NCBI RefSeq assembly: GCF_014203705.1
Contig: NZ_JACHJR010000001.1
Location: 3,286,001-3,350,000, forward strand
Length of the DNA stretch: 64,000 nt
Origin: Kitasatospora gansuensis
GTDB taxonomy: Bacteria > Actinomycetota > Actinomycetes > Streptomycetales > Streptomycetaceae
Direction of reading: 5' to 3'
Shown: positions 1-64,000 of the stretch, piece after piece
Numbering within the stretch: position 1 is the stretch's first letter
Layout of the letters: the number at the start of each line of letters is the position of its first letter
The notes under the pieces: model-generated
What the model was told of the DNA's origin: nothing
Seen by the model: the letters and a program-made list of their open reading frames with translations, nothing else
The model's database searches: none
Position numbers and translations under genes: made by a program

Positions 1-116
1 GGAACGGGGTGGACATCCGGTGCCTTCCGCGTGTCAGGCTCTGTGCACCGGGCGGCCGCCGCTCGCCGAAGGGTGCGGGCGGGCCACCGGGCCGGAGCGG
101 GACCAAGGAGTATCCA

Positions 117-695
117 GTGCACAACGACAAAGCCGGTCTGAGGTCACGCCTGCTCGCGGAACGGCGTGAACTCTCCCCCGAACGGCGGGAGCACGCGGCC
201 GCACGGCTGGCGGCGCACGCCGGGTCGCTCGCGCGGGCGGGCCAGACCGTCGCGGCGTACGTCTCGGTCGGCGGCGAACCCGGCACCCGGCCGCTGCTGG
301 ACGCGCTGCGGGCGGGCGGGGTCCGGGTGCTGCTGCCCGTCCTGCTGCCCGACAACGACCTGGACTGGGCCGAGTACCAGGGCCCGGAGTCCCTCGCCCC
401 GGCCGGTCGCGGCCTGCTGGAGCCGACCGGCCCCCGGCTCGGCCCGGACGCGGTCTGCACGGCCGCGCTGGTGCTGCTGCCCGGCCTGGCGGTGGACCGC
501 CGCGGCATCCGGCTGGGCCGCGGCGGCGGCTCCTACGACCGGGTGCTGGCCCGGCTGACCCGCCGTCAGGCCGCCCCGGTGCTGGCCACCCTGCTGTACG
601 ACGCCGAACTCCTCGACACCGTCCCGGCCGAGCCGCACGACCTGCCGGTGCACGCCACGGTCACCCCGTCCGGCGTGCACTGGCTCGACCGCTGA
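117..695 (+). CDS. 5-formyltetrahydrofolate cyclo-ligase
   Basis: Cytosolic enzyme of one-carbon metabolism: ATP-dependent conversion of 5-formyl-THF to 5,10-methenyl-THF. The 192-residue product has the usual family length. The glycine-rich nucleotide loop GRGGGSYDR is at residues 134-142, preceded by the strand LVLLPGLAVD. The GTG start at 117 is preferred because AAGGAG lies at 105-110, 6 nt upstream. An in-frame extension towards position 9 has no ribosome binding site and is low-complexity. Its stop is only 4 bp from the stop of the convergent acylase gene, so the two transcripts must overlap. Bases 1-116 hold no other complete gene. Confidence 0.9.
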   Translation: MHNDKAGLRSRLLAERRELSPERREHAAARLAAHAGSLARAGQTVAAYVSVGGEPGTRPLLDALRAGGVRVLLPVLLPDNDLDWAEYQGPESLAPAGRGLLEPTGPRLGPDAVCTAALVLLPGLAVDRRGIRLGRGGGSYDRVLARLTRRQAAPVLATLLYDAELLDTVPAEPHDLPVHATVTPSGVHWLDR

Positions 696-699
696 GAGG

Positions 700-3441
700 T
701 CACCCGCTGGTCAGCACCAGCTTGTGCTTGGTGGCCTGCTCGACCGCCTCGGGCGACCAGGCCCAGGGCAGCAGTTCGCCCTTGACCCAGAGCGCGGTCT
801 GGTCGTTGTAGTTGTCGTGGAAGGCGTGCCCCGAGGCGCCGCCGACGTTGATCCAGCGCGAGCCGTCGAAGTTGCTCAGGTCGACCACCATCCGCATCGA
901 GGGCACCCAGTCCACCTGGTAGCCCACCGCCGCGTTCCAGCCCGCCGCGTTGACCGCCGCGGTGCCGCCGGAGAGCTGGTACGGGCCCCGGTTCAGCAGC
1001 TTGTGCACCAGCCCGGAGGCGACCGAGGAGTCGTCCTTGCCGAGGGTCTGCTCGGTGAGCGTCAGGGTGTGCAGCCGGCCCCAGCTCCAGGTCGAGATGT
1101 CCTTGGTGAGCTTGGCGGTCAGCTCCTGCCGGGCGTTCTTGAGCGACTCGGCGAGCAGCTTGCCCAGGCCCTGCTGGGACTGGTGGTTGGCGTCCTTGTA
1201 CTCCCACCACGGGCTGTCCGGCTGGTCGAGCAGGGTGCGCACCACCTCGGTCCAGCGGTCCCCGCCGTCCGGCTGGGCCTGGCCCGGGTCGCGGGTACCG
1301 CAGACGGTGACCGGCGGCGCCGGGTTGAGGTCGTCGTCCGGCAGGGTGGAGTCGCGCTTCTGACGGACCAGCAGGCAGTCGCCCTCGGCCCGCAGCCCGG
1401 CCGGGAACTTCTGGCCGAAGGAGAGCGTAAGCAGCTGGCGCCAGACCGCGTTGTAGTAGGCGGCGGCCGCCGAGTCGGCGTCCTGGTGGAAGTTCCAGTC
1501 CCGCAGCAGGTCCTGGGCCTCGCGCACGTACGGGTCGTCGATCCGGACCTTGAGCAGCAGCGGCACCAGCGTCTTGGCCATCACGCTGGTGTTGTCCAGC
1601 TGCATCACCCGCATGTCGTCCGGGGAGATCTTGCCGTCGTTCTTCAGCCGGTCGGTGATCTGGGTGGTGATCTCCTTGGCCCGGGTGCCGTACTCCCAGT
1701 CCCTGGTCAGCAGGTACTTGTAGCTCGAGTCCACCACGGCCTGGTTGGCGGTCACGATGTAGCCGGCTGGCGGGTTGAAGCTGTACGGCAGCGACTTGAA
1801 CGGGATCGGGTCGAGCTTCCCGGCGGCGTCGGTCTTCCAGCCGTACGAGGAGTCCCAGCCCGGCGCCGGGTAGCGGCCGTCGCCCTTGGTGCGCTGCGGG
1901 ATCATGCCGGGGGCCTGGTAGCCGATGTTGTTCTTGGTGTCGGCGTAGATCAGGTTCTGCGCGGGGACCGCGAAGTCGGCGGCGGCGAGTCGGAAAGAGT
2001 CCCAATCACCGGCCCGGTCGAGCTTGAACACCGCGTCCATGGTCTTCGCCGGCATCAGCGCCGTCCACTGCAGGGCGACGCCGTAACCGGCGGCCCGGTC
2101 GGGGGCGTTGTCGGCGGGGGCGTGCTTGCCGACGTTCTGCTGCTCGGTGCTCTTGTCGGAGATCAGCGGGCCCCGGTCGGTGGTGCGCACCACGATGGTG
2201 CGGTCCTCACCGCCGGCCACCTTGATGGTCTCCTTGCGGGTCTCGAAGTTCTTCTGCCTGCCGTCCACCAGGTAGGTCTCCGGGCTGGTGACCTTCTCCA
2301 GGTAGAGGTCGGTCACGTCGGCGCCCAGGTTGGTGAAGCCCCAGGAGATGTTCTGGTTGTGGCCGATCACCACGCCCGGCATCCCGGCGAAGGTGTAGCC
2401 CGCGGCGTCGAACTGGCAGGCCGGGCCGACGCTGCGGCAGTGCAGGCCCATCTGGTACCAGACCGACGGCATGGCCGGGCCCAGGTGCGGGTCGTTGGCC
2501 ATCAGCGGCAGGTGAGTGGTGGTGTACTGCCCGCCGACCACCCAGGAGTTGGAGCCGATGCCCTGCCCGGGGCGGCCCAGCAGCTGCGGCAGCGTCGCCA
2601 TCCGGTCGGCCACGTCCTTGAGCAGCGCCTCGCTGCCGGCCCGGCCCTGGGTGCCGGCCCCCGCCGCGGGCACCGGCGTGGTGGTCCCGTCGGCCGGCAG
2701 GTAGCTGCCGTCGGCGCCGAGCTTGCCGGTCTTCACGATGGTGCCGTTGCGGTCGTACGGGTAGGCCGGGTAGAGCTGGTTGATCTTCTCCGGGCTGAAG
2801 TCCTGGGCCAGCAGCGAGCGGTCGATCTCCTCCTGCAGGTTGCCCGAGAGGTTCCAGGCCATCGCCTTGAGCCAGGAGACCGAGTCCACCGGGTCCCAGG
2901 CGTACGGCTTGTAGTCGCCGTTCACCGCGCCGAGCAGGGAGTACTCGAGCGAGGCCGAGCTGCCGCCGGGGTGCTCGGCCAGCCAGGCGTTCACGCCCGC
3001 GCTGTACGCCTGCAGGTACTTCTTGGTGTCCGGGGCGAGCAGCTGGTCGTACTCCTGCTGGGCCACCTGGCGCCAGCCCATGGTGCGCAGGAAGGAGTCG
3101 GTCTCGACCTGGCCGGAGCCGAACATCTCGGACAGCCGCCCGGCGGTGATGTGCCGTCGGACGTCCATCTCCCAGAACCGGTCCTGCGCCTGCACGTAGC
3201 CCTGGGCCCGGAACAGGTCCTCGGAGCTGTCGGCGTAGAGCTGCGGGATCCCGTTGCCGTCCCGCTTCACGTCCACCGGCGCGGTCATCCCGGGCACCTT
3301 GACGCTGCCCTCGATCACCGGGAAGGAGGACCGGACGGTCTGTACCGCGAAGAACCCGGCGCCCGCCGTACCCGCGACCAACAGCACGACCAGCACGAGC
3401 ACGAACAGACGAGCGCGCCGGAACCTCTTCGAGCGGGGCAT
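700..3441 (-). CDS. penicillin acylase family protein (membrane-anchored Ntn hydrolase)
   Basis: Member of the penicillin/acyl-homoserine-lactone acylase family, which hydrolyses amide bonds and self-cleaves into two chains. The 913-residue protein begins with a basic stretch and one hydrophobic segment (about residues 11-34), a signal anchor or signal peptide, so it probably works outside the membrane. The self-processing site reads GIGSNSW at 294-300. By family precedent Ser297 becomes the N-terminal nucleophile of the beta chain, followed by the typical ANDPHLGPAMPSVW stretch. The ATG at 3441 follows AAGGA by 9 nt; the open frame upstream to 3600 lacks family character. The substrate cannot be predicted. 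It is divergent from the antiporter gene. Confidence 0.88.
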   Translation of the reverse strand: MPRSKRFRRARLFVLVLVVLLVAGTAGAGFFAVQTVRSSFPVIEGSVKVPGMTAPVDVKRDGNGIPQLYADSSEDLFRAQGYVQAQDRFWEMDVRRHITAGRLSEMFGSGQVETDSFLRTMGWRQVAQQEYDQLLAPDTKKYLQAYSAGVNAWLAEHPGGSSASLEYSLLGAVNGDYKPYAWDPVDSVSWLKAMAWNLSGNLQEEIDRSLLAQDFSPEKINQLYPAYPYDRNGTIVKTGKLGADGSYLPADGTTTPVPAAGAGTQGRAGSEALLKDVADRMATLPQLLGRPGQGIGSNSWVVGGQYTTTHLPLMANDPHLGPAMPSVWYQMGLHCRSVGPACQFDAAGYTFAGMPGVVIGHNQNISWGFTNLGADVTDLYLEKVTSPETYLVDGRQKNFETRKETIKVAGGEDRTIVVRTTDRGPLISDKSTEQQNVGKHAPADNAPDRAAGYGVALQWTALMPAKTMDAVFKLDRAGDWDSFRLAAADFAVPAQNLIYADTKNNIGYQAPGMIPQRTKGDGRYPAPGWDSSYGWKTDAAGKLDPIPFKSLPYSFNPPAGYIVTANQAVVDSSYKYLLTRDWEYGTRAKEITTQITDRLKNDGKISPDDMRVMQLDNTSVMAKTLVPLLLKVRIDDPYVREAQDLLRDWNFHQDADSAAAAYYNAVWRQLLTLSFGQKFPAGLRAEGDCLLVRQKRDSTLPDDDLNPAPPVTVCGTRDPGQAQPDGGDRWTEVVRTLLDQPDSPWWEYKDANHQSQQGLGKLLAESLKNARQELTAKLTKDISTWSWGRLHTLTLTEQTLGKDDSSVASGLVHKLLNRGPYQLSGGTAAVNAAGWNAAVGYQVDWVPSMRMVVDLSNFDGSRWINVGGASGHAFHDNYNDQTALWVKGELLPWAWSPEAVEQATKHKLVLTSG

Positions 3442-3715
3442 CTGGTTGAGTCCTTGGCTGGGAGACGGGCGGCCGTGACAGACCACCACATTAGGGCGCA
3501 CCGGCCGAGCGGGCCGCACCCGGGGGCGCCCACGTCGGGTCAGGTGGACCCTACCGGGCCGAGCTGAGCGGCAGCTGGTCGACCAAAGGTAAAAGAACAA
3601 GTAAAATGTTAGACTCGGTAACGATTCCCGCAGACGGACCGTCAGGTCCCCTGGTGGATGCTGCCTTCAGACGCCCCATCAGCCCGCCCCCCTCACTGCG
3701 CCGAGGTGCCACTGC

Positions 3716-5200
3716 GTGACTGTCGACGACCTGAACCGCTTTCTGCTCGAAGCCGCCGTGGTCCTGCTGATCGCGGTGGTCGCGGTGCGCATCTCGACCC
3801 GCTCCGGCCTCCCCAGCCTGCTGATCTACCTCGGCATCGGCGTGGCACTCGGCCAGAACGGTCTGGGCATCCGGTTCGACAACGCCGAACTGACCCAGGT
3901 GCTCGGCTACACGGCACTGGTGGTGATCCTCACCGAGGGTGGCCTGAAGACCAGTTGGCGATCGATCAAACCCGTGATGCCGGCCGCCACCGTGCTGGCC
4001 ACCGCGGGCGTCGCGGTCAGCGTCGCGGTCACCGCGGTCGGCGCGCACTACCTGGCCGACTTCGACTGGCGCACCTCGCTGCTGCTCGGCGCGATCGTCT
4101 CCTCCACCGACGCGGCCGCGGTCTTCTCGGTGCTGCGCACCGTCCCGCTGCCGTCCCGGCTGAACGGTCTGCTGGAGGCCGAGTCCGGCTTCAACGACGC
4201 ACCCGTGGTGATCCTGGTGCTGGCCTTCGCCACCAGCGGCCCGCTGGACTCCTGGTACGTCCTGGTCGGCACGATCATCGCCGAGCTGGCGATCGGCGCG
4301 GCGGTCGGCCTGGCGGTCGGCAAGCTCGGCGCGTACGCCGTCCGGCACATGGCGCTGCCCTCCTCCGGCCTGTACCCGATCGCCGTGATGTCGCTGGCGG
4401 TCGGCGCGTACGCGGGCGGCGCGCTGCTGCACGGCTCCGGCTTCCTCGCGGTCTACGTCGCCTCGCTGGTGCTCGGCAACTCCAAGCTCCCGCACGGCCC
4501 GGCGGTCCGCGGCTTCGCGGACGGGCTGGCCTGGATCGGGCAGATCGGCATGTTCGTGGTGCTCGGCCTGCTCTGCACGCCCGTCAGCATGGGCAGCGCG
4601 GTGGTCCCCGCGCTGGTGATCGGCACCGTGCTGGTCTTCCTGGCCCGGCCCGCCTCGGTGCTGCTGACCATGACGCCGTTCCGGCTGCCCTGGCGCGAGC
4701 AGGCGCTGCTCAGCTGGGCCGGGCTGCGCGGGGCGGTGCCCATCGTGCTGGCCACCATCCCGCTGGTCGCGCACGCCGCGCTGGCCCGCGAGGTGTTCAA
4801 CATCGTCTTCATACTGGTGGTGGTCTTCACCCTGCTCCAGGGCCCCACCCTGCCGCTGGTCGCCAAGTGGCTGCGGATCTCCGAGGGCTCGCTCGGCCAG
4901 GACCTCGGGATCGAGTCCGCCCCGCTGGAGCGCCTGCACGGCCAACTGCTCTCGGTCTCGCTCTCGGCCGGCTCCCGGATGGCCGGGGTGGAGATCAGCG
5001 AACTCCGGCTGCCCGCCGGGGCCGCCGTCACCCTGGTGGTCCGCGACGGCAGCAGCTTCGTCCCCGACCGCACCACCGTGCTCCGGCCGCTCGACGAACT
5101 CCTGGTGGTCACCACCGAGGAGGTCAGCGAGGCCGCCGAGCGCCGGCTGCGCGCGGTCGACCAGGGCGGAAAGCTGGCGGGGTGGCTGCGCGGGCGGTAG
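3716..5200 (+). CDS. potassium/proton antiporter, CPA1 type with C-terminal RCK_C domain
   Basis: Cation/proton antiporter of the inner membrane. Residues 1 to about 385 form the polytopic exchanger domain, with the conserved patches SSTDAAA (about 129-135) and ESGFNDAP (about 154-161) that carry the ion-binding acidic residues in this family. Residues 404-475 form a soluble TrkA_C/RCK_C-like domain (LERLHGQ to VVTTEEV), which in KefB/NhaP2-like systems points to K+ rather than Na+ and to ligand gating. The GTG start has GAGG at 3703-3706. A 274-bp AT-richer gap separates it from the divergent acylase gene and should hold both promoters. Ion specificity is inferred from domain layout only. 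Confidence 0.87.
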   Translation: MTVDDLNRFLLEAAVVLLIAVVAVRISTRSGLPSLLIYLGIGVALGQNGLGIRFDNAELTQVLGYTALVVILTEGGLKTSWRSIKPVMPAATVLATAGVAVSVAVTAVGAHYLADFDWRTSLLLGAIVSSTDAAAVFSVLRTVPLPSRLNGLLEAESGFNDAPVVILVLAFATSGPLDSWYVLVGTIIAELAIGAAVGLAVGKLGAYAVRHMALPSSGLYPIAVMSLAVGAYAGGALLHGSGFLAVYVASLVLGNSKLPHGPAVRGFADGLAWIGQIGMFVVLGLLCTPVSMGSAVVPALVIGTVLVFLARPASVLLTMTPFRLPWREQALLSWAGLRGAVPIVLATIPLVAHAALAREVFNIVFILVVVFTLLQGPTLPLVAKWLRISEGSLGQDLGIESAPLERLHGQLLSVSLSAGSRMAGVEISELRLPAGAAVTLVVRDGSSFVPDRTTVLRPLDELLVVTTEEVSEAAERRLRAVDQGGKLAGWLRGR

Positions 5201-5497
5201 TCCGTGTGTTTTGCGCGACGTTCACCTTCGCTTCGCTGGGCGAGTCGCGGTCCAACCCGTAAGATGACGGATAAAGCTTTGGTATCAACTGACACACCCG
5301 CAACATCTGCCTGATGCAGAGTTGGCGCGACCGCTCGGCGGCCGCGGTCCGCAGCAGATCCTGCCCTCTGGCCCCCGCTTCCACGACGGCCAGCCGGACC
5401 CGGTATCACCCCGGTCGACGCGCGAGAGGACGACTCTCGGCGCCGTCGGGGTCCACCCAACCCCGTCCGCGCTACCAGGCAGCGGAAAGAACCCACC

Positions 5498-6796
5498 GTG
5501 GCGGCCCGCCGAACGGTCGACAACCCCACCCGCGTCGGGTACGGAGCACTGCTCCGCACCCCCGGTGCCTGGACGTTCCTGGCACCCGCATTCGCGGCCC
5601 GGCTCCCCTACGCCATGCTCAGTCTGGGCATCGTGCTGCTGGTGCTGGACACCCATGGCTCCTACGGCACCGCCGGTCTGGTCGCGGCGGTCTCCGCCGT
5701 CGCCCAGGCCCTGATCGGTCCGCAGACCGGCCGGCTGGCCGACCGGTACGGGCAGTCCGCCGTGCTGCTGCCGAGCGTCGTGGTGCACGCCGTCTCAGTC
5801 GGCGCGCTGATCGCGCTGGCCGTCGGCCACGCGCCGGTCTGGACGCTCTTCCTGGCCGCCGCGCCCGCCGGGGCCAGCGTCCCGCAGATCGGCGCGATGG
5901 TCCGGGCCCGCTGGGTCTCCCGGCTCTCCGACTCCCCGGCCACGCTGAACACGGCCTTCGCCTTCGAGTCGGTCACCGACGAGTTCACCTTCGTGATCGG
6001 CCCGGTGCTGGCCGGCGCGATCGCCACCACGCTCAACCCCTCGGCCGGACTGATCGCCGAGGCCGTCCTCACCGTGGCCGGCGGCCTGGCCTTCGCCGCC
6101 CAGCGCTCCACCGCCCCCGCCCGCCACCCCGGCACCGCCGGGGTCAAGCGCGCCTCGGCCCTCGCCTCCCCCGGCGTCCGGCTGCTCGCGGTCTCCTTCC
6201 TCGGCGTCGGCACCGTCTTCGGGGCCATGCAGGTCTCGATCACCGCCTTCACCCGGAGCGCCGGCCAGGAGGGCATGAGCGGCATCGTCTACGGCGTCTT
6301 CGCCGGCGGCTCGATGCTGGCCGGCGTGCTGTACGGGCTGATCGCCTGGCGGAACTCCGCCCGGCAGCGGATGCTCGGCTGCTACGCCCTGCTGGTGCTC
6401 GGCTGCTCCACCCTGTGGGCGATGCCCAACCTGACCGCGCTGGCGGTCGCCGGACTGTTCTGCGGCCTGGCCATCGCCCCCACCCTGATCACCGGCTACA
6501 CCCTGGTCGAGAGCCTGGTCGCGGACGGTGCCAAGACCGAGGCCTTCACCTGGCTCACCGGCGCCATCGGCCTGGGCCTGGCGGCGGGTTCCACGGTGGC
6601 CGGCGTGCTGATCGACGGCCACGGCGCCTCGGGCGGGTTCCTGGTGCCGGTGGTGGGCTCCGGGCTCGGCCTGGTCGCCCTGCTGACGCTGCGCCGGCTG
6701 CTGGTCCCGCCGAGCACGCCGAGCCGCACCGTGGCCCGGGGTGGAACCGTGGGTGCCGGGCAGGCGTCCGTTCTCACACCTGCGGCGCTGGACTGA
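5498..6796 (+). CDS. MFS transporter
   Basis: Twelve-helix major facilitator superfamily permease of 432 residues in the cytoplasmic membrane. The loop after helix 2 reads GRLADRYGQSAVLLP, the classic MFS motif A (GxLADRxGRR). Helices are Ala/Gly/Leu rich, and a charged central loop separates two six-helix halves. GTG at 5498 is the start; GGAAAGA just upstream serves as a weak Shine-Dalgarno. The 297-bp gap before it (5201-5497) contains no gene I can support. Substrate unknown; the overall look is that of a drug/metabolite efflux carrier of the SCO-type MFS_1 group. Confidence 0.83.
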   Translation: MAARRTVDNPTRVGYGALLRTPGAWTFLAPAFAARLPYAMLSLGIVLLVLDTHGSYGTAGLVAAVSAVAQALIGPQTGRLADRYGQSAVLLPSVVVHAVSVGALIALAVGHAPVWTLFLAAAPAGASVPQIGAMVRARWVSRLSDSPATLNTAFAFESVTDEFTFVIGPVLAGAIATTLNPSAGLIAEAVLTVAGGLAFAAQRSTAPARHPGTAGVKRASALASPGVRLLAVSFLGVGTVFGAMQVSITAFTRSAGQEGMSGIVYGVFAGGSMLAGVLYGLIAWRNSARQRMLGCYALLVLGCSTLWAMPNLTALAVAGLFCGLAIAPTLITGYTLVESLVADGAKTEAFTWLTGAIGLGLAAGSTVAGVLIDGHGASGGFLVPVVGSGLGLVALLTLRRLLVPPSTPSRTVARGGTVGAGQASVLTPAALD

Positions 6797-6876
6797 TTCC
6801 ACGGAATGCCGCATCATTGAGGATCGTTAGCACTCATCAGGCGAGAGTGCCAGGGGGAAGTGCAGGAGGAAGCCAA

Positions 6877-7185
6877 GTGCCCACGTACCAGTACCAGTGC
6901 ACCGAGTGCGGGACCGGCTTGGAGGCGGTGCAGAAGTTCACCGACGACGCGCTGACCACGTGCCCCGAGTGCCAGGGGCGCCTCCGCAAGGTCTTCTCCG
7001 CGGTGGGTGTGGTCTTCAAGGGCTCGGGCTTCTACCGGACCGACAGCCGCTCGTCGTCCAGCAGCTCGGTGAGCTCCTCGACCTCGTCGTCCTCCTCGGC
7101 TCCGGCCGCGTCGGCGCCCGCTCCGGCGGCCTCGACCAGCTCCTCGTCCTCGACGTCGAGCTCGGCTCCGGCTTCGACCAGCTGA
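6877..7185 (+). CDS. FmdB family zinc-ribbon protein
   Basis: Small (102-residue) protein with an N-terminal FmdB-type zinc ribbon. It begins VPTYQYQCTECG, and the four metal ligands are Cys8, Cys11, Cys29 and Cys32 (two CxxC knuckles). The conserved FSAVGVVFKGSGFY segment follows at about 40-53. The C-terminal half is almost pure Ser/Ala/Pro/Thr, a disordered tail common in streptomycete members. The GTG start has a perfect AGGAGG at 6864-6869, 7 nt away. FmdB proteins are thought to be regulatory, but no biochemical role is established. A strong terminator follows immediately. Confidence 0.88.
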   Translation: MPTYQYQCTECGTGLEAVQKFTDDALTTCPECQGRLRKVFSAVGVVFKGSGFYRTDSRSSSSSSVSSSTSSSSSAPAASAPAPAASTSSSSSTSSSAPASTS

Positions 7186-7196
7186 CCCGCGTCTTT

Positions 7197-7242
7197 CCGG
7201 ACGGCCCGGCCCCGCACCTCGGTGCGCGGCCGGGCCGTCCGG
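7197..7242 (+). terminator. intrinsic terminator after the FmdB gene
   Basis: Perfect 15-bp GC-rich inverted repeat (arms 7197-7211 and 7228-7242) with a further inner pairing CGCAC/GTGCG, followed by CTTTT. It lies 11 bp past the FmdB stop. Confidence 0.85.
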
Positions 7243-7393
7243 CTTTTCCACAGCCCTGTGGGTGACCCGCTTCGTCCACAGGGCCGGGTTTTCCACAGGG
7301 TTGTGCCTCGTCCCGCCACCGCCCCCGGCCCGGCCGCACGCTGATCCCCGCGACGTTCCCCCGACGTCGCGTCCCGATCGGAGGCGGTGCCCC

Positions 7394-7684
7394 ATGACCA
7401 CCCTGCACACCCGCACCACGGTCCCCCGCGCGACCTCCTCGGTCCCGCCCCGCCAGGTGGTCCCGGTCTTCCCACCGATCCGCCGCGGCTCCGGCGGCCG
7501 GCACCGCCTCCAGCGAGCCGTCCGCCATCGCCCCGGCCTGCTGGCCACCAGCCTGCTGGCCGCGGCCACCGCCCTCGCCGCGAGCCAGCTCCGGCCCGGC
7601 TCACCACCCCCGGCCTCGGCTCCGGCCGTGGCCGCCGAGGCCGTCACCGCACCCCGCTGCCCCGGCACGGCGCCGCCCTCGTAG
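7394..7684 (+). CDS. small membrane-anchored Pro/Ala-rich protein, possibly a truncated SAF-domain protein
   Basis: A 96-residue reading frame with an ATG at 7394 and GGAGG at 7380-7384 (9-nt spacing). The N-terminus is polar/Pro-rich and basic (PPIRRGSGGRHRLQRAVRHR), followed by one hydrophobic segment LLATSLLAAATALAA and a short Pro/Ala tail, so it looks like a type II membrane protein. From memory, streptomycetes often carry a SAF-domain (CpaB-like) protein between fmdB and mscL whose N-terminus has this layout. If so, the SAF domain is missing here, because only 71 bp separate this stop from mscL. That relation is inference; the ORF could also be a genuine small protein. Confidence 0.45.
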   Translation: MTTLHTRTTVPRATSSVPPRQVVPVFPPIRRGSGGRHRLQRAVRHRPGLLATSLLAAATALAASQLRPGSPPPASAPAVAAEAVTAPRCPGTAPPS

Positions 7685-7755
7685 CCGGCGGAGCGTCAAC
7701 ACCGCGCCACGAAGATCACCCGTGACCGATCCGGCCCGGCCTCGTTCAGCGCGGC

Positions 7756-8172
7756 ATGAAGGGCTTCAAGGAATTCCTGCTCCGCGGCAATGTCATCGAC
7801 CTGGCCGTCGCCGTCGTCATCGGCGCGGCTTTCACCAAGGTCATCAACGCCTTCGTCGACGGCGTCATCAGCCCGCTGGTCGGGGTGTTCGGCACCAAGG
7901 ACCTGGCGTCCTACTCGTCCTGCCTCAAGGGCCCCTGCGAGGTGGACGCCGACGGGAAGGTCACCTCCGGCATCTTCATCCTGTGGGGCTCGGTGCTCAG
8001 CGCCGTGCTCACCTTCGTGATCACCGCGGCGGTGGTCTACTTCGTGCTGATCGTCCCGATGAAGCACCTGATGGCCAAGCGCAAGTCCCCCGTCGAGGAG
8101 GCCGCCGAGGCGGAGGCCAAGGAGGTCGAACTGCTCACCGAGATCCGCGACGCCCTGGTCCGCCAGCGCTGA
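7756..8172 (+). CDS. mscL: large-conductance mechanosensitive channel MscL
   Basis: Pentameric stretch-activated channel that releases solutes during hypo-osmotic shock. The product has 138 residues, close to the usual size. The N-terminus MKGFKEFLLRGNVIDLAVAV contains the amphipathic S1 helix and the start of the pore-lining TM1 (about 15-42). A periplasmic-type loop holds two cysteines (SSCLKGPCE). TM2 is at about 78-100 and is followed by the basic MKHLMAKRKS and an acidic cytoplasmic bundle helix. The ATG at 7756 is fixed by the conserved N-terminus; no clear Shine-Dalgarno precedes it. Confidence 0.95.
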   Translation: MKGFKEFLLRGNVIDLAVAVVIGAAFTKVINAFVDGVISPLVGVFGTKDLASYSSCLKGPCEVDADGKVTSGIFILWGSVLSAVLTFVITAAVVYFVLIVPMKHLMAKRKSPVEEAAEAEAKEVELLTEIRDALVRQR

Positions 8173-8210
8173 CCCACCCGGTCCGCCCGTACCCGGCCGC
8201 CGTCCCGCTC

Positions 8211-8255
8211 CCCCGTGGTGCGGCGGCCGCTACCCCCCGTGGTGCGGCGGCCGCT
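8211..8255. repeat. 21-bp direct repeat, 24-bp period, at the 3' end of the small ORF
   Basis: The 21 bp at 8211-8231 recur exactly at 8235-8255. Read on the minus strand the period is a whole number of codons: the ORF ends RPPHHGG-stop, and the same RPPHHGG is encoded again just past the stop. Confidence 0.8.
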
Positions 8256-8424
8256 GACTCCGGTACCAGTCGATCCCGCGCCCCGCGCTCTCCCCGGCGC
8301 CGCCCCAGCCCTGGTCCGTGTCGTCACTGGTCTGCCGGTCGAAGGGGTCCTCGAAGACCAGCTTCGGCTTCGGCTCCTTCACCTGTTCCTTCGCCTGCTG
8401 CTCGGGCTGCTGCTCCGGCACCAC
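8230..8424 (-). CDS. small acidic hypothetical protein ending in RPPHHGG
   Basis: A 64-residue protein starting at GTG 8424, chosen because AGGAAG lies a few bases upstream (an earlier GTG at 8439 overlaps that site). The N-terminal half is Gln/Glu/Lys rich (PEQQPEQQAKEQVKEPKPK). The second half reads VFEDPFDRQTSDDTDQGWG, then a DWYRSQRPPHH tail. I recall similar small streptomycete proteins with a 'SDDTD.GWGE' core and a 'PPHH' end, which is why I keep it despite its size. Function unknown; no membrane segment or catalytic motif. It lies downstream of hrdD on the same strand, beyond a terminator, and converges with mscL. Confidence 0.6.
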   Translation of the reverse strand: MVPEQQPEQQAKEQVKEPKPKLVFEDPFDRQTSDDTDQGWGGAGESAGRGIDWYRSQRPPHHGG

Positions 8425-8478
8425 GCCACTTCCTCTCACTCACGCGACTGCTCCCCCAAGCCTAGGCCGCGACGAAGA

Positions 8479-8514
8479 CGGACCCCGCCGGGGCCGAAGC
8501 CCCCGCAGGGTCCG
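8479..8514 (-). terminator. intrinsic terminator downstream of hrdD
   Basis: Near-perfect 16-bp GC-rich hairpin (CGGACCCCGC on one side, GCAGGGTCCG on the other) with a short loop, 22 bp past the hrdD stop codon. Confidence 0.7.
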
Positions 8515-8536
8515 TCAGGTACCGGTCCTGGCCGGG

Positions 8537-9508
8537 TCAGGCGGCCTCGAAGCCCGCGTGGTCGGCGATCTTCTTGAGCTCCGCCAGCGCGTGCTTCTCG
8601 ATCTGCCGGATCCGCTCCCTGGTCAGCCCGTGCTGCTTGCCGACCTCGGTGAGCGTCCGCTCCCGGCCGTCCTCCATCCCGTACCGGGACCGGATGATCG
8701 AGGCGGTGCGGTCGTCCAGCCGGCCGATCAGGTCGTCCAGCTCCTCCCGGCGGAGCATCACCATCACGGCGTCCTCCGGCGAGACGGCGCCGGTGTCCTC
8801 CACCAGGTCACCGAACTGGGTCTCGCCCTCGTCGTCCACCGCCATGTTCAGACTGACCGGGTCCCGGGCCCAGTCCAGTACGTCCTTGACGCGCTGCTCC
8901 GTGGTGTCCAGCTCGGCGGCCACCTCCGCCGGGTCGGGCTCGCGGCCCAGCTCCTTCGCCTTCTCGCGCTGCACCCGCCGGATCCGGCCGAGCTCCTCCA
9001 CCAGGTGCACGGGCAGCCGGATGGTGCGGGACTGGTCCGCGATCGACCGGGTGATCGCCTGCCGGATCCACCAGGTCGCGTAGGTGGAGAACTTGAACCC
9101 CTTCGCGTAGTCGAACTTCTCGACCGCCCGGACCAGACCGGCGTTGCCCTCCTGGATCAGGTCGAGCAGCGGGAGACCACTGCGCGGGTAACGCCGGGCC
9201 ACTGCCACCACCAGCCGGAGGTTCGACCTGATGAAGACGTCCTTGGCCCGCTCGGCGTCCTCGGCTATCGCCTCCAGCTCCTCCCGCTTCGACCCCTTGG
9301 GCAGCGTCTCCTGCTCCAGCAGGTGCTGGGCGTAGACGCCGGCCTCGATCCGCAGCGAGAGCTCGACCTCCTCGGCGGCGTCGAGCAGCGGCGTCCTGGC
9401 GATCTCGTCGAGGTACATACCGACGAGGTCGCGGTCGGCCTCAAGGTTGTTCGGGCGGGCCGCGCGAGTCCGGTCGGCCCTGTCGCGAACGACGGCACGA
9501 GTGGCCAT
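8537..9508 (-). CDS. hrdD: RNA polymerase principal-like sigma factor HrdD (group 2, sigma-70)
   Basis: Non-essential homologue of the vegetative sigma factor. The 323-residue protein lacks the long N-terminal extension of HrdB. It opens MATRAVVRDRADRTRAARP, then region 1.2 (DLVGMYLDEIARTPLL), region 2 (RSNLRLVVAVARRY, LLDLIQEGNAGL, FSTYATWWIRQAI), region 3, and region 4 with the -35-reading helix LTRERIRQIEKHAL. This closely resembles S. coelicolor HrdD as I remember it. ATG 9508 follows GGGAG by 6 nt; the open frame beyond it is not conserved-looking. A SigR-type promoter lies about 105-130 bp upstream, and a hairpin ends the transcript. Confidence 0.9.
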   Translation of the reverse strand: MATRAVVRDRADRTRAARPNNLEADRDLVGMYLDEIARTPLLDAAEEVELSLRIEAGVYAQHLLEQETLPKGSKREELEAIAEDAERAKDVFIRSNLRLVVAVARRYPRSGLPLLDLIQEGNAGLVRAVEKFDYAKGFKFSTYATWWIRQAITRSIADQSRTIRLPVHLVEELGRIRRVQREKAKELGREPDPAEVAAELDTTEQRVKDVLDWARDPVSLNMAVDDEGETQFGDLVEDTGAVSPEDAVMVMLRREELDDLIGRLDDRTASIIRSRYGMEDGRERTLTEVGKQHGLTRERIRQIEKHALAELKKIADHAGFEAA

Positions 9509-9855
9509 GCTTGCTCCCTTGCTGCTGGTGCCGGTCTTCGGATCTCGCCCCGCCAGGTGTGAGCCGGGGCAAAGAGATTGCGGGCCTCGGAGAGGCTCAC
9601 ACGTAACGATCCAACGCACAGAATTCGGACAACATTCCCAACTCACCCAGTTTCTTCTCCGGATGCAGTATCCTGCGACTTTTCACCCGCGATCATGAAC
9701 GCTCGGTGATGGACCATCGACCCGGAGTGGCAGGGGGAGTTCCGCCGCTCCGTCAACGAACGACGGCCTCCATCCGCAGCTTCTCCCCACAAAAGATGCC
9801 AAATCGCGATCGGTTCGGGTCCGGATCCATCGCTCGCCCTGGGAAGGTGTCAGCC
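9509..9855. other. divergent intergenic region hrdD / PAP2 phosphatase
   Basis: 347 bp without a supportable gene. It contains the SigR-like promoter for hrdD (9612-9639) and GGGAAGG at 9841-9847 serving the PAP2 start. The open frame on the plus strand from 9706 is not taken as coding because it lacks a ribosome binding site and a plausible N-terminus. Confidence 0.6.
9612..9639 (-). promoter_or_regulatory. SigR-type promoter for hrdD
   Basis: Read on the minus strand: GGGAAT (9639-9634), exactly 18 nt, then GTTG (9615-9612). This fits the SigR consensus GGAAT-N18-GTT. As I recall, hrdD is a target of the oxidative-stress sigma factor SigR in S. coelicolor. The site is about 105 bp upstream of the hrdD start. 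Confidence 0.65.
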
Positions 9856-10716
9856 ATGTACCCGCCCAACGACGGCACCCACGCCGATCCCGGGTCGGCC
9901 GCCTCCGCCGCCCGCCGACGGCAGCGCCTGCTGATCTGCTCGGCGCTGGCGTCCGGCTCCGCCGCACTGCTCGGCGTCCTGCTGGCCCTGGTGACGTCCC
10001 ACTGGGGCCCGCTGGCCCGGCTCGACCAGGGCTGGGTCGACTCCCTGCACGGCTACGCGGTCCAGCACAACATCTGGACGGCGGCCATGCAGACCCTCGC
10101 CGACATCGGCAGCACCGTCACCATGCGGGTGCTGCTCGGCCTGGCCGCGGTCTGGCTCTGGGTGATCGGCGCCCGCACCCTCGGCGGCTGGGCGGCCGCG
10201 CTGATACTGGCCGGCTGGCTGGCCAGCTGGCTCGGCAAGAACGTCGTCGGCCGGGAACGGCCGCACTTCGCCGCCCCGGTCGCCCAGGCCGGCGGGTTGT
10301 CCTTCCCGTCCGGCCACGCCCTCGCCTCGGCCATCACCTGCGCCGCCCTGGTGATCCTGGTCTGGCCTCGGGCCAACCGGACGGGCCGCGCGGTGTCCTG
10401 CACCGCCGCCGCGCTCGCCGCGCTCGCGGTCGGCTGGACCAGGATCGCGCTCGGGGTGCACTGGCCGAGCGACGTGCTGGCGGGCTGGCTGGCCGCCGCC
10501 CTGGTGGTCGGCACCGTCACGCTCGCCGTCGAGCTCTGGCAGCCGGGCGCGCTGTCCCGGGACGTCCGCCGGGTCGACTGGCGGACCAGGCCGCGGATCC
10601 AGCGCGTGCTGGCCACCGGCACCCCCGACCCCGCCTTCGACCCCTCTCTCGACAGCGCTTTCGACCCCGCCGCCGGGCCGTTCCCGCAGCCCGCCCGCCG
10701 AGCTGACGGTCAGTGA
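9856..10716 (+). CDS. PAP2-type phosphatase (lipid or undecaprenyl-pyrophosphate phosphatase-like)
   Basis: Integral membrane phosphatase of 286 residues, type-2 phosphatidic acid phosphatase fold. The three signature motifs are present: K128...RP136 (KNVVGRERP), PSGH at 151-154, and TRIALGVHWPSD with catalytic His202. About six membrane helices span residues 25-225, followed by an acidic cytoplasmic tail with a repeated 'DPAFDPSLDSAFDP' pattern. The ATG at 9856 has GGGAAGG 8 nt upstream. Placement just before a MurJ-type flippase and an amidase fits recycling of the undecaprenyl carrier, but phosphatidic acid is equally possible. Confidence 0.85.
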   Translation: MYPPNDGTHADPGSAASAARRRQRLLICSALASGSAALLGVLLALVTSHWGPLARLDQGWVDSLHGYAVQHNIWTAAMQTLADIGSTVTMRVLLGLAAVWLWVIGARTLGGWAAALILAGWLASWLGKNVVGRERPHFAAPVAQAGGLSFPSGHALASAITCAALVILVWPRANRTGRAVSCTAAALAALAVGWTRIALGVHWPSDVLAGWLAAALVVGTVTLAVELWQPGALSRDVRRVDWRTRPRIQRVLATGTPDPAFDPSLDSAFDPAAGPFPQPARRADGQ

Positions 10717-11020
10717 GAAGCGTCACACCACCGTTCGATCGGCGCACCGGGAGGGAAGGGACAGGGGCCCACCAACCGATTCAGTCCCTGTCGGCACTGG
10801 AAAAATCAGGACCAATTACCCTGTTTACGGCAGACCGGGACGGGTGGCCACGTGCCTTCCGCCAGGTCGGGAGATGTCCGGCACACGGCACGGATCTCCC
10901 CACCGAGTGCCGTGGTGAGGCAGACTGCTGCCGCCGGGTGTGCCTGCATCCGGCCGGGCCGGGCAGTCGCAGCACAGCAACCGCACGTCCACTGCCCAGG
11001 CACCGAGCGACGGGGGGCGC
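10717..11020. other. intergenic region upstream of the MurJ-type gene
   Basis: 304 bp with no supportable gene. A short AT-richer stretch (GGAAAAATCAGGACC, around 10799) may contain the promoter of the flippase gene; no clear hairpin terminator for the PAP2 gene was seen. Confidence 0.5.
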
Positions 11021-12985
11021 ATGACCAAGCACACGACGGACGGGCCCTCCGGCCCGTACGGCGACCCGCCGACCATGCCGCTGCGTCAGATACCCGACGA
11101 CCAGCTGATGACCGGCCCCGGTGGCCAGCCGACCGTCCAGCTCGGCCAGCAGGTGCCCAGCCCCCGGCTGCCGTACGCCCCGGTCCCACCGCCGCCTCCG
11201 GCCGCGCCGCCCGCGGCCGCGCCCGTCGAGGCAGCGGCCAAGCCGAGTTCCACCGCCCGCAACGGCATGATCATGGCGCTCGGTTCGCTGACCTCCCGGG
11301 CCCTCGGCTTCGTCCGGGCCGGTGTGATCACCGCCGCGCTCGGCACCGGCTTCGTGGCCGACGGCTACGCGGTGGCCACCATGCTGCCGAACACCATCTT
11401 CATCATGCTGATCGGCGGCGTGCTCAACTCCGTCTTCGTCCCCGAGCTGGTGCGCGCCGCGCAGCAGCACGCCGACCGTGGCGTCGCCTACACCAACCGG
11501 CTGCTGACGGTCTGTGGGGTCGTGCTGGTCGTGATCACCGCAGTGGCCTTCTTCTGCGCCCCGCTGATCGTCGACAGCTACACCCCGTACGGCCCGGACG
11601 ACACCGTCCAGCGCGACCTGACCATCGCGCTGGCCAGGTACTGCCTGCCGGCCATCCTGTTCTACGGCTTCTTCGGTCTGCTCGGCCAGGTGCTCAACTC
11701 GCGGGACAGGTTCGGCGCGATGATGTGGGCCCCGGTGCTCAACAACGTCGTGGTGATCGCGGTCTTCAGCCTCTACCTGGCGATCTTCGTGCACGCCACC
11801 GACGCCAAGGACTTCTCCGACGGCGCGACCATGCTGCTCGGGCTGGGCAGCGCCTTCGGCATCCTGGTCCAGGCGCTGGCCCTGGTGCCCTCGCTGCGGG
11901 CCTCCGGCTTCCGCTACCGCCCGCGCTTCGACTGGCGCGGCTCCGGCCTGACCACGCCGCTGCGGGCGGCCGGCTGGGCGCTGCTGCTGGTGGTGGTCAC
12001 CCAGCTGGCCTTCCTGGCGATCACCAACCTGGCCACCGGCGCGGCCTCGCTCGCCAAGCAGGACGGTCTGACCCAGGGCCTGGGCTACACCCCGTACAAC
12101 AACGCCTACCTGCTCTTCATCGTCCCGCAGGGCATCATCACGGTCTCCCTGGTCACCGCGATCCTGCCGAGCATGTCCCGGTCGGTCGGCGCGGGCCGGT
12201 TCGAGGACGTCGGCCGCGAGCTGGCGCAGACCCTGCGGAGTTCGGCCGGGATGATCGTCCCGGCCTCGGCGATCTTCCTCTCGCTGGCCGGTCCGATCGC
12301 CGCCCTGGCCTACGGGCACGGGAACGTGACGGACGCGGACATCGACGTGGTCACCCAGATCCTGATGGCCTTCGCGCTCGGCCTGCCCGCGTTCTGCGCC
12401 CAGTACGCGCTGGCCCGCGGCTTCTACGCGATGAGCGACGCCCGGACCCCGTTCTGGCTCACCACGATCACCTCCGGCAGCAACGTGCTGCTCTCCTGGG
12501 TCGCCTACCTGGTGCTGCCGAGCCGCTGGATCATCGTCGGCATGGCGGGCGCGCACACCGTCGCGGTGCTGATCAGCGCGGCCATCACCGGGCGCGCGCT
12601 CGGCCGCCGACTGCGCCGCGAGGGTGCCGCCGGCGCTGCGCCGCTGCCCGCCGACGCCACCCTGGAGCTCGGCACCGGGCGCCGTCCCCGGGTCCGCAGC
12701 GGCCTGGACGGCGGCCGGCTGGTCACCCTGCACCTGGCGCTGGCGGTGGCCTGCGCGCCGGGCGCGCTGGCCGCGTACTGGCTGACCGGACGGCTCGACG
12801 CGGCGCTGGGCGGCGGGGTGCCGGCCGCGCTGGCGGCACTGGCGGCCGGTCCGCTCGCGGTGCTGGTCTCGGTGCTGCTGCTGGCCCGTCCGCTCGGCGC
12901 GGGCGCGGCGGTCGCCCCGCTGGCCCGCAAACTGCGCATCCCCTACCCGGAGCCGGCGGCCGGCGGCGGCAAGCACCGTCGCTGA
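11021..12985 (+). CDS. murJ: MurJ/MviN family lipid II flippase
   Basis: Polytopic protein (654 residues) of the MATE/MviN superfamily that exports lipid II for peptidoglycan synthesis. The first ~85 residues are a cytosolic Pro/Ala-rich extension. The membrane domain starts at NGMIMALGSLTSRALGFVRA, the conserved MurJ N-terminus, and contains YGFFGLLGQVLNSRDRFG and PYNNAYLLFIVPQGI; about 14 helices follow. The ATG at 11021 follows a G-run (CGGGGGG). The family call is firm. Actinobacteria can have several MviN paralogues and the main one sits elsewhere in S. coelicolor, so this may be an accessory copy. The neighbouring PAP2 phosphatase and amidase support a cell-wall role. Confidence 0.82.
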   Translation: MTKHTTDGPSGPYGDPPTMPLRQIPDDQLMTGPGGQPTVQLGQQVPSPRLPYAPVPPPPPAAPPAAAPVEAAAKPSSTARNGMIMALGSLTSRALGFVRAGVITAALGTGFVADGYAVATMLPNTIFIMLIGGVLNSVFVPELVRAAQQHADRGVAYTNRLLTVCGVVLVVITAVAFFCAPLIVDSYTPYGPDDTVQRDLTIALARYCLPAILFYGFFGLLGQVLNSRDRFGAMMWAPVLNNVVVIAVFSLYLAIFVHATDAKDFSDGATMLLGLGSAFGILVQALALVPSLRASGFRYRPRFDWRGSGLTTPLRAAGWALLLVVVTQLAFLAITNLATGAASLAKQDGLTQGLGYTPYNNAYLLFIVPQGIITVSLVTAILPSMSRSVGAGRFEDVGRELAQTLRSSAGMIVPASAIFLSLAGPIAALAYGHGNVTDADIDVVTQILMAFALGLPAFCAQYALARGFYAMSDARTPFWLTTITSGSNVLLSWVAYLVLPSRWIIVGMAGAHTVAVLISAAITGRALGRRLRREGAAGAAPLPADATLELGTGRRPRVRSGLDGGRLVTLHLALAVACAPGALAAYWLTGRLDAALGGGVPAALAALAAGPLAVLVSVLLLARPLGAGAAVAPLARKLRIPYPEPAAGGGKHRR

Positions 12986-13224
12986 CGCGCCGTCAGGCCC
13001 GGGGCAGTGCCCCGCTTGTGACAGAGCCGTGACACACCCGCGCCGGTCGGCCGGTCGTGGACGGCCGATCAGATGTTAACGTCGGCGAACGCCTTCCGCG
13101 TGCAGGCACCGACGGCCGTGGTTCCGGCCCGTCGAGTGCCCCCGTGGCAGCCGGGAGCCCCGGAAGGTCCGACACCAGACCGGCCGCTCGGCCGGTACAG
13201 ACACGGGAAGGTCTGCTGACTCCG
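12986..13224. other. leader region of the amidase gene
   Basis: 239 bp between murJ and the preferred amidase start. GATGTTAACG at about 13072 is a small AT-richer spot that may be promoter-related. I looked for the c-di-AMP (ydaO) riboswitch often found before streptomycete wall hydrolases and did not see its conserved core. Confidence 0.4.
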
Positions 13225-16200
13225 TTGACCGTCATACCGCAGGTTCACCCTGCCTCCGGCGACCGCCCGAGGCACCGCCGACTGTCCCGGACGGTCGCCG
13301 CCACCGTGGTCGCCGCGAGCACCGGCCTGGCGCTGTTCTCGGTCGCCGCCTCGGCTGCTCCGGCGACCGGCTCGGACGCCCGGCAGCGCCAGTTCGCCGC
13401 CGCGGCCGCCGAGTTCAAGGTCCCGCAGAGCGTCCTGCTCGCGCTCGCCTACCAGCAGACCCGCTGGGAGTCGCACAACGGCGAGCCGAGCACCACCGGC
13501 AACTACAACGTGATGGGCCTGACCCAGGTCGACCCGTCCGAGCTGGTCTCCACGGAGGGTGGCCACCAGCACGGCCAGGGCGACGGCCTGCCGGAGCCTG
13601 CGGCCCCGGCCGCCACCACGCCGGCGCCGAAGCCGCAGGACAGCCCGGCCCTGCACACCCTGGACGAGGCCGCCGCACTGCTCGGCCGCCCGGCCGACCA
13701 GCTGCGCACCGACCCGGCGCAGAGCATCCGGGGCGGGGCCGCGCTGCTCGCCAAGTACCAGAGGGAGACCGGCGGTTCGCTCGGGACCGGTCCGGAGACC
13801 TGGTACAACGCGGTGGTCCGGTTCAGCCAGACGGCGCCCGCCGCCGGTGGCAACGTCTTCGCCGACCGGGTCTTCGAGACCGTCCGCGAGGGCGCGGCCA
13901 GGATCACCGTGGACGGCCAGGCCGTCAGCCTGGCGGCCGACGCCGCGCTGACCGTGGACCGCCCGCTGCAGTCCCGCGCCGCCACGCCGGGCAACCTGGA
14001 GTGCCCCGCGACCGTGAGCTGCACGGGCGCCTGGGCCGACGACGCCAACTACGCGGTCACCAACCGCCCGGCCGACGGTCAGAAGATCCAGTACATCGTC
14101 ATCCACGACACCGAGGGGTCGTGGGACGGGACCATCTCGACCTTCAAGAACCCGGCCACCGAGGCCAGTGCGCACTACCTGGTCGGTGCCGGCGGCACCC
14201 ACGACGGCCAGGTCGCCCAGCTGGTCAACACCAAGAACACCGCCTGGCACGCGGGCAACAAGACCTTCAACATGCACAGCATCGGTCTGGAGCACGAGGG
14301 CTACGCCCTCGGCCAGAACGCCAACAAGCAGCCGACCTGGTACACCGAGCAGCTCTACCGCTCCTCGGCCGAGCTGACCAAGTTCCTGGCCGGGAAGTAC
14401 GGCATCCCGCTGGACCGGCAGCACATCATCGGGCACGACGAGATCCCGAAGCCGATCGACTCGGTGCCGCCGATGCACTGGGACCCGGGCACGTTCTGGG
14501 ACTGGTCGCACTACATGGACCTGGCCGGCGCGCCGGTCCGGGCCGCCGCCGGTGGTTCGCTGCTGGTCGGCGGCAAGGTGACCATCGCCCCGCCGTTCGA
14601 CGCCAACAACCAGCCGCCGGTGGCCGAGACGGGCCCGCGCCCGCAGAACTTCGTCTACCTGCGCCAGTCCCCCGACGGCGCGGCCGCGCTGATCAACGGC
14701 GGCACCACCGCCGCCTCGGACGTCCGCGCCAAGGCGGTCGCCGGGAGCAGCTACGTGGTGGCCGCCCAGCAGGGTGACTGGACCGCGATCTGGTACGACG
14801 GCGTGCAGGGCTGGTTCCACAACCCGAACGGCCAGAGCGCCGCCGCCGACAACCGCCGCGGCCAGAACGTCGCGACCCCGCGTGCCGGTGTCGCGAGCAT
14901 CCCGCTGTACGGCCGGGCCTACCCGGAGCAGGCGGCGTACGCCAAGTACCCCGGTGTGACGTACAACCCCACCTCGCACAACCCCGTCCCGCTGAACGTG
15001 AGCGTCCCGGCCGGGCAGAAGTACACCCTGCTCAGCGACACCCCGGTCAAGGGCGACATCTTCTACGACGTCAACGGCGTGCAGGCCGTGGTGACCGGCG
15101 ACGACACCTACTACCCGGTCCGCTACGGCCACCGGCTGGGCTTCCTGAAGTCCACCGACGTCGACCTGACCGTGGCCACCGTCCCGCCGGCCGCCGGTTA
15201 CACCCCGGTCGGCCCGAAGCGGCTGATGGACACCCGGGAGGGCCTCGGCGGCTCGACCCGCCTGGGCGGCGCGGGCACCGCCTCGCTCCAGGTCACCGGC
15301 GGCAACACCGGTGTCCCGGCGGACGCCACCGCGGTGATCCTGAACGTGACGGCCGTCTCGCCCAGCCAGGGCGGCTACGTGACGGTCTACCCGGACGGCC
15401 AGCCCCGCCCGGTCGCCTCGAACCTCAACTTCACGGCCGGCCAGATCGTGCCGAACCTGGTCGTGGTCCCGGTGGTCAACGGCAAGGTGAACTTCTTCAA
15501 CGCGGCCGGCACCGTCGACCTGCTGGCCGACATCACCGGCTACTACTCCCCCAGCGGCAGCTCGAAGTTCACCAGCGCGGGCCCGGCCCGGCTGCTGGAC
15601 ACCCGGTCGTCCGGCGCGGTCGGCCCGAACAGCTCGGTCACCCTCCAGGTCTCGGGCCGCGAGGGCGTGCCCGCCGACGCCACCGGCGTGATCCTGAACG
15701 TCACCGTCACCGAGCCGAGCACCACCGGCTTCCTGACCGTCTACCCGCACGGCACCAGCCGCCCCGGGGTCTCCAACCTGAACTTCACGCCCGGCCAGAC
15801 CGTCCCCAACCTGGTGATGGTCCCGCTGGTGGACGGCAAGGTGGACTTCTACAACCCGGCCGGCACCGTCCAGGTGATCGCGGACATCACCGGTTACTAC
15901 TCCCCGGGCGGCAGCTCGAAGTTCACCAGCGCGGGCCCGACCCGCCTGCTGGACACCCGCGAGGGCCTCGGCGGCTCCACCCGCCTCGGCCCCGACGGCG
16001 TGGCCACCCTCCAGGTGGCCGGCAAGGCCGGGCTGCCCGACTCCGGCGTCACCGCCGTCGTCCTCAACGTCACGTCGGTCAACGGCAGTTCGCCCGGCTA
16101 CGTGACCGTCTACCCGGACGGCACGCCGCGCCCCGAGGTCTCCAACCTCAACTTCCTGGCCAACCAGGTGATCCCGAACCTGGTCGTGGTCCCGGTGGTC

Positions 16201-16281
16201 AACGGCAAGGTGAACTTCTTCAACAAGGCCGGCACGATCGACCTGATCGCCGACATCACCGGCTACTACACGGCGGGCTGA
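13225..16281 (+). CDS. secreted N-acetylmuramoyl-L-alanine amidase with three C-terminal LDTR/GYY modules
   Basis: Cleaves the glycan-peptide bond of peptidoglycan outside the cell. Counting from the TTG at 13225 (1018 residues): signal peptide about 15-45, a lysozyme/transglycosylase-like N-domain (FKVPQSVLLALAYQQTRWES), then an Amidase_2/PGRP domain with IVIHDTEGSW, HSIGLEHEG, IGHDEI and HWDPGTFWDW (likely Zn ligands in the first and last), an SH3-like stretch, and three ~115-residue modules at about 659-776, 780-893 and 897-1016. The start is uncertain: TTG gives the best signal peptide, with GGGAAGG 13 nt upstream; in-frame GTGs at 13057 and 13144 would add an atypical N-terminus. The modules match those of the six beta-helix proteins encoded convergently next door. 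Confidence 0.87.
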   Translation: MTVIPQVHPASGDRPRHRRLSRTVAATVVAASTGLALFSVAASAAPATGSDARQRQFAAAAAEFKVPQSVLLALAYQQTRWESHNGEPSTTGNYNVMGLTQVDPSELVSTEGGHQHGQGDGLPEPAAPAATTPAPKPQDSPALHTLDEAAALLGRPADQLRTDPAQSIRGGAALLAKYQRETGGSLGTGPETWYNAVVRFSQTAPAAGGNVFADRVFETVREGAARITVDGQAVSLAADAALTVDRPLQSRAATPGNLECPATVSCTGAWADDANYAVTNRPADGQKIQYIVIHDTEGSWDGTISTFKNPATEASAHYLVGAGGTHDGQVAQLVNTKNTAWHAGNKTFNMHSIGLEHEGYALGQNANKQPTWYTEQLYRSSAELTKFLAGKYGIPLDRQHIIGHDEIPKPIDSVPPMHWDPGTFWDWSHYMDLAGAPVRAAAGGSLLVGGKVTIAPPFDANNQPPVAETGPRPQNFVYLRQSPDGAAALINGGTTAASDVRAKAVAGSSYVVAAQQGDWTAIWYDGVQGWFHNPNGQSAAADNRRGQNVATPRAGVASIPLYGRAYPEQAAYAKYPGVTYNPTSHNPVPLNVSVPAGQKYTLLSDTPVKGDIFYDVNGVQAVVTGDDTYYPVRYGHRLGFLKSTDVDLTVATVPPAAGYTPVGPKRLMDTREGLGGSTRLGGAGTASLQVTGGNTGVPADATAVILNVTAVSPSQGGYVTVYPDGQPRPVASNLNFTAGQIVPNLVVVPVVNGKVNFFNAAGTVDLLADITGYYSPSGSSKFTSAGPARLLDTRSSGAVGPNSSVTLQVSGREGVPADATGVILNVTVTEPSTTGFLTVYPHGTSRPGVSNLNFTPGQTVPNLVMVPLVDGKVDFYNPAGTVQVIADITGYYSPGGSSKFTSAGPTRLLDTREGLGGSTRLGPDGVATLQVAGKAGLPDSGVTAVVLNVTSVNGSSPGYVTVYPDGTPRPEVSNLNFLANQVIPNLVVVPVVNGKVNFFNKAGTIDLIADITGYYTAG

Positions 16282-16299
16282 CCAACTCCCGCCCGGTGA

Positions 16300-16349
16300 A
16301 ACGACGGTGGCCCGCCCCCTTCCTGCGAAGGGGGCGGGCCACCGTCGTT
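16300..16349. terminator. bidirectional terminator between the amidase gene and the beta-helix array
   Basis: Perfect 23-bp inverted repeat (16300-16322 and 16327-16349) with a CTGC loop. It lies 18 bp past the amidase stop and 8 bp past the stop of the last array gene, and is flanked by AA/TT, so it can work in both directions. Confidence 0.92.
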
Positions 16350-16357
16350 GGAGCGGA

Positions 16358-18679
16358 CTACGCCGGGGCGAAGTAGCCGAACAGGTCGGCGATCAGCTCC
16401 ACGTCGCCCTGACTCCCGTTGTAGAAGGCGTTCTTGCCTCCCGCACCGGTGGCCACCACCACGTGGTTCGGAACGGTCTGCCCCGTCACCCAGTTGAGGT
16501 TCGAGACCACCGGCCGCTCGGTGGCGTCCGGGTACACGGTCAGGAATCCCGGTGCGGCGGTTCCGGTCACCGTCACGTTCATCGCGACCGCGCTAGCACC
16601 GGGGTACTCGACCACCTCGACGCTCCGGGTGGCTCCGCCCCGCACCGTTTCGCCGGGCTCCCACTCGTCGTACCAGGGCAACGAGCCCCGGGTGTCGGCC
16701 TTCCGCACCGGCACCAGCGCGTGGAACTGGTCGCCCCCGGTCTTGGTGTAGCACCCCGCGAGATCGGCGATCAGCTGGACCTGGCCCGGGCCGCTACCGG
16801 CCACGAACAGCGAGACCTTGCCGTCCTTCACCGGGACGGTCACCAGGTTCGGGACCACCTGGCCCTTGACCCAGTTGAGGCTGGACGCGGTCGGCCGCTG
16901 CTCTCCGTGCGGGTAGGCGGTCAGGAAACCGCCGTCGGTGGCGTCCGCCACCGTCACGTTCAGGGTCACGGCGGTGACGCCGGTGGCGGGCACCCCGTTC
17001 GCCCCGGTCACCTGGAGGTCGACCGTACCGCCCTGCCGGACCGGCGCCTTGGCGGCACCCAGGCCCTCGCGGGTGTCGAGCAGCCGCACCGGGGACTTGG
17101 CGGTGAAGCCGCTGCCCTTGGTGCTGTAGAAGCCGAGCAGGTCGGCCAGCACGTGCACGGTGCCGCCGCTGCCGTTGAAGAACGACACCTTGCCGTCCCG
17201 GACCTGAGTGGTCACCAGGTTCGGGATCGTCTGCCCGGCGGTCCAGTTGAGGTTCGAGGCGGTCGGCCGCTCCGCGCCGTGCGGATACACCGTCAGGAAG
17301 CCGCCGCCGGTGGACTCGGTGACCGTCACGTTCATGGTCACGGCCGTCACACCATCGGCCGGCAGCCCGTTCAGCCCAGTGACCGGCAAGTCCATCGTGG
17401 CCCCCGGAGCGACCGGCACCCGGGCCGGGACACCGGTCGCCTCCCGGGTGTCCAGTACCCGGACCGGCCCGACGGGGGTGTAGCGGGACCCGAAGTTGAC
17501 CAACTCCTCCGCGCCCCGGTCCCGCCGTCCGCTGCCGGTCCCGGTGTCGGCCACCCAGGGGTCGTCCAGTGCCGACGATCCCCGTACGTCCACGGCCGAC
17601 ATGCCGGGCGCGCTCTCGTCCGCCGAGTCGATCGCCGGGGAGGTCCGCTCCCCCGTGTCACCCACCGAGCCGGGCAGGTTGGGCGCACCGATGACATCGT
17701 GCGCCCCCTGGCCGGAGGCCGCCGCGAACTGCGCGACCTCGTCGTACACGGTGCCCGCCCAGCTGTAGGCGGGCAGGCCGGCCCCGCTGTCGTGAAGGTT
17801 GTACGCGACCCTGGCGCCGGCCTTCGCCTCCTGGTCCACCCACAGCCCGGCGCGCTGTCCGGGGTCCGTGCAGGTACTGCCGGTGCTGTCGGTGCTGTCG
17901 GTGAGGACGTTGTTCATGACCGTCGCCCCGGTCGAGGCACCGGTCAGCCGGATCGCGGCCTCGCAGTGGCTGTCCACAGTGTTGGCCACGATCACCGTGC
18001 CCGGGGCTCCGTCGGCCACGATGCCGGGATGCCCACCGGCGGCGATCAGGTTGGTCGAGACGACCGTGTCCCGGACTCCCGGTTCCAGCACCACCAGGCC
18101 GCTGCGCTCCCCTGAGGCGTTCCGGGCCAGCGTGACGTTCCGGGCCGCGCCGGTGACCCGGACCCGTGGGTCTTCGCCGATCAGACCGGTGAGCAGATTG
18201 CCGGACAGGTTCACCTCGGTGCCGCCGTCGATCACCACCGACTCGTGGTACCCGAGCAGTTCGACCCCGCTGATCCGGACGTGACTCACCCCGCTGAGCG
18301 TGAACGCGGGCGGCATGCCCTCGAACCGCCAGAAGCCGATCTCGGTCTGCGGGGCGCGGTACCCGGCGCCCGGACCACCCGCGCCGATGAAGGTGATCGG
18401 TGCCTCGACGGTGCCGGAGCGGGTCAGTGTGACGGACTCCCGGTACTCGCCCGCTCCGATGAGCACCGTCTGTCCCGGCTCCACCTTGGCCGCCGCGGCC
18501 GAGACGGTGCAGTACGGCTGCTCCAGTGTTCCGGTGCCCGCGTCCGAACAGTTCCCGTTGAGCTTGTTGACGTAGAGCGTGGCGCTCGCCGCCACCGCCG
18601 TACCGGCCCCGAGCGCGGGCAGACTCACCGCGCCGAGCAGCAGGACAGCCCCCGTGAATGCCGCTGTAAGAGTTCTGAT
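16358..18679 (-). CDS. secreted right-handed beta-helix protein with three LDTR/GYY modules (array gene 6, last transcribed)
   Basis: Most divergent member of the array, 773 residues if read from ATC at 18679. GGAGG at 18690-18686 lies 6 nt upstream and ATC AGA ACT CTT begins a signal peptide (RTLTAAFTGAVLLLGAVSLP). The first in-frame GTG is codon 18, inside the hydrophobic core; another possible start far upstream (18784) lacks a ribosome binding site. Cys44 and Cys57 (NCSDAGTG...PYC) match the other five. Beta-helix about 60-340, linker DSADESAPGMSAVDV at about 349, then modules at about 397-518, 523-644 and 654-773. It ends LFGYFAPA where the paralogues end in Tyr. No catalytic residues are recognised; a surface or extracellular binding role is inferred. 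Confidence 0.82.
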   Translation of the reverse strand: MRTLTAAFTGAVLLLGAVSLPALGAGTAVAASATLYVNKLNGNCSDAGTGTLEQPYCTVSAAAAKVEPGQTVLIGAGEYRESVTLTRSGTVEAPITFIGAGGPGAGYRAPQTEIGFWRFEGMPPAFTLSGVSHVRISGVELLGYHESVVIDGGTEVNLSGNLLTGLIGEDPRVRVTGAARNVTLARNASGERSGLVVLEPGVRDTVVSTNLIAAGGHPGIVADGAPGTVIVANTVDSHCEAAIRLTGASTGATVMNNVLTDSTDSTGSTCTDPGQRAGLWVDQEAKAGARVAYNLHDSGAGLPAYSWAGTVYDEVAQFAAASGQGAHDVIGAPNLPGSVGDTGERTSPAIDSADESAPGMSAVDVRGSSALDDPWVADTGTGSGRRDRGAEELVNFGSRYTPVGPVRVLDTREATGVPARVPVAPGATMDLPVTGLNGLPADGVTAVTMNVTVTESTGGGFLTVYPHGAERPTASNLNWTAGQTIPNLVTTQVRDGKVSFFNGSGGTVHVLADLLGFYSTKGSGFTAKSPVRLLDTREGLGAAKAPVRQGGTVDLQVTGANGVPATGVTAVTLNVTVADATDGGFLTAYPHGEQRPTASSLNWVKGQVVPNLVTVPVKDGKVSLFVAGSGPGQVQLIADLAGCYTKTGGDQFHALVPVRKADTRGSLPWYDEWEPGETVRGGATRSVEVVEYPGASAVAMNVTVTGTAAPGFLTVYPDATERPVVSNLNWVTGQTVPNHVVVATGAGGKNAFYNGSQGDVELIADLFGYFAPA

Positions 18680-18883
18680 GGCGTACCTCCGAAGAAGCGA
18701 CTTCCCCCCACCTGAGGGTGCGTCGTCAGGATGTCCCCCGAGAGCGCCAACTCGGCGCCCACGACCTGTACTTGAAATCGGCATCAGCCGGTTTCCCCAC
18801 GAACTTCGGACGGATCATCGCACACTGCTTCGACTGCGGACCAGGGGGCACCGAAGGCCGGCGGCGTTACGCAGGGCAGTTGC

Positions 18884-21151
18884 TCAGTACGCCTCGTAGC
18901 CGAACAGGTCGACCACCAGGTGCACGGTGCCCCCACTCCCGTTGTAGAAGAGGACCTTGTCGTCCCGGACCGGCACCACGACCTGGTTCGGCACGGTCTG
19001 CCCAGCCGTCCAGTTGAGGTTGGACGCCACCGGACGCGGCGAACCGGCCGGATAGACCGTCAGGAAGCCGGCCGCGGTGGGCTCGGTGACCGTGACGTTC
19101 ATCGTCGCGCTGGTGATGTGCGGCACGCAGACGCCCAGTTCGAGCGTCTGGCCGGGAGCCACCGTGGCGGCCCGACGGGTCTCCAGGCAGGTGTTACTGC
19201 TGTCCACGCGGGTGTCCAGCAGACGCTGCGGCTGCATCGTCCGGAACGCCGTGCGCGCCCAGGCTCTGGCGCCGTAGTAGCCCGCGACGTCGGCGATCAC
19301 GTGCACGGTGCCACCGCTGCCGTTGTAGAACGAGACCTTGCCGTCGACCACCGGAACGGTCACCAGGTTCGCGATGGTCCGCCCGGGCATCCAGTTCAGG
19401 TTGGAGATGACCGGACGGTCCTTCCCGTGCGGATACACCGTCAGGTAGCCACTGCTGGTGGGTTCGGTGACGGTCACGTTCAGGGTGATCGCGGTGGCCC
19501 CGGTGAACGGGACGCCGGGGACCCCCGCCTGAAGCTCGACCGTGCCACCCGGGGCGATCGGCGTCCGGCCGGGCACGCCGATGGCATTCCGGGTGTCCAG
19601 CGAGCGGGACAGGTCCCAGGGGCTGAAGAGGCTGCCGCTGCTGCTGTAGTAGCCCGCCAGGTCGGCGATCACGTCGACGGCGGCACCGCCCACGGAGAAG
19701 GTGACCGTCCCGTCCGCATCGACCGGTACGGTCGCCAGGTTGGCCACCGTCTGCCCGGCGGCCGTCCAGTTGAGGATGGAGCTACTGCCGTTCGAGGTCG
19801 ACAGCCACCCGCCGCCGCTGGTGCCGGTGACCGTCACGTTCATGGTGACGGCGGCGACCCCGTCGGCCGGGACGCCGTGCGCGCCGGTGACCTTGAGCTT
19901 GCGCGTCGAGGTCAGCCGGCCGTTCGGCCCCTCGTCCCGGGTGTCCAGGATCCGGGTCGGCCCGGTCGGGGTGTAGGCGGTGCCGACGTCCCGGTACTCG
20001 GTCGCGCCCCGGTCCCGGAAACCCTTGCCGGTACCGGAGTTGGCCTGGATCGGATCGTCCACCGCGGAGTTGCCGAACGCGTCGACGTCCAGCATGCCGG
20101 GGGCGGTCTCGTCCGCCGAGTCGACGGTGGGCAGCGGGCGGTCGTGCTTCCCGATGTCCTCCCGGATCACCGCGCTGTCGAACGAGTCGTGCGCGCCCTG
20201 GCCGGTCTCCGCGGTGAAGTCCCACCGGCTGTTGTAGCTCTTGGTGCCCCACTCGTACGCCGGACGGTCGTTGACCGTGCTGAGCACGTTGTAGTCGCTC
20301 CGCAGGCCGGACAGAGCGGTCTGGGCGACCTTCACCTGCGGCCGGAGCTCCGCGCGGCACTGGTAGTCGGAGAGCTGACCCGTCGCGACCACGTTGTTGA
20401 CCACCACCGCGTCGGTGGCCGCACCGCCCAGCTCGAGACCCGTCCAGCAGCTGTCGAAGACGGAGTTGCTCACCACGACGGTGGCGGGCGCGTCCACCAC
20501 CGAGATACCGGTGGCGCCAGGGCCGTTGATCAGATTGGTGGTCAGCGTGGTGTGCTTCGCCCCACCGTCCACGACGATCCCGGAGCCCCACATGAACGAG
20601 AGCCAGAACCGTCCGACGGTCACGTCCCTGGAGTCGGCCCCGGTCACCCGCACCGAGGCGGCGGCAGCGCCGGTCACCTGGCCGCTCATGGCCTCGACGT
20701 CCGTGGAGTTCTCCACCAGCAGGCCGTACTGGCTCCCGGCGAAGTGCAGGTCCTTGATCCGCACGTGCTCGGCCCGCACGACCGAGAGGCCCGTCGCCAA
20801 CTCGCGGCTGCCGACCGTGACGTCCGAGGGCCACTGGCCCCACACGTAGGGGGTCCTGGTGAACGTGATCGGTGCGTTCGCCGTACCGGAGCGGGTCAGC
20901 TTGACCTGCTCCGGGTAGTCGCCCGGGGCGATGCTCACGGTCTGGCCGGGCAGCACCACGTCGGCGGCCTTCTGGACGGTGCAGAACGGCTGCGCCTGCA
21001 GACCGCTGCCCGTGTCGGAACAGTGGGCGTCCGCGGCGTTGTTGACGTAGACGTTGAGCGGAGCGGCGGCCGCGCCGCCCGGCCCGAAGGCGGGCAGGGC
21101 GAGCATGCTGAGCAGTGCGGCGGCGCTCAGCGCGCCGATGCGGGTTCTGAT
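18884..21151 (-). CDS. secreted right-handed beta-helix protein with three LDTR/GYY modules (array gene 5)
   Basis: 755 residues from ATC at 21151, with GGAGG 6 nt upstream (21162-21158). This copy is the strongest case for ATC: upstream in the same frame there is no ATG, GTG or TTG before a stop. The first downstream ATG (21106) is codon 16, in the middle of the signal peptide, and would remove its basic n-region. Cys44/Cys57; beta-helix about 60-335 with NNV/NSVF-type turns (VVVSNSVFDSC, AVVVNNVVATG). The linker contains DSADETAPGMLDVD and NSGTGKGFRDRGATE (about 373). Modules are at about 391-501, 510-625 and 637-755, ending FGYEAY. The third module has an extra Cys pair (TCLETRR, LGVCVP). 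Confidence 0.83.
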   Translation of the reverse strand: MRTRIGALSAAALLSMLALPAFGPGGAAAAPLNVYVNNAADAHCSDTGSGLQAQPFCTVQKAADVVLPGQTVSIAPGDYPEQVKLTRSGTANAPITFTRTPYVWGQWPSDVTVGSRELATGLSVVRAEHVRIKDLHFAGSQYGLLVENSTDVEAMSGQVTGAAAASVRVTGADSRDVTVGRFWLSFMWGSGIVVDGGAKHTTLTTNLINGPGATGISVVDAPATVVVSNSVFDSCWTGLELGGAATDAVVVNNVVATGQLSDYQCRAELRPQVKVAQTALSGLRSDYNVLSTVNDRPAYEWGTKSYNSRWDFTAETGQGAHDSFDSAVIREDIGKHDRPLPTVDSADETAPGMLDVDAFGNSAVDDPIQANSGTGKGFRDRGATEYRDVGTAYTPTGPTRILDTRDEGPNGRLTSTRKLKVTGAHGVPADGVAAVTMNVTVTGTSGGGWLSTSNGSSSILNWTAAGQTVANLATVPVDADGTVTFSVGGAAVDVIADLAGYYSSSGSLFSPWDLSRSLDTRNAIGVPGRTPIAPGGTVELQAGVPGVPFTGATAITLNVTVTEPTSSGYLTVYPHGKDRPVISNLNWMPGRTIANLVTVPVVDGKVSFYNGSGGTVHVIADVAGYYGARAWARTAFRTMQPQRLLDTRVDSSNTCLETRRAATVAPGQTLELGVCVPHITSATMNVTVTEPTAAGFLTVYPAGSPRPVASNLNWTAGQTVPNQVVVPVRDDKVLFYNGSGGTVHLVVDLFGYEAY

Positions 21152-21175
21152 GGCGTTCCTCCGAGGAGTCGATCG

Positions 21176-21217
21176 CCCGATGGCCCGCCCCCGCCGGAGC
21201 GGGGACGGGCCATCGGG
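21176..21217 (-). terminator. hairpin between array genes 4 and 5
   Basis: Long inverted repeat, CCCGATGGCCCG opposite CGGGCCATCGGG with one mismatch in the stem, just past the stop of the gene at 21235. It ends or attenuates transcription before the next paralogue. Confidence 0.65.
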
Positions 21218-21234
21218 CGGCTCAGGACGGTGGC

Positions 21235-23511
21235 TCAGTAGGACTGGAGGCCGAACATGTCGACCACGAGGTGCACGGTGCCCGCACTGCCGTTGTAGAA
21301 GGAGACCTTCTGGTTGCGGACCGGCACCACGACCTGGTTCGGGATGGTCTGCCCGGCGGTCCAGTTGATGTTGGACGCAACCGGGCGCGGCGAACCGGTC
21401 GGGAAGACCGTCAGGAAGCCGGCGGCCGTGGGCTCGGTGACCGTGACGTTCATGGTCACGCTGGTGAAGTTCTGCCAGCAGACGCCCAGTTCGAGCGTTT
21501 CGCCGGGTCGGACGGCCGCCGCCGGGCGTGTCGGGATCGTCCGGCAGGGGCCATGGCTGTCAACGCGGGTGTCCAGCATTCGGCCGGGCTGCTTCGGCCG
21601 GTACGCGTCGTGGCCCTGGGCGCTGTAGTAGCCCGCGACGTCGGCGATCACGTGCACCGTGCCGCCACTGCCGTTGTAGAACGAGACCTTGCCGTCCACC
21701 ACCGGGACCGTCACCAGGTTGGCGAGGGTCCGCCCGGGCGTCCAGTTCAGGCTGGAGATGACCGGACGGTCCTTCCCGTGCGGATACACCGTCAGGTAAC
21801 CGCCACCGGTGGGCTCCGTGACCGTCACGTTCATCGTCACGGCGGTGACCCCGGTGGCCGGGACACCGTTGTTGCCTGCCACCTGGAGCTCGACGGTGCC
21901 ACCGGGGGCGACCGGCGTGCGGCCTGGCACCCCGACGGCCTCCCTGGTGTCCAGCGCACGGGACGGATCGGTCGCGGTGAAGATGCTGCCGCTGCCGCTG
22001 CCGCTGTAGTAGCCCGCCAGGTCGGCGATCAGGTCCACGCTGGAGCCACCCAGGGAGAACGTGACCGTACCGTCCTGATCGACCGGCACGGTCACCAGGT
22101 TGGCCACCGTCTGGTCGGGCCCCGACCAGTTGAGCACCGAACTGCTGCCGTTTGAGGTCGAAAGGTAACCGCCACTGCTGGTCGCGGTGACGGTCACGTT
22201 CATCGTGACGGCGGCGACCCCGTCGGCCGGGACCCCGTTCGCACCGGTGACCTTGAGCTTGCGCGTCGAGACCAGTCGGCCGCTCGGCCCCTCGTCCCGG
22301 GTGTCCAGGATCCGGGTCGGCCCGGTCGGGGTGTAGGCGGTGCCGACGTCAATCAACTCGCTGGCACCCCGGTCCCGGAAGCCCTTTCCGGTACCGGAGT
22401 TGGGCTTGATCGGGTCGTCCACCGGGGCGAAGCCGTCCAGGTCGACATCCAACATGCCGGGCGCGCTCTCGTCCGCCGAGTCGACGGTGGGCAGCGGACC
22501 TGCGTGCTTGTCGCCCTGGTAGTCCATCGCCAAGCTGGCGAACGAGTCGTGCGCGCCCTGGCCCGTCGCGGCCGTGAACGTCTGCTGGTTGTCGTAGTTC
22601 ACCGGGCCCCACTGGTAGGCCGGACGGCCGTTGACCGCGCTGACCACGTTGTAGTCGGCGCGGAGACCGGATCTAGCCACCGAGCCGACCTTCACCAGGG
22701 GCACCGGCTGGGAACAGTAATCGTTCGCAAGGATGTTCGCTGCGACCACGTTGTTGACCACAACGGCATCGGTGGACTCGCCGCTGAGCTCCAGCTCGGT
22801 GTGGCACTCCGAGTAGAGCGTGTTGCTCACCACGACGATGGCAGGCGAGTCGACGACCGAAACGGCATGGTTCGCGTCGATCCAGTTGGTGGTCAGTGTG
22901 GTGTTCTTCGCCCCACCGTCGACCACGATCCCGGCCGCCGAGTAGTGCCTGACGTTGAATCGGCCGATGGTCACGTTCCGGGAGTCGGCACCGGTGACCC
23001 GCACCGCCGCGACGGAGGAGGTCTGGCCCCAGCCCTCGATGTCGCCGCGCATTGCCTGGACGTCGACGGAGTTCTCCACCAACAGACCCTGCTGGCTCCC
23101 GGAGAACCCGAGATCGCGAATCCGCACGTGCTGGGCACCCACCACCGAGAAGCCGGTGGCGACTTGGGAGGAGCCGATCGTGCTTCTCACCATGGTCGGT
23201 GGAGCCGAAGACGGGCCCGCGAAGGTGATCGGTGCACCCTCCGTCCCCGAGCGGGTCAGCTTCACCGCCTCCGGGTACGTGCCGTTGGCGATGTTCACCG
23301 TCTGGCCCGGCAGCACCGCGTCGGCGGCCGCCTGGACGGTGCAGAACGGCTGCGCCTGCAGACCGCCGCCTGCGTCCGAACAGTGCGCCTCCGCAGCGTT
23401 GTTGACATAGATGTTGAGCGGAGCGGCAGCCGCACCGCCGGGCCCGAAGGCGGGCAACGCCAGCACGCCGAGCAGTACGGCGCCCGCGAGGGCCCCTGTA
23501 CGAGTTCTGAT
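21235..23511 (-). CDS. secreted right-handed beta-helix protein with three LDTR/GYY modules (array gene 4)
   Basis: 758 residues from ATC at 23511; GGAGG at 23522-23518, 6 nt upstream. The signal peptide is RTRTGALAGAVLLGVLALP followed by a GGAAAA cleavage region; its only standard start codon is a GTG at codon 16. Cys44/Cys57 conserved. The beta-helix region carries IRDLGFSGSQQGLLVENSVD and VVVSNTLYSEC turns. The linker reads DSADESAPGMLDVDLDGF then NSGTGKGFRDRGASE. The modules follow, the third again with an extra cysteine pair (HGPCRTIP, LGVCWQ). Ends FGLQSY. It is only 41 bp downstream of gene 3 with no hairpin between, so the two are probably cotranscribed. Confidence 0.83.
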   Translation of the reverse strand: MRTRTGALAGAVLLGVLALPAFGPGGAAAAPLNIYVNNAAEAHCSDAGGGLQAQPFCTVQAAADAVLPGQTVNIANGTYPEAVKLTRSGTEGAPITFAGPSSAPPTMVRSTIGSSQVATGFSVVGAQHVRIRDLGFSGSQQGLLVENSVDVQAMRGDIEGWGQTSSVAAVRVTGADSRNVTIGRFNVRHYSAAGIVVDGGAKNTTLTTNWIDANHAVSVVDSPAIVVVSNTLYSECHTELELSGESTDAVVVNNVVAANILANDYCSQPVPLVKVGSVARSGLRADYNVVSAVNGRPAYQWGPVNYDNQQTFTAATGQGAHDSFASLAMDYQGDKHAGPLPTVDSADESAPGMLDVDLDGFAPVDDPIKPNSGTGKGFRDRGASELIDVGTAYTPTGPTRILDTRDEGPSGRLVSTRKLKVTGANGVPADGVAAVTMNVTVTATSSGGYLSTSNGSSSVLNWSGPDQTVANLVTVPVDQDGTVTFSLGGSSVDLIADLAGYYSGSGSGSIFTATDPSRALDTREAVGVPGRTPVAPGGTVELQVAGNNGVPATGVTAVTMNVTVTEPTGGGYLTVYPHGKDRPVISSLNWTPGRTLANLVTVPVVDGKVSFYNGSGGTVHVIADVAGYYSAQGHDAYRPKQPGRMLDTRVDSHGPCRTIPTRPAAAVRPGETLELGVCWQNFTSVTMNVTVTEPTAAGFLTVFPTGSPRPVASNINWTAGQTIPNQVVVPVRNQKVSFYNGSAGTVHLVVDMFGLQSY

Positions 23512-23552
23512 GGTGTTCCTCCGAAGAAGTGGGATTGCTGCGGGGCGGTTGC

Positions 23553-25808
23553 TCAGTACGACTGGTAGCCGAACATGTCGACCACGAGGTGCACCGTGCC
23601 GCCGCTGCCGTTGTAGAAGGAGACCTTCTGGTTCCGGACCGGCACCACGACCTGGTTCGGGATGGTCTGCCCGGCGGTCCAGTTGAGGTTGGACGCCACC
23701 GGGCGCGGCGAGCCGGTCGGATAGACCGTCAGGAAGCCGGCCGCGGTGGGCTCGGTGACCGTGACGTTCAGGGTCGCGCTGGTGATGTCCTGCCAGCAGA
23801 CGCCCAGTTCGATCGTCTGGCCGGGGGTCACGACGGCCGCCTGACGGTTCTTCATGCAACCGTCCTGGGTGTTCGTGCGGGTGTCCAACAAGCGGTTCGG
23901 CTGCATCACCCGGTAAACGTCGTGACCCGAGGCGCCGTAGTAGCCCGCGACGTCGGCGATCACGTGCACGGTGCCGCCGCTGCCGTTGTAGAACGAGACC
24001 TTGCCGTCCACCACCGGGACGGTCACCAGGTTGGCGATGGTCCGCCCGGGCGTCCAGTTCAGGCTGGAGATGACCGGGCGGTCCTTCCCGTGCGGATACA
24101 CCGTCAGGTAACCGCCGCCGGTGGGCTCGGTGACCGTCACGTTCATCGTGACGGCGGTGGCCCCGGTGGTCGGGACGCCGTTGTGGCCTGCCACCTGGAG
24201 CTCGACCGTGCCACCGGGCGCGACCGGCGTGTGACCGGGCACGCCGATGGCCTCCCGGGTGTCCAGCGAACGGGACGGGTCGGTCGCGGTGAAGATGCTG
24301 CCGCTGCCGCTGTAGTAGCCCGCCAGGTCAGCGATGACGTCCACTGCGGAGCCACCCAGGTAGAAGGTGACCATGCCATCCACATCGACCGGTACGGTCA
24401 CCAGGTTGGCCACCGTCTGCCCGGCCGCCGACCAGTTGAGGACGGAGCTGCTGCCGTACGAGGTCGACAGGTAGCCGGCGCTGCTGGTGGCGGTGACGGT
24501 CACGTTCATGGTGACCGCCTTGGTGACGAAGGTCGGGACGCCGTTCGAGCCGGTGACCTTGAGCCGGCGCATCGAGGTCAGCCGGCCGTTCTCCCCCTCG
24601 TCCCGGGTGTCCAGGATTCGGGTCGGCCCGGTCGGGGTGTAGGCGGTACCGACGTTCAGGTACTCGGTCGCACCCCTGTCCCGGAAGCCCTTGCCGGTAC
24701 CGGAGTTGGCCTTGACCGGGTCGTCCACCGGGCCTTGGCCGGCCACGTCGACGCCCAGCATCCCGGGCGCACTCTCGTCCGCCGAGTCGACGGTGGGCAG
24801 CGGGCCGAGGTGCCTGTCACCCTGGTACGGGATCACCGGGCTGTCGAACGAGTCGTGCACGCCCTGGTTGGTCTCCGTGGCGAAGGTCGCCTGGCTGCTG
24901 TAGCTCTCGCTGCCCCACTGGTACGCCGGACGGCCGCCGACCGCGCTGACCACGTTGTAGTCGGCCCTCAGGCCGGACCTGGACTCGGCGCTGATCTTCA
25001 CCTGCGGGGTCTGCGAGCCGCAGTTGCCGTCCGACATGGACTCGGCCGCGACCACGTTGTTCATCAGGACGGCGTCGGGAGACTTCCCGGCCAGCTCCAG
25101 TCCGACCCGGCAGCCGGCGTACAGCGAGTTGCTCACCACGACCGTGCCGGGCGAGTCCACCACCGAGACGGCGGTGGCCGAACCGGAGTTGACCAGATTG
25201 GTGGTCAGCGTGGTGCCCTTCGCACCGCCGTCCACCACCATTCCGACACCCGGGGCGTTGAGGAGCGTGAACCGGCCGATGGTGACTTTCTGGGAGTCGG
25301 CACCGGTGACCCGCACCGCAGCGGTGCTGCCACCGACCACCCCACCGTCCGTCACCCGGACGTCGCCGGAGTTCTCCACCAGCAGGCCGAACTGGCTTCC
25401 GGAGAACGAGAGACCACGGATCCAGACGTGCTGGGCCCCCACCACCGAGAATCCGGCCGTGCTCCCGGCGGAGCCGACGTTCACGAAGTTCGGCGTCCAG
25501 TGCCCACCGGGGCCCGCGAAGGTGATCGGCGCCCCCTGGTTCCCCGAGCGGGTCAGCTTCACGGACTCCCGGTACTCGCCCTGGGCGACGTTCACGGTCT
25601 GCCCCGGCAGCACCACGTCGGCGGCCGCTTGCACGGTGCAGAACGGCTGCGACTGCAGACCGCTCCCCGCGTCCGAACAGTGGGCATCCACAGCGTTGTT
25701 GACGTAGATGTTGAGCGGAGCGGCAGCCGCGCCGCCCGGCCCGAAGGCGGGCAGCGCCAGCGCGCCCAGCAGTACGGCGGCGCTCAGCGCGCCGACACGA
25801 GTTCTGAT
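23553..25808 (-). CDS. secreted right-handed beta-helix protein with three LDTR/GYY modules (array gene 3)
   Basis: 751 residues from ATC at 25808; GGAGG at 25819-25815, 6 nt upstream. The signal peptide RTRVGALSAAVLLGALALP contains no ATG, GTG or TTG codon. The nearest upstream in-frame start, GTG 25847, sits inside the hairpin that follows the preceding gene and has no ribosome binding site. Cys44/Cys57 conserved. The beta-helix has NNVVAAESM, VVVSNSLYAGC and IRGLSFSGSQFG turns. Linker, then three modules; the module 3 cysteine pair is DGCMKNRQ and LGVCWQ. Ends FGYQSY. Very similar to its neighbours over modules and signal peptide, less so in the beta-helix. Confidence 0.83.
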   Translation of the reverse strand: MRTRVGALSAAVLLGALALPAFGPGGAAAAPLNIYVNNAVDAHCSDAGSGLQSQPFCTVQAAADVVLPGQTVNVAQGEYRESVKLTRSGNQGAPITFAGPGGHWTPNFVNVGSAGSTAGFSVVGAQHVWIRGLSFSGSQFGLLVENSGDVRVTDGGVVGGSTAAVRVTGADSQKVTIGRFTLLNAPGVGMVVDGGAKGTTLTTNLVNSGSATAVSVVDSPGTVVVSNSLYAGCRVGLELAGKSPDAVLMNNVVAAESMSDGNCGSQTPQVKISAESRSGLRADYNVVSAVGGRPAYQWGSESYSSQATFATETNQGVHDSFDSPVIPYQGDRHLGPLPTVDSADESAPGMLGVDVAGQGPVDDPVKANSGTGKGFRDRGATEYLNVGTAYTPTGPTRILDTRDEGENGRLTSMRRLKVTGSNGVPTFVTKAVTMNVTVTATSSAGYLSTSYGSSSVLNWSAAGQTVANLVTVPVDVDGMVTFYLGGSAVDVIADLAGYYSGSGSIFTATDPSRSLDTREAIGVPGHTPVAPGGTVELQVAGHNGVPTTGATAVTMNVTVTEPTGGGYLTVYPHGKDRPVISSLNWTPGRTIANLVTVPVVDGKVSFYNGSGGTVHVIADVAGYYGASGHDVYRVMQPNRLLDTRTNTQDGCMKNRQAAVVTPGQTIELGVCWQDITSATLNVTVTEPTAAGFLTVYPTGSPRPVASNLNWTAGQTIPNQVVVPVRNQKVSFYNGSGGTVHLVVDMFGYQSY

Positions 25809-25835
25809 GACGGTCCTCCGAAGAAACCGGCCGAT

Positions 25836-25863
25836 GCCCGCCCCCACCGGAGTGGGGACGGGC
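25836..25863 (-). terminator. hairpin between array genes 2 and 3
   Basis: Inverted repeat GCCCGCCCCCA / TGGGGACGGGC in the 73-bp gap, downstream of the stop at 25882. Same position and near-same sequence as the hairpin between genes 4 and 5. Confidence 0.6.
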
Positions 25864-25881
25864 CTGCGGTGGAGCGATTGA

Positions 25882-28140
25882 TCAGTACCCCTGGTAGCCG
25901 AACACGTCGACCACCAGGTGCACGGTGCCGCCACTGCCGTTGTAGAAGGCGACCTTCTGGTTCCGGACCGGCACCACGACCTGGTTCGGGACGGTCTGCC
26001 CGGCGGTCCAGTTGATGTTGGAAGCGGTCGGGCGGGGCGAACCGGCCGGATAGACCGTCAGGAAGCCGGCCGCGCTGGGCTCGGTGACCGTGACGTTCAT
26101 CGTCGCGCCGGTGATGTCCTGCCAGCAGATGCCCAGTTCGATCGTCTGGCCGGGAGCCACAGCGGCCGCCTGACGGGTCTGCCTGCATCCGTCCTCGGTG
26201 TTCGAGCGGGTGTCCAGCAGGCGGTTCGGCTGGAGAGCCCGGAACACGCTGTGCCCGGCGGCGCTGTAGTAGCCCGCGACGTCGGCGATCACGTGCACGG
26301 TGCCGCCGCTGCCGTTGAACAGCGAGACCTTGCCGTCCACCACCGGGACCGTCACCAGGTTGGCAAGGGTCCGCCCGGGTGTCCAGTTCAGGTTGGAGAT
26401 GGTCGGACGGGTCTGGCCGTGCGGATACACCGTCAGGTAGCCGCCACCGGTGGGCTCGGTGACCGTCACGTTCATGGTCACGGCCGTCACCCCGGTGGCC
26501 GGGACGCCGTTGACGCCCGCCACCTGCAGGTCCACGGTGCCGCCCGGGGCGACCGGCGTCCGGCTGGTCACGCCGATCGCATTCCGGGTGTCGAGTGCGC
26601 GGGACGGGTCGGTGGAAGTGAAGATGCTGCCGCTGCCGCTGTAGTAGCCCGCCAGGTCGGCGATCAGATCGACGGAATCTCCACCCAGGTAGAAGGTGAC
26701 CATGCCCTCGTCGTCGACCGGGACGGTCACCAGGTTGGCCACCGTCTGCCCGGCACCCGACCAGTTGAGGAACGAGCTGCTGCGAAGCGTGGTCGACAGG
26801 TAGCCGGCACTGCTGGTCGCGGTGACGGTCACGTTCATGGTGACCGCCTTGACCCCGGTCGCCGGGACGCCGTTCGCGCCCGCGACCTTGAGCTGGCGCA
26901 TGAAGGACACTCGGCCGGCCCTCCCCTCGTCCCGGGTGTCCAGGATCCGGGTCGGCCCGGTCGGGGTGTAGGCGGTACCGACACTCACCAGCTCGGTCGC
27001 GCCGCGGTCCCGGAAACCCTTCCCGGTACCGGAGTTGGCCTTGACCGGGTCGTCCACCGGGGCGTAGCCGTTCGCGTCGACGTCCAGCATGCCGGGGGCG
27101 CTCTCGTCCGCCGAGTCGACGGTGGGCAGCGGGCCGACGTGCTTGTCACCCTGCCACGGGATCACCGCGCTGCCGAACGAGTCGTGCACGCCCTGCCCGG
27201 TCTCCGCAGTGAACTTCGCCTGGTTGTCGTAGCTTTCGGTACCCCACAGGTACGCCGGGCGGCCACCGACCGCGCTGACCACGTTGTAGTCGGCCCGCAG
27301 ACCGGACCTGGCCACGTCCCCAATCTTCACCTGCGGCTGCTTGTCCCAGCAGGTGCCGTCCGAGTCCGTGTCCGTCGCCACCACATTGTTGACCAGCACC
27401 GCATCGGTGCTCTCACCAGCCAGCTCAAGGCCCGTCCGGCAATGGCCGAAGAGGGAGTTGCTCACCACGATGGTGGCAGGCGAGTCGACCACCGAGACGG
27501 GCGTGCCACTACCGGTGTTGACCATGTTGGTGGTGAGCGTGGTGTTCTTCGCTCCCCCGTCCACCACGATCCCGGCTCCCTGGTACCAGAGCCGGAACCG
27601 GCCGATGGTCACGTACCTGGAGTCGGCTCCGGTCACCCGCACCGAGGCGGTGGCGGCACCGGTCACCTGGCCGCTCATCACCACGACGTCCGTGGAGTTC
27701 TCCACCACCACGCCGTACTGGCTCGCGGCGAAACCGAGGTCCTTGATCCGTACGTGCTGGGCGCCCACCACCGAGAAGCCCGTCGCCAGGCCGGTGCTTC
27801 CGATCGTCCCTTCCCAGATCTGGTGCTCCCACGGGGCAAGGGCTCCCCTGAAGGTGATCGGCGAACTCTCGGTCCCCGAACGGGTCAGTTTGACCGACTC
27901 CGGGTACGTGCCCTTGGAGATGTTCACGGTCTGTCCTGGCAGCACCGCGTCGGCGGCCGCCTGGACGGTACAGAACGGCTGCGCCTGCAGACCGCTGCCC
28001 GCATCCGAACAGTGCGCATCCGCAGCGTTGTTGACATAGATGTTGAGCGGAGCGGCCACCGCACCGCCCGGCCCGAAGGCAGGCAGCGCCAGCGCGCCGA
28101 GCAGTGCGGTGGCGCTCAGCGCGCCGATGCGAGTTCTGAT
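25882..28140 (-). CDS. secreted right-handed beta-helix protein with three LDTR/GYY modules (array gene 2)
   Basis: 752 residues from ATC at 28140, preceded by GGGGGAGAAC (purine-rich site 28150-28144). The signal peptide RTRIGALSATALLGALALP contains no ATG, GTG or TTG, and no such codon lies upstream in frame until 28305, inside the previous gene. An upstream in-frame CTG (CTG GGG GAG AAC ATC) is the only nearby alternative. Cys44/Cys57 conserved. The beta-helix contains NNVVATDTDSDG and VVVSNSLFGHC turns. Linker DSADESAPGMLDVDANGYAPVDDP, then modules; module 3 pair DGCRQTRQ and LGICWQ. Ends FGYQGY. Confidence 0.82.
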   Translation of the reverse strand: MRTRIGALSATALLGALALPAFGPGGAVAAPLNIYVNNAADAHCSDAGSGLQAQPFCTVQAAADAVLPGQTVNISKGTYPESVKLTRSGTESSPITFRGALAPWEHQIWEGTIGSTGLATGFSVVGAQHVRIKDLGFAASQYGVVVENSTDVVVMSGQVTGAATASVRVTGADSRYVTIGRFRLWYQGAGIVVDGGAKNTTLTTNMVNTGSGTPVSVVDSPATIVVSNSLFGHCRTGLELAGESTDAVLVNNVVATDTDSDGTCWDKQPQVKIGDVARSGLRADYNVVSAVGGRPAYLWGTESYDNQAKFTAETGQGVHDSFGSAVIPWQGDKHVGPLPTVDSADESAPGMLDVDANGYAPVDDPVKANSGTGKGFRDRGATELVSVGTAYTPTGPTRILDTRDEGRAGRVSFMRQLKVAGANGVPATGVKAVTMNVTVTATSSAGYLSTTLRSSSFLNWSGAGQTVANLVTVPVDDEGMVTFYLGGDSVDLIADLAGYYSGSGSIFTSTDPSRALDTRNAIGVTSRTPVAPGGTVDLQVAGVNGVPATGVTAVTMNVTVTEPTGGGYLTVYPHGQTRPTISNLNWTPGRTLANLVTVPVVDGKVSLFNGSGGTVHVIADVAGYYSAAGHSVFRALQPNRLLDTRSNTEDGCRQTRQAAAVAPGQTIELGICWQDITGATMNVTVTEPSAAGFLTVYPAGSPRPTASNINWTAGQTVPNQVVVPVRNQKVAFYNGSGGTVHLVVDVFGYQGY

Positions 28141-28210
28141 GTTCTCCCCCAGTGGGTACGGAGCCGGCCCCCGGCCGGCCCGGTGGTGCGCAGAAGCGAT
28201 CCGGTGCGCC

Positions 28211-28241
28211 GATGGCCCGCCCCGTGACCGGGACGAGCCAT
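28211..28241 (-). terminator. hairpin between array genes 1 and 2
   Basis: Imperfect inverted repeat GATGGCCCGCCCC / GGGACGAGCCATC in the 115-bp gap, just past the stop at 28256. It is related to the two other array hairpins. Confidence 0.55.
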
Positions 28242-28255
28242 CAGCTGAGGTTCGA

Positions 28256-30589
28256 TCAGTAGGCGTGGTAGCCCAGGATGTCGACCACGAAGTGGCTGTT
28301 GCCACCGCTGCCGTTGTAGAGCGAGATCTCGCCGTTCTCGTTGACCGGCACGACCACCTGGTTGGCGATGGTCTGGTTCGCGGACCAGTTCAGGCTGGAG
28401 GCCACCGGACGCTGGCCACCGGCCGGGTAGATGGTCAGGTAACCCGCCGCGGTGGGCTGGGTGACCGTCACGTTGAGCACCACGGACTTGGCCCGGACCG
28501 GGATGGTGGTCATGGTGAGGGTGTCACCGGCGGCGACCGCACCGGCCCGGCGGGTCATCTGCTCCTCGGTGTAGTCGTCCTCCCGGGTGTCCATCAGCCG
28601 CCACGGACCGACCGGGTTGTAGGTCGCGTACCCGCTCGCGCTGTAGTAGCCCGCCAGGTCGGCCAGCACCTCGACGGTGCCACCCTCGCCACCGGCGTAG
28701 AACGACACCTTGCCGTCGACGACCGGAACCGTCACCAGGTTCGGAATCGTCAGCCCGGGCGTCCAGTTGAGGTTCGACGCGGTCGGGCGGGGCTTGCCGT
28801 GCGGGTAGACCGTCAGGAAGCTGCCCTTGGTCGGGGCGGTCACCGTGACGTTGAGGGTCACGGCCGTCACGCCGGTGGCGGGCACGCCGCTCACCCCGGC
28901 GACCTGAAGGTCGATCGAACTGCCCATCTGCAGCGGCGCCTTGGCCACCCCGACACCCTCACGGGTGTCCATCAGCCGGACCGGGCCGGCCGAGGTGAAC
29001 GGGCTGCCCTTCTCGCTGTAGTAGCCCGCCAGGTCGGCCAGCACCTCGACGGTGCCACCCTCGCCACCGGCGTAGAACGACACCTTGCCGTCAATGACCG
29101 GAACCGTCACCTGGTTCGGAATCGTCTGCCCGGCAACCCAGTTGATGCTGGAAGCGGTCGGTCGGGTGGCCCCCTCGGGGTACTCGGCCCCGTGCGGGTA
29201 GACGGTCAGGTAGCTGCCCTTGGTCGGCGCTGTCACCGTGACGTTCAGCGTCACGGCGGTGACACCCGTGGCGGGCACGCCGTTGACCCCAGCCACCTGC
29301 AGGTCGATCGAACTGCCCATCTTCAGCGGCGCCTTGGCCACTCCGACACCCTCACGGGTGTCCATCAACCGCACCGGACCGGCCGGCGTGAAGACACTGC
29401 CGAAGCCGAGGAACTCGTCGGCGCCCCGGTCCCGGATCCCGCTGCCCGTACCGGTGTTGGGGACGACCGGGTCGTCCTTGGCCTCATGGCCCCAGCTGTC
29501 GAGCGGCAGCATGCCGGGCGCGTTCTCGTCGGCCGAGTCGATGATCGGCGAGAGCTGCGGCGTCTTGCCGTCGTACGGGATGGACGGGTCGGCCACCACG
29601 TCGTGCGTACCGTCGCCGGAGGCCGCGTGGAAGGCAGCCTGGTCCCGGTAAGCGACGCCCGCCCAGTCGTAAACCGGACCACCGGCGACCGGGCTGATCA
29701 CGTTGTAGTCGACGTCCGCCGTCGGGGCAGCGGCGGCAGACACGGTAAGCCCGGTGCTGTCCTTGCCCGCCGGGCAGGCACCGCTCGGGTAGTTTTTGGA
29801 GGTGTCGATCACGTTGTTCCGGACCACCGCACCGGTGGAAGCACCGGCCAGCACGATGCCGTTGCCGCAGCTGCTCTTGACGGTGTTGCTCACCACCACC
29901 GTGTTCGGCGACCCGAGCACGACCAGCGCCGGGTACGAGTCGGACGAGTTGACGAAGAACCGGTTGGTGCTGATCACCGTGCCGGTCACCCCGGCGTCGA
30001 CCACCACGTTGCTGTTGCCGACGTAGGAGAAGTCCATCCCCGCCACCCGCACGTCACTGGAGGTCCCGGCGATCCGGATGCCCGGTGCCGAGGGGCCACC
30101 GCCCCAGACCGAACCACGCAGCAGCGAGATCTTCGAGGAGTTCTCGATCAGCACCGCCTCCGCGCCGCTGCCGGTGAACTCGACGCCCTCGAACGAGACG
30201 TGCTGCGCACCGGAGGCCCAGAGCGCGTGCAACCCGGCCTTCCAGTCCGTCTTGCCGATCTGGACGCCACCCATGGCGTCCACCCGGTCGGCCCCGACGA
30301 AGCGGATCGGCGCACCGGCCGTACCCGACTTGGTGAGCTTCAGCTGCTCGTCGTACCGGCCGGTCGCGATGTGCACCGTCTGCCCGGCCTCGGCCTTCCC
30401 GGCCGCCGCCGACACGGTGCAGAACGGCGCCGTCGGCAGGCCGGAGCCCGCGTCGGTGCAGTTCGACCCGGCCGCGTTGTTCACATACAGATCGGCGGTC
30501 GCGGCCCCGGCAACGCCGGGCCCGACCACGGGTGCCACCAGGGCAGCCAGAATCGCGGCGCCCGCCAGGGCGCCTCTTCGCGTCTTGAT
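28256..30589 (-). CDS. secreted right-handed beta-helix protein with three LDTR/GYY modules (array gene 1, first transcribed)
   Basis: 777 residues from ATC at 30589: ATC AAG ACG CGA gives a textbook signal peptide start (KTRRGALAGAAILAALVAP), with GGGGGACAAC upstream. Unlike the others, an in-frame GTG lies four codons upstream (30601), but it overlaps the G-rich site and has little Shine-Dalgarno of its own. Cys44/Cys57 conserved (NCTDAGSG...PFC). The beta-helix has VVVSNTVKSSC and VVRNNVIDTSK turns; linker DSADENAPGMLPLDSWGH and NTGTGSGIRDRGADE. Modules start at about 396, 525 and 655. Modules 1 and 2 share a 79-bp identical block. Ends LGYHAY. Repeat motifs in front of it may control the array. 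Confidence 0.82.
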   Translation of the reverse strand: MKTRRGALAGAAILAALVAPVVGPGVAGAATADLYVNNAAGSNCTDAGSGLPTAPFCTVSAAAGKAEAGQTVHIATGRYDEQLKLTKSGTAGAPIRFVGADRVDAMGGVQIGKTDWKAGLHALWASGAQHVSFEGVEFTGSGAEAVLIENSSKISLLRGSVWGGGPSAPGIRIAGTSSDVRVAGMDFSYVGNSNVVVDAGVTGTVISTNRFFVNSSDSYPALVVLGSPNTVVVSNTVKSSCGNGIVLAGASTGAVVRNNVIDTSKNYPSGACPAGKDSTGLTVSAAAAPTADVDYNVISPVAGGPVYDWAGVAYRDQAAFHAASGDGTHDVVADPSIPYDGKTPQLSPIIDSADENAPGMLPLDSWGHEAKDDPVVPNTGTGSGIRDRGADEFLGFGSVFTPAGPVRLMDTREGVGVAKAPLKMGSSIDLQVAGVNGVPATGVTAVTLNVTVTAPTKGSYLTVYPHGAEYPEGATRPTASSINWVAGQTIPNQVTVPVIDGKVSFYAGGEGGTVEVLADLAGYYSEKGSPFTSAGPVRLMDTREGVGVAKAPLQMGSSIDLQVAGVSGVPATGVTAVTLNVTVTAPTKGSFLTVYPHGKPRPTASNLNWTPGLTIPNLVTVPVVDGKVSFYAGGEGGTVEVLADLAGYYSASGYATYNPVGPWRLMDTREDDYTEEQMTRRAGAVAAGDTLTMTTIPVRAKSVVLNVTVTQPTAAGYLTIYPAGGQRPVASSLNWSANQTIANQVVVPVNENGEISLYNGSGGNSHFVVDILGYHAY
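28639..29092. repeat. 79-bp identical intragenic repeat in array gene 1
   Basis: Bases 28639-28717 and 29014-29092 are identical over 79 bp at a distance of 375 bp (one module). Both encode the end of a module (GKVSFYAGGEGGTVEVLADL region). Further near-identity around 28913 and 29306 points to a recent in-frame module duplication or gene conversion. Confidence 0.85.
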
Positions 30590-30604
30590 GTTGTCCCCCA
30601 CGTA

Positions 30605-30643
30605 CTCAGTGTCAGAAGACCGTGCGTTGCTCAGTGTCAGAAG
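30605..30643 (-). promoter_or_regulatory. pair of 14-bp direct repeats upstream of the array
   Basis: CTCAGTGTCAGAAG occurs at 30605-30618 and again at 30630-30643 (period 25 bp, about 2.4 helical turns), starting 15 bp upstream of the ATC of array gene 1. Looks like a binding site for a regulator or a duplicated promoter element; no known consensus recognised. Confidence 0.5.
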
Positions 30644-30692
30644 CCCGTTCGCGGCCGACCGGCAGGGGCAGAATGCCGCGCCTCCCACGTCC

Positions 30693-30730
30693 GCATGCAG
30701 AGCATGCCACACACACTTCGAACACTTCTA
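30693..30730 (-). promoter_or_regulatory. GCATGC palindrome pair and tandem 9-mers upstream of the array
   Basis: GCATGC-AGA-GCATGC at 30693-30707, then ACACTTCGA/ACACTTCTA in tandem at 30713-30730. Tandem 9-mers recall direct-repeat operators of SARP-type activators, but the match is only structural. Confidence 0.35.
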
Positions 30731-30757
30731 CGGGGATTCCCCCCACCGTTCGACCGC

Positions 30758-31147
30758 TCACTCGCCCCCGGCCGCAGCCTCTTCCCGCCGGTGCATCCAG
30801 GCCCGCCGGTCCACGGTCGCCAGCGCGGTGTTGACCACCGCCACCCCGGCGAAGACGGCGCCCCACCCGGGCCGGCCCACGCCGTACAGAGCGGCCGCCG
30901 CGGCACCGAACACCAGCGCCTTCACCACCAGAACTCCCGGCAGCGGCACCCGTATCCGAGCCTTCGGCGCGGCGAACATCCCCCACAGCACGGCCGCCGC
31001 GGTCGGAGCAGCCATCGCCAGCAGGAACCGCAGCACCGTACTCTCCGGGGTCTGCCACCCCCACCAGGCGAGCACCGCCAGAGCCATGACCTCCAGGACG
31101 AAGGCCAGCCCCTCGTTGACCACGTGCAGGGGAGTCGGGAGCTTCAT
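30758..31147 (-). CDS. small four-helix membrane protein, YrdB/DUF2568 family
   Basis: 129-residue polytopic protein with four hydrophobic segments. The N-terminus MKLPTPLHVVNEGLAFVLEV followed by AWWGWQ matches the DUF2568 (YrdB-like) pattern 'N.GL.F.LE...L...GYWGW'; the usual WGxFxAPKA motif is present as WGMFAAPKARIRVPLP. The ATG at 31147 is preferred; a GTG 7 codons upstream (31168) is possible. Function of the family is unknown. It lies upstream of the array on the same strand, with 168 bp between. Confidence 0.75.
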   Translation of the reverse strand: MKLPTPLHVVNEGLAFVLEVMALAVLAWWGWQTPESTVLRFLLAMAAPTAAAVLWGMFAAPKARIRVPLPGVLVVKALVFGAAAAALYGVGRPGWGAVFAGVAVVNTALATVDRRAWMHRREEAAAGGE

Positions 31148-31192
31148 ACGGCTGCCATCCTTCGTCACGAACGTGGACCGGACCGGCTACGA

Positions 31193-31229
31193 CCAAGGGC
31201 CCCGAACCGTGGTGGTTCGGGGCCCTTGG
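31193..31229 (-). terminator. terminator of the tRNA-Arg gene
   Basis: Perfect 16-bp stem (31193-31208 / 31214-31229) with loop GTGGT, 7 bp past the 3' end of the tRNA. Confidence 0.85.
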
Positions 31230-31236
31230 CCAGGTG

Positions 31237-31309
31237 TGCCCCATGCAGGATTCGAACCTGCGACACCAGCTTTAGGAGAGCTGTGCTCTATCCCCTGAGC
31301 TAATGAGGC
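31237..31309 (-). tRNA. tRNA-Arg (anticodon CCT)
   Basis: 73-nt cloverleaf on the minus strand: acceptor GCCTCAT pairs with ATGGGGC (one T-G wobble), D arm GCTC-AGGGGATA-GAGC, anticodon arm CAGCT-CTCCTAA-AGCTG giving anticodon CCT (reads AGG, a rare codon in high-GC genomes), T arm GCAGG-TTCGAAT-CCTGC, discriminator A. The 3' CCA is not encoded. Confidence 0.96.
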
Positions 31310-31382
31310 GTAACCACTGACAGACTAGCGGATCGTGCGCTCGGCTCTCGCGCCCTTTCCGCTCCCTCGCGCTCCAGTGGGT

Positions 31383-31871
31383 TCAGGAGTCGGCGGCGTC
31401 CTCGGCGGCCTTGACCTGCTCGGCGAAGTCGTCGGCCGGGATGCGTTCGACGGTCGCGCCGTGTTCGGCCGCGAAGGTGTCGACGGGCTCGGCGGACTCC
31501 TCCCTGGCGTCGAGGACCAGCAGCCCGGTACCGTCCGCGACCCTCGGGGCGAGCACGATCAGCCCGGCGCCGCCGGTCGCGCCCCGTTCCTGCTCGGCGG
31601 CGTTGCCGAGGGCTGCCCCGGCGGCGAAGCCGAGGAAGGCGCCGACCGGGCCGCCGAGCATGCCGAGCAGCCCGCCGACCACGCCGGAGCCGACCGTCGG
31701 CACGCCCGCGCCCCGGGCGAAGCTGTCGCCCATCTCCAGCAGGCCGTCCGCCGAGCGTTCCAGCACCGCGGCCTGGCGCAGGCCCGGCAGGTGCTTGGCC
31801 GGCTCCAGGGCGGAGCGGCAGGCGTCGCGGTCGGCGAAGGCGAGCAGGACGACGTTGTGCTGGTCGGTCAT
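31383..31871 (-). CDS. DUF1269-like protein with a glycine-zipper segment
   Basis: 162 residues from ATG at 31871 (weak GGAACG upstream). The N-terminal half resembles a ferredoxin-like alpha/beta fold (VVLLAFADRDACRSALEPAK...GLRQAAVLERS). A Gly-rich hydrophobic stretch follows (GSGVVGGLLGMLGGPVGAFL), then GFAAGAALGNAAE, and a second alpha/beta half (GLIVLAPRVADGTGLLVLDA). This layout fits DUF1269/'TMEM-like' stress proteins that associate with membranes through a glycine zipper. Function unknown. Encoded beside tRNA-Arg on the same strand. Confidence 0.7.
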   Translation of the reverse strand: MTDQHNVVLLAFADRDACRSALEPAKHLPGLRQAAVLERSADGLLEMGDSFARGAGVPTVGSGVVGGLLGMLGGPVGAFLGFAAGAALGNAAEQERGATGGAGLIVLAPRVADGTGLLVLDAREESAEPVDTFAAEHGATVERIPADDFAEQVKAAEDAADS

Positions 31872-32029
31872 CGCGTTCCGATCGGTCGGTGTCGGTGTCA
31901 CGCCATCCTGGACACAGCTGTCCTGACGATGCCACAGGCCACGCCCATGGGGACTCCAGCTGTCACCCCGGCGTCGTGGCGGGTAGGTGGGGCTGATGGG
32001 GTTGGGGCAGGATCGGGAGGGAGTCGGGA

Positions 32030-33349
32030 ATGGGCGGGTCGATGGAGGGCACGAGCGACGCGGAGGGTGCGATGCGGGCACAGCGGTTGGCGCGGGTGGC
32101 CGTCGGATGCGCCGGGGCGGCCGTGCTGGTGCTGGTGACGATGGTCGGGCTGCGCGGGGTCGGGGTGATGATCGCCGGGCTGATCGGGCTGGGCGTGGCG
32201 GCCGCCGGCGTCTGGTGGGGGCTGGCGTACCGGGGGCTGGCGCGGCTGTTCGGGCTGGTGCTCGCGGTGGCGGCGCCGGTCTGGGTGCTGGGCTTCCTGG
32301 TGGACAGCGGGATGGGCGTGGCCTCGCTGCTGGCGGTGGCGCTCTGGGCCGGGGCGATGAGCACCGCGGCGGGGGCGCTGCGGCAGGACCGCAAGGAACG
32401 GACCGTCCGGGAGACCCCGGCCGCCCGGCCCGCCCGGCCGGTGCTGATCATGAACCCGAGGTCCGGCGGCGGCAAGGTCGAGAAGTTCGACCTGGTGGCG
32501 AAGGCCGAGGCGCTCGGCGCCCGGGTGGTCCTGCTGACCGACCAGGACGTCACCGAGCTGGCCCGACAGGCCGTCAGCGACGGCGCCGACCTGCTCGGCG
32601 TCGCGGGCGGCGACGGCACCCAGGCGCTGGTGGCGGCGGTCGCCGCCGAGCACCGGCTGCCGTTCCTGGTGATCTCGGCCGGCACCCGGAACCACTTCGC
32701 GATGGACCTCGGCCTGGACCGGACCGACCCGGCCCGCTGCCTGGACGCCCTCACCGACGGCGTCGAACTGAGCGTCGACCTCGGCTCGGTGGCCGGCCGG
32801 CCGTTCGTCAACACGGTCTCCTTCGGCGCGTACGCGGAGATCGTGCAGAGCCCGGAGTACCGGGACGCCAAGGCCGCCACCGCCCTCGGCGCACTGCCCG
32901 ACCTGCTCGCCAACCGAGCCGGCGCCCGGCTCACCGCCCAGGCGGACGACACCCGGCTGGCGGACCCGCAGGCGCTGCTGATCAGCAACAACCCGTACGA
33001 GACCGGCGACCTGCTGGGCGCGGGCAGCCGCCCCCGGCTGGACGCCGGCCGGCTCGGGGTGCTCAGCCTGCGGGTGGACGGCGCTGCGCAGGCCGCCGAG
33101 CTGGCGCTGCGCGGCGAGTCGGCGCAGGGGCTGACCGTCCTGACGGCCCGACAGGTGACGGTGACCGCCGACAACGGCACCATCCCGGTGGCCGTGGACG
33201 GCGAGGCGCTCACGCTGCCGACCCCGGTGCGGTGCGAGATCCGGCCGGGGGCGCTGCGGGTGCTGGTGCCGCGCGACCGGCCCGGGGCGACGGCGGTGGC
33301 ACCGCTGCGGGACTGGCGGCGGGTCGGCCGGCTGGCCCGGGGGCACTGA
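32030..33349 (+). CDS. diacylglycerol kinase catalytic-domain protein with N-terminal membrane region
   Basis: 439-residue lipid kinase-like protein. Residues about 18-125 contain roughly four membrane helices. The DAGK catalytic domain begins at PVLIMNPRSGGGKVEKF and contains the nucleotide loop GGDGTQ at 193-198 and AGTRNHFAMDLGL. The C-terminal beta-sandwich ends near IPVAVDGEAL. ATG 32030 has GGAGGGAG 6 nt upstream; a second good start (ATG 32072, GGAGG 5 nt upstream) would drop 14 residues. Members phosphorylate diacylglycerol, sphingoid or polyprenol-type lipids. The PAP2 phosphatase 40 bp downstream would reverse such a reaction, so the pair may set the balance of a phospholipid or carrier lipid. 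Confidence 0.84.
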   Translation: MGGSMEGTSDAEGAMRAQRLARVAVGCAGAAVLVLVTMVGLRGVGVMIAGLIGLGVAAAGVWWGLAYRGLARLFGLVLAVAAPVWVLGFLVDSGMGVASLLAVALWAGAMSTAAGALRQDRKERTVRETPAARPARPVLIMNPRSGGGKVEKFDLVAKAEALGARVVLLTDQDVTELARQAVSDGADLLGVAGGDGTQALVAAVAAEHRLPFLVISAGTRNHFAMDLGLDRTDPARCLDALTDGVELSVDLGSVAGRPFVNTVSFGAYAEIVQSPEYRDAKAATALGALPDLLANRAGARLTAQADDTRLADPQALLISNNPYETGDLLGAGSRPRLDAGRLGVLSLRVDGAAQAAELALRGESAQGLTVLTARQVTVTADNGTIPVAVDGEALTLPTPVRCEIRPGALRVLVPRDRPGATAVAPLRDWRRVGRLARGH

Positions 33350-33389
33350 TGATCGAATCGAATCGGAGCGGAAGAGGAAGTGGCGATCG

Positions 33390-33938
33390 ATGCGTAGCCC
33401 GATGACCGGACCGATTGTGCTGGACCTGGCGGCCCTGGACCGGGCGGTGTACGGCGCGATCGCGATCACCCCGACGCCCTCGCTGGACGGCGCGATGCGG
33501 CGGCTCTCCCATGCCGCGAACCACTCGAAGATCTCCTTCGCGCTGGCCGGGCTGCTGGCCCTGCGTGGCGGGCCAGCCCGGCGGGCGGCGCTGCTCGGGG
33601 TGGCCGCGATCGGGGTCGCCTCGGCCGCGGCCAACCTGCTGGGCAAGAACCTGGTGCGGCGGGAGCGGCCGGACCGGCTCGGCGCGCTGGTGCCCGAAGC
33701 CCGGCACGTGCGGATGCCCACCTCGGCGTCGTTCCCCTCCGGGCACTCGGCCTCGGCCTTCGCCTTCGCCGTCGCGGTGGGGGCCGAACTGCCCAGGACC
33801 GCCGTGCCGTTGAGCCTGCTGGCGGCCACCGTGGCGTACTCACGGGTGCACACCGGCGTCCACTACCCGGGCGACGTGGTGGCCGGCGCACTGCTCGGCG
33901 TGGCCTCGGCGACGGCCGTCCGGATCACGTTGACCTGA
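33390..33938 (+). CDS. PAP2 superfamily phosphatase (short form)
   Basis: 182-residue membrane phosphatase with complete motifs: K86...RP94 (KNLVRRERP), PSGH 116-119, SRVHTGVHYPGD with catalytic His158. It is shorter than the PAP2 protein at 9.9 kb and lacks its tail. The ATG follows GAGGAAG-type purines. It is 40 bp after the lipid kinase gene on the same strand, very probably one operon. Its 3' end faces the phosphotransferase gene across a copy of the dispersed inverted-repeat element. Confidence 0.85.
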   Translation: MRSPMTGPIVLDLAALDRAVYGAIAITPTPSLDGAMRRLSHAANHSKISFALAGLLALRGGPARRAALLGVAAIGVASAAANLLGKNLVRRERPDRLGALVPEARHVRMPTSASFPSGHSASAFAFAVAVGAELPRTAVPLSLLAATVAYSRVHTGVHYPGDVVAGALLGVASATAVRITLT

Positions 33939-33968
33939 GTATTCGCAGCGGCGCAAGGTTGCACTATC

Positions 33969-34056
33969 CAGGGGCTCGGGGAACTGCGAAAGTGCCTGAC
34001 CAGCTACGCACGGATCACCTTTTACGAGGTCGGCGTCGCAGTTCCCCGAGCCCCTG
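33969..34056 (+). repeat. dispersed inverted-repeat element, copy 1 (internally deleted, 88 bp)
   Basis: Terminal inverted repeats 33969-33989 and 34036-34056 (21 bp; CAGGGGCTCGGGGAACTG and its complement inside). The conserved flank TTGCACTATC precedes it. Relative to the other copies, about 27 bp are missing between two ACTGCGA motifs, as expected from slippage between short direct repeats. It lies between convergent genes and supplies the last codons and TAA stop of the phosphotransferase gene. Confidence 0.88.
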
Positions 34057-35023
34057 ATGGCTGATGCCCGGAGCGCAGCAGGAGCCCCTCCAGGTAGTGC
34101 TCCAGGCGGTCGGTCAGCAGGGCCGGGGTGAGGTCGGTGCGGCCCAGCTCGCGCCAGGGGACGGCGACCTTCTCGGCATCCGGGGCGTAGGCGAGGGCGT
34201 CCAGCAGCCGCCAGTACAGCCGGGCGTCGCGGTTCGGGTCGAGCGTGCCGCCGGCGGCGGTGTAGCGGGCGGCGAACCGTAGGCCCTCGGCCGGGCCGTG
34301 CAGCAGTGCCAGTGCGGTGGAGCAGTGCGCCACGTCCAGGTCGGCCGGGCCCCAGGAGGTCTCCACCCAGTCGACCACCCCGCTGATCCGCAGGTCCTCG
34401 CCGGTCCCGCTGAACAGCACGTTGCCGGGGTGGAAGTCCCGGTGCAGGAAGGTGCCCCGGTACGGCGGCGGCTCACGGTCGATCAGCTGCACCGCGCGCT
34501 CCCAGAGCTCGGGCCGGCCGGTCTCCCGGGGCACCCGGACCCGCTCCGGGCCGGTCCAGGGCTGGTACGCGCGGGGGCGGGTGGTGACGTCGGTGCGGTG
34601 GATCGCCAGCAGCTGTCGGGCCATCAACTCGGCGCGGGGGACGGCCTCGTGGTCGTCCAGGCGCACCTGGCCGGGCAGCAGGGTCATCAGCAGGGACGGG
34701 TGGTCGCAGTGCGAACCGGTCGGGTCCACGGCGTGCAGCGCGGCAGCGGGCACCTCTGTGGGGCCGAGCAGGGTCAGCATCTCGGCCTCCCGGCCGAGCA
34801 GGGCCTCGGCGTGCTCCAGGAAGAACGGCTGGACGAAGGATCGCAGTACCAGATGGCCGGGCTCGCCGCCGGGCCGGTCGATCCGCAGCCGCCGCATCTC
34901 GGAGGTCCAGCCCCCGCGCAGCCGCTCCACCGCGCCGATCCGCTCCCCCGGCCCCAGGGTCGAGGTGACCCAGGCCCGGGTGGTGGACCAATCGTGATCG
35001 TGAACACGCTCTTCCTCGGCCAT
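34022..35023 (-). CDS. aminoglycoside phosphotransferase (APH)-family kinase
   Basis: 333-residue soluble small-molecule kinase fold. The catalytic loop HRDFHPGN is at 194-201 and the metal-binding DWVETSWGPADLD at 218-230; the N-lobe runs to about 115. ATG 35023 was chosen as the first in-frame start outside the divergent carboxyltransferase gene. The last dozen codons (HQPSGARGTATPTS) lie inside the dispersed repeat element, so the natural C-terminus has been replaced or extended by it. The family includes antibiotic, choline/homoserine and macrolide kinases; no substrate can be named. Its start is 57 bp from that of the divergent carboxyltransferase. Confidence 0.8.
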   Translation of the reverse strand: MAEEERVHDHDWSTTRAWVTSTLGPGERIGAVERLRGGWTSEMRRLRIDRPGGEPGHLVLRSFVQPFFLEHAEALLGREAEMLTLLGPTEVPAAALHAVDPTGSHCDHPSLLMTLLPGQVRLDDHEAVPRAELMARQLLAIHRTDVTTRPRAYQPWTGPERVRVPRETGRPELWERAVQLIDREPPPYRGTFLHRDFHPGNVLFSGTGEDLRISGVVDWVETSWGPADLDVAHCSTALALLHGPAEGLRFAARYTAAGGTLDPNRDARLYWRLLDALAYAPDAEKVAVPWRELGRTDLTPALLTDRLEHYLEGLLLRSGHQPSGARGTATPTS

Positions 35024-35080
35024 GGCGGCGACCCTATCGGGCAGGGTTAGCCCGATGACGGATCTTTCCGGGAGGGTGAG

Positions 35081-36532
35081 TTGACGGCGGATCGGATGAT
35101 CGAACTCCTGCTGGACGCGGGGAGTTTCAAGCGCTGGGACCAGCCGGTCCGGTACGACGGGGCGGACCCCTCGTACGCGGCGGCGCTGGCACGGGCCGGC
35201 GAGCGGACCGGCCTGGACGAGGCGGTGACCACCGGTCAGGGGCTGCTGGCGGGGCGGCCGGTGGCGGTGGTGGTGTCGGAGTTCGGCTTCCTGGGCGGCT
35301 CGATCGGGGTGGCCACGGCCGAGCGGATCACCAGGGCGGTGGAGCGGGCCACCGCCGAGCGGCTGCCGCTGCTGGCCCTGCCGGTCTCCGGTGGCACCCG
35401 GATGCAGGAGGGCACCGCGGCCTTCCTCTGCATGGTGCGGATCTCCGCCGCCGTGCTGGCCCATCAGGAGGCCGGGCTGCCGTACCTGACCTATCTGCGG
35501 AATCCCACCATGGGCGGGGTGTTCGCCTCCTGGGGCACCCTCGGGCACCTGGTGCTGGCGGAGCCGGGGGCCCGGCTCGGCTTCCTCGGCCCCCGGGCCC
35601 ACCAGGAGCTGCGCGGTGTGGAGTTGCCCGCCGAGGTCCAGCTCGCCGAGACCCTGGCCGGACGCGGCCTGATCGACGCGGTGGTCCCGCCCGAGCGGCT
35701 GGCCGAGGTGGTCGGCCGGGCGCTGGCGGTGCTGTCCGACCCGGCCGGACCGGCTCCCGAGCCCACCCCGGGGTACACCCCGGCACCGGCCGACGCCTGG
35801 GAGTCGGTCGGCCGCAGCCGCCTGCCGGGGCGGCCGGGGACGGACGCGGTGCTGGCGGCGGCGGACCCGGGCCGGGTGGAACTGGCCGCCCCGGACCGGG
35901 CGTTGGTGCGGGCGCTGGTCCGGTTCGGCGGGCAGCCCGCCGTCCTGGTCGGCCAACGTCCGGGCGCGGAGCGGCCGTTCACCGCCGCCGACCTGCGCGC
36001 CGTCCGGCGGACGGCGCGGATCGCCGAGCAGCTCGGACTGCCGCTGGTCACCCTGGTGGACACCACCGGGGCCGAACTCTCCGCGCAGGCCGAACTCGAC
36101 GGCCTGGCGGTGGAGATCGCCCGCTGCCTGAGCACCCTGGTGGCGCTCCGCACCCCCGTGCTCTCGGTGCTGCTCGGCCAGGGCTCGGGCGGCGGCGCGC
36201 TGGCGCTGCTGCCCGCCGATCTGGTGCTCGCGGCCGAACACGGCTGGCTGGCCCCACTGCCCCCCGAGGGCGCCTCGGCGATCATGCACCGGGACGGCGC
36301 GCACGCGCCCGAGCTGGCCCGGTCACAGGGGATCGGCGCCGCCGACCTGCGGACGGCCGGCCTGGTGGACCGGATCGTGCCCGAGCGGCCGGACGCCGCC
36401 GAGGAGCCGCTCGCCTTCGCCGGCCGGGTGGCCGAGGCGATCGGTGCCGCGCTGGGTGAGCTGACGGACCGTCCGGCCGAGCGGCGACACGCCGACCGGC
36501 AGCGGCGCAACCGACGGCTGGGTGGCGCCTGA
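35081..36532 (+). CDS. fused acetyl-CoA carboxylase carboxyltransferase (AccD-like + AccA-like)
   Basis: 483-residue carboxyltransferase with two crotonase-type halves: AccD-like residues about 1-235 (GGTRMQEGT at about 105-113, [12 protein letters not shown]) and AccA-like residues about 250-470 ([42 protein letters not shown]). The fusion matches a single-chain carboxyltransferase that would transfer CO2 from biotin to acetyl-CoA or a related acyl-CoA. It begins directly at [15 protein letters not shown] and so lacks the Cys4 zinc ribbon of bacterial AccD. The TTG start has GGAGG at 35071-35075, 5 nt upstream. No biotin carboxylase or BCCP gene is nearby, so partner subunits must be encoded elsewhere. 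Confidence 0.82.
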
Positions 36533-36540
36533 CGCTAATC

Positions 36541-36568
36541 TTGATCCTGATTTGTCCCTATTTAGATG
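36541..36568 (+). promoter_or_regulatory. possible promoter of the glycosyltransferase operon
   Basis: TTGATC (36541-36546), 16 nt, TAGATG (36563-36568), in an unusually AT-rich stretch. Transcription from it would begin about 10 nt before the TTG start codon, giving a nearly leaderless mRNA, which fits the lack of a Shine-Dalgarno there. Confidence 0.4.
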
Positions 36569-36585
36569 GATGATCAGATCAGATC

Positions 36586-38076
36586 TTGAGTCACGTCCGA
36601 GCACTCCTGCGCAGCGTCTGGCTTTGGCCCGCCCTGGCCATGCTGCTGGTCGGCCTGCTCCGGGCCACCGGCCCGGAGCTGTGGCGGGACGAGATCTCCA
36701 GCTGGAGCGCCGCCACCCGCGACCTGGGCCGGCTGTTCGGGATGCTGGCCAACGTCGACGCCAGCAACGGCGCCTACTACGTCCTGCTGCACTTCTGGAC
36801 CGAACTGTTCGGCGACTCGGTGCTCAGCCTCCGGCTGCCCTCCGCCCTGGCCATGGCCGGAGCGGCCGCCTGCACCGCGCTCACCGCGCGGCGGCTCTTC
36901 GGCAGCCGGACGGCCGGACTCGCCGCCGGGCTGCTGCTGGCCACCGTCCCGCTGGTCTCCCGGTTCGCCCAGGAGGTCCGCGCCTACGCCCTGGTGACCT
37001 GCGCGGTGGCAGCAGCCAGTTGGCTGCTGCTCCGCGCGCTGGAGCGGCCGACGGTGGGCCGCTGGGCCCTGTACGCGCTGGCGCTCGCGGTGGCCGGCTG
37101 CTGCCACCTGGTCTCGCTGAGCAGCCTGGCCGGCCAACTGGTCCTGGTACTCGCGCACGGCTGGGGCCACCGCCGGGAGCGCGGCGCCGCCCGGGTGCTC
37201 TGGCAGTTCCCGCTCGCCGTCCTGGCCGCGCTGCTCCCGACCGTCCCGGTGGCCGTCTACGGCGACCGGCAGTCGGCCCGTCAGCTCGGCTGGCTGCCCA
37301 CGCCCTCGGTGCACGACCTGCTCTACTTCTGGCACAACCTGCTCTACCCGCCCCGGGAGATGTACGCCTTCGCCGCGCTCGGCCTGCTCGCGCTGCTGCA
37401 CCCCCGGTTCACCCGGGGCGCGGTGCAGGCGCTGCTGCTGGGCGTCCTGCCGGTGCTGGTGGTCTGGCAGGCCTCGCAGGGCACCGCCTCGTACTTCACC
37501 GAGCGCTACCTGCTCTTCACGGTGCCCGCGCTGGCCGCACTGGCGGGCGGTGGCGTCGCCGCCGTGGCCGAGCTGCTCGGCCGTCTGACGACCCGTCCGC
37601 TGGCCCTGACCGCCGCGCTGGCGCTGATCGCGGTCCCGCTGGTGCTCGGGGCGCCCCGGCAACTGCAACAGCGCGCACTCCTCGCCCACGCCGACCGGGA
37701 CTACGCGGGCGCGGCCGCCCTGATAGCGGCGGGCTACCGGCCGGGCGACGGGATCGTCGCGACCGGCGGCGACCAGGCCTGGGCGATGGTCGGCCCCGGC
37801 ATCTCCTTCTACCTGCCGCGGTCGGTCCGCCCGGCCCCGATGTTCGTCGAGCGGGACGCCACCCGGGCCGACGACCTCTACGCCGTCCCCTGCCCGGTGG
37901 CCCAGCCCTGCGTCGGCCACGCACCCCGGACCTGGGTCGTTACGATCGGCACGGGCGAGAACCCCTACGAGGGCCTGCCGGGAGACCAGACCGAGGCCCT
38001 GCAGCACGCGTTCGTCCCCACCGCGATCCGGCGCCTGCCGGGTCTGACGGTGTCACTGCTGGTGAGAAAGGCATAG
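36586..38076 (+). CDS. GT39/ArnT-like integral membrane glycosyltransferase
   Basis: 496-residue protein with about 10-12 membrane helices and a soluble C-terminal part (about 385-490). WRDEISS at 33-39 carries the acidic pair that is catalytic in protein-mannosyltransferase/ArnT-type GT-C enzymes, which use polyprenyl-phosphate sugars. A [14 protein letters not shown] loop and [13 protein letters not shown] late in the membrane domain also fit. The TTG start at 36586 is preceded by no clear ribosome binding site. The next gene, 2 bp downstream, makes a polyprenyl-phosphate-mannose donor, so the two probably form a mannosylation pair for protein or lipoglycan on the outer face of the membrane. 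The acceptor is unknown. Confidence 0.78.
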
Positions 38077-38078
38077 AC

Positions 38079-38840
38079 GTGACCACGGCCGACCAGGAGA
38101 CCCCCTTCGCCGATCTCGGCGGGGTGCTGGTGATCATTCCGACGTACAACGAGGCGGAGAACGTCGAGCGGATCACCGCCCGGGTCCGGGCGGCCGTTCC
38201 CGAGGCGCACATCCTGGTCGCCGACGACAACAGCCCCGACGGTACGGGCGACATCGCCGACAAGCTGGCGGGCGCCGACGACCACCTGCACGTGCTGCAC
38301 CGCAAGGGCAAGGAAGGGCTGGGCGCGGCCTACCTGGCGGGGTTCCGCTGGGGCCTCGACCGCGGGTACCAGGTGCTGGTGGAGATGGACGCGGACGGCT
38401 CCCACCGGCCGGAGGAACTGCCCCGGCTGCTCACCGCGCTGCGCACCGCCGACCTGGTGCTGGGGTCCCGCTGGGTGCCCGGTGGCGAAGTGGTGAACTG
38501 GCCGCGCTCGCGGCTGCTGCTCTCCCGGGGCGGCTCGCTGTACTCCCGGCTGATGCTGGACGTGCCGATCCGGGACGTGACGGGCGGCTACCGGGCGTTC
38601 CGGCGGGAGACGCTGGAAGGGCTCGGGATGGAGCACGTCGCCTCGGCCGGCTACTGCTTCCAGGTCGACCTGGCCTGGCGCACCGTCAAGGCCGGCTACA
38701 AGGTGGCGGAGGTGCCGATCACCTTCGTGGAGCGCGAGCTGGGCGCCTCGAAGATGAGCCGCAGCATCGTCGTGGAAGCCCTCTGGCGGGTCACCGCCTG
38801 GGGCGTCACCGCCCGGGTCGACAAGCTGCTGGGCAGGTAA
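38079..38840 (+). CDS. ppm1: polyprenol monophosphomannose synthase
   Basis: Family-2 glycosyltransferase of 253 residues that loads mannose from GDP-mannose onto polyprenyl phosphate at the inner face of the membrane. Motifs: [13 protein letters not shown] (18-30), [12 protein letters not shown] (D50), catalytic DADGSH at 104-109, and DVTGGYRAF. No membrane domain, as in the Ppm1 catalytic part of streptomycetes where the acyltransferase domain is separate. GTG 38079 starts 2 bp after the stop of the preceding gene; GAGAAAGG serves as ribosome binding site, so translation is likely coupled. Confidence 0.88.
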
Positions 38841-38850
38841 CTGCCCGTCA

Positions 38851-38868
38851 GGCCCCGCGTGCGGGGCC
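38851..38868 (+). terminator. short hairpin after ppm1
   Basis: GGCCCCGC-GT-GCGGGGCC, an 8-bp perfect stem 10 bp past the stop; no T-run, so moderate confidence. Confidence 0.5.
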
Positions 38869-38917
38869 GCTGCTCCCGGGTGAGGATGGAGCCCCCAGGC
38901 CCACTCCGGAGGTTCGC

Positions 38918-39808
38918 GTGACAGAGTCGCTGACTCGGGCTCGGCAGGAGCCCGGCCGGTGGGCCCGCGTGAAGAGCAGGATCGCCGCCCTGACCACCAC
39001 CGCGAAGGGCGTGCCCGACCGGGTGCCGATCGTCGGCCGGGCCGTCGGGCAACTCGTCCGGGTCAACCTGCTGGACAGCGCGACCCGGCTGGCCGCCCAG
39101 GCCTTCCTCAGTGCCCTGCCCGCCCTCTTCGTGGTCGCCGTGTTCGCCCCGGCGGCCGTCCGGGAGAACGTGGTCAGCTCACTCCGGGACCAGCTCGGCA
39201 TCGAGGGCGAGGCCCAACAACAGGTCCAGCAACTGATGTCGGCCGGCCACGACGACGTGGCCCAGAGCTTCGGCCTGATCGGCGCCCTGGTCACCCTGCT
39301 CTCCGCGACCGCACTCAGCCGGGCCATGCAACGGGTCTGCGAACGCTGCTGGGAGCTGCCCAAGTCCGGTACCAGGGTGGCCGCCTGGCGTTGGCTCGCC
39401 TGGCTGGCGGTCTGGCTGGTCGTGCTGGTCTGCCAGGTCCCCGTACGCGACGGCTTCGGCGCCGGGGCCTGGCTGGGGCTGCCGCTCTTCATGCTGCTCG
39501 CCACCGCCCTCTGGTGGTGGACCCAGCACCTGCTGCTCGGCAACCGGGTCCGCTGGTACCCGCTGCTCCCCGGCGCCCTGCTCGCCGGCGCCGCCATGAC
39601 CGGCCTCGGCATCGCCGCCCAGGTCTACCTGCCCGGCGCCGTCTCCCGCAGCATCACCAAGTTCGGCCCGTACGGCGTGGTCTTCACCTCGCTGTCCTGG
39701 CTGATCGTGCTCTTCACCGCCGTCACCCTGGCCATCGCCCTGGGCCGCGTCGTAGCGGAAGAACCGCTCGTCGCCCGCCACCTCGAGGCGTGGGGCAAAC
39801 GGGACTGA
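38918..39808 (+). CDS. YihY/virulence factor BrkB family membrane protein
   Basis: 296-residue polytopic protein. The N-terminal region RVPIVGRAVGQLVRVNLLDSATRLAAQAFLSALP..., the paired helix ALVTLLSATALSRAMQRVCERCWELP, and the C-terminal KFGPYGVVFTSLSWLIVLFTAVTLAIALGRV match YihY/UPF0761 proteins (about six helices). Once misnamed ribonuclease BN; the real function is unknown. The GTG start has a perfect GGAGG at 38908-38912 with 5-nt spacing. The 3' end faces the carboxypeptidase gene across repeat copy 2. Confidence 0.82.
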   Translation: MTESLTRARQEPGRWARVKSRIAALTTTAKGVPDRVPIVGRAVGQLVRVNLLDSATRLAAQAFLSALPALFVVAVFAPAAVRENVVSSLRDQLGIEGEAQQQVQQLMSAGHDDVAQSFGLIGALVTLLSATALSRAMQRVCERCWELPKSGTRVAAWRWLAWLAVWLVVLVCQVPVRDGFGAGAWLGLPLFMLLATALWWWTQHLLLGNRVRWYPLLPGALLAGAAMTGLGIAAQVYLPGAVSRSITKFGPYGVVFTSLSWLIVLFTAVTLAIALGRVVAEEPLVARHLEAWGKRD

Positions 39809-39827
39809 AGGCACACGCATCGGCAGA

Positions 39828-39942
39828 CAGGGGCTCGGGGAACTGCGACGCCGACCTCAAAAAAGGTGATCCGTGCGTAGCGGGTCAGGCACTTTCGCAG
39901 TGACCCGCACGCCAGATCTCCTCGCAGTTCCCCGAGCCCCTG
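39828..39942 (-). repeat. dispersed inverted-repeat element, copy 2 (115 bp, inverted orientation)
   Basis: Terminal inverted repeats 39828-39848 and 39922-39942. The interior is the complement of copies 3 and 4; the TTGCACTGTC flank is on the right side. It sits wholly inside the gap between the convergent YihY-type and carboxypeptidase genes. Confidence 0.9.
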
Positions 39943-39965
39943 GACAGTGCAACCTTGGGCTCTGC

Positions 39966-41753
39966 CTACATGATGCGCAGAAGGCGCGACATGATCGACG
40001 GCGGCGCCAAGTCCGACTGCAGGGTCACCGGTACCTCGACCTTGCCCTCGCCCTCACCTGCCGCGATGGTCCCGACCGGGGTGCCCGCCTTGACGGTGTG
40101 GCCGAGCTGTTCGGCCTTCATGGTGAGCTGGGCGGTGATCCCGGACCAGCCCGCGACCGTCAGGTCCTTGGTGGCGACCACCGGCACCTGCCCGCCGAGC
40201 CCGTCGTCCACGTACCCGACGACCTGGCCCTGCTTGGCGAGGGTCTGGCCGGTCAGGCCGTCCTGTGCGGCGGTGATGATCTTCTGGCTGACCGTCTGGG
40301 CGGCCTTCAGCAGGTTGTCCACGCCGGCCGGCTGCCCCAGCGTGACGCCGAGGATCATCCGCTTGGTGCCGCCGATCTCCTTGACCGCCGCCCACATCAG
40401 GCAGGAGCCCGCGGGGGTGCTGGAGCCGGTCTTGATGCCGATCACGCCGTTCTTGGCGGAGAGCAGCCCGTTGGTGTTGTAGATCCGCTGGCCGTTGAAG
40501 GTCATGTCCGGGGTGGCGACCACCTGGCGGAACACGTCGTCCTGCATCACCTGTCCGGCCAGCTTGAGCTGGTCCTTGGCGGTGCTCTTGGTGTCGTTGT
40601 TGTACCCGGCCGGGTCCGCGTACGTGGTGTTGGTCATGCCGAGCGCCTTGGCCTCGTCGTTCATCTTCTTGACGAACTCCGCCTCGGAGCCGGAGTCCCA
40701 GCGGGCCAGCAGGCGGGCGACGTTGTTGGCCGAGGGCAGCATCAGCAGTTCGAGCGCCTCGAACTCGGAGAGCTTCTGACCCTCGGTGAGCTGCGCGCGG
40801 GACTCGTCCACGTTGCTGGACTCGGCGGCGGCCTGCTTGTCCACCGTGATGACCGGGCCGGGCTCGCCCTTCTTCAGCGGGTGCGCCCGGAGGATCAGGT
40901 GAGCGTTCATCACCTTGGTGACGCTGGCGATCGGTGCGGGGGTCTCCGGGCCCGAGCTGCCGAGGCTGCCGACCCCGACCACCTCGGCGGCGGCCTGGCC
41001 CTTGGCCGGCCAGGGCAGGGTGAGCGGGCTGCCGGTGAAGGTGTACGAGCCGGCCAGCGAGAGCTTGACCTTGGGGTCGGGCAGCGGGCGGAGCAGCTGG
41101 GCGGCCACGACCGCGCCGATCACCACGGCGACGAACAGGCTCCAGACGGTGACCCGCTTGACGCCCCGTCGGAACGGCGAGACCGGACGGGCGGAGAGGG
41201 CTGCCAGCACCTCCATCGCCTCGGAGGTGGTCTCGGGCATCGGCAGCGGGGCCGGCGGCTCCTCAGCCGGCAGGGCGGCGGGCTCGGGGACCGTCCAGAC
41301 CTGCACCGGCGGCTTCGCGAGCTTCACCGGCCCGGCCTCCGCCACGGCCTCGGGAGCCTCGGCCTCGACCTCGGCCACCTCCGCAACCTCGACCTCGGCC
41401 ACCTCCGCAGCCTCGACCTCGACCTCGGGCTCGACCTCGCTCCCAGCCACGTCCGCCTCGTCCTTGGCGTCCCGAACCGCGAGACGGGGATCGACCGCCC
41501 TGGGCTCCTCGACCGGCTCCGCCGACTCCGCCTCCGGCTTGTCCGGGCTGGTCACAGCCTCGGCCTCGGCCTCCTCGGGCAGCTTGAGCATGGTGGTCGC
41601 GTTGTCCACCGGCAGCCTCAGCATGGTGGTCCGGCTGTCCACATCACGGACCCTCAGCTGGACTGTGGAGCTCGATCCGGTCCCGGCCGAGTCGGCCGAC
41701 AGCTCCTCCTCGCCTTCCCCGTCGCGTCGCACCTTGTCGGGGGACTCGCCCAC
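39966..41753 (-). CDS. D-alanyl-D-alanine carboxypeptidase (class A PBP, SGNH-like N-tail excluded)
   Basis: Serine-type D,D-carboxypeptidase (peptidase S11, DacA/PBP5 type) that trims peptidoglycan pentapeptides outside the cell. The 595-residue protein has SxxK at Ser277-Lys280 (ASVTK), SxN at 341-343 (SANN) and KTG at 441-443 (GIKTGSS). One membrane anchor lies at about 201-219 (VWSLFVAVVIGAVVAAQLL). The ~200-residue cytosolic tail before it is unusual: an acidic Glu/Val/Ala repeat (106-141) and three short T-x-x-L motifs. GTG 41753 was chosen since GAGGAGG lies 9 nt upstream; a TTG at 41762 is too close to that site. Confidence 0.87.
   Translation of the reverse strand: MGESPDKVRRDGEGEEELSADSAGTGSSSTVQLRVRDVDSRTTMLRLPVDNATTMLKLPEEAEAEAVTSPDKPEAESAEPVEEPRAVDPRLAVRDAKDEADVAGSEVEPEVEVEAAEVAEVEVAEVAEVEAEAPEAVAEAGPVKLAKPPVQVWTVPEPAALPAEEPPAPLPMPETTSEAMEVLAALSARPVSPFRRGVKRVTVWSLFVAVVIGAVVAAQLLRPLPDPKVKLSLAGSYTFTGSPLTLPWPAKGQAAAEVVGVGSLGSSGPETPAPIASVTKVMNAHLILRAHPLKKGEPGPVITVDKQAAAESSNVDESRAQLTEGQKLSEFEALELLMLPSANNVARLLARWDSGSEAEFVKKMNDEAKALGMTNTTYADPAGYNNDTKSTAKDQLKLAGQVMQDDVFRQVVATPDMTFNGQRIYNTNGLLSAKNGVIGIKTGSSTPAGSCLMWAAVKEIGGTKRMILGVTLGQPAGVDNLLKAAQTVSQKIITAAQDGLTGQTLAKQGQVVGYVDDGLGGQVPVVATKDLTVAGWSGITAQLTMKAEQLGHTVKAGTPVGTIAAGEGEGKVEVPVTLQSDLAPPSIMSRLLRIM
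41331..41441 (-). repeat. low-complexity acidic repeat in the carboxypeptidase gene
   Basis: Imperfect tandem repeats of GACCTCGGCCACCTCCGCA-type units (plus-strand reading) encoding EVAEVEVAEVAEVEAE. In-frame length changes between strains are likely. Confidence 0.7.
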
Positions 41754-42031
41754 GTGATCCAACCTCCTCGTCCGCCGTACCGGCCGAACTCGATTTCCAT
41801 TCGCCGGTTAGCTGTCCAGTCTCCGGCACCGACGGCCGTAACGGCCGTCACACCCCGCCCGACCGGCCACTATTCGGCCGAACCGGCCTCCGTCGGGGCT
41901 CTCCCCGCCACAGACGCGGGGCCCGTAGGGGGCGGTTCCAGCCCCCACCGCTAGGTCACGATTCGGAGGCGTACTCGACAAGCCGCTGTGAGAGGCGTCA
42001 CTCTGTCATTCATCCACGCGGGGAGGCTTGG

Positions 42032-42784
42032 ATGGGCAAGAGCCGCAGAACTATTCCCGAGGAACTCCTGTTGCTCGCCTTGGACCCGACCACGGGCACC
42101 ACGGCGCAGCCGCAGACCCTCGACCTCGGACTCGCCGGGGCACAGCTCGTCGAGCTGTCCTTGGCCGGAAGGATCGTCCCTGACGGGGACCGGATCGCCG
42201 TGGTGATGCCACGACCGACCGGTGACCCGACGTTGGACCACGCGCTGGAACTGCTGCGCCGTCGCGGCAGCCCGGTGCGGGCCGCGCACTGGATCGGCGG
42301 GCCCCGACTGGGGCTCCGGCAGACCTACCTGGCGCACCTGGAAAGGTGCGGCATGGTGACCGCCGTGCCGGGCCAGGTGTGCGGTGTGCTTCCGACGACG
42401 CGGTACCAGGCGTCCGACGACTGCACCAATGCCGCGATCAAGCAGCGGCTGGACACGGCGATCCGCACGGGCGTCCCGCCGGACCCCCGAACGGCCGCAC
42501 TGGCCGCGCTGGCGCATGCCGTCGGCCTGGGCAAGCACCTCTACCCGGGCAACGAGGGCAGATCCTCGCGGTCCCGACTGCGCGACCTGATCAGGTACGA
42601 CCCGCTGGGCGGCATGGTGGCGCACGCGGTGATGGACGTTCAGAACGGGCTGCCCAACCAGGCCCGTGGTCCGGCGACGGCTGCCGGACCGAGCAGGCCG
42701 GCTCCGGCCGGACGGCCGGCGCCGAGCCGGCCGACCGCGGGCGGCAACGGCCACGGGATGGCCAGCCGGGCGGTAGCCCGCTGA
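42032..42784 (+). CDS. GPP34/GOLPH3 family protein
   Basis: 250-residue soluble protein beginning IPEELLLLALDPTTGT, the hallmark N-terminus of GPP34 (Golgi phosphoprotein 3-like) proteins. It continues with LAGAQLVELSLAGRI, VMPRPTGDPTLDHALELL and LERCGMVTAVPG, all typical of the family. The last ~40 residues are a Pro/Ala/Gly-rich tail. ATG 42032 has GGGAGG at 42021-42026, 5 nt away. In eukaryotes the fold binds phosphatidylinositol-4-phosphate; streptomycetes carry many paralogues with undefined roles. A strong terminator follows. Confidence 0.87.
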   Translation: MGKSRRTIPEELLLLALDPTTGTTAQPQTLDLGLAGAQLVELSLAGRIVPDGDRIAVVMPRPTGDPTLDHALELLRRRGSPVRAAHWIGGPRLGLRQTYLAHLERCGMVTAVPGQVCGVLPTTRYQASDDCTNAAIKQRLDTAIRTGVPPDPRTAALAALAHAVGLGKHLYPGNEGRSSRSRLRDLIRYDPLGGMVAHAVMDVQNGLPNQARGPATAAGPSRPAPAGRPAPSRPTAGGNGHGMASRAVAR

Positions 42785-43111
42785 ACGGAGCGCGCGGCGG
42801 ACCGTGCGCGCCGGTGATCGGAAAGACCCTTTCGGGGCGGTCGGGACTGGCAGTCAACTGCCGGTCCCGACCGCCCCGTTGGCATTTCCGGGCGCCGGAC
42901 TCCTATAGCGGTTCCGGCGCCGGGGCGCAAGGGCCGTAATCCCGATTGAGTGGTTTTCCGATGGTCTGTTCTAGTGCGCTCCTGCGATTCCCCCGCGCCG
43001 TACTGAGCCAAGATGGCATGCTGCTCCAAGTCAGGGGGGTTGGTACCAATTTCCACAGTCTTCCGAGGCGCGCCGCTCTCCGGTGCGTCAGAGGTCCGGC
43101 CGGAGGTCGAT
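42785..43111. other. intergenic region between the GPP34 and XRE genes
   Basis: 327 bp without a supportable gene. It contains the terminator at 42833-42878 and then an AT-richer stretch (GATTGAGTGG, about 42951) likely to contain the promoter of the XRE/DUF397 operon. Confidence 0.5.
42833..42878 (+). terminator. intrinsic terminator after the GPP34 gene
   Basis: 21-bp stem (42833-42853 / 42858-42878) with one G-T-type irregularity and a tetraloop, 48 bp past the stop. Confidence 0.85.
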
Positions 43112-43960
43112 GTGTCCGCCAACATCAATCCGACAGTTCGGCGACGCAGACTCGGCGCCGAACTGCGGCGTCTGCGTGAACTGAAGGGGATGACCGCCGA
43201 GGAGGTGGCCGGCCGTCTGATGGTCTCCCAGTCGAAGATCAGTCGACTGGAGAACGGCCGCCGCTCGATCAGCCAACGGGACGTCCGGGATCTCTGCGAC
43301 GTCTACGAGGTCAGCGACGAGCGGGTCAGGGCCGGGCTGATGGAGATGGCCAGGGAGTCCCGTCAGCGCGGCTGGTGGCACGAGTTCGGCGACATCCCGT
43401 ACAGCGTCTACATCGGCCTGGAGGCCGAGGCGAGTTCGATCCGAGCCTACGAGTCCTCCTTCGTCCCCGGTCTGCTGCAGACCAGGGACTACGCGGAGGC
43501 GGTGGTCGAGGGCACCCAGCCGGACACCGACGTGAGCGCCATCAAGCGACGGGTGGACGTCCGGCTGAAGCGGCAGAGCCGGATATACGGCGAGGACCAG
43601 CTCGGCAGTCTCTGGGTGGTGATAGACGAGGCGGTGCTGATCCGGGTGGTCGGCGGCCCGCGGGTGATGGCCGATCAGCTGCTGGAGCTGAGCGAGCGGC
43701 CGAACATCAACCTGCAGGTGATCCCGTTCCGGCACGGCGCCCATCCCGGCATGACCGGGACATTCTCCCTGATGGAGTTCCCGGAGTCGGCGGATTCGAC
43801 CGTCGTCTACTTCGAAGGAGTGACGAGCGACCTCTACCTGGAGAAGGAGGCCGACGTCCGCCGCTATACCAATCTGTACGACCACCTGCGGGCCGCAGCG
43901 CTCAGCGTCGCGGAGAGCCGGTCATTGATTCACACCTATGCAGAGGGGTTCAAGAGATGA
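43112..43960 (+). CDS. XRE-family transcriptional regulator with DUF5753 (Scr1-like)
   Basis: 282-residue DNA-binding protein: helix-turn-helix at about 15-70 (ELRRLRELKGMTAEEVAGRL, SQSKISRLENGRR), then a DUF5753 ligand/partner domain from about 90 to the end (SSIRAYESSFVPGLLQTRDY, GGPRVMADQLLELSERPNI, VVYFEGVTSDLYLE). GTG 43112 has GGAGG at 43102-43106, 5 nt upstream; the extension back to 43013 lacks such a site. The stop overlaps the start of the DUF397 gene by 4 bp, so they are translationally coupled, as in the WhiJ/AbaA-like pairs of streptomycetes, which influence development and antibiotic production. Confidence 0.9.
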   Translation: MSANINPTVRRRRLGAELRRLRELKGMTAEEVAGRLMVSQSKISRLENGRRSISQRDVRDLCDVYEVSDERVRAGLMEMARESRQRGWWHEFGDIPYSVYIGLEAEASSIRAYESSFVPGLLQTRDYAEAVVEGTQPDTDVSAIKRRVDVRLKRQSRIYGEDQLGSLWVVIDEAVLIRVVGGPRVMADQLLELSERPNINLQVIPFRHGAHPGMTGTFSLMEFPESADSTVVYFEGVTSDLYLEKEADVRRYTNLYDHLRAAALSVAESRSLIHTYAEGFKR

Positions 43961-44166
43961 GCACGAAGTCGACCAGCAACCTGACCTGGCGCAAGAGCAG
44001 CCACAGCGGTGGCAACGGCGCCTGTGTCGAGATCGCCGTCCCGAGCAGCGCCACCATCGCCGTCCGTGACTCCAAGGACCCCGAGGGCCCCCAGCTGCAC
44101 TTCAGCAAGGAGGCGTGGGCCGCGTTCGCCACCGCCACCGCGACCGGTGCCTTCGGCGAGATCTGA
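43957..44166 (+). CDS. DUF397 domain protein
   Basis: 69-residue acidic protein: LTWRKSSHSGGNGACVEIAV, IAVRDSKDPEGPQLHFSKEAW, the standard DUF397 pattern. ATG overlaps the regulator's stop (ATGA). In characterised pairs the small protein modulates the adjacent XRE regulator, rather like an antitoxin or anti-activator; direct contact is inferred here from the coupling only. Confidence 0.92.
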   Translation: MSTKSTSNLTWRKSSHSGGNGACVEIAVPSSATIAVRDSKDPEGPQLHFSKEAWAAFATATATGAFGEI

Positions 44167-44182
44167 GACCCCGCCGCTCCGG

Positions 44183-44219
44183 GGAGCGGGCCACAGGCGA
44201 CCAGCCTGCGGCCCGCTCC
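44183..44219. terminator. terminator between DUF397 and ADP-ribosylglycohydrolase genes
   Basis: 16-bp stem with one mismatch (44183-44198 / 44204-44219) in a 78-bp convergent gap; can serve both strands. Confidence 0.75.
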
Positions 44220-44244
44220 GCCGCTTCTCCGGGCCCTTCGGCGG

Positions 44245-45339
44245 CTACTTCACCGGGTAGCGCTCCGACCAGGCGGGGCCGCGCAGTTCGGGCCCGTGCA
44301 GCAGCTCCAGCACGAAGTCGTCGGCCAGCTCCAGCATCGTCCCCCGGCCCTCCAGCTCGGCCAGCAGCTCGGGCGGCAGCGCCGTCTCGCCGTGCAGCGC
44401 GCCGAGCAGACTCCCGCAGACCACCCCGGTCGAGTCGCTGTCACCGGAGTGGTTGACCGCCAGCAGCAGGCCGGACTTCACGTCGTGCGCGACCAGCGCG
44501 CAGTAGACCCCGATCGCCAACGCCTCCTCGGCGACCCAGCCCTGGCCCAGCTCCTCGACCCGCTCGGCCGAGGGCTCCCCCGCCCGGACCGCGTCCAGCG
44601 CCTTGCGCAGCGCCGTGGTGGTCTCCTCGTGGCCCGGGTGGTCGGAGAGGGTGGCCAGCGCCAGGTGGACGCCCTCCTCCAGGGTGCCGCCCCTGGCCAC
44701 CGTGTGCACGATCACCGCGAAGGCACCGGCCGACAGGTAGCCGGTCGGATGACCGTGCGTCAACACCGAGCACTCGACCGCCAGTTGGAAGACCAGTCCC
44801 GGTTCCCAGGCGGTCAGCAGCCCGAACGGCGCGGCCCGCATCACGGTGCCGCACCCCTTCGACTCCGGGTTGCGCGGCGCCTCCAGCGTGCCGGGCCGCT
44901 CCGCGTCCGGGCCGGTCAGCCCGGAGAGGCAGGCCTGTCCGGGGGCCCGCTGGGCGTACAGCCACTCCTGCCGCCCGAGCCAGCCCAGATCGCCCTTGCG
45001 CTCGTCCGGGCCCCAGTCGTACTGGGTCGCCGCCCAGCGCAGATAGGCGTGGTGCACGTCGGTCGGCGGGTGCCAACTCCCGCCGTCCCGTTGGACATGA
45101 GCCCGGATCAGACCGTCCAGCGTGAACAGCGTCATCTGGGTGTCGTCGGTGACGCTGCCCGCCCTGCCGTACGCGGGGACGTAACCGGTCACCCCGGCCG
45201 GACCGTGCGCGGCGCGGATGCTCTCCAGCGACTCGAACTCGATGCCGGCGCCGAGCGCGTCACCGATCGCCCCGCCGAGCAGACAGCCCCGCACCCTGCT
45301 GCGGAAGTCCTGCTGCTGCGCGCGTGACCACAGTGGCAT
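44245..45339 (-). CDS. ADP-ribosylglycohydrolase family protein
   Basis: 364-residue hydrolase of the DraG/ARH type, which removes ADP-ribose from proteins or small molecules using two Mg2+ ions. First metal site DDTQM at 65-69 (AGSVTDDTQMTLFT), second site HSGDSDSTG at 297-305; GCLLGGAIGDALG near the N-terminus and GCGTVMRAAPFGLL are conserved. ATG 45339 is preferred; a TTG one codon upstream (45342) has a slightly better-spaced AAAGG. No partner ADP-ribosyltransferase is in the window. It is divergent from the tyrosine phosphatase gene. Confidence 0.88.
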   Translation of the reverse strand: MPLWSRAQQQDFRSRVRGCLLGGAIGDALGAGIEFESLESIRAAHGPAGVTGYVPAYGRAGSVTDDTQMTLFTLDGLIRAHVQRDGGSWHPPTDVHHAYLRWAATQYDWGPDERKGDLGWLGRQEWLYAQRAPGQACLSGLTGPDAERPGTLEAPRNPESKGCGTVMRAAPFGLLTAWEPGLVFQLAVECSVLTHGHPTGYLSAGAFAVIVHTVARGGTLEEGVHLALATLSDHPGHEETTTALRKALDAVRAGEPSAERVEELGQGWVAEEALAIGVYCALVAHDVKSGLLLAVNHSGDSDSTGVVCGSLLGALHGETALPPELLAELEGRGTMLELADDFVLELLHGPELRGPAWSERYPVK

Positions 45340-45415
45340 CAACGGACGGCACCTTTCCTCGGGTACGGGAGCCGCGCAGCGCCCGGCGCGGGCCGGGCTG
45401 GAGCGCATCCGCACT

Positions 45416-45427
45416 GTATTCGAATAC
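45416..45427. promoter_or_regulatory. 12-bp perfect palindrome in the divergent promoter region
   Basis: GTATTCGAATAC lies 77 bp upstream of the ADP-ribosylglycohydrolase start and 110 bp upstream of the phosphatase start. Operator-like; the regulator is not known. Confidence 0.4.
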
Positions 45428-45536
45428 CGCTCCGATTTGGACCTCCGGCCGCGAACACCAGCTCGTCAACAAATTGTTGCCGTCGCGCCACCCGGCGGCC
45501 ACGCCGCAACGGCCCGGGGTTCCTAACGTCCGCACC

Positions 45537-46634
45537 ATGACCACCTCCCCCTCGCGTCTCGCCCTCGCCGCGGCCCTCACCGGCGCCCTCACCCTCGGCT
45601 CCGGCGCGCTCGCCACCGGGACCGCGCTGGCCGACTCCCCCGCCCGGTCCGCGCAGCAGTCCGCCCACCGCATCCCGTTCACCGCCGCCACCGTGACCCA
45701 GCAGGCCGACGGCTCCTTCCGGCTCGACTGGACCGCTCCCGGCACCCGCAAGGTCACCGTGTACGCCGGCACCGACCGGGACGGCATCCGGCACCGCACC
45801 CCCGTCGCCCGCGGCACCGGCTCGGCCACCGTCGCCGTCACCGGACTGGCCGCCGCCGACCGCTGGTTCTTCGAGCTGGTCCCGGACCGCGGCGAGTCGC
45901 TGACCGTCGCCGACCGCTCGCTGCACCTCGCCTCCGCCCCCAACTTCCGTGACGCGGGCGGCTACCGCACCGCCGACGGCCACTGGGTGAAGATGGGCGA
46001 GGTCTACCGCTCGGACGACCTCAGCAAGCTGACCGACGCCGACCTGGCCAAGCTCCAGCGCCTGGGCATCCGGCAGATCTTCGACCTGCGCACCCCCGCC
46101 GAGCAGAAGACCGCCCCCGACCGCGTCCCGGCCGGCGCGACGGTGGTGAACGCCAACGTGCTCGGGGTCGCCGACACCGGCGCCTTCAACGTCACCTCGC
46201 CCGCCGCAGCCGTGCAGGCGATGATCGACGCCGAGCGGGTGATGGTCTCCGCCGAGAGCGCCAAGTCCGCCTACCGGGGCGTACTCCGGGCCGCCGACGA
46301 CCGGCACGCGATCCTGTTCCACTGCACCGCCGGCAAGGACCGCACCGGCTGGGCGAACGCCGCACTGCTCACCGCGCTCGGCGTCCCGCGCAGCACGGTC
46401 GACGCCGACTACCTGGCCAGCAACGACTACCGCGCGGCGGCCAACGGGGCGATCCTGTCGCACCTGCCGGCTCCGTACCAGGCGATCTACAAGCCGCTGC
46501 TGGACGTCCGTCCGGAGTACCTGAACGCCGGCTTCGACGAGGTCCAGGCCAAGTACGGCACCTTCGACCACTACCTCAAGGACGGGCTCGGCATCGACAC
46601 CCACCACCTGCGGAGCCGTCTCCTCGCTGGTTGA
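45537..46634 (+). CDS. secreted tyrosine-protein phosphatase (PTP-like, Y_phosphatase3 type)
   Basis: 365-residue protein with a signal peptide (RLALAAALTGALTLGSGALA, cleaved near 32) and an N-terminal beta-rich domain (about 45-125). The phosphatase domain has LASAPNFRDAGGY, VYRSDDLSKLTDADL and the P-loop HCTAGKDRTGW with catalytic Cys263 and Arg269. This is the MptpB/Y_phosphatase3 arrangement, whose members dephosphorylate phosphotyrosine and/or phosphoinositides. ATG 45537 is the only start that gives a signal peptide; the ribosome binding site is weak. The stop lies 12 bp before repeat copy 3. Confidence 0.87.
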   Translation: MTTSPSRLALAAALTGALTLGSGALATGTALADSPARSAQQSAHRIPFTAATVTQQADGSFRLDWTAPGTRKVTVYAGTDRDGIRHRTPVARGTGSATVAVTGLAAADRWFFELVPDRGESLTVADRSLHLASAPNFRDAGGYRTADGHWVKMGEVYRSDDLSKLTDADLAKLQRLGIRQIFDLRTPAEQKTAPDRVPAGATVVNANVLGVADTGAFNVTSPAAAVQAMIDAERVMVSAESAKSAYRGVLRAADDRHAILFHCTAGKDRTGWANAALLTALGVPRSTVDADYLASNDYRAAANGAILSHLPAPYQAIYKPLLDVRPEYLNAGFDEVQAKYGTFDHYLKDGLGIDTHHLRSRLLAG

Positions 46635-46645
46635 GTTGCACTATC

Positions 46646-46760
46646 CAGGGGCTCGGGGAACGGCGAGGAGATCTGGCGTGCGGGTCACTGCGAAAGTGCC
46701 TGACCCGCTACGCATCGATCACCTTGCACGAGGTCGGCGTCGCAGTTCCCCGAGCCCCTG
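46646..46760 (+). repeat. dispersed inverted-repeat element, copy 3 (115 bp)
   Basis: Terminal inverted repeats 46646-46666 and 46740-46760; the left one has a single T-to-G change. TTGCACTATC flank present. Lies between the convergent phosphatase and fbiC genes; its right end is 12 bp from the fbiC stop. Confidence 0.9.
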
Positions 46761-46771
46761 GCGTGTGCCAT

Positions 46772-49354
46772 CTACTCCAGGACGGGAAGCAGTTGCGGCA
46801 GGTGCCCGTCCGAGGCCAGCGCAGCGGCCCTGCGTTCGGGGGTGACCTCGCCGTAGGTGGTGGTGCGTTGGCGGTGGGGGCGGCCCGCGGCTTCGGCGAT
46901 GGCTTCGAGGTCGCGGACGGACTTGTAGCTGCCGTACGCGGAGCCGGCCATCCGGGAGATGGTCTCCTCCATCAGGGTGCCGCCCAGGTCGTTCGCGCCG
47001 GAGCGGAGCATCTCGGCCGCCCCGTCGGCGCCGAGCTTCACCCAGCTGGTCTGGATGTTGGGGATGTGCGGGTGCAGCAGCAGCCGGGCCATCGCCATCA
47101 CCGCGCGGTTGTCCCGCATGGTGGGGCCAGGACGGGCGATCCCGGCCAGGTAGACCGGGGCGTTGGTGTGGATGAACGGCAGCGTGACGAACTCGGTGAA
47201 GCCGCCGGTCCGTTGCTGGATCTCCGCGAGCAGCCGCAGGTGGCCCAGCCAGTGCTGCGGCCCGTCCACGTGCCCGTACATCATGGTGGAGGACGAGCGG
47301 ATGCCCAACTCATGGGCGGTGGTGACCACTTCGACCCAGGTGGCGGCGGGCAGCTTGCCCTTGGTGAGCACCCAGCGGACCTCGTCGTCGAGGATCTCGG
47401 CCGCCGTGCCGGGGATCGTGTCGAGCCCGGACGCCTTGGCCTCGGCCAGCCAGTCCCGGATCGAAAGGCCGGTCCTGGTGGCCCCGTTGACCACCTCCAT
47501 CGGGGAGAAGGCGTGCACGTGCATGCCGGGCACCCGGGCCTTCACCGCCCGGGCGATGTCGAAGTACGCGGTGCCCGGCAGGTCGGGGTGGATGCCGCCC
47601 TGCATGCAGACCTCGGTGGCCCCGACCTCCCAGGCCTGCTCGGCCCGGTCGGCGACCTGGTCCAGCGAGAGGGTGTACGCGTCGGCGTCGGTGCGGCGCT
47701 GGGCGAAGGCGCAGAACCGGCAGCCGGTGTAGCAGACGTTGGTGAAGTTGATGTTCCGGGTCACGCAGTACGTGACCTCCTCGCCCACGGTGTCCCGGCG
47801 GACCGCGTCGGCGATGCCGCAGAGCGCGTCCAGCGCGGGGCCTTCGGCCTGGAACAGGGCCAGCGCCTGAGCGTCCGTCAGCCGGGTCGGGTCGTCCGCC
47901 GCGACGGACAGGGCCTCCCGCAGGTCGCCGCCGAGCCGCTCCGGCGCGGTGGAGCCCACCTGGGCCCGGAGTTCCGCCCAGTCGCCGTAGACCTCCTCGA
48001 AGTCGGCCCGCCGGTCGCCGGTCCGGCCCGTGGTGTCGATCTCCACGTGCAGGTCGGTGCGCCCCGAGGCGGCGGGCAGGTCCTCCGGCTCCTGCCAGGG
48101 CAGGCCGACCGGCATCGCGTCCTCCCGGGCCAGCCCGGTGGAGGGGTCGGCCAGCGCCCGGACGTGCGGCAGGATCCGCGGGTCCAGCCACGGTTCGCCG
48201 CGCAGCAGGTACTCCGGATACACCGTCAGCCGCTCGCGCAGCGCGAAGCCCTGGGCGGCCGTCCGGGCGGCCAGCTCCTCGATCTGCGGCCAGGGGCGCT
48301 CGGGGTTGACGTGATCCGGCGTCAGCGGGGAGACGCCGCCCCAGTCGTCGATGCCGGCGCCGATGATCAGCGGGTACTGCTCGTCGACCAGGTTCGGCGG
48401 CGCCTGGATCCGGGCGGACGGGCCGAGCACCACCCGGGCGACCGCGATCGCGGCGGCCAGCTCCTCCAGTTCGGCGTCCGGCATACCCCGCATCGCGGTG
48501 TCCGGCTTGGCCCGGAAGTTCTGCACGATCACCTCCTGCACGCCGTGGTAGCGGCGGGCGGTGCGGCGGATCGCGAACAGCGCGTCGGCGCGCTCCTCGT
48601 AGGTCTCCCCGATGCCGATCAGCACCCCGGTGGTGAACGGCACCGCGCTGCGGCCGGCGTCCTCCAGCACCCGCAGCCGGACGGCCGGCTCCTTGTCCGG
48701 CGAGCCGTGGTGCGGGCCGCCGGGCTCGGACCAGAGCCGGGTCGCGGTGGTCTCCAGCATCATGCCCATCGAGGGGGCGACCGGCTTGAGCCGCTGGAAG
48801 TCGGTCCAGCTCAGCACCCCGGGGTTGAGGTGCGGCAGCAGCCCGGTCTCCTCCAGCACCCGGATCGACATCGCCCGGACGTACGAGAGGGTGTCGTCGT
48901 ACCCGTGCGCGTCCAGCCACTCGCGGGCCTCCGGCCAGCGGTCCTCGGGGCGGTCGCCGAGCGTGAACAGCGCCTCCTTGCAGCCCAGCGCCGCGCCCTG
49001 ACGGGCGATCTCCAGCACCTCGTCGGGCGACAGGTAGAGGCCGTGGCCGTCCTTGCGGAGCTTGCCGGGCACGGTGACGAAGGTGCAGTAGTGGCAGCGG
49101 TCCCGGCAGAGCCGGGTGAGCGGGATGAAGACCTTCTTCGAGTACGTGATGACCCCGGGCCGCCCGGCCTCGGCCAGTCCGGCGTCCCGGATCCGGGCCG
49201 CCGTGGCGCAGAGATCCGCCAGGTCGCCGCCCCGGGCCCGGAGCAGCACCGCGGCCTCGGCCACGTCCAGCGCCACCCCGTCCCTGGCCCGGCGGAGCGC
49301 GCGCCGCATCGAGTTGGCGGTCGGTGCGGGCGGCTGGTCCTCCGTAGCGTTCAT
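46772..49354 (-). CDS. fbiC: FO synthase FbiC (bifunctional CofG/CofH radical SAM enzyme)
   Basis: Builds the deazaflavin chromophore (FO) of coenzyme F420 from tyrosine and a ribityl pyrimidine precursor, using two radical SAM domains in one chain. 860 residues: CofG-like half with CRDRCHYC (Cys83, Cys87, Cys90) and CofH-like half with CYTGCRFC (Cys541, Cys545, Cys548), each binding a [4Fe-4S] cluster. The length matches actinobacterial FbiC. ATG 49354 is preferred although the Shine-Dalgarno is weak; a longer frame to 49396 adds a non-conserved start. Implies that the organism makes F420. Transcribed alone; converges with the phosphatase gene. Confidence 0.95.
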
Positions 49355-49532
49355 GGGGCGACGATACCCAGGGGTTCGTCCATTGGGATGACGCAACCCT
49401 GATGTGGGCTCAGGGTCGGCTGCGCCGCTGGTCGTACGGGCGTCCCGCCCTGTGGGGCGATGCCGGGGAACCCGCCGCGGGCTCTAATGGTTGTGCAGAG
49501 CAGGACATCTGACGACGACAGGGGTAGAAGTC

Positions 49533-50684
49533 ATGGTGGACCAAGTGCGGCCGTACCGATCCCGACGGCGCACCACCGCCCGGGTCCTGGTCCCGGTCGG
49601 CGTGGTGGCGCTGACCGCGGCCGGGATCGGCCTGGTGCCGGCGATGGCGGGCGACTCGGGGCCCTCGCTGCCCGCCCTGACGGCGGAGCAGGTGGTGGCC
49701 AAGGCGCTCGGCTCCGACACCGAGTCGCTCTCGGGCACCGTGAAGGTCAAGGCCGACCTCGGGGTGCCGGCCCAGCTGCTCGGCGGCGCGCTGCCCAGCG
49801 GTGCCGGCGGCGGCCACAACGGCGGCGGTGACCGGGGCGGCTCGCAGGCCGCCCCCGAGGCCAAGCTGCTCGAACTCCTCGGCGGCGAGCACACCCTGCA
49901 GGTCGCGGTGGACGGTCCGGACCGCCAGCGGATCGGGCTGATCGGCGGTCTGTCCGGCTACGAGCTGGTGCACAACGGCAGCGAGCTGTGGGCCTGGGAC
50001 AGCAAGAGCAACGACGCGGTCCACCTGACCGGCCCGGCGGCGGCCGCCGCCCAGCGTCCGAAGACGCCGCTGCCGGTCACCCCGCAGGACGCGGCCCGCC
50101 GGTTCCTCGCGCTGGGCGCGGACTCCACCTCCGTGGTGGTGGACGGCACCGCCGAGGTGGCCGGACAGAAGGCGTACCAGCTGAGCCTGAAGCCCAAGCA
50201 GAGCGGCTCGACGATCGCCGAGGTGCGGATCGCGGTGGCCGCCGACAACGGCGTGCCGCTGGCGGTGCTGGTCCGGTCGACCGACGGCTCCAAGGTGCTG
50301 GACGTGCACTTCAGCCAGGTCTCGTTCGCCAAGCCGAGTGCCTCGACCTTCGCCTTCAGCGCGCCCAAGGGCGCGAAGGTGACGGAGCGTCGGGCCGACG
50401 CCGCCGAGGCCGCCGAGGTCCCCGCCGCCGGGCGCACCCTGCCCGACGCCGCAGCGCACAACGCGAGCGGCCTCGACCTGGTCGGCCAGGGCTGGGCCAC
50501 CGTGCTCACCGCCAAGCTGCCCGAGGGCGAGGCCGGCGGCTTCGCCAAGGCGCTCGGCAAGCGGGTCGGCGGCGGCACCCTGATCGGCACCAAGGTGCTG
50601 AACGTCCTGATCACCGACGACGGCCGGGTGTTCGCCGGCGCGGTCACCCCGCAGGTGCTGCAGAGCGCGGCCGGGGTGAAGTGA
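49533..50684 (+). CDS. LolA/RseB-like secreted lipoprotein-carrier-fold protein
   Basis: 383-residue exported protein: basic start (RPYRSRRRTTAR), hydrophobic signal or anchor (VLVPVGVVALTAAGIGLVPA), then a beta-rich domain resembling the LolA/MucB fold (SLSGTVKVKADLG, YELVHNGSELWAWDSKSNDAV, AYQLSLKPKQSG, IRTSDG-like strands). A Gly/His-rich low-complexity insert follows at about 90-110. ATG 49533 follows AGGGG. The stop abuts the GTG of the ABC ATPase gene without a gap, and the permease follows, so this is the first gene of an operon in which it may chaperone or sense the exported substrate. Confidence 0.75.
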   Translation: MVDQVRPYRSRRRTTARVLVPVGVVALTAAGIGLVPAMAGDSGPSLPALTAEQVVAKALGSDTESLSGTVKVKADLGVPAQLLGGALPSGAGGGHNGGGDRGGSQAAPEAKLLELLGGEHTLQVAVDGPDRQRIGLIGGLSGYELVHNGSELWAWDSKSNDAVHLTGPAAAAAQRPKTPLPVTPQDAARRFLALGADSTSVVVDGTAEVAGQKAYQLSLKPKQSGSTIAEVRIAVAADNGVPLAVLVRSTDGSKVLDVHFSQVSFAKPSASTFAFSAPKGAKVTERRADAAEAAEVPAAGRTLPDAAAHNASGLDLVGQGWATVLTAKLPEGEAGGFAKALGKRVGGGTLIGTKVLNVLITDDGRVFAGAVTPQVLQSAAGVK

Positions 50685-51674
50685 GTGGCTCTGCTCGAGC
50701 AGTCGGACGGCCGGGCGGCCACCAGCCGCCCGGCCGCTCCGGCGGACGTGATCCGCACCAGCGGTCTGACCAAGCGGTTCCGCGGCGGCCAGCTCGCGGT
50801 GGACAACCTGGATCTGACGGTGCCCCGGGGGACGGTCTTCGGCTTCCTCGGCCCGAACGGCTCCGGCAAGACCACCACCATCCGGATGCTGATGGGCCTG
50901 ATCGCCCCCACCGCGGGCCTGGCCACCGTGCTCGGTGAGCCGATGCCCGGCGGGGTGTCCTCGGTGCTGCCCCGGGTCGGCGCCCTGATCGAGGGCCCGG
51001 CCCTGTACGGCTTCCTGTCCGGCCGGGACAACCTGGCCCGGATCGACGCGGCCGACCCCACCGCCGACCCGCGCACCCGGTCCCGCCGGGTGGACGAGGC
51101 GCTCGACCGGGTCGGCCTGACCGCCGCGGCGGGCAAGAAGGCCCGGGCCTACTCGCTCGGCATGAAACAGCGGCTCGGGCTGGCCTCGGCCCTCCTCCGG
51201 CCGCGCGAGCTGCTGGTGCTGGACGAGCCCACCAACGGCCTGGACCCGCAGGGCATGCGGGAGATCCGCGCCCTGATCCGGGAGGTCGCGGCCGACGGCA
51301 CCACCGTCTTCCTCTCCTCCCACCTGCTCGACGAGATCGAGCACGTCTGCACCCACGCCGCCGTGATGGCCAAGGGCCGCCTGCTGGTGCAGGGCACGGT
51401 GGCCGAGCTGGCCGCCCGCGCCTCGGGCCGCCTGGTGGTCCGTACGCCCGACGTCGCGCTGGCCGCCAAGGTGCTGACCGGCCGTCAGGTCGCCGACCTG
51501 ACGAGCGAGGAGGACCGGGTCTCCGGCACCCCGCTGGGCGACCTGGAACTGCCCGAGCTCTGCGCCGCCCTGGTCGAGGCCGGGGTCCGGGTGCACGGCT
51601 TCGGCGTGGAGCGCGGCACACTCGAGGACGCCTTCGTGGCACTGACCGGGGAGGGTTTCGATGTCGCTGGTTGA
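50685..51674 (+). CDS. ABC transporter ATP-binding protein
   Basis: 329-residue ATPase: Walker A GPNGSGKTT at 56-64, signature YSLGMKQRLGLA at about 155, Walker B LLVLDEPTNGLDPQG at about 176, then the H-loop region SSHLLDEIEHVC. The C-terminal ~110 residues follow the layout of drug/lantibiotic exporters of the CcmA/ABC-2 class. GTG begins directly after the stop of the LolA-like gene and the 3' end overlaps the permease start by 14 bp, so expression is tightly coupled. Confidence 0.92.
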   Translation: MALLEQSDGRAATSRPAAPADVIRTSGLTKRFRGGQLAVDNLDLTVPRGTVFGFLGPNGSGKTTTIRMLMGLIAPTAGLATVLGEPMPGGVSSVLPRVGALIEGPALYGFLSGRDNLARIDAADPTADPRTRSRRVDEALDRVGLTAAAGKKARAYSLGMKQRLGLASALLRPRELLVLDEPTNGLDPQGMREIRALIREVAADGTTVFLSSHLLDEIEHVCTHAAVMAKGRLLVQGTVAELAARASGRLVVRTPDVALAAKVLTGRQVADLTSEEDRVSGTPLGDLELPELCAALVEAGVRVHGFGVERGTLEDAFVALTGEGFDVAG

Positions 51675-52515
51675 GACGCGGCCGGCCGCCGTGGCGACCG
51701 TACGGGGTTCACTGTCGCTGTTCCGCAGCGAGCTGGGGCTGACCTTCCGCCGGGCCAGGACGATCACCCTGCTCGGCATCCTGGCCGCCCTGCCGGTGCT
51801 GATCGGGGTGGTGATCAAGTCCCAGACGGACGGCTCCGGGGGCGGTCCCGCGTTCATCGCCCAGGTGAGCCAGAACGGCCTGTTCCTGGTCTTCACCGCC
51901 CTGGCCGTCACGCTGCCGATCTTCCTGCCGATGACGGTGGGCGTGGTCGCCGGGGACTCGATCGCCGGCGAAGCCGCCTCCGGCACCCTGCGCTACCTGC
52001 TGGTCGCCCCGGCCGGGCGGACCAGGCTGCTGATCGCCAAGTTCGCGGCCGGGATGGCCTTCTGTCTGGCCGCCACCCTGACCGTGGCCGTCTCCGCCCT
52101 GGCCACCGGCGTCTCGCTGTTCCCGCTCGGCGAGGTCACCCTGCTCTCCGGCGACACCGTCGGCCCCGGTACGGCGCTGGTCCGCGCGGTGCTGATCGCC
52201 CTGGTGGTCGCCGCCTCGCTGGGCGGGCTGGTCGCGATCGGCCTGTTCGTCTCCACCCTGACGGGCAGTGGGATCGCCGCCATGGCCACCACGGTGGTGC
52301 TGGTGATCACCGTGCAGATCCTGGACAGCTTCCCCCAGCTGCACGCCATCCAGCCCTACCTGTTCACCCACCACTGGCTCAGCTTCGGCGACCTGCTCCG
52401 ACAGCCGATCTACTGGGACAACGTCCTGCAGAACCTCGGCCTCCAGGCCGTCTACGTAGCCGTCTTCGGCTCCGCCGCCTGGGCCCGCTTCACGTCTCGC
52501 GACATCACGGCCTGA
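51661..52515 (+). CDS. ABC-2 type transporter permease
   Basis: 284-residue membrane protein with six hydrophobic segments and the ABC-2 pattern GDSIAGEAASGTLRYLLVAPAGRTRLLIAK between helices 2 and 3. ATG 51661 has GGGAGGG about 7 nt upstream, inside the end of the ATPase gene. Forms the exporter with the preceding ATPase; the substrate is unknown. Confidence 0.9.
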   Translation: MSLVETRPAAVATVRGSLSLFRSELGLTFRRARTITLLGILAALPVLIGVVIKSQTDGSGGGPAFIAQVSQNGLFLVFTALAVTLPIFLPMTVGVVAGDSIAGEAASGTLRYLLVAPAGRTRLLIAKFAAGMAFCLAATLTVAVSALATGVSLFPLGEVTLLSGDTVGPGTALVRAVLIALVVAASLGGLVAIGLFVSTLTGSGIAAMATTVVLVITVQILDSFPQLHAIQPYLFTHHWLSFGDLLRQPIYWDNVLQNLGLQAVYVAVFGSAAWARFTSRDITA

Positions 52516-52547
52516 ACCCTTTTCTCAGGGCGGTCGGTTGCACTATC

Positions 52548-52660
52548 CAGGGGCTCGGGGAACTGCGAGGAGGTCTGGCGCTCGGGTCACTGCGAAAGTG
52601 CCTGGCCACCTACGCACGATCACCTTGCAAGGGTCGGCGTCGCAGTTCCCCGAGCCCCTG
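52548..52660 (+). repeat. dispersed inverted-repeat element, copy 4 (113 bp)
   Basis: Terminal inverted repeats 52548-52568 and 52640-52660 are perfect. TTGCACTATC flank present. Two bases shorter than copies 2 and 3 through small indels in the right half. Between the convergent permease and hypothetical genes. Confidence 0.9.
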
Positions 52661-52684
52661 ACTTCCGAAGCGTGTGCCGAAAAG

Positions 52685-53077
52685 CTAAGCGGTGCGCGAG
52701 GAAGCCGCCGCGCAGGCGAGGACCGGGAGCTGGGTGGGTGAGACCAGGAAGAGCGGTGACCAGTCCGGGCAGACCAGGCGGACGCCGGCCGTCAGGCCGT
52801 GCAGGCGGGCCCGGTGCGACCCCTTGAGCTCGACCCGGTCCAGCCGGTACGGGGAGGCCAGGGTGATCGCCGGGCGGCCCTGGCGCTGCCAGCGGAAGGT
52901 CACCGGGCCGCCGGGGCGTTCGGAGCTGAGCAGGAGTTCACCGGTCTCGGCGGCGTCCATCTCACGGCGGACCGCGGGCACCCGCAGCGCCCCGCCGGAG
53001 GCCAGTACGACGGCGCCGTCCACGGCGGCCGCCGCACGTCGGAACGGCCGGGCCAACTGCGCCGTGAGCTGGACCAT
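52685..53077 (-). CDS. hypothetical protein
   Basis: 130-residue protein that I do not recognise. ATG 53077 has GGGAGGAG upstream. The sequence looks like a small beta-rich domain: AVDGAVVLASGGALRVPAVRRE, GPVTFRWQRQGRPAITLASP, VRLVCPDWSPLFLVSP. No signal peptide, membrane helix or catalytic motif. The reading frame is credible because of the strong ribosome binding site and regular codon use. It lies between repeat copy 4 and rarD, on the rarD strand, with 103 bp to rarD. Confidence 0.65.
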   Translation of the reverse strand: MVQLTAQLARPFRRAAAAVDGAVVLASGGALRVPAVRREMDAAETGELLLSSERPGGPVTFRWQRQGRPAITLASPYRLDRVELKGSHRARLHGLTAGVRLVCPDWSPLFLVSPTQLPVLACAAASSRTA

Positions 53078-53180
53078 CGTGACTCCTCCCGGGGGCAGCA
53101 CGGAGCTGTGGCACCGGACGTTAGCAGGAGTCCGGCCCGGTTGAGGAGATCCGGAAACGAAGTCTTCACATGACGGCAGG

Positions 53181-54137
53181 TCAGCCCGAGAGGGCTCGCT
53201 GCGGCGTGTCGGCCACGGCCGGCAGCGGGGCGAGGGCGGCGGCCCGGTTCTGCCGGAGCCGCCGCAGGGCGTCCCAGCTGAGCATCAGCAGCGCGACCCA
53301 GACCAGGGCGAAACCGGCCCAGCGGGCGGGCGGCATCTGCTCGTGGAAGACGGTGATCCCGAGCAGGAACTGGAGCACCGGCGCCAGGTACTGGAGCAGT
53401 CCGAGCGTGCTCAGCGGGACCCGCAGGGCCGCCGCGCCGAAGCAGAGCAGCGGGATCGCGGTGATCACCCCGCTGAGCATCAGCAGGCCGGAGTGGCCCC
53501 AGCCGGCCACCAGGAAGCTGCCCTGGCCCCTGACTGCCAGCCAGATCAGGAAGCCGACCGCGAACGGGAACATCACGGCGCTCTCCAGCGCGAAGCTCTC
53601 CAGGCCGCCGAGCGCGACCTTCTTCTTCAGCAGGCCGTAGGTGCCGAAGGAGAAGGCGAGGGTGAGCGCGATCCAGGGCAGCCGCCCGTAGCCGACGGTG
53701 AGCACCACCACGGCGGCCACCCCGACGCCGACCGCCACCCACTGGGCGGTGCGCAGCCGTTCGCGCAGCAGCAGGACACCGAAGGCGATGGTCACCAGCG
53801 GGTTGATGAAGTACCCGAGGCTGGTCTCCACCACGTGGCCGGAGTTCACTCCCCAGATGTAGACGCCCCAGTTGACCGAGATCGTCAGGGCGGCCAGCAC
53901 CGAGAGCGCGAGCCTGCGCGGCTGAGCGAGCAGCGGCCTGATCCAGGCCCACCGGCGCTGGATCAGCAGCATCAGGGCGACGGCCACCAGTGACCAGGTC
54001 ATCCGGTTGGCCAGGATGTCGGCCGCGCCGCTGGGTTCCAGCAGCGGCCAGAACAGTGGGAAGAGCCCCCAGATCCCGTACGCGGCCACGCCGTAGCCGA
54101 TCCCGTTGCCGCTACCGGCCTGCTGCTGTATCGCCAT
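53181..54137 (-). CDS. rarD: RarD-type EamA family transporter
   Basis: 318-residue drug/metabolite transporter with ten membrane helices in two EamA halves. The N-terminus GIGYGVAAYGIWGLFPLFWPLL and the NWGVYIWGVNSGHVVETSLGY stretch (here written in two parts of the same loop) are RarD hallmarks, as is YLAPVLQFLLGITVFHE near the end. ATG 54137; GGAGG lies 11 nt upstream. Substrate unknown (the name derives from a chloramphenicol-sensitivity phenotype). Confidence 0.9.
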   Translation of the reverse strand: MAIQQQAGSGNGIGYGVAAYGIWGLFPLFWPLLEPSGAADILANRMTWSLVAVALMLLIQRRWAWIRPLLAQPRRLALSVLAALTISVNWGVYIWGVNSGHVVETSLGYFINPLVTIAFGVLLLRERLRTAQWVAVGVGVAAVVVLTVGYGRLPWIALTLAFSFGTYGLLKKKVALGGLESFALESAVMFPFAVGFLIWLAVRGQGSFLVAGWGHSGLLMLSGVITAIPLLCFGAAALRVPLSTLGLLQYLAPVLQFLLGITVFHEQMPPARWAGFALVWVALLMLSWDALRRLRQNRAAALAPLPAVADTPQRALSG

Positions 54138-54242
54138 CGACCGGCCGCCCTCCGCGCACGCTGCTATCCGGTCGAAGGTAGCGGCACGGAGGGTGGGCTG
54201 TCATCTCCGTATCAGGGTTTCACTCATGACATGTCAGATCGG

Positions 54243-55091
54243 TCAGACAGCGGCGGCGACGGTCTCCGCCAGCGGGGTGGTCGGACGGCCGATCAGCTTG
54301 CTCAGCTCGCCCTGGTGCCGGGCCAGCTCGCCCCGGGCGATCGCGGCGTCCACCTCGACCAGGATCGCGGCGAAGCCCTCGGGCAGACCCGCGCCGACCA
54401 GGACGGCCTGGTGCTGCTCGGCCGGCACGTCGCGGTACTCCACCGGCTTGCCCGAGGCGGCGGCCAGCGCGGCCGCGTACTCCGAGAAGCTCCAGGCCAC
54501 GTCGCCGCTGAGCTCGTACACCCGGTTCTCGTGGCCCTCGCCGGTCAGCACCTCGACGGCCGCGTCGGCGTAGTCGCGGCGGGTGGCGGTGGCGATCCGG
54601 GCGTCGCCGTTGCTGCCGACCACCGCGCCGTGCTGCAGGGCGACGGCGGCGTTGGCGGTGTAGTTCTCGGTGTACCAGCCGTTGCGCAGGAAGACGTACG
54701 GCAGACCGGAGGCCAGGATGGCCGCCTCGGTGCCCTTGTGGTCGTCGGCCAGCGCGAAGTTGGCGTCGTCGCCGCCCAGGATCCCGGTGTACGCGAGCAG
54801 CGTGACCTCCGCCGCCTTCGCCGCCTCGACCACGGCGGTGTGCTGCGGGATCCGGGCCCCGACCGCGTTGCCCGAGATCAGCAGCACCTTGTCACCGGCC
54901 CCGAAGGCGGCCGCCAGCGTCTCGGGCCGGTCGTAGTCGACCACCCGGACGTCGACGCCCTGGGCGGCCCAGTCGGCGGCCTTCTCGGCCGAGCGGACGG
55001 CGACCGCGATCTCGGCGGCGGGGACCTTGGCCAGCAGGCCCTCGACGACCAGGCGGCCGAGCTGTCCGGTGGCTCCGGCGACGACGATCAT
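54243..55091 (-). CDS. NAD(P)H-binding oxidoreductase, NmrA/QorB-like (atypical SDR)
   Basis: 282-residue Rossmann protein opening MIVVAGATGQLGRLVVEGLL, with the dinucleotide motif GATGQLGR at 6-13. RNGWYTENY and LAYTGILGGDDANF match quinone oxidoreductase QOR2/QorB-type atypical short-chain dehydrogenases. ATG 55091 follows GGAGAA. It is divergent from an HxlR regulator across 96 bp with a GTACT/AGTAC inverted repeat, the usual arrangement for an HxlR target gene (compare E. coli qorB and HxlR-like YtfH). Confidence 0.88.
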   Translation of the reverse strand: MIVVAGATGQLGRLVVEGLLAKVPAAEIAVAVRSAEKAADWAAQGVDVRVVDYDRPETLAAAFGAGDKVLLISGNAVGARIPQHTAVVEAAKAAEVTLLAYTGILGGDDANFALADDHKGTEAAILASGLPYVFLRNGWYTENYTANAAVALQHGAVVGSNGDARIATATRRDYADAAVEVLTGEGHENRVYELSGDVAWSFSEYAAALAAASGKPVEYRDVPAEQHQAVLVGAGLPEGFAAILVEVDAAIARGELARHQGELSKLIGRPTTPLAETVAAAV

Positions 55092-55138
55092 GATGTTCTC
55101 CCTGCGGTGAGCTCTTGTGCTGACAGCACTCACCGTAT

Positions 55139-55164
55139 GTACTGGACTTACCAATCGGAAGTAC
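55139..55164. promoter_or_regulatory. likely HxlR operator between the divergent oxidoreductase and regulator genes
   Basis: GTACT (55139-55143) and AAGTAC (55159-55164) form an inverted repeat; another GTACT occurs at about 55180 before the regulator start. Spacing and position fit an autoregulatory redox-sensing HxlR site. Confidence 0.55.
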
Positions 55165-55187
55165 GCACCTTGAAGTAGGGTACTGAC

Positions 55188-55571
55188 ATGAAGGTAAGCG
55201 TCGAGCAGCTGCAGCACCCGCCGGACGTCAACGACCGGATGTGCCCGTCCCGGGGCGTGCTGGAGCACGTCACCAGCCGCTGGGGCGTCCTGGTGCTGAT
55301 CGCGCTGGCCGAGCGCGAGTACCGGTTCAGCGAGCTGCGCCGCCGGGTCGCCGGAGTCAGCGAGAAGATGCTCGCCCAGACCCTGCAGAACCTGGAGCGG
55401 GACGGCTTCGTGCACCGCGAGGCGCACCCCGTGATCCCGCCCCGGGTCGACTACCGGCTCACCCCGCTCGGCGTCGAGGCCGCCGAGCTGGTCGGCGGCC
55501 TCGCGCACTGGGTCGAGCGGCACACCCCCACCGTGCTGGCGACCCGGCTGGTGTACGACGCCGCCCGCTGA
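55188..55571 (+). CDS. HxlR-family winged-helix transcriptional regulator
   Basis: 127 residues: PSRGVLEHVTSRWGVLVLIAL, then FSELRRRVAGVSEKMLAQTL as the recognition helix and VDYRLTPLGVEAAEL as the wing, a standard HxlR domain. A single cysteine near the N-terminus (DRMCPSR, Cys19) is where HxlR members such as HypR and QorR sense thiol stress. Probably represses the divergent oxidoreductase gene and itself. Confidence 0.92.
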   Translation: MKVSVEQLQHPPDVNDRMCPSRGVLEHVTSRWGVLVLIALAEREYRFSELRRRVAGVSEKMLAQTLQNLERDGFVHREAHPVIPPRVDYRLTPLGVEAAELVGGLAHWVERHTPTVLATRLVYDAAR

Positions 55572-55604
55572 CCCCATGGCGGGGCCGGCGGGCGGCGGGA
55601 GGGG

Positions 55605-56635
55605 TCAGGCCACCGTCCAGGTGTCCTTGCCGGTCAGCAGGGCACCCAGGTCGCCCGGGCCGCGCTGCTCGACGGCCTGGTCGAGCTGATCGCTCATCAG
55701 GTCGTCGTAGACCGGCCGTTCGACCGAGCGGAGCACGCCGATCGGGGTGTGGTGGAGCGTGTCGGCGTCGGCGATCCGGGACAGCGCGAAGGCCAGTGCC
55801 GGGTTGGGGTGGTGCGCGTCGTGCACCAGCACCTCCGCCCGGTTCTCCTCGGTGAGTTCGGCGACGTACAGCTCACCGACCGGGTCCCGGAAGACGCCCC
55901 GGCCGGCGAAGGTGACCGGCTGCCCGTGCTCCAGCCGGATCAGCGCCTCGTCCCTGGTGCCCGGGTCCTTGAGCACCTCGAAGGCGTTGTCGTTGAAGAT
56001 GTTGCAGTTCTGGTAGATCTCCACCAGCGCGGTGCCCTGGTGCTCGGCGGCCGCCCGGAGCACCGACTGCAGGTGCTGGCGGTCCGAGTCGATGGTCCGG
56101 GCGACGAAGGTGGCCTCGGCGCCGATCGCCAGCGAGAGCGGGTTGAACGGGTGGTCCAGCGAGCCCATCGGGGTGGACTTGGTGATCTTCCCGACCTCGC
56201 TGGTAGGCGAGTACTGACCCTTGGTCAGGCCGTAGATCCGGTTGTTGAACAGCAGGATCTTCAGGTTGACGTTCCGTCGCAGCGCGTGGATCAGGTGGTT
56301 GCCGCCGATCGACAGCGCGTCGCCGTCACCCGTCACCACCCAGACCGACAGGTCCCGCCGGGAGGCCGCCAGGCCGGTGGCGATCGCCGGGGCGCGGCCG
56401 TGGATCGAGTGCATCCCGTAGGTGTTCATGTAGTACGGGAAGCGCGAGGAGCAGCCGATGCCGGAGACGAAGACCGTGTTCTCCCGCTTGATGCCCAGCT
56501 CGGGCATGAAGGCCTGGACGGCGGCCAGGATCGCGTAGTCCCCGCAGCCCGGGCACCAGCGCACCTCCTGGTCGGTCTTGAACTCCTTGGCGGTCTGCAG
56601 CGCCTCGGCCTTGGGGACCAGTCGAAGGCTCTCCA

Positions 56636-56636
<1 letters not shown>
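55605..56636 (-). CDS. korB: 2-oxoglutarate:ferredoxin oxidoreductase subunit beta
   Basis: 343-residue thiamine-diphosphate subunit of the KorAB complex, which oxidises 2-oxoglutarate to succinyl-CoA with reduction of ferredoxin. Cluster ligands include WCPGCGDY (Cys28, Cys31) and GCSSR (Cys62). The ThDP/Mg motif is GDGDALSIGGNH at 103-114, with NNRIYGLTKG following at 131-140. ATG 56636 overlaps the korA stop by one base (TGATG) and has GGAGGAG 5 nt upstream, so translation is coupled. It converges with the HxlR gene, 33 bp away. Confidence 0.95.
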
Positions 56637-58582
<1,946 letters not shown>

Positions 58583-58780
58583 TGCCGCGGACCTCCTCGT
58601 GGGCGCCAGCCGCGGGCGTGAGCCGTGTGCCCCGTCCGCGTGGTGCACTGCTTCGCATCCTAGGCGGCGGGACCCCGACCGGGCCGGAACTTAGGGTCAA
58701 CGGCGGGGCCTCCACCGGTACACAACGTTGACGTCAGGGGTCTCCATACCCCCCGCAGGGGTGGCCCGGGTCGGGACGTG

Positions 58781-59443
58781 TCAGGACTGCAGATACGTCA
58801 GCACGGCCAGCACCCGGCGGTGGTCCTCCGGGCTCTGGCCCAGGCCCAGCTTGAGGAAGATGTTGCTGACGTGCTTCTCCACCGCGCCGTCCGAGACCAC
58901 CAGCTGCCGGGCCACCGCGGCGTTGGTCCGCCCCTCGGCCATCAGCCCGAGCACCTCGCGCTCGCGCGGGGTCAGCCCGGCCAGCACGTCACCCTTCCGG
59001 CTGCGGCTGAGCAGCTGCTGCACCACCTCCGGGTCCAGCGCGGTGCCGCCGTCGGCGACCCGGACCACCGCGTCGACGAACTCCCGCACCTCGGCGACCC
59101 GGTCCTTGAGCAGGTAGCCGACGCCCCGGGTGGAGCCGGCCAGCAGCTCGCTCGCGTACTTCTCCTCGACGTACTGGGAGAGCACCAGCACCCCCACCGC
59201 CGGGTACAGACCGCGCAGCGTGACGCAGGCCCTGATGCCCTCGTCGGTGTGGGTCGGCGGCATCCGGACGTCGGCCACCACCACGTCGGGCAGCGCGTCG
59301 ATGGCGGCCAGCTCCTGCACGGTGCGGACCAGCGCCTCGCCGTCCCCGACGCCCGCGACCACCTCCAGGCCCCGGTCGGTGAGCAGCCTGGTCAGACCCT
59401 CGCGCAGCAGTACGGAGTCCTCGGCGATGACGACACGGAGCAT
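58781..59443 (-). CDS. NarL/FixJ-type response regulator
   Basis: 220-residue two-component regulator: receiver domain with acidic pocket (AEDS, phospho-acceptor Asp58 in VVVADVRMP, Lys in LLKDR) and LuxR-type helix-turn-helix ([21 protein letters not shown]...[14 protein letters not shown]). ATG 59443 follows AAAGG. No sensor kinase gene is adjacent on either side, so in this window it is an orphan. The DNA target is unknown. Confidence 0.92.
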
Positions 59444-59519
59444 GACGGCCTTTCGGGCAGACGGACCGGACGGCGTCCAGTCTCCCGCATCCGACGGTCC
59501 GTCATATCGCGGGCCCCGG

Positions 59520-60533
59520 TCACATCGTGCGGATGGCCACCGCGTCGCACAGGCCCTGCAGGGCCGCCTTGGCCGGGCAGTCCGGCAGCGGTGCGAGCAG
59601 CGCGCGGGCCTCCTCGGCGTAGCGCAGGGTGTCCCGGCGGGCGCGCTCCAGCGCCGGGTGCCGGCGCAGCAGCTTGAGCGCCTCGGCGTGCAGCTCGTCG
59701 TCGGCCGCCAGGTCGAAGGTGAGCAGCTCGCGCAGCCGGAGGTCCTCGGGGTCGGCCTCGTCCACCGGCATCTGCTGGAGCAGCAGGATCGGCAGCGTCG
59801 GGACGCCCTCGCGCAGGTCGGTGCCGGGGGTCTTGCCGGACTCGTGGCCGTCGCTGGCGATGTCCAGCACGTCGTCGGCGAGCTGGAACGCGGTGCCCAT
59901 CCGCTCGCCGTACTGGCGGAGGATCTCGACCGCCTCCGGGGTGGCCCCGGACATCAGCGCGCCGAGGTGGCAGGCGACCGCGACCAGCGAGCCGGTCTTG
60001 CCCGCGATCACGTCCAGGTAGTGCTGAAGCGGGTCGTCCTCGGGGCGCGGGCCGGCGGTCTCCAGGATCTGACCGGTCACCAGCCGCTCGAAGGCGTCGG
60101 CCTGCAGGCGGACCGCCGCCGGGCCGAGGTCGGCCAGCACCTGGGAGGCGCGGGAGAACAGGAAGTCACCGGTCAGGATGGCGACCGAGTTGTCCCAGCG
60201 GGAGTTGGCGCTCGGCGCACCCCGGCGGACGGGGGCCTCGTCCATCACGTCGTCGTGGTACAGCGTGGCCAGGTGGGTCAGCTCGACCACCACGGCGGCG
60301 GGGACCACACCGGGCGCGTACGGGTCGCCGAACTGGGCGGCCAGCATGACCAGCAGCGGGCGGAAGCGCTTGCCGCCGGCCTCGATCAGGTGGCTCGCGG
60401 TGACGGTGATGAACGGGACGTCGCTCTTGACCGTCTCGGTCAGGGACGCCTCGACGGCATCCATGCCGGCCTGGACGTCGCTGGTCAGATCGCGGTCCTG
60501 CACGCTCAGCCCGAAGGGCCCCACGACGGTCAC
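59520..60533 (-). CDS. all-trans polyprenyl diphosphate synthase (menaquinone side chain)
   Basis: 337-residue prenyltransferase with both Asp-rich motifs: DDVMD at 94-98 and DDVLD at 220-224, plus [10 protein letters not shown] (53-62) and [14 protein letters not shown]. It condenses isopentenyl diphosphate onto allylic primers to make a long-chain isoprenoid. Location next to the NADH dehydrogenase operon, typical for streptomycetes, suggests it supplies the menaquinone tail. GTG 60533 is chosen because AGGAG lies 8 nt upstream; a GTG at 60542 is too close to it. Chain length cannot be read from the sequence with certainty. Confidence 0.9.
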
Positions 60534-60665
60534 GCAGACCACTCCTGTCCCTGGTCGATTCGCGGCCCGGTCCCTGAGTGCCGCCGCTGGCCTACTAGGA
60601 GGGTATCCGGTCGCGAGTGGATCACTGCACGGGCGTGCGGGTGTGCGCGCGGGTGTGCACGGAAC

Positions 60666-60694
60666 AGGGCCCGCAGCCTGCGGCTACGGGCCCT
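60666..60694 (-). terminator. terminator of the nuo operon
   Basis: 13-bp stem with one mismatch (AGGGCCCGCAGCC / GGCTACGGGCCCT) and a TGC loop, 11 bp past the nuoN stop. Confidence 0.75.
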
Positions 60695-60705
60695 GCCGGG
60701 ATGAC

Positions 60706-62337
60706 TCAACGCGTGAAGACCGAGGCCGAGGTGGCCAGGTCGAGGAAGTACTGCGGGGCCAGTCCGAGCACCAGGGTGACCAGCACGCCGACCGCGATCG
60801 CGGTGCTGGTGAGCACGCTGGGCACGGCCACGGCGGGCCCGCCCGGGCGCGGGTCGGAGAAGAACATCAGCACGATCACGCGGATGTAGAAGAAGGCCGC
60901 GACGGCCGAGCTGAGCACACCGACGATCACCAGCGGCGTGGCGCCACCGGCCGCCGCCGCCTGGAACACCGCGAACTTGCCGGTGAACCCGGAGGTCAGC
61001 GGGATACCGGCGAAGGCCAGCAGGAAGAGCGCGAAGACCGCCGCCAGCAGCGGCGAGCGCCGGCCCAGCCCGGCCCAGCTGGAGAGGTGGGTGGCCTCGC
61101 CCTTGGAGTCGCGCACCAGGGTCACCACCGCGAACGCGCCGAGGGTGACGAAGGAGTACGCGGCCAGGTAGAAGAGGACCGCCCCGACGCCCTGCTTGTT
61201 GGAGGCGATCACCCCGGTCAGGATGAAGCCGGCGTGCGCGATCGAGGAGTACGCCAGCAGCCGCTTGACGTCCTGCTGGGTGACCGCCAGCACCGCGCCG
61301 ACCACCATGGTCAGGATCGCCACGCCCCACATGACGGGCCGCCAGTCCCAGCGCAGGCCGGGAAAGGCCACGTAGAACAGCCGGAGGAAGGCCCCGAAGG
61401 CGGCCGTCTTGGTGGCCGCGGCCATGAAGCCGGTGACCGGGGTCGGCGCGCCCTGGTAGACGTCCGGGGTCCAGGAGTGGAACGGCACCGCGCCGACCTT
61501 GAAGAGCAGGCCGACCGAGAGCATCGCCAGGCCGATCAGCAGCAGCGCGTCGTTCTGGGTGGAGCCCGCCAGCGCGGGGGTGACCTGGGCGACCCCCGAC
61601 ACCACGTCGGCGATCTCGCCGAGCCGGACGGTGCCCGCGTAGCCGTACAGCAGCGCGATGCCGAACAGGAAGAAGGCCGAGGCGAAGGCGCCCAGCAGGA
61701 AGTACTTGACCGCCGCCTCCTGGGAGAGCAGCCGGCGGCGCCGGGCCAGCGCGCAGAGCAGGTAGAGCGGGAGGGAGAAGACCTCCAGCGCGATGAACAT
61801 GGTCAGCAGGTCGTTGGCGGCCGGGAAGAGCAGCATGCCGCCGACCGCGAACAGGGTGAGCGGGAAGACCTCGGTGGAGGCGAACCCGGCCCGGGTGGCC
61901 TGCCGCTCCTGCTCGCTGCCGGGGACGGCCGCGCCCTGCGGGGCGAAGGCGTCCACCGCGTTGCCGTTCAGCCTCGGCTCCAGCCGGCGCTCGGCGTAGG
62001 TGAGCACGGCCACCGCGGCGGAGAGCAGGATGACGCCCTGCAGGAACAGCGCGGGGCCGTCGATGGCCACCGCGCCCATCGCCAGCAGCCCGGCCTCGGT
62101 GGTGGCGTGGCCCTGGGCGGCCAGCACCACCACGGCGCCGAACGAGGCCGCCAGACCGAGCAGCGCGATGGTCAGCTGGGCGCCGTACCGGGCCCGGCGC
62201 GGCAGGAACGCCTCGGCCAGGACGCCGAGCAGGGCGGCGCCGAAGACGATCAGCATCGGCGAGAGCTGCCCGTACTCGATGTGCGGGGCCGGGATGCTGG
62301 GGCTGTTGCCGCCCGCGGCGGCGAGCCAACCGCTCAC
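60706..62337 (-). CDS. nuoN: NADH-quinone oxidoreductase subunit N
   Basis: 543-residue antiporter-like membrane subunit of respiratory complex I (14 helices). The proton-channel lysine helices are recognisable (QEAAVKYFLLGAFASAFFLF, VPFHSWTPDVYQGAPTPVTG, KRLLAYSSIAHAGFI). It has an insert around residues 125-150 (charged, Gln/Arg rich) between two helices that is often present in actinobacterial NuoN. GTG 62337 overlaps the nuoM stop by 4 bp (GTGA), so the genes are coupled. Last gene of the nuo operon, followed by a hairpin. Confidence 0.95.
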   Translation of the reverse strand: MSGWLAAAGGNSPSIPAPHIEYGQLSPMLIVFGAALLGVLAEAFLPRRARYGAQLTIALLGLAASFGAVVVLAAQGHATTEAGLLAMGAVAIDGPALFLQGVILLSAAVAVLTYAERRLEPRLNGNAVDAFAPQGAAVPGSEQERQATRAGFASTEVFPLTLFAVGGMLLFPAANDLLTMFIALEVFSLPLYLLCALARRRRLLSQEAAVKYFLLGAFASAFFLFGIALLYGYAGTVRLGEIADVVSGVAQVTPALAGSTQNDALLLIGLAMLSVGLLFKVGAVPFHSWTPDVYQGAPTPVTGFMAAATKTAAFGAFLRLFYVAFPGLRWDWRPVMWGVAILTMVVGAVLAVTQQDVKRLLAYSSIAHAGFILTGVIASNKQGVGAVLFYLAAYSFVTLGAFAVVTLVRDSKGEATHLSSWAGLGRRSPLLAAVFALFLLAFAGIPLTSGFTGKFAVFQAAAAGGATPLVIVGVLSSAVAAFFYIRVIVLMFFSDPRPGGPAVAVPSVLTSTAIAVGVLVTLVLGLAPQYFLDLATSASVFTR

Positions 62338-63950
62338 TTGTGCTCACCTCCGGTGGTGGCGGCGACCGGGTGGGCCGGTGCCGGGTCGGTCTGCTGGACC
62401 TGGGACTGGGTGGCGTCCACGGTCGGGTTGACCAGGTCGGTGAGCGGCTTGGGGTAGACGCCCAGCAGGATGGTCAGCGCCACCAGCGGGGCCACCACGG
62501 CCAGTTCACGGACCTTCAGGTCCGCCATGCCCGCCACGCCCTCCTTGACCGGACCGGTCATGGTGCGTTGGTAGAGCAGCAGCGCGTACAGCGCGGCCAG
62601 CACGATGCCCAGGGTGGCGATGATCCCGATCACCGGGTACTTGGCGAAGGTGCCCACCAGGACCAGGAACTCGCTGACGAATGGGGCAAGTCCCGGCAGC
62701 GAGAGGGTGGCCAGACCACCGATCAGGAAGGTGCCGGCCAGCACCGGGGCGACCTTCTGCACCCCGCCGAAGTCGCTGATCAGGCGCGAGCCCCGACGGG
62801 AGATCAGGAAGCCCGCGACCAGCATCCAGGCGGCGGTGGAGATGCCGTGGTTCACCATGTAGAGGGTGGCACCGCTCTGCGCCTGGGTGGTGAAGGCGAA
62901 GATGCCCATGATGATGAAGCCGAAGTGCGAGATCGAGGCGTACGCGACCAGCCGCTTGATGTCCTTCTGGCCGACCGCCAGCAGCGCGCCGTAGACGATC
63001 CCGATCAGGGCCAGCACCAGGATCACCGGACCGAAGGTGGTGGACGCCTCCGGGAACAGGCCCAGGCAGAACCGCAGCATCGCGAAGGTGCCGACCTTGT
63101 CGACAACGGCCGTGATCAGCACGGCCGTTCCGGCGGTGGCCTCGCCCATCGCGTTCGGCAGCCAGGTGTGCAGCGGCCAGAGCGGGGCCTTGACCGCGAA
63201 GGCGAAGAAGAAGCCCAGGAAGAGCGCCTTCTCGGCGGTCGGGTCGATCACCAGCTTGCCGCTCGCGATCGCGTCGGTCAGGGTCGGCAGGTCGAAGGTG
63301 GCCAGGCCCTGCCCGGAGGCGATCACGTACAGCCCGATCACGGCGGCCAGCATGACCAGCCCGCCGAGCAGGTTGTAGAGCAGGAACTTGACGGCGGCGT
63401 ACGAGCGTTGGGCGCTCGCGTCCGGACCGCCGGCCCGGTCGCCGAAGCCGCCGATCAGGAAGTACATCGGGATCAGCATGGCTTCGAAGAAGACGTAGAA
63501 CACGAAGACGTCGGTGGCCAGGAAGGACACCACCACCATCGCCTCGACCGCCAGCACCAGGGCGAAGAAGCCCTGGGTGCGACGGAGGTTCTCGAAGGTG
63601 CCGTCCGGGTTCTGGATCGGCTCGGCGTCGTGCCAGGAGGCCAGCAGCACGATCGGCACCAGCACCGCGGTGAGCAGCACGAGGACCGCGCCGATCCCGT
63701 CCACGCCGAGCGAGAAGCTGATCCCGAAGGACCTGATCCAGCTGTACGACTCGGTCAACTGGTAGCGGGCGCCGCCTGGTTCGTACCGGACGGCGACCAG
63801 CACGGCCAGCACCAGGGTGGCCGTCGAGACGGCCATCGCGGTGAGCTTCGCCGTCCGGCGGCGGGCCTCGGTGGTGCCGCCCGGCAGCGCCGCGGTGAGC
63901 ACCGCCCCGGCGGCCGGGACGGCACAGGTGGCGGTCAGCAGGTAGCTCAT
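62334..63950 (-). CDS. nuoM: NADH-quinone oxidoreductase subunit M
   Basis: 538-residue complex I membrane subunit. FEAMLIPMYFLIGGFG, KFLLYNLLGGLVMLAAVIGL, KAPLWPLHTWLPNAMGEATA, VDKVGTFAMLRF and KRLVAYASISHFGFI are NuoM signatures and contain the Glu and Lys residues needed for proton pumping. ATG 63950 has GGGAGG 7 nt upstream. Starts 31 bp after the presumed end of nuoL. Confidence 0.96.
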   Translation of the reverse strand: MSYLLTATCAVPAAGAVLTAALPGGTTEARRRTAKLTAMAVSTATLVLAVLVAVRYEPGGARYQLTESYSWIRSFGISFSLGVDGIGAVLVLLTAVLVPIVLLASWHDAEPIQNPDGTFENLRRTQGFFALVLAVEAMVVVSFLATDVFVFYVFFEAMLIPMYFLIGGFGDRAGGPDASAQRSYAAVKFLLYNLLGGLVMLAAVIGLYVIASGQGLATFDLPTLTDAIASGKLVIDPTAEKALFLGFFFAFAVKAPLWPLHTWLPNAMGEATAGTAVLITAVVDKVGTFAMLRFCLGLFPEASTTFGPVILVLALIGIVYGALLAVGQKDIKRLVAYASISHFGFIIMGIFAFTTQAQSGATLYMVNHGISTAAWMLVAGFLISRRGSRLISDFGGVQKVAPVLAGTFLIGGLATLSLPGLAPFVSEFLVLVGTFAKYPVIGIIATLGIVLAALYALLLYQRTMTGPVKEGVAGMADLKVRELAVVAPLVALTILLGVYPKPLTDLVNPTVDATQSQVQQTDPAPAHPVAATTGGEHK

Positions 63951-63981
63951 CGCCGTACCTCCCTTGTGACGTGACGGGACA

Positions 63982-64000
63982 TCAGACGGACCTCATCAGC
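63982..64000 (-). CDS. nuoL: probable 3' end of nuoL (partial)
   Basis: The last 19 bases, read on the minus strand, give ...LMRSV and a TGA at 63984-63982 followed by the nuoM ribosome binding site. Gene order nuoL-nuoM-nuoN is nearly universal, and a hydrophobic-to-basic C-terminus fits NuoL. Only six codons are visible, so the call rests on context. Confidence 0.55.

Follow-up and report, generated by a model that had tools for sequence, protein, structure and literature searches.

Probable AUC and AUU start codons shared by a family of exported beta-helix proteins in Kitasatospora gansuensis and its relatives

Introduction

Can a whole family of exported bacterial proteins begin translation at a codon other than AUG, GUG or UUG? 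The question is raised by a tandem array of six paralogous genes in Kitasatospora gansuensis, which lies within a stretch of 64,000 nucleotides that was analyzed as a whole (the window). A first-pass annotation of this DNA proposed that all six genes start at ATC behind a Shine-Dalgarno (SD) sequence. AUU is the start codon of E. coli infC and, to our knowledge, AUC or AUU starts in bacteria have been documented for very few single genes. Here we compare the array with its homologues, with the rest of the host genome, and with infC and sigR.

Results

The six-gene array

All six genes lie on the minus strand, and each has an in-frame ATC at the point where its signal peptide begins. In four of them GGAGG stands exactly 6 nt before the ATC, as proposed: gene 1 (16358-18679), which encodes a secreted beta-helix protein of 773 aa, has its ATC at 18677-18679 and GGAGG at 18686-18690; gene 2 (18884-21151, 755 aa) has them at 21149-21151 and 21158-21162, gene 3 (21235-23511, 758 aa) at 23509-23511 and 23518-23522, and gene 4 (23553-25808, 751 aa) at 25806-25808 and 25815-25819. 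The ATC codons of genes 5 and 6 are preceded by the G-rich sites GGGGGAGAAC and GGGGGACAAC, respectively, with an SD-like GGGGG 5 nt upstream, at 28146-28150 for gene 5 (25882-28140, 752 aa; ATC 28138-28140) and at 30595-30599 for gene 6 (28256-30589, 777 aa; ATC 30587-30589).

The codons that follow the ATC are AGA ACY in five genes and AAG ACG in gene 6, and when residues are numbered from the ATC, cysteines 44 and 57 fall at the same positions in all six proteins. The first-pass annotation had also given every protein one of two opening motifs, (I)RTR.GALSA or (I)KTRRGALAG; this fails for gene 1, which reads IRTLTAAFTGA. Identity between gene 2 and the remaining array genes ranges from 45 to 73%. 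Because the six genes are paralogues, they do not represent six independent events, and the argument has to be carried by comparative data.

The intergenic gaps at 21154-21235, 25811-25881 and 28143-28255 are filled by GC-rich hairpins, placed just upstream of the next SD (-59, -37 and -69 kcal/mol, respectively, for gap plus start), and the one at 25831-25850 resembles a terminator. The 41-base gap before gene 3 has no hairpin. These hairpins could possibly be terminators, insulators or mRNA-processing elements. A consensus scan for promoters and terminators was uninformative, with no promoter (0.6 expected) and two terminator-like sites (4.8 expected).

Start codons in the homologues

A profile was built from 23 N-terminal halves and searched against named genome contigs (78 loci) and 70 genomes of the host genus. 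A match at E 1e-80 or better was found in 35 of the 70 genomes, and 19 of the 70 had a member scoring above 420. Removal of exact duplicates left 144 homologue N-termini, earlier loci included. We defined the close subfamily by a score of at least 420, to which one contig-cut row (the second L141 row, score 256) was admitted by hand, and excluded rows whose HMM score was below 170 or whose match fell only in the later part of the profile. The counts leave out L013 and L017, which are cut loci of genes counted as L063 and L001, as well as a pair of L044 rows from genome G047, to which no start could be assigned. In G047, two members (L044/L096) carry repeated, Arg-rich, low-complexity codons at the expected start site. 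A search of a plasmid collection with the N-terminal 400 residues of gene 2 gave only four weak partial matches, useless for start annotation.

Among the 47 close members with an assigned start, the start codon was ATC in 32, ATT in 8, ATG in 3, GTG in 2 and TTG in 2, so that 40 of 47 carry a start codon outside ATG, GTG and TTG behind an SD. The 40 ATC/ATT members are spread over 18 genomes, namely 16 of the genus, S. fildesensis and Actinacidiphila paucisporea. The host genome (8.3 Mb) contains 11 close members, the six in the array and five elsewhere, and all 11 have ATC. The homologues strongly support the proposal of ATC initiation: every one of the 47 has ATC, ATT, ATG, GTG or TTG at the assigned position behind a G-rich SD, an agreement that is partly by construction because the start rule considered no more than nine start-like codons and favored the canonical ones with a bonus. 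When the profile was read without any start model, the first profile column or the one before it held one of these five codons in 46 of 49 rows, and at the in-frame positions nearby (-5 to +8) the number of members with any of these codons lay between 0 and 11 of 47. At three internal columns with an isoleucine majority, Ile was replaced mainly by GTC, a spectrum unlike that of the start column. The codon preceding the assigned start is also ATC in 11 of the 47, and the choice between the two therefore rests on SD spacing, which favors the second.

In 45 of the 47 the assigned start coincided with the aligned column or lay one codon upstream. The pattern that the first-pass annotation had named as speaking against its reading, a canonical start at another aligned position while the ATC position drifts, was seen in one genome only, G007, whose members L227 and L095 have GTG/ATG nine or ten codons upstream. 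Automatic calls in 88 more distant members gave GTG in 35, ATG in 34, TTG in 11 and other codons (CTG, GTC, ACG or ATT, not checked by hand) in 8.

A second genome also has a six-member tandem array (L097, G041:C1:4481401-4496793), in which all members have ATC and group together on the tree. In the ATT members, ATT TCC AGA takes the place of ATC ARA (L085, L086, L087 and L089, and L135, L136, L140, L141, L143, L146 and L223, which are partly the same genes).

Conservation of the start codon

We built a quick maximum-likelihood tree of 71 rows, which included the 25 best of the 88 distant members and left out the second L141 row (TTG) as too short. It required five changes when ATC, ATT and canonical codons were distinguished, and four when non-canonical codons were set against canonical ones. 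The ATT rows form a derived group inside the ATC rows, and returns to ATG/GTG occur at three places (L039, the G007 group and L148). The tree fits a single ATC ancestry in which ATT arose once and ATG/GTG came back a few times. About 25.7 amino-acid changes per site are spanned by the ATC/ATT rows; among the 11 host paralogues, identity in the region compared is 35-72%.

How firmly the codon is held bears on the alternative that AUC/AUU is the true start and has no regulatory role, having arisen once by drift in an ancestor and persisted because a strong SD suffices and counter-selection is weak. Turnover between G and C/T at the third base of the start column amounted to four changes, compared with a median of seven at 49 four-fold columns, of which 14 had four or fewer. 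The start column is thus no outlier and resembles ordinary four-fold sites, as this alternative would have it; the comparison gives no sign of strong purifying selection on the third base, and selection for ATC over ATG is unproven by this test. The close relatives L039, L144 and L148 also carry ATG or GTG at the same place. Against drift stands the behavior of ATT: all eight ATT rows keep it, whereas a third-base T was kept in all eight at none of 364 columns after residue 25 (in seven rows at one column) and in at most five rows within codons 2-26. Since no other compared codon keeps its third-base T in this way, ATT is held. ATC, for its part, persists in all the host paralogues and over a long tree, and in the more distant relatives 80 of the 88 automatic calls are ATG, GTG or TTG. 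The maintenance of ATT is clear and that of ATC only suggestive, and we consider an unregulated start unlikely.

Alternative start codons and coding onset

A true AUC/AUU start also has to be weighed against the possibility that a canonical in-frame codon elsewhere is used and that ATC is an ordinary isoleucine codon. Many members do have an in-frame GTG, TTG or ATG upstream or downstream, the two G007 members use upstream canonical codons, and in gene 1 an ATG preceded by a weak 4-base SD match stands 35 codons before the ATC. For the three array genes named by the first-pass annotation, its account of missing alternatives was borne out. Gene 2 has no in-frame ATG, GTG or TTG from the ATC up to a stop 137 codons upstream, and its first canonical codon downstream is an ATG at codon 16. 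Codons 2-36 of gene 4 are free of such codons, and its GTG 13 codons upstream has no SD match. The 40 codons upstream of gene 5 contain none either, a GTG being found 55 codons before the ATC, and the first one downstream is the GTG at codon 28.

The same holds across the family. No in-frame ATG, GTG or TTG occurs up to the upstream stop in 12 of the 40 ATC/ATT members; 10 of these 12 also have none in codons 2-13, and 5 have none in codons 2-36. Thus 10 of the 40 have no in-frame canonical codon that could yield the predicted signal peptide. An SD core, by comparison, lies 4-8 nt upstream of the ATC/ATT in all 40, and no out-of-frame ATG, GTG or TTG was found within 8 nt of the start in any of them.

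Codon log-odds trained on the host genome were negative in all four blocks upstream of the ATC/ATT (-0.27 to -0.42), close to zero in the first nine codons and then positive, with the same pattern at 74 canonical starts of family members. The frequency of A/T at third bases peaked in codons 2-4, at 0.47, compared with 0.22 in the preceding six codons and 0.06 past codon 30, and canonical members have a peak at the same place. With alternatives absent in 10 of the 40 members, the SD placed at the ATC/ATT in all 40 and no coding signal upstream, a canonical start elsewhere was rejected as very improbable.

All 32 ATC members have A as the base after the start (ATCA), a feature shared with the infC loci that were read, whereas 58 of 87 canonical members have C. 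This A may reflect basic second codons or may aid near-cognate initiation, in sequences that are related and not independent.

Frequency in the host genome

The background rate was estimated in a sample of 1.2 Mb of the host genome with 934 gene calls. A loose rule, which asked for an SD match of at least 5 followed by an in-frame ATC/ATT near the start, was passed by 28 of the 934 sampled genes, and flags all 11 host family genes, infC and one further hit in the window, at 34939. That hit is false, since it falls within a reading frame that has an ATG farther upstream, near 35022. The strict rule added that canonical codons be absent within 6 codons and that none have an SD of its own. It left 1 of the 934 sampled genes, with a marginal SD (AGGAG at 9 nt), compared with infC and 8 of the 11 host family genes, the three dropped being gene 6 (ATC at 30589), L062 and L065. 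A chance pairing of SD and ATC was rejected on these numbers. The feature is therefore rare outside the family, although roughly one in four genes of this type would escape the strict rule.

infC, sigR and the initiator tRNA

The infC gene of the host genome reads AAGGAGG-CCCC-ATC-AGC. A search of 61 genomes belonging to the same class gave 59 infC matches, of which 30 loci were read, the host's among them; the start was ATC in 29 and ATT in 1. An ATC start of infC is likewise described for Streptomyces, and in S. coelicolor IF3 represses translation of sigR from GTC, a start proven by codon-to-stop changes and infC mutants (PMC5472188). Impaired IF3 fidelity raises the expression of sigR, and overproduction of IF3 lowers it (PMC5472188). 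Feeney et al. 2017 could not show that sigR repression is relieved under oxidative stress (PMC5472188). For in vitro translation, another study reports that with extra IF3 a smaller share of the full-length product is correctly started at third-base mismatches, such as AUU read by CAU (PMC10158994). In the host sigR (L300, at about 2,945 kb) we find the AGGAGGTGGGTCCGGTC context in which the GTC start was proven for S. coelicolor.

The array genes share with infC both the start codon and the SD arrangement, whereas infC is a single, essential, autoregulated housekeeping gene and the array belongs to a multi-copy exported family with no known link to IF3. Like sigR of Streptomyces, they pair a non-canonical start with a strong SD; unlike it, they use ATC instead of GTC and form a family in place of one regulatory gene.

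ARAGORN predicted 64 distinct tRNA sequences at the 76 tRNA matches in the host genome. The only initiator type among them, with the GGG/CCC anticodon stem and the acceptor-end mismatch, has the anticodon CAU; a second match to the initiator pattern lies in a tRNA-Ser, outside the anticodon arm. A dedicated initiator tRNA or altered decoding that starts AUC with isoleucine, for which the use of AUC itself and nothing further speaks, is extremely improbable, as no special initiator was found among these 64 predicted sequences and the sole tRNA-Ile(GAU) lacks the initiator stem.

The protein product

In each of the six proteins a signal peptide and a right-handed beta-helix are joined by a C-terminal half that is made up of repeats and matches nothing in Pfam. 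The Pfam Beta_helix domain (PF13229) was reported for all six and exceeds the curated cut-off of 25.9 bits in five, gene 3 scoring 23.5 bits. Other sequence searches gave little: NCBIfam, searched with three of the six proteins, returned only weak matches far below cut-offs, and solved structures returned one weak match, the xylosidase 3vst (E 0.038). A search of the genome with gene 2 gave 85 matches, many of them to the C-terminal repeats. The convergent neighbor of the array (window positions 13057-16281, plus strand), whose sequence reads as amidase-like, also carries C-terminal repeats of this type at its end.

An AlphaFold2 model of gene 2 had a mean pLDDT of 87.4 and a pTM of 0.84, with pLDDT below 50 in the signal peptide (residues 1-28). 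Residues 30-388, approximately, of the model align with beta-helix enzymes that act on glycans (Z 25.8-28.9 for the best five listed). Within this Z range lie 5mqp, 6kfn, 5olr and the pectate lyase Pel9A (1ru4), at a sequence identity of 14-17%, and the parallel beta-helix fold of pectate, rhamnogalacturonan and alginate lyases was matched with Z of 24.1-27.7 to 6kfn, 5olr, 1ru4 and 7dmk. The array proteins resemble these enzymes in the predicted parallel beta-helix fold and differ from them in the repeats of the C-terminal half and in the low identity. A fold common to the gene 2 model and the lyases does not show function; the proteins may act on extracellular glycans.

Discussion

Taken together, these results make it nearly certain that AUC or AUU is the true start in this family. 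With CAU on the only initiator type among the predicted tRNAs and with the precedents of infC and sigR, the most economical reading is that fMet is placed on AUC and that IF3 represses this step. The G-rich SD 4-8 nt upstream would position the fMet initiator tRNA on AUC despite the third-base mismatch, and the protein would begin with fMet, followed immediately by the signal peptide. Since this codon-anticodon pairing is near-cognate, initiation is expected to be weak and sensitive to IF3, as at infC (AUC) and sigR (GUC). By analogy with those two genes, the family start is probably repressible by IF3.

Many species retain this choice of start, and this suggests that a translational brake is built into the genes: the non-canonical start would tie the output of exported beta-helix protein to IF3 and to the status of the ribosome. 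The first-pass annotation had likewise supposed that AUC may throttle or condition the synthesis of these proteins. The gene for IF3 is itself AUC-started and, in Streptomyces, partly under SigR. We regard the chances that the start serves as a biologically meaningful brake as evenly balanced. The combined reading, a genuine AUC start made by the ordinary initiator tRNA, IF3-sensitive and with a brake as its most likely use, we hold to be highly probable, because its core is the start itself.

In the open-licence PMC papers that were searched, we found none that deals with AUC/AUU starts in a family of this kind. Individual genes with rare starts are known, and that literature yielded no exported multi-copy family in which AUC is conserved and has been exchanged for AUU. 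In this case the host genome alone has 11 close AUC-start paralogues, and AUC or AUU is common to 18 genomes. Annotation that admits only ATG, GTG and TTG must misplace or truncate these signal peptides, as the first-pass annotation had anticipated.

More tentatively, the AUC/AUU start might be a shared control element of a cell-surface family, with IF3 setting the output of a paralogous exported coat. If true, this would be a translational regulon defined by the start codon and not by a promoter or an RNA element. The family also offers a natural experiment, with AUC, AUU, AUG, GUG and UUG at one aligned position, and thus a clean system for asking whether IF3 regulates genes beyond infC and sigR, and why a start codon stays weak over long evolution.
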